From a virus: 47,647 nucleotides of DNA. The notes under the pieces are model-generated. The model made no database searches, was not told the DNA's origin, and saw only the letters and a list, made by a program, of their open reading frames with translations. Within the stretch, counting starts at the first letter, position 1; each line of letters begins with the position of its first letter. The position numbers and the translations under genes were made by a program. Positions 1 to 47,647 of this stretch are shown one piece after another. Location of the stretch: the IMG/VR virus record IMGVR_UViG_3300046642_000522, positions 1 through 47,647 of that record; one strand, 5' to 3'.

Positions 1-121
1 CACGAAGGAACGGCAAAAACTCTTCATTCCAGTACAGCTGATCGAGTCGGCGGTCCGACTCCAAGGCTCGCCAGAACTCCTCCGTAAGATCTTCGGCTAG
101 GCAGGGCGTGACTTCGCTCAC
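1..121 (-). CDS. Hypothetical protein, N-terminal part (runs off the left edge)
   Basis: A GTG start at 121 follows a GGAGGAG ribosome site with 5-base spacing and overlaps the stop of the preceding gene as GTGA. Forty codons are present (begins MSEVTPCLAEDLTEEFWRAL) before the edge. If position 1 is joined to position 47647, the frame continues without a stop into the frame at 47430..47647, giving a protein of about 112 residues rich in acidic and Trp residues. No family recognised. The strong start and coupling make the gene itself likely; the join is inference. Confidence 0.7.
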   Translation of the reverse strand, partial: MSEVTPCLAEDLTEEFWRALESDRRLDQLYWNEEFLPFLR

Positions 122-483
122 TTCGACTCCTCCGAACCGAGCGCGGCTAGGGCTGCTCGAACGGCTCCCTTCTGATGTGCGAATCCGCCTGCCTGCATGT
201 ACTTCTCATCCTCACGCAATATGGCTACCGCCGCATCACGCTGTTGCTCCAGGCCGTGTGCAATCTCGGCCATTTCTGCTGTATCGCCTCGGGCAGAATC
301 TACACTGCCCTCGAACCGCATGAGCCGTGCCCTAAACTCATCGCGTTCCGACTCCAGTTCCTTGACCCGCGCCACGAGCGCTACAAGAATCCTCCGCCCC
401 TCAGATGTCCACATGATGCTCGGGCGTTCAATGAGCCGCTTGGCTGTCTCGGCGGCATTGGCGGGCGTAATTGCTTCGCTCAT
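118..483 (-). CDS. Small hypothetical protein, paralogue of 566..916
   Basis: 121 residues from the ATG at 483, which overlaps the stop of the 29-residue membrane protein gene as ATGA; an upstream ATG at 522 is less likely. It shares with the gene at 566..916 the order ITPANA near the N-terminus, LVARVxELE, QQRDAAVxILR and ALAALGxEExK at the C-terminus, so the two are an old tandem duplication with a tiny gene between them. The centre is predicted helical or coiled coil. No function recognised; it belongs to the small-gene end of the early block. Confidence 0.75.
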   Translation of the reverse strand: MSEAITPANAAETAKRLIERPSIMWTSEGRRILVALVARVKELESERDEFRARLMRFEGSVDSARGDTAEMAEIAHGLEQQRDAAVAILREDEKYMQAGGFAHQKGAVRAALAALGSEESK

Positions 484-569
484 ACTGGTACGTGTGGAAG
501 AATCAACAGAACAATGGCCCATGCCAACAAACCCGCCGTTACTATCCAGAGCGCTTCGTTAAGACTCAT
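480..569 (-). CDS. 29-residue single-span membrane protein
   Basis: The ATG at 569 has a perfect GAGGAG site 5 bases upstream and overlaps the previous stop as ATGA; its own stop overlaps the next start as ATGA. After a short N-terminus (MSLNEALW) the rest is one hydrophobic segment ending in LPHVPV. The double coupling and good ribosome site argue for a real gene despite its size. Function unknown; a small membrane effector is one possibility, not shown by the sequence. Confidence 0.6.
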   Translation of the reverse strand: MSLNEALWIVTAGLLAWAIVLLILPHVPV

Positions 570-916
570 TTCGTCTCCTCCGCGCCGAGCGCGGCCAGTG
601 CGTCAGCTACATAGCCGTTCTTTCGCGTTGCTAGGTCGGATGACTGCTGCGCTGCCCGTAGTATGTCCACCGCCGCATCGCGCTGCTGCTTCCATGCAAG
701 TTGCGCAACTTCGCGCTCATTCAGAGCAATTTCCTCGTAGGACATGGCAACCCACGTCTTGCCACCATCCAAACTCTTACGCGGCCGGAGATATTCAAGT
801 TCCTCAACCCGCGCCACGAGGGCCTGAACGAGTTGCGCCACCTTGAAGTCCGATGGGAAACGAAGTACGTAATCCTTTGCTATCTCAACGGCGTTTGCAG
901 GCGTGATCTCTAACAT
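566..916 (-). CDS. Small hypothetical protein, paralogue of 118..483
   Basis: 116 residues from ATG 916 with GGAG 6 bases upstream; a TTG at 928 is the alternative. It overlaps the end of the transglycosylase-like gene. It has the same block order as 118..483 (ITPANA, ALVARVEELE, KQQRDAAVDILR, ALAALGAEETK). Its middle carries the sequence SLDGGKTWVAMSYEEIALNE, absent from the paralogue. Predicted mostly helical. Function unknown. Confidence 0.75.
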   Translation of the reverse strand: MLEITPANAVEIAKDYVLRFPSDFKVAQLVQALVARVEELEYLRPRKSLDGGKTWVAMSYEEIALNEREVAQLAWKQQRDAAVDILRAAQQSSDLATRKNGYVADALAALGAEETK

Positions 917-1371
917 GGCGGACTCCAATGAGACTTATATCCGGCCTGCCAAGCCTGCACCATTTGGTCAATTTGTTGCTGACCGTCCAAGGATGTAACG
1001 GGTATGCCTGCTCGTCCCGCAGGAGTGACATCGTAGACGCCGCCATATGGGATAAATTGCGGAGCGCCGTACGCCCCTGAGCTCGGGTTAACCAGGTGCG
1101 GATCGAACGTCCCGCCCGTCTCGCGAGAGACAACCTGGGTGATGCAGGGTGCAAATGCGCCTGCCTTGGTATTGATGGCTCCGATTACCGCATCTGGAGT
1201 TCCTGAATTGCAAGCGACCGTGCAGGCGTCTGCGGACGTGACCCAACTGTCATCCGGCCACCCAAGACGCTCAACCAGTGCGCCATGAAGCGCGGCCAGG
1301 AAGATGAGGATGGCTATTAGTGTTCCGACAAAGATTAGGAACTCCGAGACGAACGTGAGTGCGTTTCTCAT
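910..1371 (-). CDS. Membrane-anchored lytic transglycosylase-like protein
   Basis: 153 residues from ATG 1371. An N-terminal transmembrane segment (about residues 9-30) is followed by a small domain with the pattern SRETGGTFDPHLVNPSSGAY then GAPQF, resembling the catalytic Glu plus NPxSGAxGxxQF signature of SLT-type transglycosylases and resuscitation-factor-like folds. If so it cleaves peptidoglycan outside the membrane. The domain is short and ends SHWSPPC. It sits in the early block, away from the endolysin at 11112..12302, so a role in entry, exclusion or spread is as possible as lysis. Family call from motif only. Confidence 0.5.
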   Translation of the reverse strand: MRNALTFVSEFLIFVGTLIAILIFLAALHGALVERLGWPDDSWVTSADACTVACNSGTPDAVIGAINTKAGAFAPCITQVVSRETGGTFDPHLVNPSSGAYGAPQFIPYGGVYDVTPAGRAGIPVTSLDGQQQIDQMVQAWQAGYKSHWSPPC

Positions 1372-1397
1372 GATCGCACTCTTGTCTGTGTGTTCAT
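1368..1397 (-). CDS. Possible 9-residue leader peptide upstream of the transglycosylase-like gene
   Basis: ATG 1397 has an AGGAGG site 4 bases upstream and overlaps the previous stop as ATGA. It reads MNTQTRVRS and stops in an ATGA overlap with the start at 1371, whose own ribosome site is weak. The tiny frame could deliver ribosomes to the next gene by coupling. It may equally be only the remnant of a ribosome site. Confidence 0.25.
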   Translation of the reverse strand: MNTQTRVRS

Positions 1398-1693
1398 GAT
1401 TCCTCCTGCTTCTTGGCAAACTCCTGCCCTTCGCCGTAACCAGCTTCCGTAAGCCAATGCGCTATTGCTGCGTTGTCCTCTGGCATGCCTTCACCACCCC
1501 AGAAGTCCGTCGCTATTCTTCGCAGTGTCAGCGCCAGCCGATCACGGTCGGCTTCCGCCCTCTGTAGTTTCCTGCGAGTCGCGTCGATGGTTGCAAGCAG
1601 TTTTGCGAAAGTCTCCTCACTGCACCAAGCTGAGCCACTAGCTCTCACTGTCTGTTCTTGCTCTGCCGTCAGCTGTGGCGCTGGCTCACTCAT
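1394..1693 (-). CDS. Small coiled-coil hypothetical protein
   Basis: 99 residues. The ATG at 1693 lies within the last codons of the preceding gene (8-base overlap). Residues 25-60 (TFAKLLATIDATRRKLQRAE and following) look like a coiled coil. The C-terminus is acidic and aromatic, then a short Lys/Glu tail. It resembles the many small helical early phage proteins; no named family. Good coupling on both sides supports it. Confidence 0.7.
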   Translation of the reverse strand: MSEPAPQLTAEQEQTVRASGSAWCSEETFAKLLATIDATRRKLQRAEADRDRLALTLRRIATDFWGGEGMPEDNAAIAHWLTEAGYGEGQEFAKKQEES

Positions 1694-1928
1694 TAATAAC
1701 CACCATAGGCTCTATCACATGCGCTCCCTCTCCATATGGCAAGTCGAGGATTATGTAATCGAGTATCGCCATCGCCTCGGCGGCCTGCTCTGGCGACGTA
1801 AAGTACGCCAGCGGTGTGATAACGACGCCGTGATCTATGTAGAGCACGATGGACTTACGTCCCGGCAGTTCGCCAATGTGCAACGCCGGATGAGACTTGT
1901 GTTCACGTGCCCAGCCGTGGTAGTTCAT
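1686..1928 (-). CDS. Small hypothetical protein
   Basis: 80 residues, ATG 1928 overlapping the upstream stop as ATGA. It begins MNYHGWAREHKSHPALHIG and has alternating hydrophobic strands (SIVLYIDHGVVITPLAYF) followed by a helix (SPEQAAEAMAILDYIIL), so probably a small alpha/beta fold. No motif identifies it. Confidence 0.7.
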   Translation of the reverse strand: MNYHGWAREHKSHPALHIGELPGRKSIVLYIDHGVVITPLAYFTSPEQAAEAMAILDYIILDLPYGEGAHVIEPMVVINE

Positions 1929-2233
1929 ATACTCGCCTTAGTCGGTTCGTCGAATGTCAACTGACGATTCATCTTGGGCCGTGGAGCCCGTGCTGCTTTC
2001 GGCGGGACGAACACCGGCTCAGCATTCCGCCAGGGATATAGGGTGCCCGTTTCGGCGCAGTAGTCGGCCCGCATGGCACCTGGCCCGTGTTCGTAGCCGC
2101 AGAATCCATAGGGCTTGCGATTGGAGTTGCAACGGCCACAGCGATGGTCGGGAAGCTCGCCAGCAGGCACAGTCTCTTCGGGCATGACCGTCTGAGCCCA
2201 TTGGCTGAAACAGCTCATCGGTTCTTCGCTCAT
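1925..2233 (-). CDS. Small zinc-binding hypothetical protein
   Basis: 102 residues from ATG 2233, which overlaps the stop of the CAP-domain gene as ATGA; a longer start at 2266 is less likely. Residues around HRCGRCNSNRKPYGFCGY give a CxxC...C cluster with a further Cys in MRADYCAETG, a probable metal site. The C-terminus is basic and proline-rich. Function unknown; one of about eight small Cys-rich proteins in this genome. Confidence 0.7.
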   Translation of the reverse strand: MSEEPMSCFSQWAQTVMPEETVPAGELPDHRCGRCNSNRKPYGFCGYEHGPGAMRADYCAETGTLYPWRNAEPVFVPPKAARAPRPKMNRQLTFDEPTKASI

Positions 2234-3165
2234 CGTCCAGTGCTCGCGCACGTTGGCGGAAGACAAACGGTTCCTGTTCCCGCCACTGCGCCACCTGATG
2301 TGCTCGTTCCACCAGGCAACGTGCTAGCGGGCGCACCACCACTTGACGAATTACCGCCCGTACTTGCAGGTGACCCCGATGAGGGAACAACTGGAATCGT
2401 CGAGCCACAGAGCGGAGGGATGCACTGCACGACACCGCCCGTACCGCTTCCACCACTTGGCGTGGTGAAACCCGTCGAACCGCAGAGCGGGGGCAGGCAG
2501 GCCGGCTGAGGCGCAGGGCTCGGTGTGCCACCGCCACCGCCTGTTGAGCCACAAAGCGGCGGCAGGCACGGACCTGGCTGCGGGTTAGGCACTGGTACGG
2601 GATTCGGACCAGGCTGTGGATTCGGCTGAGGCTGAACGCCGCTCACAGTCGCAAAGTCGCAAGTCCAGCTCTGGAATCCTGCAAATCCTAAGTAGGTTCC
2701 CGTGGCATAGCCACAGCCGAGCGAATTGCCTCCACCGACAATAATCGCCCAGTGCTCAGAACTATTCACAAATTGCTGTAGCGTGGCCGCTGCACTCGTT
2801 CCAGCGCCGTTGCCCGCCGCAATCTCTCCGACAAAGTTTCCCGCCCCGCAGCTAGAGAACAAGGAGAACGTCAGGCTCGCGTTGTGCGTCCCAGGCTGCC
2901 CTGCCGCTGCACGGTCAGCCGCTACCTGGCTCGCAACACAGGTAACCGAAGCCGTGATGACAAGTGGCGGTAGGCCTTGCTGCTGCCGGTATTGGTTTAT
3001 GAGCGTCGCCAAATCGCCTGGTGCGGCCTGGGAGTCTAAAGGCGGCAGTGGGGTCGCAGCCTCCGCCATTCTGATTATTACGACGAACGAGAACATTCCG
3101 ACGAGCACAGTGTAGGCAAAGAGCGCCGTTATCAGCGCTATCCCAGCCGTCTTTAGTCGAAACAT
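2230..3165 (-). CDS. Secreted/anchored CAP-domain (SCP-like) protein with cysteine decapeptide repeats
   Basis: 311 residues; ATG 3165 with AGGAGG 6 bases upstream. An N-terminal transmembrane or signal segment (about 7-33) leads to a CAP/SCP domain (about 45-170): INQYRQQQGLPPL, then GTHNASLTF, VGEIAAGNG and SSEHWAIIVG supply the His/Glu/His positions of the family. A Pro/Gly-rich tail carries four copies of C-[LI]-P-P-x-C-[GA]-S-T separated by Gly/Ser/Pro linkers. CAP proteins act outside the cell; whether this one is an enzyme or a binding module is not known. A second CAP protein lies at 35268..36278. Confidence 0.75.
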   Translation of the reverse strand: MFRLKTAGIALITALFAYTVLVGMFSFVVIIRMAEAATPLPPLDSQAAPGDLATLINQYRQQQGLPPLVITASVTCVASQVAADRAAAGQPGTHNASLTFSLFSSCGAGNFVGEIAAGNGAGTSAAATLQQFVNSSEHWAIIVGGGNSLGCGYATGTYLGFAGFQSWTCDFATVSGVQPQPNPQPGPNPVPVPNPQPGPCLPPLCGSTGGGGGTPSPAPQPACLPPLCGSTGFTTPSGGSGTGGVVQCIPPLCGSTIPVVPSSGSPASTGGNSSSGGAPASTLPGGTSTSGGAVAGTGTVCLPPTCASTGR

Positions 3166-3702
3166 TTATGGCCTCCTGTCTTTCGGAACAGTTAAGAGGG
3201 GCGTTCTAAAGTGCACATGGTACGCTCCACCATTTTTGGTGTTTGGCTCTTCTCCGATAGGACCGCCTGAGGTGATAGTGTGTCCGAAGTCGGCATAGGC
3301 GACAAGCGCGTCTCTGTCGCCAGAGACGTCAAACCGTCCACGCTTGAGGTAGTAGACGACCCCACGAGCGCTGATATGGCTCAACGGCCAGGTGATGCTA
3401 TCAGCCCACAATTCCCATCCTTCACGCTTTTCTTTCAAGCCAACATCGACCCAGGTAGACTCCCACCGACAGTTCTTCAGAAGACGTCCGCCGCGAGAGT
3501 ACCCGATGCTGCCAGTCACCTCATAGCGCTCGAGATGGTCGCGTCTGCTCTGGGCACGAAACTGCTCTTCCGTACAGGTCGCGTAGTTCGGGGCCATGAG
3601 CATGGCGGCGAGCTTCGAAGCGGCAAACGGCGGCTTGTTGATTACCATCGGCAAGTGGTCCAGAAACGACTGGTAGACGAATCCAGCCTGGCGGTCGGTC
3701 AT
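3166..3702 (-). CDS. Hypothetical protein
   Basis: 178 residues from ATG 3702, overlapping the upstream stop as ATGA. Begins MTDRQAGFVYQSFLDHLPMV. The second half is rich in aromatic residues and strands (WESTWVDVGLKEKREGWELW, then YYLKRGRFDVSGDRDALVAY) and ends with AYHVHFRTPLLTV. I recognise no family. Placed directly after the HTH protein, it may share its task, but that is only position. Confidence 0.65.
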   Translation of the reverse strand: MTDRQAGFVYQSFLDHLPMVINKPPFAASKLAAMLMAPNYATCTEEQFRAQSRRDHLERYEVTGSIGYSRGGRLLKNCRWESTWVDVGLKEKREGWELWADSITWPLSHISARGVVYYLKRGRFDVSGDRDALVAYADFGHTITSGGPIGEEPNTKNGGAYHVHFRTPLLTVPKDRRP

Positions 3703-4343
3703 GACTTCTCCTTGCGCATCAGGATGATCTGCTGGCGCCATCGCACGGCATCCTTGCCGAGCTCCTCGATGAGCTTCTCCGGCTTGTCGAACGTCAGCCT
3801 AAGAACGTAGGTGTTCAGCTGGCTCCGTATCGAGCGCAGCAGCATGGTCATTCCGTCGGGCACCTTGCCGTTGCGCTCCTCGACTCGAGTCCGTAGGTCG
3901 CCCTCGGAAAGCTCGATGGCGTCGGCGACATATTCAGCCGCCTCTTCCTGCGTCTTTCCCCGGACTTCCTCGCCAATCACCAGGCTCTTGACCAGGCCCA
4001 TCGCAGCCACCTGTGTTGGCGAGGCCGGCGGCTCCAGTGGGATGAGGTAGATTTCCGCCTGTCTGAGATAGAGATAGGCGTTGGTCTTCGACATGCCCTT
4101 GGAAGCCAGATATGACTCGAAACTGGTATGGCCGAGGAGCTCATACAGCCTCTCATTGCGGATCATGAGCAGGACGACTCCGAGACGCTGCTCGTTCCTC
4201 GAGAGCTCGTTCCGAGCGAAGTCGACGAAGTTGTCCACGTCCGTTGCATACCGGCCGAGCTCCTGCTCGGTCATGACGTCCGGCCGTGCTGGCAGTTCCA
4301 GGTCAGACGCTGCGCGGTCGAGTGCAAGTGCCGTTTTGGCCAC
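3699..4343 (-). CDS. Putative helix-turn-helix DNA-binding protein (ParB/KorB-like core)
   Basis: 214 residues from a GTG at 4343 with GGAG 6 bases upstream. The centre (about 62-125) reads RNERLYELLGHTSFESYLAS, then KGMSKTNAYLYLRQAEIYLI and SPTQVAAMGLVKSLVIGEEV, the helix layout of ParB/KorB-type HTH cores found in many phage and plasmid proteins. The ParB N-terminal nuclease-like domain is absent. The C-terminal half is charged and helical. Likely binds DNA in replication, partition or regulation; the exact role is not shown. Confidence 0.5.
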   Translation of the reverse strand: MAKTALALDRAASDLELPARPDVMTEQELGRYATDVDNFVDFARNELSRNEQRLGVVLLMIRNERLYELLGHTSFESYLASKGMSKTNAYLYLRQAEIYLIPLEPPASPTQVAAMGLVKSLVIGEEVRGKTQEEAAEYVADAIELSEGDLRTRVEERNGKVPDGMTMLLRSIRSQLNTYVLRLTFDKPEKLIEELGKDAVRWRQQIILMRKEKS

Positions 4344-4345
4344 AG

Positions 4346-4567
4346 TCAGCTCCGATCGACGGTCAGATGCTCGAAGAAGCGAATGACGTATTCCAGCGAC
4401 ATCGCCAGATTCACGACGATAACGTCGGCAGCTGCCTCGCCGTTGTTGTTCGCTATTTTGCTCCGTGCTAGCGCTAGATATCCTCGCGCATCAACTAGGT
4501 TCATCCTGAGAGCGTCGATTTCCGTGGTGTCCACCACAACCTTCAGCTGGATCTCCTGGGCGTCCAT
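4346..4567 (-). CDS. Small hypothetical helical protein
   Basis: 73 residues, ATG 4567 preceded by GAGGAGG with 7-base spacing, the clearest ribosome site of this stretch. It begins MDAQEIQLKVVVDTTEIDAL and is largely helical after residue 17. Stop is 2 bases before the GTG of the HTH gene. No family recognised. Confidence 0.65.
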   Translation of the reverse strand: MDAQEIQLKVVVDTTEIDALRMNLVDARGYLALARSKIANNNGEAAADVIVVNLAMSLEYVIRFFEHLTVDRS

Positions 4568-4635
4568 TTCAATTCCTCCTCTACTGATTCATGCATAACG
4601 AACTGCGCTATTTCCTCTTCCAAACTGTTGCTCAT
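4543..4635 (-). CDS. Possible small protein overlapping the resolvase end
   Basis: A 30-residue frame from ATG 4635 (MSNSLEEEIAQFVMHESVEE) overlaps the last 47 bases of the RusA gene and the start of 4346..4567. Its only ribosome-site candidate (AGG) is poor. The frame stays open upstream to a TTG at 4758. Kept as a weak call because it bridges two genes in a block where bridging is the rule. Confidence 0.25.
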   Translation of the reverse strand: MSNSLEEEIAQFVMHESVEEELKWTPRRSS

Positions 4636-5644
4636 ATCGAAACCTGCAAGAGCGGCAGCGGACATAGCTGCGCTTTGAAGTCGGACCACCGCAGTCACTA
4701 CAGGTGCCTCGGGCCGCTTTTGCCCGAAAAGCACGCCAATAGTTTTGACTGCACTCAACAGAACAGAGGGCTTTTTGTGTTTTTGTGAGTGAGCGCGGCT
4801 TACGAAAACTCGTGCCGCAATGGACGCAGACGAGAGCCACGGTTCGGTAGATATCCGAGCATTCCTTTGAGCAAAAGAAAACTGTTTGCTTTCGTCTTAT
4901 ACTCCGAGTAGCTCGATGAATTTCCTTCCCACAGGTTCCGCAGGGAACGTCAATGCCGTTTCGCTGAGCGAGTCCGAAGCATTTGCGACTGCAATACTTG
5001 CGAGCTGATTGGTTGGCCCATTTCCGCCTTGCACCCCAGGACGGATATGTTCGGAACTCTTTGCCGCAAACCTCACACTTTATATAGGGAACAGACGATG
5101 GGACCGCATAGATAATCAGTTCCGTGTGCGGGTCGTCGCTTGCACGGTCAAGGGCGGCATCCAGTTTTTCAACCTGTGCGTCATCCTTCCAAACCAAACC
5201 GTTGCAAGCGTCAAACACGAGCTTGCACATGTTGTCTATATCGCGGCGCTGGCGAGATTTTAGAAAGAACCGTACCCACACGCCAAATGAACTACGGTCA
5301 TCGGCAAACATTTTCGTATGCGTCCGAATGATGGACTCTGCGATGTGGGCCTCTGCCTCACGAGTACCTATTGGCGTATAGACGTGCCCACCTCCGGTGA
5401 TTGCCATGCGGGGGCGTTGCTTCGAGATTGGCTCGCCATTTATGACGAGTTGCACACGAACGCTGGATTTGGATACACCGCGAGGCAGAGGGAATGTGCG
5501 TGGCGGGACGGTAGACTGAAGAGGCATCAGAAGCTCAATCCTTCTGGCGTCAAGCCTCGGGCGGGTGACACCGCGCCGAGGCTCTGATTTACCTTCAAGT
5601 CTACTCTGAATCTCACGCAGCTCTGAAGCCGAAAGTTTCAGCAT
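4589..5644 (-). CDS. RusA-like Holliday junction resolvase fused to four zinc knuckles
   Basis: 351 residues. Residues about 62-182 are RusA: VNGEP-like start, then RDIDNMCKLVFDACNGLVWK and DDAQV, with Asp135, Asp137, Asp145, Asp154 and Asp155 matching the acidic metal-binding residues that cut four-way junctions. RusA is usually about 120 residues. Here about 165 extra residues follow, with four successive CxxC...CxxxC or CxxC units (starting near residues 190, 235, 273 and 317). The first 60 residues are also extra. The start at 5644 has a poor ribosome site; ATG 5527 is an alternative. Likely resolves recombination or replication branches before packaging; the knuckles may bind DNA. Confidence 0.8.
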   Translation of the reverse strand: MLKLSASELREIQSRLEGKSEPRRGVTRPRLDARRIELLMPLQSTVPPRTFPLPRGVSKSSVRVQLVINGEPISKQRPRMAITGGGHVYTPIGTREAEAHIAESIIRTHTKMFADDRSSFGVWVRFFLKSRQRRDIDNMCKLVFDACNGLVWKDDAQVEKLDAALDRASDDPHTELIIYAVPSSVPYIKCEVCGKEFRTYPSWGARRKWANQSARKYCSRKCFGLAQRNGIDVPCGTCGKEIHRATRSIRRKQTVFFCSKECSDIYRTVALVCVHCGTSFRKPRSLTKTQKALCSVECSQNYWRAFRAKAARGTCSDCGGPTSKRSYVRCRSCRFRYEQQFGRGNSAVRYA

Positions 5645-5694
5645 TTATACGGTCCAGCACTCCGGTGGAGGCAATGGGCAGGCGAACGAGAGGC

Positions 5695-6969
5695 TCATTC
5701 AGATACCTCGATACGATTAAACATCGGCAGATCCTCGCTCACCCGCTTCCGGCTCGCCACAACATCGGCCTCTTTGAGCTCGATGCCAATAGCCCGCCGG
5801 TTGAGCCTTCGCGCAACCATCACAGTCGTCCCCGTACCGCTGAACGGGTCGAGTACTACGGCAGGGATAGGTTCACCCGCATCGCAGGTGCAGCCGGGCT
5901 CCCAGCCGATGCTTTGTTCAGCCGCTTCGAGTCGAATCGGATAGCCTGCCGTCTGATGGCGATTCGCTAGGCTTCGCGGACCGTTGGTCGTGCGATTGCC
6001 GGGGTTGCTGTAGCTCTTGTCAACCACCCGCCGCCACTGTGCCCCACACTTCGAGCAGCAGCCGTGCTCGCTGGTCCCCGCCTTGATGCAGCGCTCTGGC
6101 AGGCTCGGCGGGAAGGTGGCGTAGTGCTCGCCGTCATAGTCGCCGGCGCCGGCCGCGCTGAGATCCCACACACTGCGGGAGTTGCGCTGGCCGTCTGGCA
6201 TGATTCCGCCGAGTAGAACGTCCTTGAAACTACTGTTGTTTCGGATACCCCTGCCAGACTCGGTCGTCTTTGGAAGGTCGTACGCTAGGGCGTTGTTCTT
6301 GCCGAATCTCGCTTGCGTCCCCTCCGCCTGCGCCTCCCGTATCGCCCACGCATCGAAGAAGTAGCGACCCTGCTTGGCGAACTGGTAGATCATCTCGTGC
6401 GCCCGAGTCGGACGATCAGCCACACTTTCCGGAATCGGCGCCCGCTTGGCCCACACAATCTCGCTTCGCAAGATCCAGCCGTCATCCTGCATCGCTATGG
6501 CAAGGCGGGCAGGAAGCATCATCAGCGACTTTGGCGGCAGACTCCACGGCTTGAGGCTTCCTGTATTCGATTCGCTCTTTGGATACAGCTTAAGGTTCTG
6601 AAGCATTGGACCATTGATAGGCCGCTGTATTCCACGCTCCTCTTTCCGGCCTTGGTTGCCCCATGAACCCGAATATGCGTCCCCGATATTCAGCCAAAGT
6701 GTCCCATCGTTCCGCACGACCCGCCGACACTCAGCCATGATCTGCACCATGTGCGCCAACCACATCTGCGGCGTCGGCTCCAGCCCGAGCGAGCCACGCC
6801 AACCATCCTCCCACTCCACCGCCGGCAACCCATAATCACGGAGCCCCCAATATGGAGGACTGGTCACGATGCAGTGGACGCATCCTGCCGGCATCGAACG
6901 CAGAACGTCGAGCGTATGACCCTGCTCGATATGCCATGGGAGCGATCCTGAGAGAACATCAGCATTCAT
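5695..6969 (-). CDS. DNA methyltransferase (beta class, N4-cytosine or N6-adenine)
   Basis: 424 residues; ATG 6969 overlaps the upstream stop as ATGA. Catalytic motif TSPPYWGLRDYG lies near residue 37 and the AdoMet-binding motif DPFSGTGTT near residue 385, the order of beta-class amino-methyltransferases. A Cys cluster (HGCCSKCGAQW ... GCTCDAG, about 313-368) sits between them as in many phage enzymes. No restriction nuclease lies beside it, so it is an orphan, likely protecting phage DNA from host restriction or marking it. Target sequence cannot be read from the sequence. Confidence 0.92.
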   Translation of the reverse strand: MNADVLSGSLPWHIEQGHTLDVLRSMPAGCVHCIVTSPPYWGLRDYGLPAVEWEDGWRGSLGLEPTPQMWLAHMVQIMAECRRVVRNDGTLWLNIGDAYSGSWGNQGRKEERGIQRPINGPMLQNLKLYPKSESNTGSLKPWSLPPKSLMMLPARLAIAMQDDGWILRSEIVWAKRAPIPESVADRPTRAHEMIYQFAKQGRYFFDAWAIREAQAEGTQARFGKNNALAYDLPKTTESGRGIRNNSSFKDVLLGGIMPDGQRNSRSVWDLSAAGAGDYDGEHYATFPPSLPERCIKAGTSEHGCCSKCGAQWRRVVDKSYSNPGNRTTNGPRSLANRHQTAGYPIRLEAAEQSIGWEPGCTCDAGEPIPAVVLDPFSGTGTTVMVARRLNRRAIGIELKEADVVASRKRVSEDLPMFNRIEVSE

Positions 6970-7244
6970 ATGGACGCGCAGCCGTACGGACAGAACCTCG
7001 GGCCTTCCATCGGCCGGAGCGTCCTACGCCCACAACCGCGGCAGAGGGTTGCTGCTCCAGCAAAGACCCAGCCCTTCAATGTCAGTGTTGCCGCACGGGT
7101 TTTAACGGTCGTCCCAACTTGGGACGACCATCCCTGACATGTTGCGCACTGTTGCGGCAATCGGTTCTGGGCGATAACGGTCCAGGTCCGATCGCAGTTG
7201 TCGCAGTACGCCGTATATCCCTCCTCGTCAATAAATCGAATCAC
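6966..7244 (-). CDS. Small double zinc-ribbon protein
   Basis: 92 residues from GTG 7244 (GGAGGAG site), overlapping the previous stop as GTGA. Two Cys pairs near the N-terminus (YCDNCDRTW and QCATCQGW) and two near the C-terminus (LCRGCGRR and FCPYGC) suggest two zinc ribbons. The gene contains one copy of the palindrome described at 7107..7129. Function unknown; probably nucleic-acid binding. Confidence 0.75.
   Translation of the reverse strand: MIRFIDEEGYTAYCDNCDRTWTVIAQNRLPQQCATCQGWSSQVGTTVKTRAATLTLKGWVFAGAATLCRGCGRRTLRPMEGPRFCPYGCASI
7107..7129. repeat. Palindrome copy 1 (core CGTCCCAACTTGGGACG)
   Basis: Perfect 11-bp arms around a single central base; the 17-bp core matches the copies at 15597, 27031 (one mismatch) and 34027. 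This copy is inside the coding sequence of the zinc-ribbon protein, encoding SSQVGTT. Confidence 0.85.
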
Positions 7245-7432
7245 GACTCCTCCGTCATTTCGGTCGTCAGATTATTCGCCGAGAAACACAAGGCAAAGCC
7301 GGTTCCGGCGATCTGGACCCAGACCAGTGACTCGCCCGGCAAGGCTTCCTCGGCTATCTGCGTTACCTGGCCGCGGTTGCCTGCCAGAGTGCCGAGCCTG
7401 ACTTCAACCCGGTCTCCGATTTTGATGGTCAC
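7241..7432 (-). CDS. Small KOW-like beta-barrel protein
   Basis: 63 residues from GTG 7432 with AGGAGG upstream, overlapping the helicase loader stop as GTGA. The pattern IKIGDRVEVRLGTLAGNRGQ then VTQIAEEA resembles a KOW motif (G-D-x-V-x-V...G-x-x-G-x-V), seen in transcription and ribosome factors. It may bind RNA or polymerase; this is a motif-level guess. Confidence 0.65.
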   Translation of the reverse strand: MTIKIGDRVEVRLGTLAGNRGQVTQIAEEALPGESLVWVQIAGTGFALCFSANNLTTEMTEES

Positions 7433-8238
7433 TCTCGCCTCCTGTCGGGGCCCGTGGTGTCGACCACGGAGCTCAGGTCGCCGAGGATACGACTCCAGTT
7501 CCTGTCGTTCGTGGGTGGGTCGGTGATGTTGCTCGTGAAGATGGTCAGCCGTCGGTGAACGTAGCGATCGTTGACCAGCGCATACACCTGCTGGCCGGAC
7601 CAGTCGCTCGGCTTCTCGGCGCCGAGGTCGTCGAGCACGAGCACGTCGACTTCCTTGGCGTCTCCCATGACGCTATCGACGCTACGGTCCGTGCGCCCGA
7701 AGGTCGATTGCAGCGCGGTCAGAAGGTCGGGCACCGTCATCAGCTTGCACCGCAAGCCTTTCGAAGTCAGCGAGAAGGCCGCTGCAATGGCGGCATGCGT
7801 CTTGCCGGTCCCTGACGGCCCTGTGAGCACCAGGAAGGGCTTTGTCTCGCGACCGGAGCGGAGCCACCGCTCAACACCTCTCCTGGCATGAGATACGCCG
7901 GTCAGATTTGCGAACTGGTAGCGGTCGTGCTGCTCCCACGGCAGCGTCGGTGACAGCATCATCCGGCCAGTGGTGCAGTCAGGACAGGCGCGGTACTCGT
8001 ACTCGAGCTCCTGGCCACGCTCTGTCACGTTGACGCGGCGTCTGCCGGTGCGCAGGAATCCCGCGTCATGACACCTGGCGCACTCCCAGTCTCGCTCGTC
8101 CATGCTTTTGCAGGGATGATCCTCGCAGGTGCAGATACAGCCCTTGCCGAAGACACCACAGCCTCGTAGGCGGTGCTCGGTCCGAATCTCGCGCAAGCGC
8201 TTGCGCAGGTCTTTGTCCAGGAGATTGACGAGGTTCAT
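7429..8238 (-). CDS. DnaC/DnaI-like helicase loader (AAA+ ATPase)
   Basis: 269 residues from ATG 8238, overlapping the previous stop as ATGA. An N-terminal Cys-rich region (about 27-90, CGVFGKGCICTCEDHPC, ECARCHDAG, ACPDC) probably binds zinc. The AAA+ core has Walker A GPSGTGKT (about 140-147) and Walker B LVLDDLGAEK (about 200-209). Placed immediately after the initiator and its iterons, it should load the host replicative helicase at the phage origin, as DnaC, lambda P or DnaI do. No helicase gene of the phage's own is seen. Confidence 0.88.
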   Translation of the reverse strand: MNLVNLLDKDLRKRLREIRTEHRLRGCGVFGKGCICTCEDHPCKSMDERDWECARCHDAGFLRTGRRRVNVTERGQELEYEYRACPDCTTGRMMLSPTLPWEQHDRYQFANLTGVSHARRGVERWLRSGRETKPFLVLTGPSGTGKTHAAIAAAFSLTSKGLRCKLMTVPDLLTALQSTFGRTDRSVDSVMGDAKEVDVLVLDDLGAEKPSDWSGQQVYALVNDRYVHRRLTIFTSNITDPPTNDRNWSRILGDLSSVVDTTGPDRRRE

Positions 8239-8636
8239 ACGTGCCAGTTCAGATCGAATAGCTGGCCAATAGCACCCGACCAAGCGCTCGGGTCGAACCA
8301 GGCTTTTTCCTGCAAATTAAACGTCCAGATGAGCGCTTTCTCGGGCGTGTTGATACGCCTGCCTTCAATGGCGTAGCTGTTCTCATCGGGGGTACAGTCT
8401 TCATGCGCCCAAAGCCAAAACGCACTAGGGGCAGCGATCAACTCCTCGGCGACCGTATCCAGACTGACTAGGGCCGGCTTATTCTGATCGCCGCCACGGC
8501 CTCCAATGAAGGCACTCCGTTGATCCCGAAGCAGCTGCTGTCTGATTGCCTTGGAAATGGAGATGCTGAGAATCGCATCTTTAGTACGAAGCGGCTCATG
8601 GCAAATACCGCAGACTGGTTTCACCCATCCGTTCAT
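8235..8636 (-). CDS. Hypothetical protein with Cys/His metal-site pattern
   Basis: 133 residues from ATG 8636, overlapping the initiator stop as ATGA. Near the N-terminus PVCGICHEPLRTKDAILSIS gives CxxCH, and a later WLWAHEDC may complete the site. It lies between the initiator and helicase loader, so a replication accessory role is plausible. No family recognised. Confidence 0.7.
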   Translation of the reverse strand: MNGWVKPVCGICHEPLRTKDAILSISISKAIRQQLLRDQRSAFIGGRGGDQNKPALVSLDTVAEELIAAPSAFWLWAHEDCTPDENSYAIEGRRINTPEKALIWTFNLQEKAWFDPSAWSGAIGQLFDLNWHV

Positions 8637-9520
8637 TGCTTCGCCTCCTCCGGGTAGGGCTCGTCGTCCCATTCGTAGTCAATGCCAGCGCGTCTCATGC
8701 GCTCGGCATTCTCGAGGTTTCGCTGGTGCCCGCGTTTAATTCTTTCTTCAAGGCTTAGCTCATTGACCGGCGTGCGACTATTTTGTCGCGAAGTTCCATT
8801 GCCACTGTTCTTGCTTTGCCAGGCGACCTCACGTCGCAGCCAGCCCCGCAAATACAGCACTTTGTTGCGAGCGCGGTCATATGCCTTGTGATTCAAAGCT
8901 GATTCGATCTGTTCGCGAGCGTTGTCCGCTCCGAGGGATGGCCCAAACTCGTCTAAAAGCTGGGAAATATCTGCCTCCGTTGCGAGGCGCCGAACAGGCG
9001 GCGCGACAGCGCTCGTCAGTCCCGGTTCTGTTGACGGTTCTATATGGCGGTTACTATGACGGTTAGGCGACGTTTTAGCTTCACCCCTGTCACCCCTTTT
9101 TGCCCGGAATGTCACCCCTTTTACCGAAGATGTCACCGGTTTTACCTGATCTGTCACCCCTTTTTCTTGGCGACCATTTTGTCGCGACAAAATGTCACCC
9201 GTTTCTTTTGGGGGACGTCCATGGGGTCTAGAAACGAACGGCGATTTCTCCGATGCGAGCTCGAGATGCAACTGATACTCGATAGGCTGTCTGCCCCCGC
9301 GTCCGTAGGCAACTACCTCTACGAGCCCGGCGGTGCGGAGTTTATGTAAGACCCTCTGAGCCTGCCTTACTGAATACCCGCACTTCCAGGCAAGGAGTTC
9401 AACGCTCGGGAAGCATTTGCTCCCATCGTCATGGGCGCAGTCTGCCAGCGCCATAAGCACCCATGCCTGCTCGTGCGATAGGTCCAAGTCCCAGACCAGT
9501 GACATTTGGCGAATACTCAT
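8633..9520 (-). CDS. Winged-helix replication initiator-like protein containing the putative origin
   Basis: 295 residues; ATG 9520 with TAGGAG upstream. Residues 1-90 form a winged-helix DNA-binding domain (LSHEQAWVLMALADCAHDDG, FPSVELLAWKCGYSVRQAQR, HKLRTAGLVEV), as in phage O-like and DnaD-linked initiators. A linker (about 95-160) has a 7-residue repeat KGVTDQV/KPVTSSV/KGVTFRA that mirrors DNA iterons. The C-terminal helical part (about 175-295) may contact the loader. The gene is followed by the loader at 7429..8238, the usual initiator-loader pair. Direct origin binding is inferred. Confidence 0.75.
   Translation of the reverse strand: MSIRQMSLVWDLDLSHEQAWVLMALADCAHDDGSKCFPSVELLAWKCGYSVRQAQRVLHKLRTAGLVEVVAYGRGGRQPIEYQLHLELASEKSPFVSRPHGRPPKETGDILSRQNGRQEKGVTDQVKPVTSSVKGVTFRAKRGDRGEAKTSPNRHSNRHIEPSTEPGLTSAVAPPVRRLATEADISQLLDEFGPSLGADNAREQIESALNHKAYDRARNKVLYLRGWLRREVAWQSKNSGNGTSRQNSRTPVNELSLEERIKRGHQRNLENAERMRRAGIDYEWDDEPYPEEAKQ
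9032..9064. repeat. Short direct repeats beside the iterons (TGRCGGTT x3)
   Basis: TGACGGTT at 9032, TGGCGGTT at 9045 and TGACGGTT at 9057 lie 12-13 bp apart, next to the iteron array and in a locally more AT-rich stretch. They encode the SNRH-SNRH part of the initiator linker. Possibly part of the origin; could also be only a coding repeat. Confidence 0.4.
9080..9205. repeat. Iteron array, candidate replication origin inside the initiator gene
   Basis: TGTCACCCCTTTT or one- to three-mismatch variants start at 9088, 9110, 9131, 9152 and 9193, with a partial copy at 9080. Steps are 22, 21, 21 and 41 bp, so all lie on one face of the helix at two-turn spacing. The array sits between the winged-helix and C-terminal parts of the initiator gene, the place of the lambda origin within gene O. 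Confidence 0.7.
9175..9194. repeat. 20-bp perfect palindrome within the iteron array
   Basis: CATTTTGTCGCGACAAAATG fills the gap between iterons 4 and 5. A near copy of its left half (ATTTTGTCGCGA) recurs at 8780..8791 in the same gene. It could be a protein site or an extruding element of the origin. Confidence 0.65.
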
Positions 9521-9524
9521 GCTC

Positions 9525-10280
9525 CTACTCCCATGGCGGCCCCTGTTGGAGTCTCAGGATGGCTTTGCCAGCCTCTTCACGGGTGAGGTTTGCAGGTGTT
9601 GCGTGAAACAGGTTCTCGCACCAGTCGGCTACCTGCCCCTCGGTCCATCCCTGAGCCTTCTCACCAAGCGAGTACAGCGCCTTCAGTTGCGACGTGGTCG
9701 CCTCGTTGTTTGCCGGAATGGTGGGGTCTTGACCGGATGGCTTGCTGCTGGCCGCAGGCTTAGGCTGGCTGGGCTCTGCAGTGGTAGTTGTGGGGGTCTG
9801 TGCTGCCGGTGCGCTGCGAGGCTGCTGAGCGGGCTCCTGGCGCGATTGTGGAGGTTTAGATTCAGCAGGCTTCGCAACAGGAGCGTCGGCCATGGCCGAG
9901 TCACCCTCATCGAAGTCGTCGGTGAACTGCGTTCCATAGCCCAGCGCCCCGAGCGCCCGGCCGAGGGATTTCGTCTCGCACTTCTCAATCCAGTTGGAGT
10001 TGCCGGCGAAATCAGCGGGAGTTTGCTTCGCCCATCCAGTTGCGCTGCCCCCCTGCGTGAGCATGACGCCGGTCGAACCGTCAATCTCATCAGGGACTTT
10101 GACGGTTGCCTTAAACCAGACTTCCTCTTCGCCGCGGACGACGGCCTCTGTATTGATTTGGGCGTTTGGGTGGTCCTGCCGGAGCCAGAAGATGCGCCAC
10201 TGGACCGGCAGATAAAACCTTGGAGTCTTGTTGGTGTTTTTCTCGAGGTTTATGAGGTAGTTTTCCGGGTCAAAGGTCAT
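9525..10280 (-). CDS. Putative single-strand annealing / ssDNA-binding recombination protein
   Basis: 251 residues, ATG 10280 with AAGGA 7 bases upstream. The N-terminal domain (1-130) ends in CETKSLGRALGALGYGTQF, the E-T-x-x-x-G-R-A-L-x-x-x-G-Y-G motif common in Erf/Rad52-like phage recombination proteins. A long Pro/Ala/Thr/Gln linker (about 135-190) leads to a small C-terminal helical domain (SQLKALYSLGEKAQGWTEGQ) with an acidic-aromatic end, GPPWE, reminiscent of tips that recruit partner proteins. It precedes the initiator. Exact family not certain. Confidence 0.55.
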   Translation of the reverse strand: MTFDPENYLINLEKNTNKTPRFYLPVQWRIFWLRQDHPNAQINTEAVVRGEEEVWFKATVKVPDEIDGSTGVMLTQGGSATGWAKQTPADFAGNSNWIEKCETKSLGRALGALGYGTQFTDDFDEGDSAMADAPVAKPAESKPPQSRQEPAQQPRSAPAAQTPTTTTAEPSQPKPAASSKPSGQDPTIPANNEATTSQLKALYSLGEKAQGWTEGQVADWCENLFHATPANLTREEAGKAILRLQQGPPWE

Positions 10281-10300
10281 GTGCGCTTCCTTTCTGGGTT

Positions 10301-10663
10301 CTATGCCCTGAGCATGCGCTCGAGCCGTCCAAATTCTTCTGCTGAGATACCGACCTTGTGTGTGCAGTAGTCGGTGGCGTTGTGTACCGCCTTCCAGTGA
10401 TTGGCGATCATTTCAGCGTCTTTCCGGTCGAGCTCGACAAGCTCGCGCTCAGTATCGTGGTAGGCCGTATGGCTCATCTCGGCAGGACCATGGCGAAGAT
10501 AGTGGCAGTAGTAAGCGCAGATTTTGGCCTGGCATCCCATCGGGGCGTCCGGGCCCTCGCCCGCGGGAGACACGGCAATGAGGATTCTCTGTAGGAGATC
10601 CTCGATGCGCTCGAGCCGCTCGCTGTCCGTGACTTGCTTATTTCTGGGCGTGCGTGTAACCAT
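10301..10663 (-). CDS. Hypothetical protein with Cys/His cluster
   Basis: 120 residues from ATG 10663 (TTG 10675 is an alternative). A helix near the N-terminus (SERLERIEDLLQRILIAV) is followed by GCQAKICAYYCHYLRHGPAE, a dense Cys/His run that may bind metal, and a charged helical C-terminus. Second gene of the early block, after the RHH regulator. Function unknown. Confidence 0.65.
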   Translation of the reverse strand: MVTRTPRNKQVTDSERLERIEDLLQRILIAVSPAGEGPDAPMGCQAKICAYYCHYLRHGPAEMSHTAYHDTERELVELDRKDAEMIANHWKAVHNATDYCTHKVGISAEEFGRLERMLRA

Positions 10664-10682
10664 GGGGGTGCGCAACCTTTCT

Positions 10683-10728
10683 AAGAGTAAAGCCGCCGGG
10701 GACGTCAGGCTCCGACGGCTTTACTCTT
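10683..10728. terminator. Strong hairpin overlapping the end of the RHH gene
   Basis: Perfect 13-bp arms (AAGAGTAAAGCCG and its complement) enclose a 20-base interior that can pair further. It covers the last codons of the RHH gene. The T-rich tail (TTCCTTTG) is on the plus-strand side, so it suits stopping antisense transcription better than the minus-strand operon, though it may also attenuate or protect that message. Confidence 0.5.
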
Positions 10729-10941
10729 TTCCTTTGCTTTGGTGATGGACGCCAGGAGCAGATCAGTCAGGTCGCCGGCATTTCTGTCGGCGATGATAAC
10801 ACCAGTCTGCGTGAGTGCCCACCGGATGATCGCCTCGCGGGATATCCCCCGTGTGGCCACAGCCGTCTCTACCTGGTAATACTCATCGTCACTGAGTCGA
10901 ATCGTGATTCTGGTCTCTCGTGGATTCTTCCTCTGTGGCAT
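10705..10941 (-). CDS. Ribbon-helix-helix (CopG/Arc-type) transcriptional regulator
   Basis: 78 residues; ATG 10941 with AGGAGG 7 bases upstream. TRITIRLSDDEYYQVETAVA followed by TRGISREAIIRWAL is the RHH pattern: a DNA-binding strand (TRITIRL) then two helices. It heads the presumed early block, after a terminator and a possible promoter with paired repeats. Likely a repressor of its own operon. No toxin gene is adjacent, so an antitoxin role is less likely. Confidence 0.8.
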   Translation of the reverse strand: MPQRKNPRETRITIRLSDDEYYQVETAVATRGISREAIIRWALTQTGVIIADRNAGDLTDLLLASITKAKEKSKAVGA

Positions 10942-10961
10942 AGCTATACCTCCTGCCTGTT

Positions 10962-10991
10962 ACTCTGTCACACTCTGTATACGCTTGTCAA
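10962..10991 (-). promoter_or_regulatory. Putative early promoter with RHH-type direct-repeat operator
   Basis: On the minus strand TTGACA (10991..10986) is a perfect -35 box; the matching -10 region (about 10961-10968) is weak. Two ACTCTGT direct repeats (plus-strand 10962..10968 and 10972..10978) lie exactly 10 bp apart, the spacing favoured by tandem RHH dimers. The intergenic stretch 10942..11111 holds only this and the terminator below. Confidence 0.45.
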
Positions 10992-11016
10992 GCCCTGCAA
11001 CAACGGGACAACAGAA

Positions 11017-11038
11017 GAGCCCGCATTTCTGCGGACTC
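11017..11038 (-). terminator. Terminator after the endolysin gene
   Basis: In the minus-strand RNA GAG-U-CCGCA, a GAAA tetraloop, then UGCGG-G-CUC form a stem of eight pairs with one mismatch, followed by UUCUGUU. It lies between the endolysin stop and the RHH promoter, separating the late from the early block. Confidence 0.6.
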
Positions 11039-11111
11039 CTCTGCGACTCCAACTGCGACCGTCTTTTAGGAGGAACAGTCAAGGTTCATCGTAGGCGCCA
11101 GTGCGGAAATG

Positions 11112-12302
11112 TCAAGAAGGCGTGTTCTGCTCAGGCTTGCCCCAGTTGTCGATGAGCCCGTAGACGATTGGCGCGATGCCGGTCAGGTAGATGACCGTCG
11201 GCTGGAACAGCGGCTGCCACTGCGCGGGCACGTTGGCAGCGCGGAGGTCACCCATAAGAACCTGCAGGCCGGCGACCGCGGCGGCTGCGGCAACGCCTCG
11301 AGAGACACCCACAAGCCAGGGCGGTACGCCGTTCGTTCCCTTGAACAGGGAGCCAATGGTCACCTTTGCTGAAGCGGTGGTCTGCACCGGCACGGCTGCG
11401 ACCGGAGGAGGTGGCGGTTGCGGCTGCGGCGTGCCGTCCGGTGGCCAGTCGGCTGTCGATGCGGTCGCGATCGCGTTCGCTGCCTCAACAAGACCCTGGG
11501 CCGCGGCGCCAAGGGCCATGAATCGCTGGACGGTCGCCTCGTTGAGACGCTGGAGCTCTTCCTCCGTGGCGTACTGGACGTCGCTCGGTGGCGGTTGTTG
11601 CGTCATAGCACCGTGTACCTTATCGCTATCGAATTTGCTCTTGTCCAGGAAGATGCCGCAGTCGGCGGTATTCCCCGTGTATTGATGGCCGATGATGCTC
11701 CCAGGCCTGCCATCGGCGGTCGGAACAGACAGGTCGGGCGGCGTTCCCCATCCCGCAATCCATTGCTGAACGTCGGCAGGTATTGGCGCTCCACCTGTAA
11801 TGGCATCCCATGCTGCCTTGTTCGTGTACAGGCCGGGAACCCAGCCTGCATCCCTGGTCGCCTGCCAGGCGTCGTAGAACCATTGCGCGGACTGCTCATT
11901 CGTGAGCCCTGAGAAGCTCTGGATGTCCTCCGCGTCCAGGTAGAGGATCGGCACGTCGATGTACGGGCCGAAGTTCTGGATGAAGGCTGTGACTTGCGAC
12001 ACCGGGTCGTAGAACCCATAGCACCACAGGTAACCGGACAGCAGCGTCTCCCGTGCGCCGAGCTGCACGAACTGCTCAATGGCGAGCGCAATGAGGTCGG
12101 ACGACTCCAGGCTGCCGCGCAGGATGAAGTAGTCGAACGACTGTACCAGACAGTCAATCTCCCCAGCGGTGAACGTCCTGGGATAGCCGTATGAATGAAA
12201 CGTCGGCTGGGCAAAATGCAGGTAGCCGTCAGGCCTTACGACCGGCACCGCAAACGGCCCAGCGAAATTGGAAAGATCACATGAGGCTAAGAGAACCGTC
12301 AT
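11112..12302 (-). CDS. GH25-type endolysin with a hydrophobic, holin-like C-terminus
   Basis: 396 residues from ATG 12302, overlapping the HNH stop as ATGA. Residues 1-230 fit a GH25 muramidase barrel: CDLSNF start, YLWCYGFYD, ILYLDAED (Asp123/Glu125 as catalytic pair), GLYTNKAAW, QWIAGWG and GHQYTGN. A Pro-rich linker (about 295-310) follows, then two hydrophobic segments near 330-352 and 366-384 and a short polar tail. Cleaves glycan strands at lysis. Membrane segments at the end of an endolysin are unusual; they might anchor it or act as a holin, which is otherwise not obvious. Confidence 0.78.
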   Translation of the reverse strand: MTVLLASCDLSNFAGPFAVPVVRPDGYLHFAQPTFHSYGYPRTFTAGEIDCLVQSFDYFILRGSLESSDLIALAIEQFVQLGARETLLSGYLWCYGFYDPVSQVTAFIQNFGPYIDVPILYLDAEDIQSFSGLTNEQSAQWFYDAWQATRDAGWVPGLYTNKAAWDAITGGAPIPADVQQWIAGWGTPPDLSVPTADGRPGSIIGHQYTGNTADCGIFLDKSKFDSDKVHGAMTQQPPPSDVQYATEEELQRLNEATVQRFMALGAAAQGLVEAANAIATASTADWPPDGTPQPQPPPPPVAAVPVQTTASAKVTIGSLFKGTNGVPPWLVGVSRGVAAAAAVAGLQVLMGDLRAANVPAQWQPLFQPTVIYLTGIAPIVYGLIDNWGKPEQNTPS

Positions 12303-12835
12303 AGCGATGCGTCCTTCCAAATCTTTCCTTGGATGACTTGGCTGATGAGCGCTGAAGTCACTCCGTATTCGGTCGCTAAACCTCTGGTATTCGGACCTGT
12401 AAATCTACCGAAGATATCACGTCCGGGTTTTGGAAGATCCTGAACACGGCGGCGAATCTCGCGGACCTTAGTCCAAGTGAGCTTTGCCCTACCGTGGTCC
12501 TCGCCATGGTGAACCTTTGCTGGAAGATTGCCGCGCCCTTTACGCAGGCAGTCCCTGATATTTTCGGATCGTGTACCGGCGAATAGATGAGATGGCCGTA
12601 CACAGTTACGTACATCGCAGCGATGGCAGACCTCGAAACCGTTAGGGATCATTCCAATGAAATACTCATAACTCCAGCGATGAACTCCTCGCCCTCTGAA
12701 CGTCCCGTATCCGCTGCCGTTTAGTGCTCCATTCCAAAGCCAGCAACACTCTAGATCAGGGACATGTTGAACGGTTGGACCGTTGCGGTTCACGTTGGCC
12801 CAGAAACTCTTAGCGGCAGCGTCGAGCAGGTTCAC
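12299..12835 (-). CDS. HNH homing-type endonuclease
   Basis: 178 residues; ATG 12835 overlaps the upstream stop as ATGA. CWLWNGALNGSGYGTFRGRG, then VHRWSYEYFIG, EVCHRCDVRNCVRPSHLFAG and TRSENIRDCLRKG is the HNH_3/NUMOD-linked pattern of free-standing phage homing nucleases, with Cys pairs for structural zinc. The C-terminal part has a HTH-like stretch (RGLATEYGVTSALISQVIQG). It is probably a selfish gene inserted between the EXORDIUM-like gene and the endolysin, though the tight overlaps show it is well integrated. Confidence 0.9.
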   Translation of the reverse strand: MNLLDAAAKSFWANVNRNGPTVQHVPDLECCWLWNGALNGSGYGTFRGRGVHRWSYEYFIGMIPNGFEVCHRCDVRNCVRPSHLFAGTRSENIRDCLRKGRGNLPAKVHHGEDHGRAKLTWTKVREIRRRVQDLPKPGRDIFGRFTGPNTRGLATEYGVTSALISQVIQGKIWKDASL

Positions 12836-14136
12836 AGATTGGTCGGCGGCGGCGGCGGAGCCACGGAGAGCTCATCGGCAACCGGAGGGCTCACGACGTT
12901 TGGATAGTAGCGGTGAAGCTGCGCAAGTACGACCGGCGCTTCGGCCGTTCGGGCATCCTCCGTTGCCTGGTGCCCCCACTTGCCGACATTGAAGAGCCAG
13001 TCCCAGAAGGCGCTCGTGCTGTGCGTCGGCGGCGGCTGAGGCTGCTGCGACTGCACCTGGACCGAGAGTGACGCGCTGACACTGTGCCCATCGGGCGTCT
13101 CCGCGCTACAGGTTACGACCGCGGAGCCCGCTTGGGGCCAGGTCACCTGGATGCCGGGACCATTGCCACCTCCGGTTGGAGTCCAGGAATAGGTGGTTCC
13201 AGCGGTAGGTGGCTGGAGTGTCGCGACGTAGTTGACGGCAGTGCCAGCCACCGGACTCTGCGGACCCTGGATAGCGAGCGTGTACAACTGCTGCGGCGGC
13301 GGCTGAGGCTGCTGCTGCTGATACTTGATGACGTTCAGACTGTTGCCGATGCCGTTGAGCTGATAGCCCTGCACGGTCCAGGGACCGTAGGCACCAAAGA
13401 CCCACGCCCACTCGTCGGCGTTCTCCATGCCGGTCTGTTCGTTGTACCAGCCGTTCCCAGGGATTGCATCGGTGCAGGCCTCGGCTACCTCATGTGCCAG
13501 CACGGCGCAGAACGCGGCGAAGGCATCGCCAGCATTGCAGCCCTGGCAGTCGGACGCCGGCTGGACGCTGTAATAGACCCGCGATCCCGCATAGGTGAAA
13601 GAGTCGTGATAGCCGCAGTAGGCGCTACAGGAGGCGCTTCCGCCCTGCGTCGATGACACACCCTCCGGCAGCAGCAGCGCATAGAGCGTGTTGGCGTCCG
13701 GTGGCGGGACGGTATGTGCCGCGATGAGACCAGTGAGCGCCGACTGGAGCTGCGCGTCGGTGACGGTGCCCGTTGCGGTGGGGCCTTTGAACGACCCGAG
13801 GAATCGGCCCTGGCCGGAGCCATACGGTCCCAGAGGCGCAAGATAGCCCGCGGTCATCAGGTCGCCGGCAAAGGCCTCTATCTTGGCGGTGTCGCTCCAC
13901 CATGGACCCAGATAGACCAGGGCGAGCTTTGGGGTGGTAATGGTCGAGCCGCCGTGGTTGGTGAGCGGATATCCCAGTTTTGGCGTGGACGGGTCGGCGC
14001 CCTCGTTGGCCATCCGGTCTCGTTCGACCTGAAGCAGATGCTCCTCGCGGGTCGGGACGTGCTGCCAGACCTCGGGATGATTTGAGATGACCGCCTTCTG
14101 TCGAGCTGCATAGGCATCGAAGTTCGGGGAAACCAT
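12832..14136 (-). CDS. EXORDIUM/PHI-1-like protein with HEVAE motif and PKD/Ig-like domain
   Basis: 434 residues from ATG 14136 with GAGGAG 5 bases upstream. Residues about 65-270 resemble EXORDIUM/phosphate-induced proteins: KLALVYLGPWW, NTLYALLLPEGV, then SCSAYCGYHD and a paired Cys DCQGC, then AVLAHEVAEACTD (HEVAE at about 215-219) and WYNEQTGMENADEWAW. A PKD or Ig-like domain (about 285-355) and a Trp-rich tail follow. No signal peptide. Clear homologue of 17060..17866. The HExxE could be a metal site, so a peptidase is possible but unproven; virion or exported location unknown. Confidence 0.55.
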   Translation of the reverse strand: MVSPNFDAYAARQKAVISNHPEVWQHVPTREEHLLQVERDRMANEGADPSTPKLGYPLTNHGGSTITTPKLALVYLGPWWSDTAKIEAFAGDLMTAGYLAPLGPYGSGQGRFLGSFKGPTATGTVTDAQLQSALTGLIAAHTVPPPDANTLYALLLPEGVSSTQGGSASCSAYCGYHDSFTYAGSRVYYSVQPASDCQGCNAGDAFAAFCAVLAHEVAEACTDAIPGNGWYNEQTGMENADEWAWVFGAYGPWTVQGYQLNGIGNSLNVIKYQQQQPQPPPQQLYTLAIQGPQSPVAGTAVNYVATLQPPTAGTTYSWTPTGGGNGPGIQVTWPQAGSAVVTCSAETPDGHSVSASLSVQVQSQQPQPPPTHSTSAFWDWLFNVGKWGHQATEDARTAEAPVVLAQLHRYYPNVVSPPVADELSVAPPPPPTNL

Positions 14137-14154
14137 ACAAACTCCTCTGAAATA

Positions 14155-14189
14155 AAGATGGCTGAGAACCAAAAGCTCTCAGCCATCTT
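14155..14189 (-). terminator. Intrinsic terminator
   Basis: Perfect 13-bp arms (AAGATGGCTGAGA and complement) with a 9-base loop; the minus-strand RNA continues UUUAUUU. It follows the gene at 14213..14491 and precedes the ribosome site of the EXORDIUM-like gene. Confidence 0.8.
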
Positions 14190-14212
14190 CGCTCATTCCT
14201 CGCTGGTCTGCC

Positions 14213-14491
14213 TTACGGCGTCGGTGGCGATGCCGGAGGCGGGCCGAGGGTCGACTGTAGGAGCGCTATCCCAGCGTTTGCCTGGTCGAGTAGCGCTTTG
14301 TCGGTGATCTGTCCTGAGTCAATCGCGGCCTGTACCGCTGCGACTGCATCCATGAGTGGCTGAGAGCTTGGCAGCGCGGCAATGACGTTCGTCACGACGA
14401 CGTCACTGACGGCACCAGGCTCCGCAGCCTGTGCAGCTGCGACGGCCGCGACGGCCGTATTCAGCGCGGCGATTTGGTCCTGAATGTTCAT
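14213..14491 (-). CDS. Small Ala-rich helical protein
   Basis: 92 residues from ATG 14491 with AGGAG upstream. Ala/Val-rich helical sequence (IAALNTAVAAVAAAQAAEPG) ending in a Pro tail PPPASPPTP. The frame stays open to a GTG at 14590, which would add a hydrophobic N-terminal segment (TTIVFRGLAWLLGQAGYTVL); that start lacks a ribosome site, but the hydrophobic extension is worth noting. Function unknown. Confidence 0.6.
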   Translation of the reverse strand: MNIQDQIAALNTAVAAVAAAQAAEPGAVSDVVVTNVIAALPSSQPLMDAVAAVQAAIDSGQITDKALLDQANAGIALLQSTLGPPPASPPTP

Positions 14492-14591
14492 GGCTTCTCC
14501 TGGTGTAAGAACCGTGTAGCCTGCCTGGCCAAGTAGCCACGCCAAGCCTCGAAAGACGATGGTCGTTAAGAACCCCGGCGCGGCCTCCACG

Positions 14592-15185
14592 TTAGGGGCA
14601 CTTCACCGTTGTGGACGGTACGCAGTCGTGGTCGTGATGATGGCTGGGCGGCAGGCCCTGGCCACAGGAGCCCGGTGCGGTGCAGGCCCATGGGAATGCG
14701 TTGTTTCGACATCCAAAGGCGAGGCAGCCGAACCCTGCGTTGTAGTTCTGCCCACAACCGTTGTTATATCCGTAGGCGAAGCCGGCACCGTAGGGATTGC
14801 CGAGCCCGTAGCCGAACGGATTGACGCCTGCATACCCGTATGCGTTGTTGTTTGCGCACGGGTCTGCGACGACGACGACCGTCTGCGTCGGCGGTGTGGC
14901 ATACGTTACCGGCTGGCTGTAGGTCACCGGAGCGCTGTACACGGGGGCAGCTACTGCTGCCACAGGAGTCGGACACACGGGAACCCAACTTACTGCGCCG
15001 GTTCCGGCGGCGCGGAACTCGACGTCACCGCTCACGAAACACCAGTATTCACCGCTACTGTTGCTGTAGAAGGTGAACGGTCCAGTCCCGCTGTAGGTCT
15101 GGGCGGAGGCCGGCGTCGATGCTCGAGCTCCGAGGAATCCGAATGCGAGGGCAGCGACCATGAGTGGAATCAGTATCTTCTTCAC
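14592..15185 (-). CDS. Secreted Gly/Tyr/Asn-rich protein
   Basis: 197 residues from GTG 15185 with AAGGAG 5 bases upstream. A clear signal peptide (KKILIPLMVAALAFGFLGA then STPASA) would be cut before QTYSGTG. The mature part starts with a small strand-rich region with Cys, passes through a VTYSQPVTYATPP-type stretch, then a Gly/Tyr/Asn-rich segment (NPFGYGLGNPYGAGFAYGY) with several Cys, and ends with a HHHDHDC cluster. Secreted or surface location is likely; function unknown. Confidence 0.7.
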   Translation of the reverse strand: MKKILIPLMVAALAFGFLGARASTPASAQTYSGTGPFTFYSNSSGEYWCFVSGDVEFRAAGTGAVSWVPVCPTPVAAVAAPVYSAPVTYSQPVTYATPPTQTVVVVADPCANNNAYGYAGVNPFGYGLGNPYGAGFAYGYNNGCGQNYNAGFGCLAFGCRNNAFPWACTAPGSCGQGLPPSHHHDHDCVPSTTVKCP

Positions 15186-15238
15186 GATTTCTCCTTGAAT
15201 CTCTCTAGCCGATAGACGTGCGCCATCTGGGCATTCAC
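15182..15238 (-). CDS. Possible 18-residue peptide coupled to the secreted protein
   Basis: GTG 15238 has AAGGAGG 8 bases upstream and reads NAQMAHVYRLERFKEKS after the start, ending in a GTGA overlap with the secreted-protein start. The overlap and strong site suggest translation; size makes it uncertain. Confidence 0.3.
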   Translation of the reverse strand: MNAQMAHVYRLERFKEKS

Positions 15239-15280
15239 ATCTTGCGCCTCCTTCCAACTAAGTCGGGTGAATGGTAGCGA

Positions 15281-15580
15281 TCAGGTCAGTCGTGAGGCAA
15301 GCACACGAAGTTGGTCAGCGAGCTTCGTCGCGTTGATGGCGGCGGCCATAATCCTCGAGCGGTCGGCCGAGGTGGCGTGCGCGGAGGCGACCTGTGCAAT
15401 GTGCTGGCCGAGCGCGACATTCAGGTCGGCCCATGCCTGCTCTGCAGCCAGCGAAAGGCGGTCTGGTTCCGACTCGGACTCGGGCTCGGGCTCGGGCGCA
15501 ACTGGCGCTTCTGGTTCAGGCTCAACCATCGGTGGCTCGGCCTGGTCGTTTACAGGAGTCTCTTCGGCTTCGTTTACCAT
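15281..15580 (-). CDS. Acidic Pro/Glu-rich small protein
   Basis: 99 residues from ATG 15580 with AAGGAGG 5 bases upstream. The first 45 residues are an acidic Pro/Glu repeat (PPMVEPEPEAPVAPEPEPES); the rest is a helix (LSLAAEQAWADLNVALGQHI onward), possibly oligomerising. A copy of the palindrome (15597..15613) lies 16 bases upstream of the start, suggesting specific control. Function unknown. Confidence 0.65.
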   Translation of the reverse strand: MVNEAEETPVNDQAEPPMVEPEPEAPVAPEPEPESESEPDRLSLAAEQAWADLNVALGQHIAQVASAHATSADRSRIMAAAINATKLADQLRVLASRLT

Positions 15581-15596
15581 TTGCCCCTCCTTGAGC

Positions 15597-15613
15597 CGTC
15601 CCAACTTGGGACG
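15597..15613. promoter_or_regulatory. Palindrome copy 2 upstream of 15281..15580
   Basis: CGTCCCAACTTGGGACG, perfect around one central base, ends 16 bases before the ATG at 15580. A TATACT box (15629..15624 on the minus strand) lies just upstream, so the palindrome would overlap the start of a transcript; a good -35 box is missing. Confidence 0.6.
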
Positions 15614-15636
15614 AGCCGCTAGCAGTATAGAGCACC

Positions 15637-15891
15637 TTAATCTGCTGCTGGGGTCGGGCCCTGGGAGCCACCGTTTCTTGCGCTTACCAGAGCTCGGAGG
15701 AGATTCAGATTCTCGCGCTCAAGCGTGTCGCGTGCCGCCTCACAGTCTCGTAGTTGCTGTATCAGACTCTGAAGCCTTGCATCCGCCTTCAGCTGAGCCT
15801 GGTAGGCCGCACCGCCTTTATAGGCGAAGACTCCAAGGACGAATGTCGCAAGTCCGATGACGCTTGCCAGGGCCGGCGCCCACTGCACCAA
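15637..15891 (-). CDS. Small membrane protein with coiled-coil tail
   Basis: 84 residues. TTG 15891 or GTG 15888; GGAG lies 8 bases before the TTG. One N-terminal transmembrane segment (ASVIGLATFVLGVFAYKGGA) then a helical, charged tail (LQSLIQQLRDCEAARDTLER). The shape resembles spanin (Rz-like) or holin-partner proteins near lysis genes, but no motif proves this. Confidence 0.6.
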   Translation of the reverse strand: MVQWAPALASVIGLATFVLGVFAYKGGAAYQAQLKADARLQSLIQQLRDCEAARDTLERENLNLLRALVSARNGGSQGPTPAAD

Positions 15892-16368
15892 TCACGTTGC
15901 TCCATATTGAGTATTCGCATCGTGCGACAGGCGCCATTTTGTTCGCAATGCGAATATCGACGGCTCTAACACCGCAACTGTGTACAGGATAGCGATCAGC
16001 AATGTTTGCATCTGGTCGAGGAAGATGAACTGCCAGCTCCGGACGACTCCATCGCCGAAATGCCCAACGACGACTGCCTGCATGACGGATATCGCTGAGA
16101 GTAAAAGAACGATTTGTTGCGGTATCAGACATGCGAGCCGCAGGAGTACATGGGACGACGGGATAATTGGCGTTCCACCGAGCGCTATGAGTCCAACGGA
16201 AATGAGGACAACCGCCTGCATTCTGTAGTTCGTGAGCAGTTGGGCAATGACCGTCGCAGCTGTGAAGTGAATGGACTCTCCGTAGGTGAGTAGGAGCAGT
16301 CCCCAAACCAGGTGATAGGTGGTCGCGTAGATGATCAGGAGTTGGTTGTATCTGATAAATCCTCTCAC
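15892..16368 (-). CDS. Four-span membrane protein (tandem pair, second)
   Basis: 158 residues from GTG 16368, overlapping the previous stop as GTGA. Four hydrophobic segments (about 10-30, 48-66, 75-95, 110-135) and a basic C-terminus. Same overall layout as 16365..16766, though sequence similarity is low. Candidates include holin-like or exclusion proteins; no family recognised. Confidence 0.65.
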   Translation of the reverse strand: MRGFIRYNQLLIIYATTYHLVWGLLLLTYGESIHFTAATVIAQLLTNYRMQAVVLISVGLIALGGTPIIPSSHVLLRLACLIPQQIVLLLSAISVMQAVVVGHFGDGVVRSWQFIFLDQMQTLLIAILYTVAVLEPSIFALRTKWRLSHDANTQYGAT

Positions 16369-16766
16369 CCCTGTTCGACTCCAAGCCGCTGCGTGCTAGC
16401 CAGCAAACAGGCTAAAGCGATGGCGAACGATGCGACGGGAGACGGAGTTATGAGGCCGCGCAATCCTGCGGTCGAAATCTGGCTCTGCAGCAGACCCTGA
16501 AACACCCAGATCGTCGAGCCGAGAATAAGCATCTCCCATCGGAGCTTGGGAATGTCGATGATGCTGCAGGCAACTATCGCCATAACGACGAGAATGTCGC
16601 CGAGCGCCCAGAACCAGCCTGGAGCGATGACCAGCAGTCTGCGGTAGATGAGCCCTCGATCGAGGGTTGCGGTGCCAGGAACAAAGAGCAAGGCATTCGC
16701 GACCGCCCCACAAATGGTGATGATCTCCAGTGGGTAGGGCCGGCTGGGAGCAAAGCGAGAACGCAT
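16365..16766 (-). CDS. Four-span membrane protein (tandem pair, first)
   Basis: 133 residues from ATG 16766. Hydrophobic segments at about 13-30, 50-70, 78-95 and 105-125 separated by short loops (DRGLIYRRLL between the first two). It is translationally coupled to the next membrane gene, so the two may form one complex. Function unknown. Confidence 0.65.
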   Translation of the reverse strand: MRSRFAPSRPYPLEIITICGAVANALLFVPGTATLDRGLIYRRLLVIAPGWFWALGDILVVMAIVACSIIDIPKLRWEMLILGSTIWVFQGLLQSQISTAGLRGLITPSPVASFAIALACLLASTQRLGVEQG

Positions 16767-16771
16767 CCGAG

Positions 16772-17044
16772 CTACTGCTGCTCAGACTTTCGGATGGACA
16801 ACTGAAAGACGGCGAGCTCCTCTCGGACTGCCATGCGAATCATGTGGACGAGCTCGTCGGCATCCAGATAGGCAGCGCGGTCGGCCCGGGCGATACCCTG
16901 GCCGTTCGGCCCGACGGCGACATCGGCAAGCTCGAAGGTTCCTGCGGAGTCGAGGGTGCGGACGAATGCCGTCAGGTTGACGTTCCCCCTTGGCTTGGCT
17001 CCGAGTAGTCGTGCGCGTGCGCCTAGATTGTCGTTGTCGGGCAT
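16772..17044 (-). CDS. Small hypothetical protein
   Basis: 90 residues from ATG 17044 with GGAAGGA upstream. Contains a strand-rich middle (VNLTAFVRTLDSAGTFELAD) and a helical C-terminus (ADELVHMIRMAVREELAVFQ). No family recognised; sits between the second EXORDIUM-like gene and the membrane pair. Confidence 0.65.
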   Translation of the reverse strand: MPDNDNLGARARLLGAKPRGNVNLTAFVRTLDSAGTFELADVAVGPNGQGIARADRAAYLDADELVHMIRMAVREELAVFQLSIRKSEQQ

Positions 17045-17059
17045 GATGGCGTCCTTCCT

Positions 17060-17866
17060 TTAGGGAACGTCGTCGGAGTCCGGCGGCTGTTCGTCTGGAT
17101 TCTTCTCATTGATGAAGTACCCCTGAATGAGCCATGGCCCCCATTTTTCCAGAATCCTATTGCAGAAGTCACCATTCTCCTCGCCGGTTGAATCGTCATA
17201 CCAGCTGTCGGACCATCCGTTTGTACAGGTCTCGGCAACCTCATGAGCGAGCGAGCTGCAGACGATGTCGAATGCTGTCGCAGGTGCCTCCGCCGGCAAA
17301 GGCGCACATCCTGGACAACTCGTGTCGACCATCACCTGAAACAGCATGTCGTGGCTATCGTTGCTGTGGTAGGCACAAAACACCTCGCAACTTCCGGGCT
17401 CTCCGTCAATGGTAGCTACGGTTCCCGGAGGCAGCATGAGCGCGTAAAGATTTGCCGCGCCATTGAGATACGAGGGTGCAGGAACCAAATTCGCGTCGAC
17501 AGCCGCGTTGACGTAGGCTATCGCATCATCTGAACTTAGGGTTGCGCCCATAGGCGTTGGTCCGTCAACAGACCCGCCGAAGCTGCTTGTGAACGAGTCG
17601 TTCGTGTATTGGGTCATTCGCTTGAAGTACGGCCCCTGCATGAGGTCGCGGGCGAAGCGCTCTAACTTTGAGCGGTCATAGTCGACGTCTCCGCCCCAAA
17701 TGAGATAGAGCGTCGGGGCAGAGACGAGTCTTCCGCCGTGATAGACAAGGTTGCCAGGTATGCCCTCTAAGTCATCGGGCGTCTTAAAGGTGTTGGCCGC
17801 GACGATTTGCCAGCTGGTAAATGGCCCAACCTGGCGGAGAAACTCCTTGTCATACATCTCGCTCAC
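17060..17866 (-). CDS. EXORDIUM/PHI-1-like protein with HEVAE motif, single domain
   Basis: 268 residues from GTG 17866, overlapping the upstream stop as GTGA. APTLYLIWGGD, ANLYALMLPPGTV, SCEVFCAYHSND, DTSCPGC, SLAHEVAETCTN (HEVAE about 208-212) and WYDDSTGEENGDFC match in order the protein at 12832..14136, but the PKD/Ig domain and tail are missing. The Y-V/A-L-x-P...C-x-x-x-C-x-x-H...C-P-G-C pattern is that of EXORDIUM-type proteins. It directly follows a tail-module gene, so it may be part of the particle. Biochemical role unknown. Confidence 0.55.
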   Translation of the reverse strand: MSEMYDKEFLRQVGPFTSWQIVAANTFKTPDDLEGIPGNLVYHGGRLVSAPTLYLIWGGDVDYDRSKLERFARDLMQGPYFKRMTQYTNDSFTSSFGGSVDGPTPMGATLSSDDAIAYVNAAVDANLVPAPSYLNGAANLYALMLPPGTVATIDGEPGSCEVFCAYHSNDSHDMLFQVMVDTSCPGCAPLPAEAPATAFDIVCSSLAHEVAETCTNGWSDSWYDDSTGEENGDFCNRILEKWGPWLIQGYFINEKNPDEQPPDSDDVP

Positions 17867-18990
17867 CGCACATCACCAGGACTGCATATCCCATCTTCCC
17901 ACGAGGAGCCGCTCCAAATCTTGACTCCAGAAGGCGATACCCAGCCATCCGGACCATAGACCATCGTCGGTTCACACACCCACTGCATTCCATTCCATAC
18001 CCAGACTCCTCCTCCTGTGCTGTATGGGCCCATGACACAGTCTCCGCCTGGAGGAAAGGCGAAAGGCACCCAGAAAGTGCCCAGCGCTCCGTTGAACCAC
18101 GTCCAGGGACCGAAGACGGGCTGCGGGCCCACTATCTGGACGCTGTGCTCGATCTGTCCAGTGACCGTGCTCGTCACGTTCATGTTTGCGTCCAGCCCGC
18201 CGGTCAGTTGTTTTCCTCCATCAATGGTCCTCGCGTCTGGCTTGTATTGAGATACACCAGGTCCGAGATCGACGGCCCACACGGTAACCCAGACAGAGTC
18301 AAAAATCGAGCCATCCATGCCTGTGTTGAAGCCACTGTTATGTAGCGTGATAGGGATGATCGTGGAATCGCCGGGTGGGGTCTGTACCCACGCAGCGAAA
18401 TAAACCTCGTTGAAGATGTATTGCAGCAACGGGTAAATCACCTGAGCCGGACCAGCTATCTCGAACATGACATGCAGCGCCTGGGGGTTGGGCAGCTCGG
18501 GAGTCGACTTGGGATACTCCCAGTACGGCGAATCGGCGTCGGCTTGGTATGCGTTCGTTGAGCCGCCAATGGTTATATAGAGGATGCTCCCAAACTCTGC
18601 TCCATTTGGCTGAATCCAACCGAAGAAATTCTTGTCTGGGGATGAGACGTGACAGACGCCAGTTGGAAACCCGGTTTCTGTGAGGAACACGGAGTATTGG
18701 CAGAGTATGTATGGGACGCCGGGTTTCCGCACTGTTGCGTCGGGGTTAACACCTGGACCGCTATAGAGCGGATCTTGCGTGGGGTTTGGCAATCCAGCAA
18801 CGACCGTGCCGTCGTTATTGAGCGGCACAAAGCCGACAAGCCCTTGGTTGAGATTGTTGTCGGTCATGTATGTCTCGTAAGAGAAGCCGGCTGGTGGCGG
18901 GTCAGTTAATGACGGCGAAAACGGCACTGGCGTGGATGGTTCTCGCGGAAACGCCTCACCACCAAGCCATCCGTACCACTCGTAAATCAT
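17863..18990 (-). CDS. Tail-module protein of unknown function
   Basis: 375 residues; ATG 18990 starts two bases after the large tail protein stop. Strand-rich and aromatic throughout, with a carbohydrate-binding feel (SILYITIGGSTNAYQADADS). The C-terminus has two related small units (GVWVWNGMQWVCEP and GVKIWSGSSWEDG), typical of repeated W-x-G-x-x-W modules on fibres. Probably part of the tail tip or fibre; family not recognised. Confidence 0.65.
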   Translation of the reverse strand: MIYEWYGWLGGEAFPREPSTPVPFSPSLTDPPPAGFSYETYMTDNNLNQGLVGFVPLNNDGTVVAGLPNPTQDPLYSGPGVNPDATVRKPGVPYILCQYSVFLTETGFPTGVCHVSSPDKNFFGWIQPNGAEFGSILYITIGGSTNAYQADADSPYWEYPKSTPELPNPQALHVMFEIAGPAQVIYPLLQYIFNEVYFAAWVQTPPGDSTIIPITLHNSGFNTGMDGSIFDSVWVTVWAVDLGPGVSQYKPDARTIDGGKQLTGGLDANMNVTSTVTGQIEHSVQIVGPQPVFGPWTWFNGALGTFWVPFAFPPGGDCVMGPYSTGGGVWVWNGMQWVCEPTMVYGPDGWVSPSGVKIWSGSSWEDGICSPGDVR

Positions 18991-18992
18991 AC

Positions 18993-21900
18993 TTATGAGT
19001 CCGATGGCACTGGCGACGGCGGTAGGTAGTCCGTCTCTGTCTGAATCCAGACGTCGTTGACATTGGGATTGTCGGGTTCCGCTGAGCGGACGGACATGCG
19101 TTGAATCGTGCGTCCATCGCTGTCCTGAACACGGTCATAGTCTGGGTCCAGAGTCGGCAGCGCATCCGGATTCAGGTCCATGGTCGGGCTGTCAACTGCC
19201 CAGGTGTTCTGCGCGACGACACTCTGCGTCCGCTGCGCACCGATATCGACGCCAGCACTGACGAGATAGGCATCGGCGCAGTCAACAGCATCGAGCAGCG
19301 CGGCGCCGGCCGCACCCGAGGCGTTGATGAGGATGCCGGCGTTGTGCGTCAGGGAGCTTATTTGCGCCAGTGCATCTCGCCCTGGGGCCAATGCGTTGAG
19401 CGCGTCTGCTCTATGGTCGGTAACTACGCCAGTGTCAGTGTTGAACTTCTGAGGCTCGATACCTGCGATGGCCATGGCCCAGAGGCCAAACCCGTCCTCG
19501 TAGGTTTTGAGCGATCGTGCGACTTCGCTCCAGAGCGGTGTAAGCGAACCGAAAGATGCGGTGGTGTCGCTCACGTTCTGGTTGATATCCGCCCGAAGGC
19601 CTTGAAGAGTGTTCAGTGTGTCGTTCGAATCCTTAACCTGTTTGGCGTTCTGGACGTTCAGAGCATTTGCGGCCGACGACATCCCGATGCCGACTTGGGA
19701 GAGGTCGCCAAACTTCTTTGCGCTGGTTCCAACTGTGTCTGCCGTGCTCTGAATTGTGGCACAAATCGCCCGGACATTAGACACGACGTCGATGAGGCCC
19801 TGTGAGTCGATGCCCCATGGGAACGTCACCGTGTCAACCGTCTCGGTCGCAGCGATGCGGGCATTTTCGGCCTTTTGTAGTTGCGATCCGATGGAAGCCA
19901 GCTGCACCGATGCAGCCTGTGCCGTGCCAGAGGCGAGCTTCGCAAGCGATTGCGTTCGGGTGATGCAGTCCTGACCCAGGTCTCCCGGCTTCCGTTTGGC
20001 ATTACCCGTGACTTTGTTGCTCCCGTCCACTGTCTCAGTCAGTGGGTTGCCGAATCCGCGATAGACGTCAACCTTGTCCTGGAACTGGATGCGGTCATCC
20101 ACGCAGACACAGCCATAGCCGTCGCTACAGCTCTCATGCTGCCCCTCTGGGCAGTTTCCTCCACCGCCTCCATCGGCGGTCGTTGGCTGCGGTGGATTGT
20201 CGGTTTTCTGCTGATCGCAAAGAGCCAAACTGGTCAGAGCCTGGTCAGATGCCTTCGCGACGCATTCCTTGACGTTGTTGCGCAGCTCTTCAGCCAGCTT
20301 GTCGGTCTTCGTGATGGCGTCCCACTGCTTGTTCAGCAGGACGTTGGCGTCGACCATGTCTTTGAGCAGATGGTAGACCACGAACATCGTCTGGCCGTCG
20401 ATGATGGGAGTCCCACCACCACCTCCTGCTCCACTACCGCTTCCACCAGTCTCCGTTGTGTCGGTCGTGATGTCGCCGCAGTTGATGTGGCCGTGGGTTG
20501 TCTGATCTCCACTCTGCGTACCGAGCACTGGATTGTTGGCGGTTATCCTCGCGAAGTAGCAGGCACCGTCCGCGGTGCTCTTGACGGCTTTGTCCAGCCC
20601 GCTATCCACACCCATGTTCGTTGCGTCGGATGGCAGCGGGTCCGGAGGGCAGTCGCCGACCTTGAATTGCTGTACCGACCATTGCCAGTGGCCCTTCTCA
20701 ATCTTGTCTGATGCATTCTTCGCAGTCTGGGCCTTGTCGGCAGCCCCCTTCAGCGAATCGCAACTTACCGCGCTTCCACTTCCGCCACTCGAGTCAGAAA
20801 CAATGGTCGAGAGCATGAAGCCCCACATTCCGCCTTCGGCGCCGGCGATCTCGTTGGCGTTATCCAGATCCTGCTGCGCCTGCAACACAGCCACTTCCGC
20901 GGTCAGAATCGCCTGCTTGATCTTGAAAATCGTCGCATGCAGCCCATTGATGAACTGGCCCACAGGGAGGTTCACTCCCTGTCCTTCGGCTCCAGCCTTG
21001 ACGCCTTCCATATAACCAAGCGCTGCTTCAGCCTGAGCCTGAATGCTTGTGCCGAAGTCCAGGAGCTTAAGATATTGGGCCTGTTTGTCCTCCAAGGCGT
21101 TGACGAGCTTCTGCCCCTTGCCGACGCAGGTCGGCGGCGGTATCCAGTCGGCCTCTATGGCCGCGTCATCGAGACATTGGGATGTGTCCTGCTTGCTATT
21201 TTGGTTTGCTGTTGGGCCAGGAGCTAGTTTGGGGTTCTTCGGAACGCCGAGGAGTCCCGCAAGCGCCTGCGCATTTGCTGCCGAGGCTACCGTGAGCGCT
21301 TGGTTGCTGATGTTCTCCCATGGCACCTCATTGTCGAATTGATATGAGGTCTTCTCCGGCTCGAGCAGGTTGTAGTCAGCGCCGACGCAGCGCACGACGT
21401 CATGAATGTCGGCCTCATCGTCCTTGAAGGTTACCCAACGGCCGAGTGGAATACGGCCTTCTGGACTACCACCCTGCAGCATCGACGTGTCCAGAACGGC
21501 CCCGCTGTAGGTCACCTGCGGAGCCTGGCTCAAGAGATACAGCTCGCGCAGGTACGTCCGCTGGCTCTTCAAAGCGTTGGAGGTAAATTTGAACGTCGGG
21601 AGGCTTGCCGTTTGTGACGACCCAGACGAACCTGACGCAATCGTGCATGGGTCAAATTGTGAATTATCCGCATTGTTCTGCTGGGCCAGCTGGGACTGCA
21701 GCTCGGCCTGGTACTGCTCGCAGGCGTCCTCGGCCTGTAGCTCCAGAAGCGCCATGGCAGCGCTCTCGCCATGGATGACTCCATTGATGTCCTCCGTCAC
21801 CAACACCTGTTGCTGCGGCTTGTCTTCTTCCGTGCGCTCGGCCGAGAGGAGGTTGGTCTTGTAGTCGGCAACGATGCTCGAGCCGGCGCCGACGCTGCAT

Positions 21901-23762
21901 TCGAGGAAGGCGTAGTGGTTAAACTCATCCCAGCGCCATACTCCGCCGAACGTCGAACTTATCTGGAAGAGCTCTGTCAGGACCGATGCTTCTTGCGATG
22001 AGAACTGCGGCCCACCCACAAATGCGCAGTCACTTGGGCCGGTGAATGGCAGGCAGCCGCCTCCACCGAATCTCCATCCTGTGACACGCTCGAGACAGGC
22101 GAAAATCTCTCCGATGCTCGTGCCCGGAGCCTCTGTGGCGAACGGAATGGCGGCAATCCGGTTGAGGTCGTAATGCGGCGCGTAGGCCACGTACTGGTAG
22201 TAGTTCGTACCAGACTGGTCGTGGTGCTGCGTGTTCTTCCGGATGGTGTAGGTGACGTGGTTGATTGGATGGACGATGGTCGTCCCGTTCTGTCGCTTCG
22301 TGCGCACGATGAGGCTGCCGGAGCCGTCGTAGTGGCTGATGGGCACCTTCCACTCGATGGTGTCAGTCCCATCGCTCTCCTTGACCCTCCAGATGAGGTC
22401 AAACGAGTCGGAGTCCGGCATCAGCGCAGCGAAGTAGTTTTGGAGCGAACCGGAAGGCGGCGTCGCGGAAAGCTCGGAATCCAGGAACGGAGATGGCGGC
22501 GGACCGCCCGTGACGGATATCTGGCCGACGTCGTAGAGGTACGGCCTTCCAATATCTTCTGAGGAAGGGATGCCGCCCTGGATGGACTTGTAGGCGTTGG
22601 TGATGGACGGAGTGCCAATCATCTCCTGCGCGAAGCTGATGTCGTGAATGTAGTCATCCTTCGTCAGGGCGCCAGCATTCAGCTCCCAGAATCCTGGAAG
22701 GGTGATGTTGCCGCCTAATGACGGCGTGCCGATGCCACCCTCTGGACCGATGCCCACGATGATGATTGAATCTACGCCACCAGTGACGGACGCGGTCCCG
22801 ATGCCGCCTTCAGACCCTATCCCAGCGAGGATGATGTCTGCTGCAAGCGTCGGTGTGCCAATGCCGCCCTCTATGCCGATGCCGAGGAGCTCGATCATTC
22901 CGGGGACGCCGACGATGGGGACACCGACGCTTCCTTCGGGCCCAATGCCGAGGAGCGTGATGTAATTGATCGGCGTCTGTGTGATGGACACCCTCTGCAG
23001 CGGGGGCGTCGCGACGGCATTTGCGCCGGCTCCAGCGGCTGCGGTAACGGCAGGCTGCGAGCCATTGACGGTCTGCAGCGGCGGACTCGCGACAGCGTTG
23101 CCAGATGCAAAGACAGACGGCTGGAAGATTGTGATGGAGGATTGCTCGAGGACGGCCGGGACGGTGACCGCCACTCCTCCTATCTCGAGCTGCCGGACGC
23201 TGACCGTCTGCAGCGGCGGCGCGGCTATCTGTTCGCCCGTAACGATCGGAGCGAACTGGTTAACGCCAGTCACCTGGAGTCTTGGGAAATCGCTCGGCGC
23301 GGTAGCCGTTACCGCGAACTGCGATATGAGAATCCGCTGGAGTGGCGGATGGACCGTTACGCGACGATGACCGTGGACGATAGATGCCGTGGCGGTCGGG
23401 TCGAATTGCGCTATGGATGCGTTCTGCTTCGGGGCCGCATAATGCGCCGCAGGCTGCAGAACGCTGACTGTCTGCAGCGGAGCGGTCGCGGTGCCGATGA
23501 CTGCGGGAGATGCCGCGGGTTGACTGGCAGATACCGTCTGCAGGGGAGCGGTCGCGTTGCCGGTGAGAGATGCCGCGGGTTGACTAACGCTGACTGTCTG
23601 CAGGGGAGCGGTCGCGGCGCCGATGACTGGGGGGGATGGCTGTAGCGCCGGATATGGCTCGTTATTACGGCTATAGCGGAACGTCTCAGTCGAAAGTGAA
23701 CCGATTTCCGGCAGCGGCTCCCCATTCCGGCTGTAGAGGAACTGCCTTGTATCAACTGTCAC
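18993..23762 (-). CDS. Very large repeat-rich tail protein (tail tip/fibre)
   Basis: 1589 residues from GTG 23762, overlapping the tailspike-like stop as GTGA. Residues 1-60 hold two YSRNxEPxP units. About 50-290 is an array of roughly ten PLQ[TR]VSxxQ-type units, then about 290-360 four units of GIGxEGGIGTP. The middle (about 440-680) looks like a folded tail domain. About 850-1050 is coiled coil. A short Cys-rich unit CPEGQHESCSDGYGCVCVDD sits near 1200. The rest is mostly helical. Size and position after the distal tail and spike genes suggest a central fibre or tip protein. Confidence 0.75.
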   Translation of the reverse strand: MTVDTRQFLYSRNGEPLPEIGSLSTETFRYSRNNEPYPALQPSPPVIGAATAPLQTVSVSQPAASLTGNATAPLQTVSASQPAASPAVIGTATAPLQTVSVLQPAAHYAAPKQNASIAQFDPTATASIVHGHRRVTVHPPLQRILISQFAVTATAPSDFPRLQVTGVNQFAPIVTGEQIAAPPLQTVSVRQLEIGGVAVTVPAVLEQSSITIFQPSVFASGNAVASPPLQTVNGSQPAVTAAAGAGANAVATPPLQRVSITQTPINYITLLGIGPEGSVGVPIVGVPGMIELLGIGIEGGIGTPTLAADIILAGIGSEGGIGTASVTGGVDSIIIVGIGPEGGIGTPSLGGNITLPGFWELNAGALTKDDYIHDISFAQEMIGTPSITNAYKSIQGGIPSSEDIGRPYLYDVGQISVTGGPPPSPFLDSELSATPPSGSLQNYFAALMPDSDSFDLIWRVKESDGTDTIEWKVPISHYDGSGSLIVRTKRQNGTTIVHPINHVTYTIRKNTQHHDQSGTNYYQYVAYAPHYDLNRIAAIPFATEAPGTSIGEIFACLERVTGWRFGGGGCLPFTGPSDCAFVGGPQFSSQEASVLTELFQISSTFGGVWRWDEFNHYAFLECSVGAGSSIVADYKTNLLSAERTEEDKPQQQVLVTEDINGVIHGESAAMALLELQAEDACEQYQAELQSQLAQQNNADNSQFDPCTIASGSSGSSQTASLPTFKFTSNALKSQRTYLRELYLLSQAPQVTYSGAVLDTSMLQGGSPEGRIPLGRWVTFKDDEADIHDVVRCVGADYNLLEPEKTSYQFDNEVPWENISNQALTVASAANAQALAGLLGVPKNPKLAPGPTANQNSKQDTSQCLDDAAIEADWIPPPTCVGKGQKLVNALEDKQAQYLKLLDFGTSIQAQAEAALGYMEGVKAGAEGQGVNLPVGQFINGLHATIFKIKQAILTAEVAVLQAQQDLDNANEIAGAEGGMWGFMLSTIVSDSSGGSGSAVSCDSLKGAADKAQTAKNASDKIEKGHWQWSVQQFKVGDCPPDPLPSDATNMGVDSGLDKAVKSTADGACYFARITANNPVLGTQSGDQTTHGHINCGDITTDTTETGGSGSGAGGGGGTPIIDGQTMFVVYHLLKDMVDANVLLNKQWDAITKTDKLAEELRNNVKECVAKASDQALTSLALCDQQKTDNPPQPTTADGGGGGNCPEGQHESCSDGYGCVCVDDRIQFQDKVDVYRGFGNPLTETVDGSNKVTGNAKRKPGDLGQDCITRTQSLAKLASGTAQAASVQLASIGSQLQKAENARIAATETVDTVTFPWGIDSQGLIDVVSNVRAICATIQSTADTVGTSAKKFGDLSQVGIGMSSAANALNVQNAKQVKDSNDTLNTLQGLRADINQNVSDTTASFGSLTPLWSEVARSLKTYEDGFGLWAMAIAGIEPQKFNTDTGVVTDHRADALNALAPGRDALAQISSLTHNAGILINASGAAGAALLDAVDCADAYLVSAGVDIGAQRTQSVVAQNTWAVDSPTMDLNPDALPTLDPDYDRVQDSDGRTIQRMSVRSAEPDNPNVNDVWIQTETDYLPPSPVPSDS
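23461..23632. repeat. Three near-identical tandem copies (about 60 bp) in the large tail gene
   Basis: Copies sharing CTGCAGSGGAGCGGTCGCG and GATGCCGCGGGTTGACT are arranged head to tail and encode APLQTVSxxQPAAS. High DNA identity suggests recent duplication, unlike the diverged units further into the gene. Confidence 0.8.
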
Positions 23763-25807
23763 GGTTGTGGCTTAGCAAACCAGGCATGGCCGCTCGCGGA
23801 CGTGGAGCGGCTAATGAATCGCAATGTCACTACCCCGTCAGCAGTCGGCGTGATTGAGCTAAATGAGAGCGTCGTCCAGGCTCCGCTTCCGCCACCCGCA
23901 TTCGTCACTGTCTGATCCGTGACACCAATCTGACCGCCGCCCGTCAGGAGCACTTGCGGGTAATTCGTTCCTGCGTAACCTGCGTCATACTGGCTATCGA
24001 CCGTAATCGTGATAGTTGCGCCGGACGCGACTGGATAGCGAAACTCGTGATCGTCATAGCCGGTAAGCTTGATCGACTGATTTCCGGCACCGTCCGTCGT
24101 GCTCGCGTCGATCACGCCCATGTCGTGACGTTCGAGTGCGCCTACGGCGGCGAGAGTATTGCCACCTGCCGGGCGCGGTCGGTTGAGCAAATCGGCGTAG
24201 GACATCTGTGGGAGTGTATAAAAAACGACGAGGCGCATGTAGTCGATCAGGACTTGGTTGCCGGCGCCAGAACTACAGGTGAAACTCGCGCCGACACCGA
24301 AGCCGGAGTTATTCACATCGGTTGGACTTAAGGTTGCGCCCCAGAGTTGGCCATCACCCTGGCACACACGGCCAGTGATACCGGCCCCGCCACCGCCAAG
24401 GATGGAACCCACGGTACTCCCGCTCACGTTCAGGACGCTGCCATGCTGGGAAGTTCCCGTCACGGCTCCCGCCTTCAGGAGTTTTAGTGTCGTGAACGTC
24501 AGATTGGCATCGGCCCGGATGCAGATGTAGAGCTGGACACCGGTAATCGTGGCATCGCTCGGAATCGAGAACCCCATTCCGGTCGCTTCGATGAGGTGAC
24601 TTACCTGGCCGGTCGTAAGGGAGATGCTGGCCTCGGTACTGTCTGGGACGAGGATGTTGTTCGGGCTAGTCCAAGAGATGGTGCCAACCGAGGAATCGTC
24701 CGTTGCTGTGGTCGGTACACCGACCTGCGCCTCACAACTACTCCATCCGAGCAACGGTGACGTAGTAGATGGTGTGCCGTGCGGTCGGACGATTGCACCA
24801 CGCTGCTCCGCCTGTCCCCATTCAAGCAACTGAGCCTTGGCGTAGCTCAAACCGTTTAGGTTGAAGGTCTTGAGTCCTGCGAAAACCGTGTTGCCCGTCG
24901 CTAGCTTATTGGCGAGGAACACATTGTTTTCCTCAACGAGACAGCCTGCGTGCTGGCTTTGGGCTGTCACCAACGTATTGGTACTACCACGAACCATGAC
25001 GAGATTATTCAGGAACAGCAACGGGTATTGATCGGACCAGGAATTGCCGTTGATGATGCTCAGAATGCTCTGGCCGCAACTTCCCTCGATGGTGCAGTTG
25101 AGGATTTTTAGGCCCCCAGCCTTGCCGCCGACGTTCGCGGAGTCGCTATTGATGTTGAAGAATTTGTGTGTGATATGACCAATGAACCGGCAGTTCTGAT
25201 AAGTAACGCCCACATCCCAATGCGGGCTCGCCTGCGATGCAGCCACGAGACCCATCATGTCGCGGTCGCTCGCTGTTCCGTCTACGTTCGTGGCGACGAA
25301 CGTGCAGCGGTCAGCTAGAAAGTTCTTGGGTACGCCTGCGGCGGCCGTGAGATAAAGCACACTCGATTGAATGCCGATCACGACGCAATCAAGCAGCTTT
25401 AGGTCATGGTTGGTGGCTGAGCCGCCGAAGTAATCCGAAAAGCAGTCCGTCGAACCCGTGTTGGCGCCGATGATGGTCATAAATTGGAAAGTGTAACGAT
25501 TCTTATTGTTGCAGTCGATGGTTGGACCACTGGAAGCTGGGGCCGTAGTGTCGTTAGTGGTATAGCCAGTAACAGTAACCTCGCCAGCATCGCCCGTCTT
25601 GGCACCATCGACATCGCCGATGATCTTCGTCTCGGCCGTCGCCGCGACGGAGCACTGCAACAACTCTCGATAAACGCCAGCGCCGACGTAGACGGTATCG
25701 CCTGACGCGATGGCGCCGAGCGCATGGCTAATCGTCAGCCAGGCAGCACCCGCAGAAGTCCCCGCAGCACCGTTAGAACCTGTCTTACGGACGTAATAGG
25801 TGGTCAC
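23759..25807 (-). CDS. Parallel beta-helix tailspike-like protein
   Basis: 682 residues. TYYVRKTGSNGAAGTSAGAA then WLTISHALGAIASGDTVYVG is the classic start of right-handed beta-helix proteins, followed by many short strand-turn units up to about residue 330 (NCTIEGSCGQS, LLFLNNLVMVRG). Two jelly-roll-like C-terminal regions (about 380-500 and 570-680) may bind ligands. Most likely recognises or degrades host surface glycans at the tail tip; no catalytic residues can be assigned by eye. Confidence 0.78.
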   Translation of the reverse strand: MTTYYVRKTGSNGAAGTSAGAAWLTISHALGAIASGDTVYVGAGVYRELLQCSVAATAETKIIGDVDGAKTGDAGEVTVTGYTTNDTTAPASSGPTIDCNNKNRYTFQFMTIIGANTGSTDCFSDYFGGSATNHDLKLLDCVVIGIQSSVLYLTAAAGVPKNFLADRCTFVATNVDGTASDRDMMGLVAASQASPHWDVGVTYQNCRFIGHITHKFFNINSDSANVGGKAGGLKILNCTIEGSCGQSILSIINGNSWSDQYPLLFLNNLVMVRGSTNTLVTAQSQHAGCLVEENNVFLANKLATGNTVFAGLKTFNLNGLSYAKAQLLEWGQAEQRGAIVRPHGTPSTTSPLLGWSSCEAQVGVPTTATDDSSVGTISWTSPNNILVPDSTEASISLTTGQVSHLIEATGMGFSIPSDATITGVQLYICIRADANLTFTTLKLLKAGAVTGTSQHGSVLNVSGSTVGSILGGGGAGITGRVCQGDGQLWGATLSPTDVNNSGFGVGASFTCSSGAGNQVLIDYMRLVVFYTLPQMSYADLLNRPRPAGGNTLAAVGALERHDMGVIDASTTDGAGNQSIKLTGYDDHEFRYPVASGATITITVDSQYDAGYAGTNYPQVLLTGGGQIGVTDQTVTNAGGGSGAWTTLSFSSITPTADGVVTLRFISRSTSASGHAWFAKPQP

Positions 25808-25863
25808 TTACTGCGGCTCCTAGCTAACGATATTGTCGTAGCTCCGGTGGCGAATGTTACTGC

Positions 25864-26313
25864 CTAGGCATGAGCCCACGCCAATATACCGCTTGCGTTC
25901 CAGGCCACTTGAAAAGTTCCGCTCGAGCTCGCTACCGAACCACCGAAGTCCCAGTAGCCGATAAGTACGTCAGTTGCGGAGCTCCCGACGACCTTGTAGA
26001 GATAGAGGCCGCTGGCGGTGATGGTCGATGCTGCCCAGGAGAGGGTCGCCGCGGTGAACGTCTCAACGTGTGAAGCCATTGCGAGCGAGAGCGACCCAAG
26101 CGCGGCGCCTCCAGTGCTGTAGCCGGTTCCTGACGCTTCGTGGGTGATGTCAACCCTGAACTGGTGGCCCTGCTTGGTCGCATCGGACTCAGCGGTGCCG
26201 GTCGCGTTAACCAACATGCCGTAGATGGAGTCGGTGTCGAAGTCTACCGGCGTGAGGCTTCCCTGGCCGGCCTGCGCCTCAAGCCAGGTGTCCATAAAGA
26301 CAGAGTTAGCCAT
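25864..26313 (-). CDS. Virion/tail-associated protein
   Basis: 149 residues from ATG 26313. Begins MANSVFMDTWLEAQAGQGSL, then a strand-rich domain (YGMLVNATGTAESDATKQGH) resembling small phage tail or fibre accessory proteins; ends GTFQVAWNASGILAWAHA. Position between distal tail and tailspike genes supports a structural role. Confidence 0.65.
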   Translation of the reverse strand: MANSVFMDTWLEAQAGQGSLTPVDFDTDSIYGMLVNATGTAESDATKQGHQFRVDITHEASGTGYSTGGAALGSLSLAMASHVETFTAATLSWAASTITASGLYLYKVVGSSATDVLIGYWDFGGSVASSSGTFQVAWNASGILAWAHA

Positions 26314-26592
26314 TTAGCCCTCCTTCGGCGTGCCGACGGTTCCAGTGGCCGTCGCCTGGAACTGTGTGATACCCGCGGCGGGCGGTGCTTGCACATTGGC
26401 TGCGCCCTCCGGTGGGTAAACTTCTTCGAACTCCCGATTCAGGTGACCACCTGCCGCGTTAATCCGGCTGATGTGACCATTGATTTCCTGCCGGACGAGA
26501 TGCTTGAGCTGTGCGAGCGCGGCCATTTGCTGGTCCGCGTTCTGAAGCTCCTGATGCAGTTCTTTGACATTCATGTCTGCGAAGTCAGCCAC
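26314..26592 (-). CDS. Small coiled-coil tail-region protein
   Basis: 92 residues from ATG 26592. Helical first half (MNVKELHQELQNADQQMAAL then AQLKHLVRQEINGHISRINA) and a flexible Ala/Pro/Gly C-terminus. Stop is immediately before the next ATG. No family; likely an assembly or fibre-linking protein by position. Confidence 0.6.
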   Translation of the reverse strand: MADFADMNVKELHQELQNADQQMAALAQLKHLVRQEINGHISRINAAGGHLNREFEEVYPPEGAANVQAPPAAGITQFQATATGTVGTPKEG

Positions 26593-26604
26593 GATAGCCC
26601 TCCT

Positions 26605-27021
26605 TTAGAGCTCGAATAGCTTAAATGCGCCCGTGTCGGGTATGACCACGATGTTGCTCCCATTGGGCGTGTCTGGGAGCCCTGTTGCCTCGTCCGTGTA
26701 GGTCATGAGCGGGCTCGTGGCGTCGGTGCCGGTATTGCGTGCCAGGATGACCGCCGTGATAGTCGCTCCGGATACAGCGGTGATCGTCTCGGACGTTGCG
26801 TTGAACACGCCGAGGGTGATGCTCTTTCCAGAGAGGTTCCCGGACCTAGCGACAATGTTGCCGCCACCGATGTCGCTGATGAACTGGTGCGTCGACAGGT
26901 TCACGACGTACCCAGACGACACCAGAATCATGATGATGTTGTGGTTCAGGCACTCGACGTAGCTCGAATGCGCCGAGCCGGCCAGCATCCCCTCCGCGTA
27001 GAGGCGATATTTGCCCTTCAC
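26605..27021 (-). CDS. Virion protein of unknown function
   Basis: 138 residues from GTG 27021. Strand-rich (ITLGVFNATSETITAVSGAT) with a Cys near the N-terminus. Palindrome copy 3 ends 9 bases before the start; the usual ribosome site is missing there. Likely structural by position. Confidence 0.6.
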   Translation of the reverse strand: MKGKYRLYAEGMLAGSAHSSYVECLNHNIIMILVSSGYVVNLSTHQFISDIGGGNIVARSGNLSGKSITLGVFNATSETITAVSGATITAVILARNTGTDATSPLMTYTDEATGLPDTPNGSNIVVIPDTGAFKLFEL

Positions 27022-27024
27022 TAG

Positions 27025-27312
27025 CTACACCGTCCCATCTTGGGACGATTCGTTGGCGTGGCGATGCATCCAGTCCTTAATCCAGGCCTTCATCTCGTCG
27101 GTCTTCTCGAGCGTCGCCGCCTTTCGCTGGCTGCAGCCGCAATTCTTGAAGACCGGCGCCTCGGACGGCATCATGTTGACTCCAGCCTGCGCAGCCTCAA
27201 TGGCCTTGAGCGAGGCTTCCGCGGCAGCCGCCTGGATGGCGCTGCGACCGGCGGCGATACGCTCGCGGCTCTCACGAAGGAGCTGCTCGACTCTGCTTTC
27301 TACTGCATCCAT
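27025..27312 (-). CDS. Small charged coiled-coil protein
   Basis: 95 residues from ATG 27312. Residues 1-45 are an Ala/Glu/Arg-rich helix (VEQLLRESRERIAAGRSAIQ), followed by FKNCGCSQRK, a CxC motif, and a second helix (TDEMKAWIKDWMHRHANE). The last codons contain palindrome copy 3. Function unknown. Confidence 0.6.
   Translation of the reverse strand: MDAVESRVEQLLRESRERIAAGRSAIQAAAAEASLKAIEAAQAGVNMMPSEAPVFKNCGCSQRKAATLEKTDEMKAWIKDWMHRHANESSQDGTV
27031..27047. repeat. Palindrome copy 3 (one mismatch)
   Basis: CGTCCCATCTTGGGACG; 7-bp arms intact, with A to T change next to the centre relative to the other copies. It spans the end of 27025..27312 and lies 9 bases upstream of the start of 26605..27021. 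Confidence 0.75.
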
Positions 27313-27324
27313 GGGAATCTCCTC

Positions 27325-27732
27325 TTAGTGATGAATGAACGGATCGACGCATACGAAGGGAATCGTGAACTTCACCGTCGAAACGAGCGGCACGAAATCC
27401 GACTTGCCGGTGTATCTGGCCATGAAGTACCCGTCCCTGTCTGGCAATATTAGCGGCCTGGCTCCGGCACGCACGTCCAGGAGCGTCCCGAGCGCAATGG
27501 CATTAGACATGAGCGTCGCGTGGTTCGGCTCAACGATGAAGCAGTCCAGATTGATGTCCATGGGCCCGTAGGACGCCCCGTAATCCCAGGCGCCGTCCCT
27601 AGTCGGGATATCAACGATGCGGTCCTTTACAGGCGGCAGCAGTGGTACGTGGATACCGCTCAGGGCTATAGCTACGCCGAAGCTCAGCGATGGGACGCCA
27701 TTGAAGATGAAGCCGAGCCACTGGTCGGTCAT
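27325..27732 (-). CDS. Distal tail protein (Dit-like)
   Basis: 135 residues; ATG 27732 overlaps the tape measure stop as ATGA. Residues about 38-70 (VDIPTRDGAWDYGASYGPMD then INLDCFI) match the V-P-G-R-D-G-x-x-x-x-G-x-x-Y-x-x-x-x-I pattern of SPP1 gp19.1/Dit N-terminal domains, and position right after the tape measure agrees. It would form the ring joining tail tube to tip. Shorter than typical two-domain Dit, so probably only the N-terminal ring domain. Confidence 0.75.
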   Translation of the reverse strand: MTDQWLGFIFNGVPSLSFGVAIALSGIHVPLLPPVKDRIVDIPTRDGAWDYGASYGPMDINLDCFIVEPNHATLMSNAIALGTLLDVRAGARPLILPDRDGYFMARYTGKSDFVPLVSTVKFTIPFVCVDPFIHH

Positions 27733-30700
27733 AAGTGAAGTCCCTGCGGATAGCCAAGCGCCTTGATGCGCTCCTGCTGTGCCGCGGTCTGCGCTTGAGA
27801 GAGCCTGCCGACGATTTGGTCGACACGACGCTCGCTGTCCACATGCATGTTCTCGACGTTGAACATGTGACCGCCGAACATAGGACTGTCACCTCCACCG
27901 CCTCCGCCTCCGCCTGCCCCGGACCCGCCGCTCGCGGTTCCTGGCGAAGCGCTGGCACCAAATGCGGCACCGACCGCAGTGCCCATGGCGTCGGAGAGGA
28001 GGGACGAGCCGGAGGTGATGCCCATGGCAGCGCCTTGAATCAGCGGCAGGCCAATCTCCTTCATGGCACGCTTGGACGGCGAGGCAATCAGACCTTCAGC
28101 CTGTGCTGCCAGGATGGCTGAGTCCACGGCTTGCCTAGCAGCCGCTTGAATGGCAGGCATGCTCTGCACGATTCCGGTTGCAATGCCATCGCCGATGGCG
28201 TTCCCAACCGGAGTAGCCTGCTGCGTGGCGTCGGGGATGGCAGAAGCGCCACTCGCAGCGTCGTGAACGGCATTCCGAATTGCCGGTGTGCCCTGCGTAA
28301 CTCCGGCCGCTATTCCACTTGTGATGGCGTTGCCAATGGCCTGCGACTGCTGTGCTACCTCGGCAGGCTTCGGCAGTAGGTCTGGAACGAAGATTTTGTT
28401 TGGCTTGACGGCAGGACCACCGAAAGCAGACGCGCCCTGCGAGGCTGCGGCCATATCGATGACGACCTTCTTTTGGTCGTTGAGAATCTGGAGTTGGTCC
28501 TGCAACTGCTTGGTATGGAAATCATCGCCCTGGGTTTGGACCGTCTGGGTATCCTTTGCCAGGCCAAGTGCCGTAGTTGCCGCTTGGATTTTCTGGTTGG
28601 CGGCCAGGAGCTCTGGGGCAGACCCATCCAGTTTGATCTTCGCCTCATCCTGCGCCAGTTTGTTCTTGGCGTCCTCAGTCTGGAGGCCGGCGTTGGCGAG
28701 GCTATTCTGGTCCTGCGCCAACTGGTTTCGGCTCTGCTCAGCGCTGATCGCAGCGTTGATTCTCGAGAGCTCCTTATCCAGTGCATCAGTCTTCTGGCCC
28801 TGCGCCTGAAGGGACTGCTGCTGGATTTGCAGTTGATCCCGCTGGACCTGAAGTTGCAGGAGCGCAGGGTCCGTACCGCTCGTGTGTCCCTGGGCGGCCA
28901 GGAGATCATGCGACTTTGTGATCTGGTCCTGGATGGCCGTCGCCTGCTGCTGAAGGGTCTGAAGATACTGCTCGGCCGGCTGACGGGCCTGCTCGATCTG
29001 GTCCTTGATCTCGGTCCAGTGATTCTTGCTCTCGACCAGAGGTTCGTTCTGCGCATCGAAGGACTTTTTGAGCTCGTCCGAATGGGTCTTCGCCTCGTCG
29101 ATCTGGACCGTCAGATCGTGCATCTGCGGTGTGGGTAGATTTGCCCACTCCTTCGCCTTCGCCGTCAGGTCGTCAAATTCCTTCTTGGCCGGGTCGACAA
29201 AGCCGGTCTTCAGCTCGGTGAGCATGTTCTGGTCGGCCTGGACGGCTGCGCTGTCACCGCTGGCTAGGTCGGACTGCAGCTTCTCCTGCCACTGCTCCTC
29301 AAGCTGCAGCATGTTCGCGTAACGATCTCTGGCCGATGCAAGGATGGACTGGTCACTCGCGGACAGTTGTGCGTTGACGCTGGCGTTCTTGCCGACCAAT
29401 TGGTCGTAAGCCAGATTCGCTATCTGTAGCTTGGTGTTCTGGACATCGCTCCAGGCGCTGAGTTGGCTCTTCCAGCTTGACTCGATGGCCGTATTCGCCT
29501 CGTTCGCCTTCTTGATGCTCTGGTCGTAGGATTTTTGCTCCGCATCCCGCTTCTCGCCGAGACCGGCGATTTTGGCATCCAACTGCTTGCGGTCTTCGGC
29601 AGACATGGTCTCGGTGCTCTGCCGTTGGAGGCCGTTGATCTGTGCCTGGTAGCCCTGGATTGCCTGAAGCTGTTGTGATGCCGACTGGATGGACGAATCC
29701 CGAATGTTTTGCCAGTCTTCGACTGTGTGGTCCTTATACGTTCCACTGGCCTTTGCCATCTCGTCATAATCCTTCGAGATGGTGGCTGCCGAGGCATCGG
29801 TGGTTTTGGCCAGTGAGGTACTCGCCTTGGCCGCGGCGTCGCTATTCGAGGCGTTCTTATCGTGAGTCGCCTGCTCTTCTTTCCCCTCGTTGACAATGGA
29901 ATCGACTTGTCCGGCAGCGTTGCTCTCGATCGCTTTGGCGGCTCTCCCATAAGCGTCCGCCTCGAGCTGCTTATCAGCGATTCTGGCCATTGCCTCTTCA
30001 TGGACAAGTTCGGTGTGCTTCTTCTCCTCAGCGTCGGACATGACGTAGTCGCCGGTCTGTGGAGTGCCCGCACCACCTGCGGGCGGGGGCGGATTGGTGA
30101 TACTTCCCGGTACAGGAATGAGATTGAGCGACTTAATTTGCGCCGCAATGTCCTTCATCCGGCTGATTGCTTCAGCCTGAACCTGGTCGAAGTACGGGTC
30201 CATGGAGCGCTTGACGGCATCGGACGGGCCCATAAGCCAGGCGGCGAAATCGCCGATGACGCCTTTTCCTGTGCCAGGCGACCAGTGCTGCGAGTTAGTC
30301 GCCTGGTCGTAATAGGGCTGCATTGAACGCTTGACACCGCCAGGATCTCCGAACAGTGAGTCGATCAGTTTGGGCAGAAGCGCTCCGCCCGACCGCTCGG
30401 TATTCATAAAGCTCTCTGCATCGGTCTTGACCTGATCCAGAGCGCCTTTTACCCATTCGGATATCTGCGAGTCGTCCTCGTGGCCGGGTAGGGCTCCGCC
30501 AGTAAGGAGAGCCGTGAGGATGTTCCCGCCTTCCGTCTTCTGGACGAAGTTGACGGTGAACGTGTAAGCCTTACCAGCAAGAGTGGCGAGATCGCCGAGC
30601 TTTGTAATGAGATCCGTGAGGGGCGGAAGCAGATCAGTCCCAATCGAAACTCCGAGGACGGCGAGTTTCTGTTTGGCAATGTCCAGCTGGCGCGATGTGT

Positions 30701-31619
30701 TGCCGAGCGCCTCCTGGAACGCATCCTGGACCGGCGTCGCTCCTCCGGAGAAGGCATCCTGATTCGCCTTCTCGATTGACAGGAGATCAGCAAGGCCGTC
30801 GTGCAGGATGACAGTCGCGGCACGGCCGGAGATCATCCGGTTGCCGAAGATGCGGTAGACTTCGTCGCCCTGGACGCCGGCTGCATTCAAGTCCTGGAAG
30901 ATGCCGACAAGGCCTCTGCTGGCTAGACCCGCAGAGGTGAAGTCGCTCACGAGATTGACGCCCGTCGTATTGGATAGCCTGGCGAGCTCCGTCTCGGCCG
31001 CCTTGGTCGGTGCGACGATCTGCTGCATCATCCGGATGATTTCAGTGCCGGACAGGGCGTAGTTCTGCCCATTCCGCGTCAGAGTCGCATAGACGGCTGA
31101 AACATCTGCCAGACTGACGCCCAAAGCAGCGGCCTGCGCCACAGCCTGCTGGCTGCCGGCGACGAACTGGCCAAAGCTCACGTTGGCGTTCTTGCTCGCG
31201 GTCAGCAGTGTGTTCATGAAGGCGGAGGCGTCATCTCCAGATGCACCCATGACGTGCAGTGCCTGCGCCAGCTCCTGGGTCGTTTCTGCGAGGTCGGAGC
31301 CGGTGCCGACGCTCGCCTGCATTGCAACCTGGACGATTTTCTGAGAATCGGCGAGGCTGAAGCCCTCGTCCGCGGCATGGCGGAATGAGGTTGCCAGAGC
31401 CTCGAATCCGACGCCGCCCTCTTGCGACATGCTCTTAATGGAGGCGTCAACCGCGCCCATATCGGACGAAGTCAGCAGGGAATTGGCGTGGAGCTGTTGG
31501 AGAATCTGCTGGTAGTTGGCCGCTGATTCAACGGCCTTGTCAAAGCCGAGCGCGACGGCACCAAGGGCGACACCTGTGGCGCCGAACGCCAACACGCTGC
31601 CAGCATTGAGGCTGGACAT
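27729..31619 (-). CDS. Tape measure protein (N-terminus probably longer)
   Basis: 1296 residues from ATG 31619. A TP901-type core (about 20-330: LLTASKNANVSFGQFVAGSQ, SGTEIIRMMQQIVAPTKAAE, GNRMISGRAATVIL) is followed by a long coiled-coil rod (about 530-1050) rich in Gln/Lys/Asp and a C-terminal domain with GIAAGVTQG/GIATGIVQS repeats and a poly-Gly run. Sets tail length and probably enters the host envelope. The frame is open upstream to 31733 and encodes ISAAELLVKVGFDG, a typical tape measure beginning, yet contains no ATG, GTG or TTG; ATT at 31709 is a candidate start. The ATG given here has no ribosome site. Confidence 0.9.
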   Translation of the reverse strand: MSSLNAGSVLAFGATGVALGAVALGFDKAVESAANYQQILQQLHANSLLTSSDMGAVDASIKSMSQEGGVGFEALATSFRHAADEGFSLADSQKIVQVAMQASVGTGSDLAETTQELAQALHVMGASGDDASAFMNTLLTASKNANVSFGQFVAGSQQAVAQAAALGVSLADVSAVYATLTRNGQNYALSGTEIIRMMQQIVAPTKAAETELARLSNTTGVNLVSDFTSAGLASRGLVGIFQDLNAAGVQGDEVYRIFGNRMISGRAATVILHDGLADLLSIEKANQDAFSGGATPVQDAFQEALGNTSRQLDIAKQKLAVLGVSIGTDLLPPLTDLITKLGDLATLAGKAYTFTVNFVQKTEGGNILTALLTGGALPGHEDDSQISEWVKGALDQVKTDAESFMNTERSGGALLPKLIDSLFGDPGGVKRSMQPYYDQATNSQHWSPGTGKGVIGDFAAWLMGPSDAVKRSMDPYFDQVQAEAISRMKDIAAQIKSLNLIPVPGSITNPPPPAGGAGTPQTGDYVMSDAEEKKHTELVHEEAMARIADKQLEADAYGRAAKAIESNAAGQVDSIVNEGKEEQATHDKNASNSDAAAKASTSLAKTTDASAATISKDYDEMAKASGTYKDHTVEDWQNIRDSSIQSASQQLQAIQGYQAQINGLQRQSTETMSAEDRKQLDAKIAGLGEKRDAEQKSYDQSIKKANEANTAIESSWKSQLSAWSDVQNTKLQIANLAYDQLVGKNASVNAQLSASDQSILASARDRYANMLQLEEQWQEKLQSDLASGDSAAVQADQNMLTELKTGFVDPAKKEFDDLTAKAKEWANLPTPQMHDLTVQIDEAKTHSDELKKSFDAQNEPLVESKNHWTEIKDQIEQARQPAEQYLQTLQQQATAIQDQITKSHDLLAAQGHTSGTDPALLQLQVQRDQLQIQQQSLQAQGQKTDALDKELSRINAAISAEQSRNQLAQDQNSLANAGLQTEDAKNKLAQDEAKIKLDGSAPELLAANQKIQAATTALGLAKDTQTVQTQGDDFHTKQLQDQLQILNDQKKVVIDMAAASQGASAFGGPAVKPNKIFVPDLLPKPAEVAQQSQAIGNAITSGIAAGVTQGTPAIRNAVHDAASGASAIPDATQQATPVGNAIGDGIATGIVQSMPAIQAAARQAVDSAILAAQAEGLIASPSKRAMKEIGLPLIQGAAMGITSGSSLLSDAMGTAVGAAFGASASPGTASGGSGAGGGGGGGGDSPMFGGHMFNVENMHVDSERRVDQIVGRLSQAQTAAQQERIKALGYPQGLHL

Positions 31620-31736
31620 ATTGCCAAGAAGGCTCGCGAGCGCGGTTATTCCAGATGTCGCCGCTGCGCCATCGAAGCCGACTTTAACGAGCAGTTCAGC
31701 CGCGCTAATAGACGTGGCGCTACCGTACCCGAACTA

Positions 31737-31821
31737 GATGCTCGGGAAGGGGTCAGCTAACGGACCCCCGGTAGTGGACGCACTGGGAAGGCGTCCGGTA
31801 ATTGCCTGCGAACAGTATAGG
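31737..31821 (-). promoter_or_regulatory. Structured leader with possible promoter upstream of the tape measure gene
   Basis: A TATACT box lies at 31819..31814 on the minus strand with a poor -35. Two hairpins follow: GGACGC/GCGTCC (31776..31796) and GGGGTC/GACCCC (31749..31768). No T-run follows either, so they are probably regulatory or processing structures. The stretch 31620..31736 is the upstream extension of the tape measure frame. Confidence 0.4.
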
Positions 31822-32127
31822 CTAACAGGCCCCCTGTGTAGTAAGGCAGCCACCGTAGCCAGTCTTCGGAAGCGCCTTCGGCGTCGCGTTGTTTGCTGCG
31901 CCCGGCGTGGGCGGTAGTGGAGCTCCAGTCGGCGCTCGCGTGGGCACTGGCGTTGCGGATGGCCCAGGAGTGCGTGTTGGTGTCGCAGGGGCCGCAGTGG
32001 CAGTCCTAGTCGTCGGAATGGGGGTCGTAGCGGTCGGTGTTGACCCAGCTGGCGGGATTGGCGCTGGTGGCCTGCACCATGGAAGCACGAACAGCAGGAT
32101 GCTTGCGACGAGTACCGTGCGAATCAT
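31822..32127 (-). CDS. Secreted Pro/Thr-rich protein with LPKTG motif
   Basis: 101 residues from ATG 32127; GGAG 6 bases upstream inside the end of the frameshift extension. Signal peptide (TVLVASILLFVLPWC, with Cys suitable for a lipoprotein or simple signal) then 65 residues of Pro/Thr/Ala linker and the end ALPKTGYGGCLTTQGAC. LPKTG matches the sortase consensus, but no hydrophobic segment or basic tail follows, so classical anchoring is unlikely. An exported gene between the chaperone and tape measure genes is unusual. Confidence 0.6.
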   Translation of the reverse strand: MIRTVLVASILLFVLPWCRPPAPIPPAGSTPTATTPIPTTRTATAAPATPTRTPGPSATPVPTRAPTGAPLPPTPGAANNATPKALPKTGYGGCLTTQGAC

Positions 32128-32129
32128 GC

Positions 32130-32698
32130 CTATCTCCGATGGCCTGCATGTTGGCTTACGTTCGCATGATATTCGTCAAGCCCCTTGAGGTAGACGAGTC
32201 CGCGAGTCAGCCAGTAGTCACGGTTTGGGAGCTTCAGGAGCTCCCAGACGGGGCAGTGGTAGACGTCGTTGGCGACTCTGAGCCAGGCCCAGTCTGGGGG
32301 CTGGTCTCCGATGATGCCGCCGGTTGCGAACCATTGGAGCCACCGACGGCGTTCGATTCCCCCAGGCGGTAGTCCTCGAGAATGCGCGACCAGAAGTAAT
32401 AGATGACCTTGCTGCTGATCCTGGCTTCCTTCAGCCCCTCCATGGTGAGCGGCACCAGCTCAGGGCTGTCCTTCGTCTTTTGGATATCCCATTCCGTGAC
32501 GGCGGTCAGGAAGAGCGAGTAGATGGGCTCGACGATGCTTTTGCTCTCCAGATATGCCCGCTGCGTCCGCTCGGCATCCTCATCGAAGTAGTTGGGCCTG
32601 TAGGTTATCTTGACTACTTCTCCAGGGAAGCCGATGGGTTGAGCATCGATCTCCAGGGTGCGCTTGAGCGCGACTATGTCAACGGCTGTTATACCCAA
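32130..32698 (-). CDS. Tail assembly chaperone, long form by -1 ribosomal frameshift (gpG-T type)
   Basis: 113 codons from ATG 32698 to the slippery run GGGGGAA (plus-strand 32357..32363), then 76 codons in the -1 frame to TAG at 32132. The extension reads RRRWLQWFATGGIIGDQPPD then WAWLRVANDVYHCPVWELLK and LPNRDYWLTRGLVYLKG, the Trp/Tyr-rich pattern of gpT-type extensions. About 189 residues. By analogy with lambda gpG/gpGT, the long form brings tail tube protein to the tape measure. In the zero frame the same stretch becomes low-complexity Ser/Thr/Pro, as expected for a shadow. Confidence 0.8.
32234..32698 (-). CDS. Tail assembly chaperone, short form (gpG type)
   Basis: 154 residues, ATG 32698, lying between the major tail protein and tape measure genes. 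The N-terminal 110 residues (VDIVALKRTLEIDAQPIGFP, FLTAVTEWDIQKTKDSPELV, SSKVIYYFWSRILEDYRLGE) form the helical chaperone domain. After the slippery site the tail is Ser/Thr/Pro/Gly only. Needed, together with the frameshifted form, for tail assembly; not expected in the mature particle. Confidence 0.8.
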   Translation of the reverse strand: MGITAVDIVALKRTLEIDAQPIGFPGEVVKITYRPNYFDEDAERTQRAYLESKSIVEPIYSLFLTAVTEWDIQKTKDSPELVPLTMEGLKEARISSKVIYYFWSRILEDYRLGESNAVGGSNGSQPAASSETSPQTGPGSESPTTSTTAPSGSS

Positions 32699-32709
32699 CG
32701 ATCACCTCT

Positions 32710-34008
32710 TTATGGACTCGTCACCGCATTCTGCAAAGTCACCTTGATCGGATATCCGGCCGTCGGGTCGGCAATCAAGACGCACTCGTATCCTATGGCA
32801 CGCACGCCCTCCTCGGAAGAGAAGGCGTCCGGCTGCCGGACCTTCAGCGGCATATCGATCTGCAACTTGTACTTCGTGCCGGTCCCCAGCGTCGGTCCAC
32901 TGGCAAGCAGGCGGCAGTAGAACGTCGTGCCAGCACGCATGTAGCCCAGAGGCACCTTGCCGGCGCTGTCGGCCTCCATGACCAGTTTGACGACGGTTTT
33001 CGGGACGAGCTCGACGGTAGTCGCGTAGCTCGGGTTCGAGGTGCGCATTGGCCAGATGGGACCGTAGCGGCCGGTGATGGCTATCTCCAGGGAGAAGTCG
33101 CGCTCGAGGTAGGTGGTGCCGATGGACCCGAAGGACGAGTCGATGAAGACGTCAAGCTGATTGCCGAGAATCGGCATGATAGGCAGTTGGTTCGGAGCGG
33201 CGCCCGACCCGAGAGTCGTTTGCGCTACCGTCGCGGCCGGCGCGGTGCCGCCTGTAAGCAGAGAACCATCGACGGTGATCGGGTTGATAAAGACATGCAG
33301 CAGTGCGCTCGCGAACGTCAGGATGTAGCTCGTGCCAGCGCTTCCGGTGACCAGGACGTTGCCAGTCCCAATGTTCGGGAGCGCCTGCAGGGCAGTCTGG
33401 AGAACCGACGTAGCGACGTTGTACACGGACCTGACGGTAAGGCCGTTATAGGTGATATCGAACGTGCCGCCAGCTGGAGATCCAGTGATGGTGATGGTCT
33501 GGACAGCGGTGGCGTTCGGGCCGACGGTGAGCGGCGCCTCGGTATCCATGAGGGTGCCGATCATCTTGCCCTTGAACGTCGGCGACTTCCGGTTGAACGT
33601 CCAGGTGCCGTCAATCAGAAAGGCGTTCATCATCCGCTCGGCTTCGACAGCGTCGCCGGTCTCAACGGTGAAGAACATGGGCGTATCCGGGCTGTCGAAG
33701 CTCGGCTGCATGACGTAGGACTTGCCGCCCGAGATAGTGCCTGGCGACCCATCAGTCGTCAACAGGCTCGCGAGCATGAACAGCGACTCGTTGTAGTCAA
33801 CGGGGCCGGACAGGTCAATATCCGTCCATTCCTCATTGACGGCCACGAAGTTGGGGAATTTGAAGCCGGAGCCGACAAACTCCTCGGTGGACGTCATGAT
33901 GTGCGGAGTCGCCTTCAACGTCTGCATGATATGCGTCGTCGCTACGGGGAGCAGGACGTTGCTCTGCACCCCGAGCTGGAGCCTTTGATCTACATCTATG
34001 CGCTCGAC
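32710..34008 (-). CDS. Major tail (tube) protein with inserted Ig-like domain
   Basis: 432 residues from ATG 34008 with GGAGGG 7 bases upstream. The N- and C-terminal parts (EEFVGSGFKFPNFVAVNEEW, VKLVMEADSAGKVPLGYMRA) fit a tail tube protein of the large actinophage-like kind. About 180-285 is an inserted domain (AVQTITITGSPAGGTFDITY, GTGNVLVTGSAGTSYILTF) of the Ig-like type that decorates tail tubes. Position just before the chaperone gene agrees. A perfect palindrome (34025..34045) lies 16 bases upstream of the start. Confidence 0.82.
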   Translation of the reverse strand, partial: VERIDVDQRLQLGVQSNVLLPVATTHIMQTLKATPHIMTSTEEFVGSGFKFPNFVAVNEEWTDIDLSGPVDYNESLFMLASLLTTDGSPGTISGGKSYVMQPSFDSPDTPMFFTVETGDAVEAERMMNAFLIDGTWTFNRKSPTFKGKMIGTLMDTEAPLTVGPNATAVQTITITGSPAGGTFDITYNGLTVRSVYNVATSVLQTALQALPNIGTGNVLVTGSAGTSYILTFASALLHVFINPITVDGSLLTGGTAPAATVAQTTLGSGAAPNQLPIMPILGNQLDVFIDSSFGSIGTTYLERDFSLEIAITGRYGPIWPMRTSNPSYATTVELVPKTVVKLVMEADSAGKVPLGYMRAGTTFYCRLLASGPTLGTGTKYKLQIDMPLKVRQPDAFSSEEGVRAIGYECVLIADPTAGYPIKVTLQNAVTSP

Positions 34009-34024
34009 CATTGCCAATCCCTCC

Positions 34025-34045
34025 GGCGTCCCAAGTTGGGACGCC
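34025..34045. promoter_or_regulatory. Palindrome copy 4 upstream of the major tail protein
   Basis: Ten-bp perfect arms around one central base with core CGTCCCAAGTTGGGACG (34027..34043). It lies in the short gap between the tail completion gene and the major tail protein, immediately before the ribosome site. As RNA it could form an 8-bp hairpin with a 5-base loop. Confidence 0.7.
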
Positions 34046-34058
34046 ACCAACTAGGCGC

Positions 34059-34559
34059 CTATATTGCGCTCGCGTGTACACGAAACTCTTGAAGCACGCT
34101 GCTCCACTCATCGCCCTGGTCGACACCGCCCCTGGGACGAGTGGATTCGCGAACGCAGTCGTAAACAATGCCGCCAGACGTCTCAATGGGCAGATCGCCC
34201 CTGGCAGGAACGAGTGTCAGCACGTCATAAATCCTGCGGATGGCGATCTCGATGGTGGATATCGCCGTGCCAGCGCAGAACGCCTCAACCCGATAGACGC
34301 AGTTCACATGGGTCTTGATTGCACCGAACCCTGCCAGCGCGTCGACGCCGGACACCATGTCGTAGATGACGTATGGCAGCGCGGCTCCGAATGGTGCTCG
34401 AGAGCGATAAACGCCCGCGACGTTGCCCATCAGGCGGGTGTCGCCAAGCATCTGCGCCTGCATCCAGCGCCCGACGAGGAAGATTTCACTGGTATTGAGT
34501 GGGAGAAATGGGCTGATGCTGACCGTACCGAGCGGTGGATGCGCTGTTGCGTCAGCCAT
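34059..34559 (-). CDS. Tail terminator / tail completion protein (DUF3168-like position)
   Basis: 166 residues from ATG 34559, sharing one base with the upstream stop (TGATG). YRSRAPFGAALPYVIYDMVS then TAISTIEIAIRRIYDVLTLV and a final strand SSVLQEFRVHAS agree with the fold of minor tail/terminator proteins that precede the tube protein. Caps the tail tube during assembly. Assigned by pattern and position. Confidence 0.65.
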   Translation of the reverse strand: MADATAHPPLGTVSISPFLPLNTSEIFLVGRWMQAQMLGDTRLMGNVAGVYRSRAPFGAALPYVIYDMVSGVDALAGFGAIKTHVNCVYRVEAFCAGTAISTIEIAIRRIYDVLTLVPARGDLPIETSGGIVYDCVRESTRPRGGVDQGDEWSSVLQEFRVHASAI

Positions 34560-34978
34560 CAGCCCACCAAGTCGTAGAAGAAGCCCTTGGCGTCTGCCAT
34601 GACGCTTTCGGCTGCAGGAACAAGGTATGGCTGCGCCTGCGTATGCAGCGTGCCAAACTCAACGTCGGCGCCGTAATCCTGGCAGGGGCCAATCAACGCT
34701 TCATGCGGGCCGGCTGTTGCCTCGTCAAGGAGATGGCCAGGTCGAAGATCAGATGCAGTACCGGCTGCCTCTGGGTAGGTGCTTTGCTTGGTGGTCGTGA
34801 CGTAGATGCCCTCGGCGAGGGCTCCAGTCAGCTTCGGAGCGTTCGAGCTGGCCGTAGAGGCAACCTTCTTGCCGAGCGCAAACAGACGCTCATCAGCAGC
34901 CTCGCTTATTGTGGCTGCGAGGCCGTCCAGGATGCTGTGGACGAGAATGACGCTGACGTTTAAGCCTGCCAAATGCAC
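34559..34978 (-). CDS. HK97 gp10-like neck/tail completion protein
   Basis: 139 residues from GTG 34978 with weak GGA upstream. KVASTASSNAPKLTGALAEG followed by a strand, then YGADVEFGTLHTQAQPYLVP is the P-x-x-T-G-x-L...E-x-G-T-x-x-x-x-A-x-P-F/Y-L-x-P pattern of HK97 gp10 family proteins at the head-tail junction. Confidence 0.78.
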   Translation of the reverse strand: MHLAGLNVSVILVHSILDGLAATISEAADERLFALGKKVASTASSNAPKLTGALAEGIYVTTTKQSTYPEAAGTASDLRPGHLLDEATAGPHEALIGPCQDYGADVEFGTLHTQAQPYLVPAAESVMADAKGFFYDLVG

Positions 34979-35044
34979 GGGTCCGAGAGCCAGCTAAAAA
35001 CGGGCTCAGTGGATGGCGCAGCTGAATACAGGCGCCGAGGAAAT

Positions 35045-35233
35045 CTAGGCTCGGAGTGTCTTCTGCTGTTCCTCCTCGGCCGATTGCTCAGCCATGTGGC
35101 GGAGCTCTTCGAGGGTAATGACGTTCAGATGCATCGCTCCGCGGTGTGGTGAATCTATCACCAGCACGCCATTTTGAATACGTGCGAACGGTAGATCGCA
35201 ACGACCGCAAATGAGGCTTCGGCGTGACGACAT
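35045..35233 (-). CDS. Small protein with Cys pair
   Basis: 62 residues from ATG 35233 with GGAG 6 bases upstream. LICGRCDLPFARIQNGVLVI has one CxxC and a strand pair, as in half zinc ribbons (a dimer could complete the site); the C-terminus is a Glu/Gln helix. It lies between the CAP protein and the gp10-like gene. Function unknown. The short gap 34979..35044 holds only an imperfect hairpin. Confidence 0.6.
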   Translation of the reverse strand: MSSRRSLICGRCDLPFARIQNGVLVIDSPHRGAMHLNVITLEELRHMAEQSAEEEQQKTLRA

Positions 35234-35267
35234 CCGATACTCCAGTCCGATTGATAGTAGCAGGATT

Positions 35268-36278
35268 TCAAGGGCAGGCTATGAGACTCCCCTGTGCCAG
35301 AGCTCCATTCAGGAAGTATGCCTGCCGGCAGACGTTCGGCTGAGGCGTCGGTGATGGTGTGGGCGTGGGCTGATTGCCTACGGTGACGGACACCGATCTT
35401 GAAGGAGATATCTGCCCCGTCGCTCCATCGCCAACCCACGCGGCAGCGCCATAGGTGCCAGCTGATGTGTATGTGTGAGAGAACACATGCCCCTGCTGCC
35501 AGTTCGCCGAGGTGCCGTCCCCATAGGCCACGGCGTAATACGGAACTGTCGCCTGTCCAGTGATGGTGAACGTCGCGGTCAGGCCGGTCCCGCTCAGCGA
35601 AACAGTCGGTGCCACGAGCCCGGTCGGAGATGGAGTTGGCGTCGGTGTCGGTGTTCGCGTGGGCGTCGGCTGTGGCGTCGGCGTCGACGGGTCCGCCGTC
35701 GACGCGAAGGTCATTGTGTTCATCCAGAAGTTCGGCCAGGTCGTCGTGCCGTCGTTGTAAATGCCCTCTTCGAAGGAGACTCCGACCGAGACCATGTTCG
35801 CGTCGAGCAGGTTGGCGAGGTGCGGTGGGCTATTGACGTACTGATTGAATGTCGCGGTCGGGTCACCGGACCCGTTGCCGGCGATATTCTCGTCGATGCT
35901 CTGCGTCGGGCTCCCGCAGTTCTGCGTGCGGGCCAGCGTTGCACCGTAGCTGTCATGCGCAAAGACGCCTGTGCTGGCCATTTGCAGGGAGTGGGTGTCG
36001 GCGCTGCGCTCGAGGCTGGGCGATACCGATAAGGCGGGAACGCCGTGGCTGGCACGTAGTTGGTTCGTCATATCAATGACGGCCTGCTCGTTCGCGTTCG
36101 GTGTCGAATGCGAAGAGCCGCACACGGTCGTCTCTCGAGTGCTGGCCGCTGCCGAGAGCGGTGGGCCGACAACGGATGGCGCAGCAGTCTGCCCCACATG
36201 CCCCTGCGAGAAGGCGATGTGCGGAGCCAGCACCATCACAAACGCCAACAACGCAAACAGCGGAATTAGCTTCTTCAT
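35268..36278 (-). CDS. Secreted CAP-domain protein with PKD-like domain
   Basis: 336 residues from ATG 36278, overlapping the connector stop as ATGA. Signal peptide MKKLIPLFALLAFVMVLAPH (cut after about residue 25), then a CAP domain (about 55-190): MTNQLRASHGVPALSVSPSL, FAHDSYGATL, IDENIAGNG and NSPPHLANLLDANMVSVGV give the His-Glu-Glu-His set complete. A TPTPQPTPTRTPTPTPTPSP linker is followed by a PKD-like domain (AVAYGDGTSANWQQGHVFSH, TYTSAGTYGAAAWVGDG), then a second Pro linker and a short Cys-containing end. An exported protein within the neck genes is striking; host envelope or extracellular action is inferred. Confidence 0.8.
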   Translation of the reverse strand: MKKLIPLFALLAFVMVLAPHIAFSQGHVGQTAAPSVVGPPLSAAASTRETTVCGSSHSTPNANEQAVIDMTNQLRASHGVPALSVSPSLERSADTHSLQMASTGVFAHDSYGATLARTQNCGSPTQSIDENIAGNGSGDPTATFNQYVNSPPHLANLLDANMVSVGVSFEEGIYNDGTTTWPNFWMNTMTFASTADPSTPTPQPTPTRTPTPTPTPSPTGLVAPTVSLSGTGLTATFTITGQATVPYYAVAYGDGTSANWQQGHVFSHTYTSAGTYGAAAWVGDGATGQISPSRSVSVTVGNQPTPTPSPTPQPNVCRQAYFLNGALAQGSLIACP

Positions 36279-36655
36279 TCGATAACGGACCCGAGCCATC
36301 TCTCCGTCGCTCCATAGGTCATCGGGTCTTGCCGAGCTTCAATGCGAATCGTGAGTCCTGGCAAGACCACGAGATCCTCGATATGCACGTCGATAGGCGA
36401 GCCGACCACAATAGATGGATCGATGAAGTCGATGACCCAGCGGCTATGCGCCTCAACCCTGTCGACGTATTCGCCCAGCTCAGCCGGCATACGGTACGGA
36501 CTAACGTGCGTTGGAACATCTGTGGCGTAGGTCACCGGCGCCTGAGTACGACCGCCCATATTGTCGGAAGTGCTGGATGGACGCTGAAGCGTGGCACGGT
36601 CCCTGAGAAACCTGGAGGCCCGGCGAGCCGCATGGTCCTGATGTGGAAGCGTCAT
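36275..36655 (-). CDS. Head-tail connector / head closure protein
   Basis: 126 residues; ATG 36655 overlaps the upstream stop as ATGA. FLRDRATLQRPSSTSDNMGG then TYATDVPTHVSPYRM and a C-terminal strand set (LPGLTIRIEARQDPMTYGAT) match the small beta-barrel head closure proteins (SPP1 gp16/HK97 gp7 type) found at this position. Closes the portal channel after packaging. Confidence 0.68.
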   Translation of the reverse strand: MTLPHQDHAARRASRFLRDRATLQRPSSTSDNMGGRTQAPVTYATDVPTHVSPYRMPAELGEYVDRVEAHSRWVIDFIDPSIVVGSPIDVHIEDLVVLPGLTIRIEARQDPMTYGATERWLGSVIE

Positions 36656-37071
36656 AGCATCCGCAAGCCATTGGCAAGCCTGAATGTCGATGCCCTGTTC
36701 GCCTCGAACGGATTGAGTCCGAGCAGGACGTCCACAATCTCGTCACCACGGTTCATGAGGATGGAACCCAGCATCATCCAATCGACCTGATTGGACATGC
36801 TGCGTGAGTCCCCGAACTGCTCCATGGTGTAGCGCGAGAGCTGCGGGCTCAGCATCGCCGCCAGGTAGTAGATGCAGGCGTTCTTGCTCTCCTGCGACGT
36901 CAGGTCCACCGCAGGATTTGCGCCTGCAACCCGCGTGAGAAAGCGGTTCTCCGCCTCACCCTGGAAGATGGAGAGCTCAATGGTAGCGTCGGGCAGCACC
37001 GTGGCATCAAGTTCGATGTCCAGTGCTGCCCGAACGGCAGCCCAATCAGAGGTATCGAGGATAGGAGGCAT
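36652..37071 (-). CDS. Head-tail adaptor (gp6/gp15-like)
   Basis: 139 residues. WAAVRAALDIELDATVLPDA then IELSIFQGEAENRFLTRV is the start typical of connector proteins that ring the portal; the remainder is helical (SKNACIYYLAAMLSPQLSRY). Gene order portal-protease-capsid-adaptor-closure supports the call. Confidence 0.68.
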   Translation of the reverse strand: MPPILDTSDWAAVRAALDIELDATVLPDATIELSIFQGEAENRFLTRVAGANPAVDLTSQESKNACIYYLAAMLSPQLSRYTMEQFGDSRSMSNQVDWMMLGSILMNRGDEIVDVLLGLNPFEANRASTFRLANGLRML

Positions 37072-37410
37072 TTATCTCCGTCTGGTTCTCGTCGGTTCGG
37101 AGGCTTCTTCCTCCTCTTCCTCTTCCTCTTCTTCGTCGTCCAGTGTCACCTCTTCAGTGCGAATCGGTGACGTGTCGTCGGGGCCATCGCACTGCTCAAT
37201 CTGACGCAGTGAAATCTGCGCGTCGACCATGGGCGTTCGAGCTACGAGCACGGGAGTAGGCCCACAGACAAACACCTCGTTCGTTGCACCGGGATGCTGC
37301 TTGTGGCGCTCGTACAGGCCGATGCGATAGCCACCGTCATGCATCTGGCGGGCAGTCCCACGGACCCATATCTTCGAGTAGGTCTTCTCCCGTTTCCTTC
37401 GCTCTGCCAT
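37072..37410 (-). CDS. Small protein with poly-Glu tract
   Basis: 112 residues from ATG 37410. Basic N-terminus (ERRKREKTYSKIWVRGTARQ), a strand-rich middle, and a C-terminus of ten consecutive Glu flanked by Asp/Glu and ending TRTRRR. Such split-charge proteins occur near capsid genes, where they may interact with DNA or capsid; this is only by analogy. The Glu tract is encoded by a purine-rich run that could slip. Confidence 0.65.
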   Translation of the reverse strand: MAERRKREKTYSKIWVRGTARQMHDGGYRIGLYERHKQHPGATNEVFVCGPTPVLVARTPMVDAQISLRQIEQCDGPDDTSPIRTEEVTLDDEEEEEEEEEEASEPTRTRRR

Positions 37411-37434
37411 ATACCCTCCTTCAGAGATGTGTGG

Positions 37435-37923
37435 CTAGGTCAATGCGCCGGTCGTCGTGATGGTCACGAACAGGCCGGTCCCAGCGGTGCCGGAGCCGAT
37501 CTGATCGATATCCACCGTGATGCGGTCTCCGGCTGTCAGTGCCACGATATCAGGCAGCGTGGTCGAACTGGCGTGCGCCGAGGTCGCAATCGTCGGCCGG
37601 TTGCCCTGCGTCGTGAACACCGTGGTGCCGTTCTGATTGACATCAATGATGAAACTCGACGTCGTCGGAGCCGTCTCCAGATAGGCGCGGATGTCGACGA
37701 TCGTCTCGTTCTTACCAATCAGAAACGCGAGCTTCTCTACTCCGGTCGTCTGCGCACCGGCAATGTAGAAGCAGTGGTCAATCTGGCCCGAGACAAGGCC
37801 GCCGGCATTGGCAGCAAGTGCCGCTGCAGGAACGGTCCCGTCCTTGATCTGTGCGCCGTCGAACTTCACGCCAAGGATGAGTTCATCCAGGTTCGTGACC
37901 CTCGACGTCTGTGGTGTCGTCAT
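37435..37923 (-). CDS. Head-module structural protein (jelly-roll-like)
   Basis: 162 residues. After an N-terminal arm (ELILGVKFDGAQIKDGTVPA) residues 55-160 read VEKLAFLIGKNETIVDIRAY, SSFIIDVNQNGTTVFTTQGN and DRITVDIDQIGSGTAGTGLF, the pattern of small jelly-roll modules found on phage heads and fibres. Placed right after the major capsid gene; probably decorates the particle. Confidence 0.65.
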   Translation of the reverse strand: MTTPQTSRVTNLDELILGVKFDGAQIKDGTVPAAALAANAGGLVSGQIDHCFYIAGAQTTGVEKLAFLIGKNETIVDIRAYLETAPTTSSFIIDVNQNGTTVFTTQGNRPTIATSAHASSTTLPDIVALTAGDRITVDIDQIGSGTAGTGLFVTITTTGALT

Positions 37924-37948
37924 GAAGCCTCCTCCTTACGAGTGGCCG

Positions 37949-39175
37949 CTATGCGTTGACGTTGAGGGTCTTGACGGCGAACTGATCGAAGACGTCGTAG
38001 CCCTCAACCTCTGAGAGGGTGATGACCTGCGTCTGCCGCTTGATCCACTTATCGACTTCGCTGATCTCGCTGCCGATTTCGACCACACGCTCAATCGCCC
38101 ACTGGCGGTCGAACCCGATGATCTTGAGCGACGGCGCCGCAGTGGTATGGCCGACGCGAACACTATCAGCCAAGCCAGGATTGATTGGAGCAAATGAGCC
38201 GTAGGTGCTTGCCGGCAGGAATGCCAGCGGGATATTGGCGCTGCCAGCGTTCAGAAGCTCCAACTGCAGGTAGACGTCATCCTGGACGATGGCATGGGTG
38301 ATGCTGTACGGATTGACGAACTTCAGCTTGAACGCGAGCCAGGCCTTGAGGGTCAAGGTGCCCGCAGTCGCGCCAGTATCGAGCGCGGTCAAGTTGTAAT
38401 TCGTCGCGGCCGTATTGGCGTTGCCGTCACCGTTCAGCATGATGTCGAGAATGGCGGCCAGCTTATTGATCTCGGTCCGAAGGGCGATACGTGCCAGGTG
38501 GAGCGCCACGAGGTCGATTCGGCGGCGCCGCATCTCTTCGTAGGTGAGCTCAATGGCCCTGCCGTATTTCTTCAGCCTGATGGTGTGGTCACCGCCGGTC
38601 AGCTTCGCCGTCGGGAGATCGGTTCCTTCAGGAACGCGGACCAGTGTCTCCTGGTCTGCCGCGTCCGTCAGGTAGAAGGCTCGGTAGTCCTGGCCTTCAA
38701 TCGGGCTCGTGATGGCGATCACTTCGCTGATCGGGATGGCCGGCTGAAGCTGGAAGTATCGCGCCTGCGCCGCGTCGACGTAGGGGCGCATGACGGACCC
38801 TGGCGGGAACTGGTCAGACGTGTATATGGCGCGTTGACCGCCATACTTCACACGCCGAGCGACCCGTGCTGCCCATTCAGGGACCATAGCGCGAGCGTTG
38901 GGGTCTTTCTCGAAGGCTTCGTAGGGGGAAGCCCACCGGCCGCTCTCATAGTCCGGGTTCTGGATGATGCCAGCAACCCGCATCATGCGGCTGAAGGCGT
39001 CGAGCCCGTCTTCGGTCGGGTCTTCGTCCTCGAGGAAGGCCGAGAGGCTCTGGCCGGAGTTATACGCCTCGCGATACAGACGGCCGTCGTGCATTCGCTC
39101 GAACAGGTCGCCGACACTCGTGCGCATTGCATCGAGTGGCCCGGCCCGGTGCTGGTCTTCTCTTAGAGCTACCAC
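37949..39175 (-). CDS. Major capsid protein (HK97 fold)
   Basis: 408 residues. Signature stretches include DYRAFYLTDAADQETLVRVP then TAKLTGGDHTIRLKKYGRAI (spine/E-loop region), YEEMRRRRIDLVALHLARIA, and a C-terminal domain with PSLKIIGFDRQWAIERVVEI. Preceded by the prohead protease and decoration genes and of standard length. Forms the icosahedral shell; the first 100 residues may be a delta-domain scaffold removed by the protease. Confidence 0.85.
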   Translation of the reverse strand: MVALREDQHRAGPLDAMRTSVGDLFERMHDGRLYREAYNSGQSLSAFLEDEDPTEDGLDAFSRMMRVAGIIQNPDYESGRWASPYEAFEKDPNARAMVPEWAARVARRVKYGGQRAIYTSDQFPPGSVMRPYVDAAQARYFQLQPAIPISEVIAITSPIEGQDYRAFYLTDAADQETLVRVPEGTDLPTAKLTGGDHTIRLKKYGRAIELTYEEMRRRRIDLVALHLARIALRTEINKLAAILDIMLNGDGNANTAATNYNLTALDTGATAGTLTLKAWLAFKLKFVNPYSITHAIVQDDVYLQLELLNAGSANIPLAFLPASTYGSFAPINPGLADSVRVGHTTAAPSLKIIGFDRQWAIERVVEIGSEISEVDKWIKRQTQVITLSEVEGYDVFDQFAVKTLNVNA

Positions 39176-39218
39176 TATGTTCTCCCTTCAGGCCGTTAGG
39201 CCATTCGATTCGCCTGCT

Positions 39219-39647
39219 TTAGTCGAGGTCGACGATAACGGCAGTCGTGTCGTCGTTATCAACGATGCGGCCGCGGCACAGGCCAAGTTCTCCAGCCGTG
39301 CCGGTCGCAACCTCGCGGATATACCCACGGGCAGATGACAGCAGCGCTCCGACGATGGCCTTACCAAACGTAAGACTTGCGCCGGTCCCTGCGGGCAGTT
39401 TCGTGTAGCCGCCCGTCTGGACGCTGCAGAACCCATCAGCCTCCACGGACTGCAGCCGGCCATAGACGGCTTTCCCGTCTTCAGCCAGTGCGACCGTTCG
39501 GTCGTCGACCAATTCCACGGCCAGGTCAACCATGGCGCTTCCACGAGCCAGCGTTGCATCGTAGGTGATGGTGCTGGCGTCGATGGTGGACGGTGTGTAT
39601 TCGGCGTGCATTTCGCCGTAGTCGATGACAGCTCTCGGATCAGACAT
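39219..39647 (-). CDS. Head decoration protein (DUF2190-like)
   Basis: 142 residues, strand- and turn-rich: ARGSAMVDLAVELVDDRTVA, GASLTFGKAIVGALLSSARG, then CRGRIVDNDDTTAVIVDLD. Gene between protease and capsid genes and overall pattern agree with capsid cement proteins that trimerise on the shell. Confidence 0.65.
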   Translation of the reverse strand: MSDPRAVIDYGEMHAEYTPSTIDASTITYDATLARGSAMVDLAVELVDDRTVALAEDGKAVYGRLQSVEADGFCSVQTGGYTKLPAGTGASLTFGKAIVGALLSSARGYIREVATGTAGELGLCRGRIVDNDDTTAVIVDLD

Positions 39648-39672
39648 TTCTCGTTACCTCCTCTTATTCCAG

Positions 39673-41274
39673 TTAGACCCGGTAGGCGAAGTCGGGCACG
39701 GTCCGCTTCTTCGGTGGCTCGCCTTCCTGCCGAAGCTCAGTCTGCCTGCCGCCGAGTGCAGTGCCGTTCCCCTTCAGGAAGGCATTGGCGGCAGTGCGCC
39801 AGTCATCCCGCATCTGCTTGATGACCGGAATTGTCGAAGCCTCGAGCACCGCCCGATAGGTCTCGGCCTTGAAGTCGTTGCCGTGCGCTCGCACGCCCTC
39901 TTCAATAGCCTCGTCGATCAGGTCGGACCGATAGGCTCGGCCATCGTCTGCCAGCGGACGAAGTCGCGTCAGATCGTTACCCATGGCGCGAATCGCGGCC
40001 ACAGGCTCGAGCGTGGCGTAATCTCCACCGGCCTCGCTGATGACAGTTCGGATGGCATCTTCGGGAATCCCGACGACAACCGAACCTGCTGTTACGGCTT
40101 CCTGCCGCTCATCCATATCCCCCATCTCCTTCACCTCCTCAGTGGTGTCGACTCCGGCGAAGCGACGGGGGGCAAGGGCCGGCAGTCGGACGCGATAGCG
40201 ATTCGCCATGAACCGCAACGACGTGGGCCCGAGGCGCTCCAATAGCTCCTCGTGAGCCTTGAGAATCATGGCGCCCGGTGTGGCACCGTCGTAGACGCAA
40301 CTTGTTTCGGAGAGCCTGGCGTCATGAATCCACCCGAAGGCAGCCTCGCCATCGGCTCCGTTCGCAAGGCTGTAGACACCGCCGAACATGACGGCGATGT
40401 GCTCGCAGTGGTCAAACATGCCAGTGGATTCGTGCCCACACTCTGAGCAGCGAATCGAGCCGCCATAGAACCCGACCGAAACGTCGCGGACGATACCGGA
40501 GCGCATGCCGCGGATGAGGTCGTTCGTGTTGACGCCATTGAGGGTCAGGTCGGGAATCGTATAGAAGGTCGCATCGGTGCGCTTGCCGCCCTGGCTGCGC
40601 CCATCGTGATACTGGCCGTCGATGCTCTGGCCGAACCCGAGCTCGCGGTGGTTGTGGCTGTTCTGGAAGCTAACTCCAGTCCTGGCATCCTCGGCGAAGT
40701 TCCGGAGCGTTGAGTCGTGCATCTGCGTGTCATAGGTGTCGCGATGCTGATTGCTGATTTCCGCTCGCCAGATGTACGGCGGTGAATCCTCGAAGATTGA
40801 TGGGTCCGGCGCCCTGCTCATCGCCATGGCGGTCATCTCGGGCGACTGGTTCATCCCGCGCACGTAGGCGGGAATGGCCATGCGGACTTCTTCGGACTCT
40901 TCGAAGGATTCGCTGATAGCAGATTTGCCACCACCTTCGCCGAACTTGCTCTGGTAGGACTTCATATGTCCCATTGCGGTGTCCTTCTGCGCCTGGCTAG
41001 GGCCATTGGTATCCGGGATACGGCGCACGCAGGCGTCGACGCCGCCCTTGCGGGCCTTGAGCGTGCCGCCCGTGACCTGTGCAAAGGCATCCTTGTAGGA
41101 ACCGCGCAGCTTCGGCGCCGCGGAGTCCTGGAAGTTGAACCCGCGCTTGGCTTTCGCCGGGTCGAAGTCGGTGCCGCCGGCCCACTCGAAGATGCTGTTC
41201 TCAGCAGCGCCGCCGTCCCATCCGTCTCCATTGTCGAGAGGCAACCCTTGGTCGCCCGTTACTGTCCAGGCCAT
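39673..41274 (-). CDS. Prohead protease / capsid maturation protein with long C-terminus
   Basis: 533 residues. The N-terminal part (1-115) is the WdG/FNF module that often precedes phage proteases (GFNFQDSAAPKLRGSYKDAF). The protease domain (about 130-370) has FQNSHNHRELGFGQSIDG with the catalytic-type His, TFYTIPDLTLNGVNTNDLIR and SGIVRDVSVGFYGGSIRCSE; a Cys pair (CSECGHE) and later HCEH may bind zinc. The C-terminal 150 residues are helical and could serve as scaffold. Cleaves scaffold and capsid arms during head maturation. Confidence 0.75.
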   Translation of the reverse strand: MAWTVTGDQGLPLDNGDGWDGGAAENSIFEWAGGTDFDPAKAKRGFNFQDSAAPKLRGSYKDAFAQVTGGTLKARKGGVDACVRRIPDTNGPSQAQKDTAMGHMKSYQSKFGEGGGKSAISESFEESEEVRMAIPAYVRGMNQSPEMTAMAMSRAPDPSIFEDSPPYIWRAEISNQHRDTYDTQMHDSTLRNFAEDARTGVSFQNSHNHRELGFGQSIDGQYHDGRSQGGKRTDATFYTIPDLTLNGVNTNDLIRGMRSGIVRDVSVGFYGGSIRCSECGHESTGMFDHCEHIAVMFGGVYSLANGADGEAAFGWIHDARLSETSCVYDGATPGAMILKAHEELLERLGPTSLRFMANRYRVRLPALAPRRFAGVDTTEEVKEMGDMDERQEAVTAGSVVVGIPEDAIRTVISEAGGDYATLEPVAAIRAMGNDLTRLRPLADDGRAYRSDLIDEAIEEGVRAHGNDFKAETYRAVLEASTIPVIKQMRDDWRTAANAFLKGNGTALGGRQTELRQEGEPPKKRTVPDFAYRV

Positions 41275-41276
41275 GG

Positions 41277-41759
41277 CTATACCTCCCGTCCCCAGACGAT
41301 CCCGCTGACCGAGCCTGATGCGGTCACGTCCAGCTGGAGCGTGTCGTTATTTGCCCCTGGCGCAATGCCGCCACCGAGATTCGGGCCCGCGATGCCGATG
41401 AGTGCAGCCATGGTCGGCGTGCGGGCAAACTCTGTATGGCTGCTGCCGTACTTCAGAATCACGGAGCCGGCGACGGTCAGCGAAAACTGCCAGCCCATGA
41501 TGACGAACTTCTTGCCCGATGTCGGCGTCCAGATAGCAGCAGACGGTGTGTTCGCGGTGACGGCCAGGGCTGCAATCGTCTTCAGCACCGTCGGAGTCGC
41601 CTGCGCCACGGTAGCGTCCAGCGCGAGGTTGGTCGGCGAGAGCGTCACGCTGCCGATGGTCGCGCCGTTGTACTCGCTGTAGGTGCCATCTCCGTTGTCA
41701 TGGAGAAGGACGCGGAAGTTGCCGTCAATGTCAGTGCGGCGAACCGAGATATCAGCCAT
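41277..41759 (-). CDS. Probable virion decoration protein
   Basis: 160 residues from ATG 41759 with GGAG 8 bases upstream, overlapping the previous gene. Strand-rich with TPTSGKKFVIMGWQFSLTVA, ILKYGSSHTEFARTPTMAAL and a C-terminal NDTLQLDVTASGSVSGIVWG, which resembles jelly-roll head-fibre or tail accessory modules. Located between portal and protease genes. Confidence 0.6.
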   Translation of the reverse strand: MADISVRRTDIDGNFRVLLHDNGDGTYSEYNGATIGSVTLSPTNLALDATVAQATPTVLKTIAALAVTANTPSAAIWTPTSGKKFVIMGWQFSLTVAGSVILKYGSSHTEFARTPTMAALIGIAGPNLGGGIAPGANNDTLQLDVTASGSVSGIVWGREV

Positions 41760-42093
41760 GCGGCTGCTCCTGTTGAGTCCCAAATGGCGCACCGAGCTTC
41801 TCGAGCTCTCGCGCATCCTCGAAAGCCTGGAGGTAGTTGGTATAGATGACAAGGAAATCAGCGAGGTCGAGCCACGGCAGCTTCGCCCATTCCGTCGGCG
41901 GCAGACGGTGTCGCATCACGTATAGCTGCGCATCAACGAGCTGGCCGTGGGCCGCGGCGATGGCGACGTTATCGGACTGTGGCTGCTGAGACAGCTCGAC
42001 GTAGTTATGGAGGGCATTCGCCAGGTCGCCGTAGTCGATAAGTTCGGCGATCTTGGCCGCTCTGGTATGGAACTGGAAGCTAGATAGGTTCAC
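41752..42093 (-). CDS. Hypothetical head-module protein
   Basis: 113 residues from GTG 42093, where AGGAG has ideal 5-base spacing; the frame is open far upstream but that part is shadow of the zinc-ribbon gene. Helical throughout (HTRAAKIAELIDYGDLANAL, WLDLADFLVIYTNYLQAFED). It resembles small accessory proteins between portal and protease genes; no family recognised. Confidence 0.65.
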   Translation of the reverse strand: MNLSSFQFHTRAAKIAELIDYGDLANALHNYVELSQQPQSDNVAIAAAHGQLVDAQLYVMRHRLPPTEWAKLPWLDLADFLVIYTNYLQAFEDARELEKLGAPFGTQQEQPHG

Positions 42094-42277
42094 CACGTCT
42101 CCTATCGTCGTCACGCGATCGGCGCAAGTCGCCTTCTGTAGGCCTTGCGGTCTTGCCGGGCCTACGTGCTGGCCCCTTGAATGACAGCTCGGTGCCGCAG
42201 ATACGGCAGAAACGGTCGGCTCCTGTGGGGACAGTCGATCCACAATTGCTGCAGGTAGTCGGGGATGCTGCACTCAT
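42080..42277 (-). CDS. Small zinc-ribbon protein
   Basis: 65 residues; ATG 42277 overlaps the portal stop as ATGA. TTCSNCGSTVPTGADRFCRI then CGTEL is a complete double-CxxC zinc ribbon, followed by a very basic tail (RRPGKTARPTEGDLRRSRDD then DRRRGEP). A nucleic-acid contact is likely; role in packaging or regulation is open. Confidence 0.75.
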   Translation of the reverse strand: MSAASPTTCSNCGSTVPTGADRFCRICGTELSFKGPARRPGKTARPTEGDLRRSRDDDRRRGEPI

Positions 42278-43824
42278 CGCGTACCGACCAGTGAAACGAT
42301 GTTGCCGCCGTCTCCGATGGGTTCTGAATTGCCGGTGCTCGGCTCCTCGTTCGGCGGCAGGCCACCACCGCCTTCGCCCACCGCTGGCTGGTCGGTGACC
42401 GGATAAACGCGAGGCTCCGGCTGATCGGGAGGATGACCAACGGACTTCATCGAAGCCTCCTCCTGGCTGGTGTAGCCTCGGTCGTACTCCATCGCGTTAT
42501 TCTGCAGCTTGAGCCCACGCGCCTGCTCGTCCCTGAGCGCCTGCGTGGCCCGCAGCTGACCGAACGTGGTGACGACCTTGGCCTGAATGCCCTGGGCCCG
42601 AAGCGCCAGTTGCTTCTGGGCGCTGATCATGGCCGCGGCGAGCTTTTGCAGCGATGCCAAGCCGGAGACCTGAATCTCCCACTGCCGGTTTGCGTTGGCT
42701 TCGCTCGACCCGTCGGTGAGCGCCATCATGATCGGCATGCTCTTGATCGCACGAACGGACTGCCGCTCGAGCACCTCGATGATGGAAGAGATGCCGCCAA
42801 TGGAGCGGGCGTCGACGGTGCCGACGGGGCCACTCACCTCGATGGCGTCCATGTGGATATAGGCGTCATCGGGCTCGAGCTGCGCGTACTTGGCCGCAAT
42901 CTCCTTCATGGTCAGGTCGATCCATTCCTTCGACTTGGCCGGAGACATGCGCACCTCGGCGGGCATCAGGCCCATAAGCGCCTGGAGGTTGACCGTAATG
43001 GAGATGCGGGGGTAGCCCTGCTGGCCGATGACGCGGCGCATGTCGTGCAGCAGCGTGAGCAGGAACAGCGTTGGGAAGAGCGCCGGGCCCAACATTGGCC
43101 GGCCGTAGGGAACACCCGGCATCGGATCGATTGGCACATAGCGAATCGTCGGCCTGGCCATTGGCACAAAGCCGCCAAACTCAACCGTCTGGTTCGACAG
43201 AGGATATTGGAACTGACCCAGCACCCAGACCGGACCGCGAATGGGGTCGTACTCGCGCTTGAACCGGAAGGTGGACGGGTCGGGCGTCACGTAGTCGATT
43301 GGCAGACGGCCATTGGCATCGAGCACGAGCTCTGAGCACATGGCGCCGCGCATGAATGCCTGAATGAAGTGCTCGTTCCAGACGCGGTCCGGCGAGCCGT
43401 ACATATTGCCGAGATGTTGGTCGAAGGCGTCGAGCGCTCGCTGTGCCTCTGGGTGCGGCTCGTTGGTATCGACGACGAACGCCTGCGAGGTGACGGACGG
43501 ATTGCACATCCTGGTCAAGTCCCAGAGCGCCTTCGAGCAGTCCGGGCTCAGGTCGACCAGCCAGTCGAGGATTTGATTGATGGGAAAGCGGCGCAGCGTC
43601 TGCTCGTCGGCGCGAAAGAACTCCCAGGCCCCCTCCGCATTGGATGGCGGCAGGATGATGGGCAGCGTCGGCATTTGCTGCGGGAAGTCGCGAGAGAGTC
43701 GTCCGGGAGACAGGACGGTAAGAACGCCCGCTGATTCGGCCAGCTCGAGAGCCAGTTGCGGTGTCGGTGTAGGATTTGCGGTCGCCCGCTCGTCCTCGGC
43801 AGGCGCTGTGCGCTTACGCGGCAA
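42274..43824 (-). CDS. Portal protein
   Basis: 516 residues from TTG 43824. It contains DLSPDCSKALWDLTRMCNPS, GSPDRVWNEHFIQAFMRGAM, PVWVLGQFQYPLSN, the long helix region RQSVRAIKSMPIMMALTDGS, and a Gly/Pro/Ser-rich C-terminus, matching siphoviral portals. Forms the dodecameric ring at one capsid vertex for DNA entry and exit. The TTG start has no ribosome site within the usual distance but sits 7 bases after a perfect hairpin (see the leader entry). Confidence 0.88.
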   Translation of the reverse strand: MPRKRTAPAEDERATANPTPTPQLALELAESAGVLTVLSPGRLSRDFPQQMPTLPIILPPSNAEGAWEFFRADEQTLRRFPINQILDWLVDLSPDCSKALWDLTRMCNPSVTSQAFVVDTNEPHPEAQRALDAFDQHLGNMYGSPDRVWNEHFIQAFMRGAMCSELVLDANGRLPIDYVTPDPSTFRFKREYDPIRGPVWVLGQFQYPLSNQTVEFGGFVPMARPTIRYVPIDPMPGVPYGRPMLGPALFPTLFLLTLLHDMRRVIGQQGYPRISITVNLQALMGLMPAEVRMSPAKSKEWIDLTMKEIAAKYAQLEPDDAYIHMDAIEVSGPVGTVDARSIGGISSIIEVLERQSVRAIKSMPIMMALTDGSSEANANRQWEIQVSGLASLQKLAAAMISAQKQLALRAQGIQAKVVTTFGQLRATQALRDEQARGLKLQNNAMEYDRGYTSQEEASMKSVGHPPDQPEPRVYPVTDQPAVGEGGGGLPPNEEPSTGNSEPIGDGGNIVSLVGTR

Positions 43825-43921
43825 CGATTATCCGTTGGCGCTCCCAACGGAAATTGGGGAGCTTGGTTAGCGCAGCGCTGGCGTCCAGACGCACGCCGAA
43901 GGGGTTAGCGGCCTGATTGCA
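43825..43921 (-). promoter_or_regulatory. Structured 5' leader of the portal gene with competing hairpins
   Basis: In the minus-strand RNA a stem CCGUUGG-GAGCG-CCAACGG (43832..43850, perfect 7-bp arms) ends 7 bases before the start codon. An alternative stem GCUCCC(C)AA ... UUGGGAGC (43840..43862) uses the same bases and cannot form at the same time. A further GGCGU...ACGCC and AGCGC/GCGCU pairing lies upstream. It is a candidate cis-acting switch. Confidence 0.45.
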
Positions 43922-43949
43922 ACTATACAGTGCATCCGCGTACTGTCGA
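43922..43949 (-). promoter_or_regulatory. Candidate sigma70-type promoter for the portal operon
   Basis: Minus-strand TCGACA (43949..43944) and TATAGT (43927..43922) each match five of six consensus bases with a 16-bp spacer. A transcript would begin near 43915 and have a leader of about 90 bases. It is the best-matching promoter in the window. Confidence 0.6.
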
Positions 43950-43959
43950 TAGCGCGAAG

Positions 43960-44115
43960 CTAGGGGATGGGCAGCGCCGTCGCTGCGAAGAACGCCAGGC
44001 CGAGATAGAGCAACGCGGCCACCACTTGCGGTGGAACACCCTGCCCAACGATGACGAGGAGAAAGTCAACGGCGAAGCAGACAATCGCAACGATGGCAAA
44101 GATGACTCGGAACAT
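43960..44115 (-). CDS. Small two-span membrane protein
   Basis: 51 residues. ATG 44115 has GAGG 6 bases upstream, within the end of the preceding gene. It consists of two hydrophobic segments (FRVIFAIVAIVCFAVDFLLV and VVAALLYLGLAFFAATAL) joined by IVGQGVPPQ, with nearly no tails. Such a hairpin is compatible with a class II holin-like or exclusion protein, but it sits beside the portal gene, far from the endolysin. Confidence 0.6.
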   Translation of the reverse strand: MFRVIFAIVAIVCFAVDFLLVIVGQGVPPQVVAALLYLGLAFFAATALPIP

Positions 44116-44116
44116 G

Positions 44117-44344
44117 CTATTCCTCAACTTCCTTTAGGTCTGCAGGGTCGACCGCCATGGCATCGACATGCGTCATTCCCTGAAAGACCTGAAGCCGTCC
44201 ACACTTGGTACAGACACAGGTTGTGGACGGCTCATCGGGAAAGACGGACACCTCGCTCACGGCCTTACCCGCGCCGATAGCAGGGTCGAGCGTCCAGAGG
44301 CGCTTGAGGACGCCATCACAGTAGCTACAGCGGAGCTCTTCCAT
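44117..44344 (-). CDS. Small zinc-ribbon protein
   Basis: 75 residues from ATG 44344 with GGAG 6 bases upstream. ELRCSYCDGVLKRLW at the N-terminus and TCVCTKCGRLQVFQG further on form a CxxC...CxxC ribbon. The tail is acidic (DPADLKEVEE). Function unknown; lies in a cluster of small genes between terminase and portal. Confidence 0.7.
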   Translation of the reverse strand: MEELRCSYCDGVLKRLWTLDPAIGAGKAVSEVSVFPDEPSTTCVCTKCGRLQVFQGMTHVDAMAVDPADLKEVEE

Positions 44345-44404
44345 ACTCGACTCCGCAATCAACACTAGCAGACAGACGTTCATCGATCAGTCGAATTTCG
44401 CTGT

Positions 44405-44596
44405 TCAGGGACGAACAAATGTTGGCGGCAGCATGACTAAGCCACCTTCAACCATAGCCGGAGCAATTACATGCCATAAACCGTCGGCGCCGAGGGCATA
44501 CCGATACTTGCAATAGTCGCAGAGGTTACCGGCTGCACTTCGCGCAAAGGATTGGCCACAGCAGTCACAAGTTCGTTGTCTTAGTGCTGGTTCCAT
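44405..44596 (-). CDS. Small zinc-finger protein
   Basis: 63 residues. RTCDCCGQSFARSAAGNLCD then YCKYRYALG gives CxxC and CxxC, a compact treble-clef-like finger, followed by a hydrophobic C-terminus (VIAPAMVEGGLVMLPPTF). Weak ribosome site; starts 2 bases after the preceding stop codon begins. Function unknown. No gene is seen in 44345..44404. Confidence 0.6.
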   Translation of the reverse strand: MEPALRQRTCDCCGQSFARSAAGNLCDYCKYRYALGADGLWHVIAPAMVEGGLVMLPPTFVRP

Positions 44597-44597
44597 C

Positions 44598-44810
44598 TCA
44601 GTCTAGACGGGCGTCAGCGGAATCACGGCGAAGCCGAATATCATCGAGCACGAGCTTTGTATTCGCTCGAATATCGCGCAGTGTCCTGCATCCAGGATCA
44701 GAACACTCGTGGATCGCTAACCCTTCTTCGACCCATCCAGCCCATTTGAGCAACGCATCCCGCTCAGCGCGAATCTGCTCTATTGGCTCTACTGGTTCTA
44801 CAGCGCTCAT
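44598..44810 (-). CDS. Small helical protein
   Basis: 70 residues; ATG 44810 overlaps the previous stop as ATGA. Two helices (EPIEQIRAERDALLKWAGWV, TLRDIRANTKLVLDDIRLRR) flank a CSDPGC pair. It resembles the small helical accessory proteins at the left end (118..483, 566..916) in style only. Confidence 0.65.
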   Translation of the reverse strand: MSAVEPVEPIEQIRAERDALLKWAGWVEEGLAIHECSDPGCRTLRDIRANTKLVLDDIRLRRDSADARLD

Positions 44811-45187
44811 AACTGCGTGTCCATTTCGACCACACTAGCAGACGAGCTTTGCCGTCTGGATATCGTTTCACTGGCCAAGGTCTCAAGCGGTCCAGACATG
44901 AGCTCCTCGAGCGCCTCGGCCCAACCAACATTTACCTCCACGCCTGTCGAGCTATACAGACGCACAAAGACGGGAACTCCTCCGCTATCGACCTTCCCAA
45001 CCTGTATGTAGTTCCAGTGGCGATCCACCAGAACATCGTCAACCTCGGCGACCCAATCGTTCCCCAGATGGACGCAGCGGGCCACCTTCAGAACGAAGAA
45101 CCGGTGCAGGCACTCAAGCCTCTGATTTGGCTGCCTGTTCAGGATCGACGGGCCCCACTCGTGGTCGGTCCACTGTTCCGTTACCAT
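44807..45187 (-). CDS. Hypothetical protein downstream of the large terminase
   Basis: 126 residues; ATG 45187 overlaps the end of terL by 7 bases. Mixed alpha/beta: CLHRFFVLKVARCVHLGNDW, RHWNYIQVGKVDSGGVPVFV. No family recognised. Coupling to terL hints at a packaging or head role. Confidence 0.65.
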   Translation of the reverse strand: MVTEQWTDHEWGPSILNRQPNQRLECLHRFFVLKVARCVHLGNDWVAEVDDVLVDRHWNYIQVGKVDSGGVPVFVRLYSSTGVEVNVGWAEALEELMSGPLETLASETISRRQSSSASVVEMDTQL

Positions 45188-46545
45188 CCCTTGGCTCTCC
45201 CAGTCGCTAGCGACAAAAATGACGTGTTCGTGTCGATGAACGTGAGACCCCAGACCAACGCGTCGATCAGGTCCAGCCGCTCTACCTCAACCGGAAAGCT
45301 GGTCATCTGGTCCTCAAGGTCGCTGAAGATGCCATTGTGATGCACGAGATGCTGCTCATAGAGCGCGGCAATGGGCTCAGCCCTGATTGCCTTGCCGCGA
45401 CTGGCATGGACCTGCTCAAACGGCAGCCCGCCCCACAATCCCAGCTCCCCTGACAGCCCAGCGTCGTTCCAGGCGTTCGTCAGCGTGGCCTCGACCATGT
45501 CGCCCCCATAGTTGCTCTCGGCGACGATCTTCTCAGCCTGATACCTTGCCCACTTCCGTATGGCGCTCTGCGCCCAGGCGTTTGGCGACCACAATGCCGC
45601 TTCAGCATCCAGAACGTAGCGGTGCCCGTCGTACCCGTACCCAACAACGACAATGGCCGTCATGGCCGACTGGCGGTTCATCGTTCCCCCTGGGTCGATG
45701 GCGACGATGACCCGCGATAGCTGCGGCAGGAGATCCTCCACGGGAATGCTGCGCCGGTAGGTGTCGATCCAGTCGTATTCCCACATGGCGCCCTCCACGG
45801 CCGGAGGGTCCATCGCGAGCATCTCCATCCTCGCAAGGCGGGTGTCCTTGCCGAACATGGCCTCCCACTGGGCTATCCTCGCCGGCGGGAGCTTGGTGTT
45901 GTCATACGTGGTGGCATGGACGGCCCTAGTGGTGTCGTAGCCCTTGATCTGCTTGATGAGCGCCGAGCGCTTCGGTGTCGTTGTCACCACGGCCCGCGGC
46001 CAGTCGCCCTCTCTGAGGCAGAACTGCGCCATCTCCCAGCTGGTGCCGCCGTGTGTTCCCTTGGCATTGCTCCACAGCGACAGCTCGTCGGCCCACAGGA
46101 GCCCAAACCCCGGTCCGTTCCACCTATCCGGTTCCTCAGAGCCCAGGAAGCGCACGTAGCCGCCTCCCTTGTGGAACGCCTGCCGGTCTGAGCGGTGCCA
46201 CTCAAACTCGCTGGGCGCAGCCGTTATGAGCCCGGACGGACCCTCAGCGCAGATGTCCCGCGCATCGTCCCTCGTCGGCGCCCCAATGTAGATTCGCGCC
46301 GCTGGCCCCATCTCCCGCAGATACCTCAGGCAGTACCGTGAGCCGGTCCAGGTCTTCCCAGCACCACGGCCTCCCTCGAGCAGCCAGATGGCCCAGTCGC
46401 GGTCGTCCGGATTCAGGTCTTCCGGCGGTATCTGGTAGTCGTGCGGCTCCCCTGCGGCCGGCGGCTCCTTCTCGTCCTGTTCCAGTGAGCTCCAGGCAAT
46501 GATGGCTGCACGCCGGGCACGCTCCTGCTTGTCAAGCCTCGCCAT
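45181..46545 (-). CDS. terL: Terminase large subunit
   Basis: 454 residues. The ATPase has Walker A GGRGAGKT (about 58-65) and Walker B LLWADE (about 149-154) with a following TTTP coupling motif near 188-191. The RNase H-like nuclease has VAIDPGG (Asp284), AESNYGGD near 345 and DLIDALVW near 430, its three acidic sites. It docks on the portal, drives DNA into the head and cuts the concatemer. Confidence 0.95.
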   Translation of the reverse strand: MARLDKQERARRAAIIAWSSLEQDEKEPPAAGEPHDYQIPPEDLNPDDRDWAIWLLEGGRGAGKTWTGSRYCLRYLREMGPAARIYIGAPTRDDARDICAEGPSGLITAAPSEFEWHRSDRQAFHKGGGYVRFLGSEEPDRWNGPGFGLLWADELSLWSNAKGTHGGTSWEMAQFCLREGDWPRAVVTTTPKRSALIKQIKGYDTTRAVHATTYDNTKLPPARIAQWEAMFGKDTRLARMEMLAMDPPAVEGAMWEYDWIDTYRRSIPVEDLLPQLSRVIVAIDPGGTMNRQSAMTAIVVVGYGYDGHRYVLDAEAALWSPNAWAQSAIRKWARYQAEKIVAESNYGGDMVEATLTNAWNDAGLSGELGLWGGLPFEQVHASRGKAIRAEPIAALYEQHLVHHNGIFSDLEDQMTSFPVEVERLDLIDALVWGLTFIDTNTSFLSLATGRAKGW

Positions 46546-46550
46546 CTACT

Positions 46551-46613
46551 TCACCATCGGCGCAGCGAAACCCGTGTTTTCGGAGGCTTTTGCCTCCTTT
46601 CGGTGAAGTTCAT
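46551..46613 (-). CDS. Possible 20-residue basic peptide between terS and terL
   Basis: ATG 46613 shares a base with the terS stop (TGATG) and the frame ends 5 bases before the terL start. It encodes MNFTERRQKPPKTRVSLRRW. A GGAGGC-AAAA-GCCTCC hairpin (46582..46597) lies inside. It may be a translated spacer that carries ribosomes to terL, whose own site (GGTGAAG) is weak. Confidence 0.25.
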   Translation of the reverse strand: MNFTERRQKPPKTRVSLRRW

Positions 46614-47152
46614 CAGTCGTCCAGCGTCCGGTAGACCTTCTTCGCCTCGATGTACATCTGCTCCATGCGCTCCGGCGGCAACCCCTTCTCCCTGGCAATG
46701 ATCTCCACCTGCTCCCTCAAGGTCACCTTCAGGTCAAACGTGTCCCGCCTCGAGTAACGCTCAGGCCTCGTTCTCTCAAGCCACCACGCCCACGCCTGCC
46801 AGCTCGTCTCGCCGGCCTTCCTGATGTTCATCACCGCAACGCTCTCCGCAATCGCCTGCGCCTCGTTGATGTCCTCCAGGAACGACTCGAACGGCTCCTC
46901 TCCCCGAGCACCCCTCCGCATCCAGTTGTAGAGCGTCTTGTTAGCAATCCTCGCCCCAGCCGCTGCAATGAAGATGTAGTTCCCAGCCCTCACCAGGTCC
47001 AGAATCTTCTTCGCCTTCACCTGGTCGAACTTGTCCTCGTACATCCGAGTGGGCGCACGCTTGTGCGCCATCTGCTCGAAGTCCTGGTACGTCAGCTGCC
47101 CAACGACATCCGTCTCGTCTAAGACCTCATCCGGCTCCAATGCCTCGCTCAA
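46613..47152 (-). CDS. terS: Terminase small subunit
   Basis: 179 residues from TTG 47152, chosen because GGAGG lies 6 bases upstream and the start overlaps the previous stop as TTGA; the frame is open to 47404 but that part is the shadow of 47149..47349. The HTH region (KILDLVRAGNYIFIAAAGAR then IANKTLYNWMRRG) binds packaging sites, and the central and C-terminal helices (INEAQAIAESVAVMNIRKAG, AWWLERTRPERYSRRD) match phage small terminases. Recognises phage DNA and hands it to TerL. Confidence 0.85.
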   Translation of the reverse strand: MSEALEPDEVLDETDVVGQLTYQDFEQMAHKRAPTRMYEDKFDQVKAKKILDLVRAGNYIFIAAAGARIANKTLYNWMRRGARGEEPFESFLEDINEAQAIAESVAVMNIRKAGETSWQAWAWWLERTRPERYSRRDTFDLKVTLREQVEIIAREKGLPPERMEQMYIEAKKVYRTLDD

Positions 47153-47349
47153 TGTGCCCCTCCGTTCGCCCGCCGGTATGCAGCCTTGTTGCACTTGATT
47201 GAACAGTACGTCGCCCGCGCCGATCTCCTGTTCACCTGCCCACATCCTGGACACAGCGGCCGGTCCCTTCCAGGTACGAAGGCCTTGTACTCCCTCGGTG
47301 GCTGCACGTTGCTCCGTAGCGTCCTTTTCTTCAGCTCGCTCATGCCCAT
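47149..47349 (-). CDS. Small zinc-finger protein, first gene of the packaging block
   Basis: 66 residues from ATG 47349 (or ATG 47343); no ribosome site is visible at either. PLCPGCGQVNRRSARATYCS then IKCNKAAYRR is a CxxC...CxxxC finger very like the knuckles at the end of the RusA fusion. Translation is coupled to terS through TTGA. Likely DNA-binding; perhaps a packaging accessory. Confidence 0.65.
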   Translation of the reverse strand: MGMSELKKRTLRSNVQPPREYKAFVPGRDRPLCPGCGQVNRRSARATYCSIKCNKAAYRRANGGAH

Positions 47350-47369
47350 AAGTTAACCACGATTTCGAA

Positions 47370-47391
47370 AAGGCTGTATCATGCCAGCCTT
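47370..47391 (-). terminator. Intrinsic terminator before the packaging block
   Basis: AAGGCTG and CAGCCTT form a perfect 7-bp stem with an 8-base loop; on the minus strand UUUUC follows. It would stop transcripts arriving from the early block (or the right edge) before the packaging genes. Confidence 0.65.
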
Positions 47392-47421
47392 CTGCTATAA
47401 TCACGCGCCCGCACGCGGAGG

Positions 47422-47439
47422 ATTGATCTTTAGATCAAT
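47422..47439. repeat. Palindrome ATTGATC-TTTA-GATCAAT
   Basis: Seven-bp perfect arms with a 4-base spacer, at the stop codon of the frame 47430..47647 and 30 bases before the terminator. Could be a protein site or an extra mRNA hairpin. The stretch 47350..47429 has no gene besides these elements. Confidence 0.5.
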
Positions 47440-47647
47440 ACCTTACGGGGCGGTTGCAGCTTTAGCTCAACCCCCCGTGACCCTCGGTCGGCGCTCCACA
47501 CCCCCCACGCACCGCAGGCCTCCCATCTCTCAATCATCTTTCCCCAAACCCACGCACCGCAGGGCTCCGAGTCTATGCAGTCGATGGCTCTCTGAGCCCT
47601 CTCCTGCTCTACCTCTCCCAGATTCACCGGAGGAGACGTAACCCCCC
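47430..47647 (-). CDS. C-terminal part of a hypothetical protein (probably joins 1..121)
   Basis: The frame is open from the right edge to TAA at 47430. A GTG at 47627 could start a 65-residue protein but has no ribosome site. Joined to the left edge it completes the 40-residue N-terminus there with no stop, giving roughly 112 residues. The sequence is acidic then Trp/Gly-rich (EPCGAWVWGKMIERWEACGA). Two copies of a 15-bp direct repeat lie in it and encode ACGAW/PCGAW. No family recognised. Confidence 0.55.
   Translation of the reverse strand, partial: GVTSPPVNLGEVEQERAQRAIDCIDSEPCGAWVWGKMIERWEACGAWGVWSADRGSRGVELKLQPPRKVLI
47504..47563. repeat. Direct repeats next to the terminase genes (possible packaging/end site)
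   Basis: CCCACGCACCGCAGG occurs at 47504..47518 and 47549..47563, 45 bp apart, within 150 bp of the right edge and about 400 bp upstream of terS. Repeats in this position are typical of terminase binding sites, but they also encode a repeated protein motif. Confidence 0.45.

Follow-up and report, generated by a model that had tools for sequence, protein, structure and literature searches.

The window, by which we mean the whole stretch of DNA analysed, comes from IMG/VR, where it forms one virus record 47,647 bases long. It is a genuine tailed phage, uncultured, and every one of its hallmark late genes is encoded on the minus strand (Table 1). Two of the genes, P0001 and P0002, are paralogues, judging from the alignment of their products (35% identity over 218 aligned aa, E = 3e-34, far beyond chance). 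The coordinates given for them in an earlier note on this DNA were right, and the strand, which it did not state, is minus. The motifs that it described as shared are all present, i.e. (P0001/P0002) YALLLP/YALMLP, CSAYCGYH/CEVFCAYH, CQGC/CPGC, LAHEVAEACT/LAHEVAETCT and a WY-x-x-x-TG-x-EN-x-D segment (WYNEQTGMENAD/WYDDSTGEENGD). As to the PKD/Ig-like domain and tail attributed to one of the two proteins, the tail stands; the PKD-like domain of P0001, which has Pro/Gln-rich linkers on either side, is a sub-threshold match only (E = 0.012).

The two genes sit in different surroundings. The start codon of P0002 overlaps the stop codon of the gene behind the large tail protein, which joins P0002 to the tail unit; P0001, the HNH endonuclease gene and the GH25-like endolysin gene are chained by overlapping start and stop codons. 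This bears out the placement among tail and lysis genes proposed earlier. The hairpin preceding P0001 is possibly a terminator or attenuator that sets the P0001-HNH-endolysin group apart from the upstream late genes.

Table 1. Features of the window discussed in the text (P0001 numbering for residues, unless P0002 is named)
Feature	Position	Strand	Remarks
Terminase	45181-46545	-	Hallmark gene
Portal	42274-43824	-	Hallmark gene
Major head protein	37949-39175	-	Hallmark gene
CAP/SCP and PKD protein	35268-36299	-	Between head and tail genes, inside the structural module; CAP/SCP domain PF00188, E = 1.7e-15; secreted type
Tape measure	27729-31619	-	Hallmark gene
Tail protein, 1589 aa	18993..23762	-	phrog_3475 minor tail protein, E = 5e-7; PF06605, E = 1e-4
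Gene of unknown family	17863..18990	-	Between the tail protein gene and P0002; stop overlaps P0002 start (GTGA)
P0002	17060..17866	-	268 aa, GTG start, intact frame; EXORDIUM-like domain alone
HEVAE of P0002	17231..17245	-	Residues 208-212; invariance across homologues
E230-x-x-D233 of P0002	17168..17179	-	Invariance across homologues
Two adjacent, overlapping small hydrophobic proteins	15892-16766	-	133 and 158 aa; located between P0002 and P0001; no clear family assignment; candidate holins
Strong hairpin with T-rich stretch on its 3' side	14154..14190	-	Just upstream of P0001; -28.7 kcal/mol, z = -6.1
P0001	12832..14136	-	434 aa, ATG start, intact frame; EXORDIUM-like domain (about residues 55-262) followed by a Pro/Gln-rich linker, a weak PKD domain, a second, Pro-rich linker and a tail
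H177 of P0001 (C-G-Y-H)	13606..13608	-	Invariant, even where adjacent cysteines are lost
HEVAE of P0001	13480..13494	-	Residues 215-219, in predicted helix 205-222; H215, E216 and E219 invariant
E238-x-x-D241 of P0001	13414..13425	-	Further candidate metal ligands; identical in all 33 distinct homologues
Weak PKD-like domain of P0001	13057..13257	-	Residues 294-360; PF00801, E = 0.012, 16 bits versus cut-off 23.5
HNH endonuclease gene	12299..12835	-	Between P0001 and endolysin, overlapping both (GTGA with P0001, ATGA with endolysin); C-terminal part of product weakly like Mor-type regulators
GH25-like endolysin gene	11112..12302	-	ATG at 12302; phrog_291, E = 1.1e-9; PF01183, E = 4e-4, below cut-off
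Two neighbouring small paralogues	118-522 and 566-928	-	40% identity over 130 aa

Both proteins had been assigned to an EXORDIUM/PHI-1-like type. With the Pfam profile of that family (PF04674, Phi_1; curated cut-off of 25 bits), P0002 scored 18.4 bits and P0001 gave no match; neither reaches the cut-off, and the relation holds as a distant one, through bacterial intermediates. The cut-off was passed by homologues from Myxococcota and Gemmatimonadota: L006 from Myxococcales (125.3 bits, over most of the profile), P0004, which is carried by a Gemmatirosa plasmid and was reached via a weak match in the search (40 bits). L007 passed it too (30 bits). Alignments and searches connect P0001 and P0002 to L006 and P0004 across the domain. 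Because these intermediates pass the cut-off, we regard the distant kinship as sound: the window proteins are almost certainly remote relatives of the PHI-1/EXORDIUM family, though not members by curated score, and are best read as part of a mostly bacterial branch on the periphery of the superfamily.

Used alone or together as query, P0001 and P0002 found nothing in scans of viral and genome collections. The family opened after the Gemmatirosa plasmid homologue joined the query, the three-sequence alignment leading to homologues in Myxococcales, Acidobacteria, Chloroflexi and Elusimicrobia as well as in further viral contigs. None was found among 50,697 named phage records, chance matches aside, or in PHROGs; the matches of P0001 to a Stenotrophomonas phage 'lipoprotein' and to mycobacteriophage tape-measure proteins were set aside as due to chance. 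A profile of 19 homologues detected the family in 34 of 151 sampled genomes of Chloroflexota (the phylum of L009) and in 12 of 141 of Myxococcota (the phylum of L006), with 1 to 10 copies per carrying genome. In two homologues the EXORDIUM-like domain is fused to a long C-terminal part, with repeats around DYDxSGKxDHLVLYRPGTGTIWILKN in one (L018, 1-1749, plus strand) and several further segments in the other (L031, 9704-14131, plus strand). In the tree, P0001, P0002 and the homologue of the L015 phage form one clade (support 100/99); this single phage clade therefore points to a long retention of the gene in phages.

The position of the homologue was similar in three other phages. In L015, the one homologue is found 0.45 kb before a GH25 endolysin gene; in L019 the order is GH25-amidase endolysin, Holin_LLH, homologue, phosphoesterase; and in L023 Holin_LLH is followed by the homologue, downstream of the tape measure and tail genes. 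The exception is L017, where the homologue lies upstream of the terminase gene and not by lysis genes. The phosphoesterase gene of L019 (10502-13537, plus strand), which comes after the holin and EXORDIUM-like genes, codes for a 1011-aa protein with a PF04185 domain (E = 5.9e-22). No profile of a lysis protein in PHROGs, the Pfam lysis families or NCBIfam matched P0001 or P0002. The phage proteins are without signal peptides (in a simple hydropathy scan, the N-termini of P0001, P0002 and the L015 protein showed no hydrophobic stretch), whereas a secretory or lipoprotein leader precedes most of the bacterial copies. The missing signal peptide was dropped as a mark of phage copies, since the peptide is also absent from some copies whose neighbouring genes suggest a chromosomal location.

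Conservation was assessed on 33 distinct homologues (the 19 aligned sequences plus 16 rows from a later profile search, which was not a motif search, minus 2 repeats). Six polar residues, H177, H215, E216, E219, E238 and D241 in P0001 numbering, are identical in 33 out of 33, and the motif is HExxE, not HExxH, in all of them. The cysteines of the C-x3-C and C-x2-C segments are absent from several homologues. The idea of a zinc site made of these cysteines was dropped, L029 and several others being without them yet having H177 and HExxE; because they are lost in this way, the family cysteines more likely form disulfides. An HExxE helix, a downstream ExxD and a separate invariant histidine make up the pattern expected of a metal site with a general base. 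From this pattern, P0001, P0002 and their relatives probably share a metal site, and are predicted, somewhat less firmly, to be enzymes.

Structure prediction had been proposed in the earlier note as a check on its claims. Run by AlphaFold on residues 1-285 of P0001 with the 19-sequence alignment, it yielded a confident core (pLDDT 81.8, pTM 0.77, 164 residues at 90 or above; a two-sequence input, with pLDDT 36, was of no use) in which HEVAE is part of the long helix 205-222. Metzincin-type metalloproteases dominated the best fold matches: 17 of the 20 best PDB matches were metalloprotease chains, from eight proteins (ecarin, Amuc_1438, ADAMTS4, Bacteroides fragilis metalloproteinase-II, archaemetzincin, B. 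fragilis toxin 2, RVV-X and AaHIV), with E values from 0.019 to 0.1, none below 0.001, a best probability of 0.94 and TM-scores of 0.21-0.37. Since the TM-scores are low, the likeness of the modelled core to these proteases is remote and confined to the core level. Sequence searches of solved structures (PDB) with the window proteins returned chance matches only, and no viral structure model matched the P0001 model well. The zincin-like metal site that had been inferred earlier is thus supported, as a probable one, by the six invariant polar residues and by fold matches that are mostly of the metzincin type; the part that does not fit is the motif itself, HExxE instead of the classical HExxH.

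Plant EXORDIUM-type proteins are extracellular and have a secretory signal peptide, and EXORDIUM/PHI-1 proteins affect plant cell expansion. We are aware of no biochemical activity established for any member of the family. A role in growth was reported for plant EXORDIUM in a 2009 study in which only one bacterial homologue was recognised (PMC2661892). The PF04674 profile is of the plant type. Converting SHELAEAVTDP of L006 into the plant letters ASLLAGTATNP lifted its PF04674 score by 5.4 bits, and single changes at the equivalents of H215, E216 or E219 cost at most 2.3 bits; phage and bacterial members carry HExxE in place of the plant-type segment LLAGTATNP. The published plant logo has a conserved E, and a conserved C five residues later, with no D at the D241 position (PMC8481617). 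Because the plant letters raise the profile score and the logo is without the D, plant EXORDIUM most likely has no HExxE/ExxD site, a reading for which the C-terminal half of a plant EXO sequence was checked only via the PF04674 profile (235.6 bits over 128 residues). EXORDIUM is then the wrong model for the activity of the phage and bacterial proteins, since the plant branch seems to be without the site. A wider scenario, which we hold to be unlikely, is that the superfamily began as bacterial HExxE metallopeptidases, of which phages would keep the active form as tail- and lysis-stage envelope proteases, the plant EXORDIUM proteins being catalytically dead descendants on a kept scaffold.

One copy is encoded with tail genes and the other in a unit with a lysis enzyme, which suggests that phages use PHI-1/EXORDIUM-related proteins to attack the bacterial surface. 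From the observed homology, invariant residues, gene order and coupling, and from the predicted fold, we infer that P0001 and P0002 are signal-less metallohydrolases, probably proteases, that are freed with the lysis proteins or borne on the tail and act on the host envelope (probability of about 0.45). The metal would be held by the H and E residues of the HExxE helix, probably by E238 and/or D241 after a loop and perhaps by H177, with E216 as the general base; the reaction would be a zincin-type hydrolysis, probably a proteolysis, of proteins or peptides in the host envelope or surface layer. Late expression would put both proteins in the cytoplasm. P0001, as it is presumably made late and is without signal peptide, would leave the cell beside the endolysin once the holin opens the membrane; P0002, whose gene is coupled to those of the tail, may instead be carried on the tail. 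The disulfides would form outside the cell, where the metal site would then hydrolyse its envelope substrate, most likely a protein. In P0001, the PKD domain and the Pro-rich linkers may help to hold that substrate. Action on the envelope, be it at lysis or at entry, has in our estimate an even chance of being correct.

This proposal is favoured by the invariance of the six residues while the cysteines vary, by the confident model core and its metalloprotease matches, by the HExxE precedent of CLCA1 (PMC6851300), by the start/stop overlaps and the joining of P0002 to the tail unit, by the adjacency of homologues to holin and/or GH25 endolysin genes in L015, L019 and L023, and by the lack of signal peptides in the phage copies. 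Against it stand the low TM-scores (0.25-0.37 for the best matches) with no fold match below an E value of 0.001, the L017 gene, located by the terminase and away from lysis genes, and the non-classical motif, zincins with substitutions in it being often inactive. Such substituted motifs are described as common, with little known of what the inactive forms do (PMC3650047).

The coupling of P0002 to the gene that follows the one for the large tail protein, and the location of the L023 gene in a tail-lysis stretch, would also agree with both proteins being particle components, i.e. tail-borne, metal-dependent envelope enzymes that clear a protein or polymer layer for the tail at entry and have no part in lysis. 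We consider this rather unlikely: P0001 is in one unit with the endolysin, and the homologues of L019 and L023 come directly behind the holin. A cargo gene, meaning a bacterial extracellular enzyme carried for the benefit of the host or of the infected community (e.g. for feeding or growth on surfaces) and playing no part in the phage's own cycle, is improbable; the family's spread and copy number in Chloroflexota and Myxococcota and the presence of a secreted-type CAP and PKD protein in the same phage would suit it, but the phage copies have no secretion signal, are repeatedly linked to lysis genes and, in the case of P0001, P0002 and L015, form a single clade long kept in phages. Equally improbable is a non-enzymatic protein of secreted type, for binding or structure, whose metal (e.g. 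calcium) merely holds the fold, as in the ligand-poor plant EXORDIUM, for although the plant relatives seem to function in growth without the site (PMC2661892) and the enzyme fold matches are remote, E216 is invariant in 33 of 33 distinct sequences and a structural metal would need no general base.

If P0001 and P0002 are indeed envelope-acting metallohydrolases, they point to an undescribed lysis- or tail-linked enzyme of phages, absent from the named phage records and PHROGs searched. The conserved metal-type site of the bacterial and phage branch would provide a first testable activity for the EXORDIUM/PHI-1 family, together with the mutations for the test, and the phage copies a way to learn what the family does. 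The open-access papers searched contained no description of PHI-1/EXORDIUM proteins in phages, and none of EXORDIUM as a metalloprotease.

To conclude, the window proteins can be set beside several known systems. With metzincin/zincin metalloproteases (ADAMTS4, ecarin, archaemetzincin, B. fragilis metalloproteinase-II, Amuc_1438), P0001 has in common an HE-containing helix in a confident core, but the metzincins have HExxHxxGxxH/D where the window proteins have HExxE. CLCA1, for which a conserved HEXXE motif and zinc-dependent metalloprotease activity have been described (PMC6851300), resembles them by this motif; Pfam scans of the window proteins gave no CLCA family at E values up to 1, and CLCA1-type proteins differ in being animal, secreted and multidomain. 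Like holins and GH25/amidase endolysins, the phage homologues have no signal peptide and, in four phages, their genes lie within or beside the lysis cassette, but P0001 and P0002 match no described lysis-protein family. Plant EXORDIUM proteins appear to be without HExxE and ExxD, whereas P0001 and P0002 have both. From PF04674 at large the window proteins are set apart by a score below the cut-off, the absence of a signal peptide, their coding by a phage and, for one of them, a PKD-like domain. They are nevertheless homologous to it over most of the domain via the bacterial intermediates, and share with its bacterial members the HxG start, the C-x3-C-x2-H and C-x2-C segments and the E and C near the end.

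Follow-up and report, generated by a model that had tools for sequence, protein, structure and literature searches.

A structured leader before the portal gene of a soil phage, with a possible inhibitory role in translation

Organization of the portal locus

The sequence analyzed, called the window below, is the entire 47,647-base virus record IMGVR_UViG_3300046642_000522, whose source virus is described as a soil phage. The portal leader is located on its minus strand, and the genes and features considered here are the following.

46613-47404: terminase small subunit, upstream of the portal gene
45181-46545: terminase large subunit (terL), upstream of the portal gene
43960..45187, minus strand: five small ORFs (126, 70, 63, 88, and about 51 aa) between terL and portal in the window clade
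43960..44115, minus strand: small hydrophobic ORF (MFRVIFAIVAIVC...), ATG at 44115 and stop at 43960, directly upstream of the leader
43825..43959, minus strand: intergenic leader of 135 nt, from the small membrane-protein-like ORF to the portal gene
43922..43949, minus strand: promoter-like TCGACA-16-TATAGT, with the same hexamers in the 93% identical relative and a frequency equal to chance
43840..43862, minus strand: stem B, GCTCCC (43862-43857) with GGGAGC (43845-43840), 6 bp, -9.6 kcal/mol alone
43831..43851, minus strand: stem A, TCCGTTGG-GAGCG-CCAACGGA, perfect arms of 8 bp, -12.6 kcal/mol alone
43841..43845, minus strand: GGGAG, Shine-Dalgarno (SD)-like, 16 nt from the TTG and within stems A and B
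43822..43837, minus strand: stem C, CAACG (43837-43833)-GATAAT-CGTTG (43826-43822), 5 bp, including the TTG start codon
42274..43824, minus strand: portal protein gene, 516 aa, TTG start at 43824
37949-39175: major head protein, downstream of the portal gene, with tail genes

The portal protein matches phrog_3753 (E 1.4e-33) and aligns with homologous portals, and its TTG at 43824 is the sole ATG, GTG, or TTG ahead of about residue 55. Of the small ORFs upstream of the portal gene, those of 63 and 88 aa carry CxxC pairs, and a 65-aa ORF after the portal gene (42080-42277) has zinc-ribbon domain matches slightly below the cut-off. Elsewhere in the window, CAP (cysteine-rich secretory protein) domains occur in two genes (2230-3165 and 35268-36299), the latter also having a PKD domain. 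A perfect hairpin of 13 bp with a T-rich tail after it (14155-14189, minus strand) lies upstream of an ATG with AGGAG, and by its appearance would be an ordinary terminator.

Promoter, ribosome site, and stems

The preliminary description of the leader had reported a good promoter, a leader of about 90 bases, two mutually exclusive stems, and a TTG start lacking a ribosome site in the normal window. The promoter-like sequence is present at 43949-43922 (minus strand), but its quality is that of a chance match, since sites with at least 10 of 12 matching positions number 2 in the whole window vs. 1.64 expected, and 2 vs. 1.9 in a local scan. The distance from the likely transcript start to the TTG at 43824 is indeed about 90 bases. 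The two stems are exclusive as described, and the perfect 7-bp arms extend to 8 bp by an extra T-A pair. A third stem, C, was absent from that description. Stem A excludes both B and C, which are compatible with each other; A and C are mutually exclusive because CGTTG flanks CAACG on both sides.

The GGGAG motif lies, as previously noted, inside the competing stems and at 16 nt is too far from the TTG to serve as a normal ribosome site, but a weak GGA 6 nt upstream of the portal TTG makes the claim of no site slightly too strong. A strong SD precedes many other genes of this genome, which counts for an inhibitory structure at the portal start, while starts without a clear SD also occur elsewhere, e.g., at terL, and this counts against it.

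A scan of the leader (43825-43959, minus strand) gave no terminator-like site, which leaves the earlier suggestion of antitermination unsupported; a transcription attenuator was rejected likewise, for want of a terminator hairpin with a T run in the leader. Rfam gave no matches at the gathering score and none up to E 1 in 43700-44000. A known riboswitch, of which the preliminary description had recognized no class, or another Rfam family was rejected for want of a covariance-model match.

Predicted folding of the start region

In a fold from -60 to +40, the UUG has an unpaired probability of 0.01, tied lowest among 34 gene starts and in favor of an inhibitory structure, but by the energy needed to open it, the start region comes only 11th among the 34, which counts against such a structure. 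These 34 starts were our own choice, with the small ORF entered at 44118 or 44117 and its true ATG at 44115. Stems B and C dominate in the fold from -95 to +21 (the outer pairs of B at 0.95, and four of the five pairs of C at 0.97-0.99), and with 21 coding bases the window haplotype gives 0.95 for B and 0.98 for C. Folding of the leader only favors A (lowest-pair probability 0.66), which also reaches 0.55-0.57 in the window haplotype from -91 to +45 and from -91 to +90, counting against an inhibitory structure. The folded state therefore varies with the modelled RNA end, as A gains at +45 and +90 in this haplotype. In the relative L012 (93% identical to the window), B and C have 0.91-0.96 at +60 and +90 and A has 0.67 at +45, so that a single state is dominant at most modelled lengths.

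The 91-nt leader alone is no better folded than shuffles (z -0.82), which counts against an inhibitory structure; the stem-plus-start region (z -2.1 to -2.3) and a 141-nt stretch (z -2.45) are somewhat better folded than shuffles. In the predicted states, the pairing partners of the 16 nt that separate GGGAG from the TTG lie outside that interval. Temperature had been proposed as a possible signal, but the computed start codon does not melt consistently from 20 to 55 C: it is unpaired at 0.40 or less at 20, 37, and 55 C, and the value decreases with heat at some lengths. An RNA thermometer was rejected for the same reason, the start region not opening with temperature in computed folds.

Conservation within the clade

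A portal query identified four IMG/VR contigs of the window clade. Three of them have the leader letter for letter as in the window (in L002 the match starts at base 44117), and the fourth (L005/L012) is 93% identical to the window. An exact 22-mer of the stem occurs in IMG/VR only in the four known contigs, and the leader is known in two sequence versions, that of the window clade and that of the 93% relative. These two sequences agree at every base of the arms of all three stems; consequently no pair in A, B, or C varies between the haplotypes or is informative on selection for pairing, which counts against an inhibitory structure.

Compared with L012, the leader shows 11 differences in 135 positions as aligned (P 2e-4 against four-fold sites), or 6 in 134 when a shift of GCTCCC is treated as one insertion and one deletion. 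Among 650 four-fold sites taken from seven genes, 127 differ (19.5%), a total that includes a poorly aligned 126-aa ORF (97 of 370 sites differing). The last 30 noncoding bases before the TTG have no differences from L012 (P 0.0015), which counts for an inhibitory structure. Against it stands a control gap before terL (46546-46612), which differs at 6 of 67 positions, about the rate of the leader; a second control gap (44384-44404) differs at 9 of 21. The leader is therefore constrained, but not uniquely so, because the gap before terL is about as conserved. In the small hydrophobic ORF (43960..44115), differences are chiefly at third codon positions.

Portal genes of wider relatives

A query with a 111-aa portal stretch detected 12 IMG/VR loci, four of them the window clade, and one contig of an Anaerolineae metagenome-assembled genome (MAG); a query with the major head protein added further loci. 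Portal identity in the wider relatives is 39-44% (10 of 11 records matching). Portal starts were examined, as chosen by us, at eight loci (L100, L101, L102, L103, L104, L106, L107, and L112), of which L104 and L106 show the same printed start region. At seven of the eight, the portal begins within -16 to +19 bases of an ORF of 452-608 aa and has no leader of the window type; the eighth, L101, is outside this count, as its upstream ORF possibly extends beyond the contig end. The ORF of 452-608 aa is presumably terL; tblastn with the TerL of the window gave no match at these loci.

The portal start codon as chosen is ATG in all eight loci, and SD-like sequences were recognized by eye in five (L101, L102, L103, L107, and L112), the other three having no clear one. 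In L107, an 8-bp hairpin ends 12 bases before the ATG, within the upstream ORF, and is followed by an ordinary SD. Among other loci, L122 has a gap of 95 bases before the portal and an ATG with GGGGAG, L099 has an unclear portal start, and L105 is cut off. In four annotated phages, the distance from the preceding gene to the portal is 12, 61, 18, and -1 bases. The preliminary description had named a different portal start with a standard ribosome site in relatives as evidence against its proposal, and this is what relatives of 39-44% identity have with the starts as chosen: ATG, usually an ordinary ribosome site, and no leader. As far as seen, the long leader is specific to the window clade, since relatives are without it at seven of the eight loci examined, and the arrangement would be at best lineage-specific.

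A portal relative in L099/L124 (42% identity) has an in-frame TAG inside the matched stretch, for which a pseudogene, a sequencing error, or recoding are possible readings. The Anaerolineae MAG (L107) is the sole GTDB genome matching the portal stretch, a hint of Chloroflexota as the host group; GTDB genomes searched with the full portal protein yielded nothing useful. In terL-like viral records, phrog_3753 was found in none of 20, and the control likewise had no match.

Inverted repeats and chance expectations

The window contains 12 perfect inverted repeats of at least 8 bp vs. a mean of 6.6 expected. Exclusive pairs of 8-bp and 6-bp stems, similar to A and B, number 3 vs. 0.65 per strand expected, and at least one such pair is found in 45% of Markov shuffles of the length of the window. 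The combination of A and B is not uncommon for this genome. The geometry of A, B, and C over a start is found at 1 of the 34 chosen starts, which counts for an inhibitory structure, at 0.02% to 0.28% of 9,504 sampled minus-strand positions (five threshold sets), and, with the strictest thresholds, in none of 3000 shuffles at the start. As the thresholds were fitted after the case was seen, this rarity is suggestive only.

A different palindrome, CGTCCCAA[C/G]TTGGGACG (17 bp), is repeated at 7110-7126, 15597-15613, 27031-27047, and 34027-34043, with three copies exact and one having one mismatch. Four copies compare with 0.31 expected, and this number was reached in none of 100 shuffles. Three copies precede minus-strand starts by 9-16 bases: ATG 34011 (a tail-sheath-like gene), ATG 15580, and GTG 27021. 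The palindrome is present in the clade contigs L092, L093, L133, and L134 and absent from 11 distant relatives searched. It is probably an operator or a shared leader hairpin.

Possible roles of the leader

The leader feature is present in the sequence, and its effect is probably modest. The tentatively preferred explanation, held with somewhat less than even confidence, is a lineage-specific, cis-acting inhibitory leader that lowers portal translation. Transcription would start from the local promoter at 43949-43922, and the portal start region would be held in local hairpins under either folding. In the state with B and C the UUG would be paired and GGGAG buried, and in the A state the weak GGA and part of GGGAG would be paired. 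Structure, UUG start, and poor SD may together result in low portal synthesis. Only about a dozen portal copies are needed per head, and far fewer must be made than of the major capsid protein; a low output would suit this small need. Damping fits better than on/off control because neither state leaves a good ribosome site open. The earlier proposal of translational control by structure is accordingly plausible, given a UUG computed to be nearly always paired and a leader conserved above four-fold sites, but the term switch goes beyond what is established.

The leader could also be a GC-rich sequence whose hairpins are without a role, with the portal start merely weak. The frequency of exclusive stem pairs in Markov shuffles, the chance-level promoter, the z of the 91-nt leader, and the relatives devoid of the leader all speak for this, but conservation above four-fold sites and the absence of the three-stem geometry at the start in 3000 shuffles, with thresholds set post hoc, do not, and chance structure is considered somewhat unlikely. 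A regulated bistable switch is a less likely reading, in which a phage protein (the portal or another one), an RNA, or the speed of transcription would shift the leader between A (start free) and B with C (start paired). It agrees with the exclusion of B and C by A, with the retention of every arm in the 93% relative, and with computed occupancies that move from 0.66 for A in the leader only to 0.95-0.98 for B and C at +21 and to about half of each at +45 and +90 in the window; because occupancy shifts in this way with modelled length, A and B with C are close in energy. Yet the arms are invariant across the two leaders and uninformative on covariation, the inducer is only hypothetical, the SD-like bases are still paired in state A, Rfam has no match, and L012 favors B and C at +60 and +90, so the balance is not kept. 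More doubtful still is a three-stem bistable leader, A against B and C, which would be thrown by a phage factor and would time portal synthesis and the start of head assembly in one lineage.

At the DNA level, the 21-bp interrupted palindrome at 43831-43851, downstream of the promoter, might be an operator for a DNA-binding protein. The 17-bp palindrome at gene starts makes operators at such places plausible in this phage, but stem A has no second copy among the 12 perfect inverted repeats, and its 8-bp half site has only four occurrences, of which the hairpin accounts for two; such an operator is very improbable. No more credit can be given to coupling with an upstream frame, in which case part of the leader would be coding in relatives. 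By eye in the alignment, an ATG frame of 35 codons in L012 ends with TAA 3 nt before the TTG, a geometry of re-initiation, but the same frame stops after 22 codons in the window, and its ATG is inside the promoter and therefore off the proposed transcript. This reading is judged the least probable. A conserved leader peptide was rejected, as the frame is broken in the window.

Relation to known phage systems

The inhibitory translation initiation structures of T4 genes e, soc, 49, and I-TevI (PMC3014915) are a precedent for such a leader. The gene e type resembles the window leader in having a phage mRNA start codon, SD, or both hidden in a local helix, and in being confined to close relatives. 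For the window leader the local helix is a computed one and is weaker in some longer folds. In T4 gene e the long early transcript is inhibited and the short late transcript is free (PMC3014915), whereas here the only proposed promoter is upstream of all stems and repression is what we infer.

Lambda cIII mRNA has two exclusive conformations around a phage start region, with a reportedly temperature-dependent equilibrium (PMC4166951). The window leader likewise has two exclusive conformations of similar computed energy, but without a consistent computed effect of temperature. The split initiation region of T4 genes 25/38 shares an SD-like sequence that is too distant, a hairpin nearby, and restriction to a lineage; its hairpin, however, lies between SD and start and shortens the distance, whereas in the window leader the start codon or the SD-like bases are themselves part of the stems (PMC3014915 for T4). 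The gene 25 type was rejected for the leader, which has no spacing-shortening hairpin between SD and start. The T4 gp43 and gp32 translational operators also have structured RNA upstream of a phage start, but with a known binding protein (PMC3014915), while a protein effector of the window leader, such as the head protein proposed in the preliminary description, is hypothetical.

A literature search of open papers found no RNA-level control of a portal gene. A true switch would make the leader a simple model of how portal dosage is set, whereas a leader that only dampens translation would add one more lineage-specific case to the inhibitory starts familiar from T4 for a long time.
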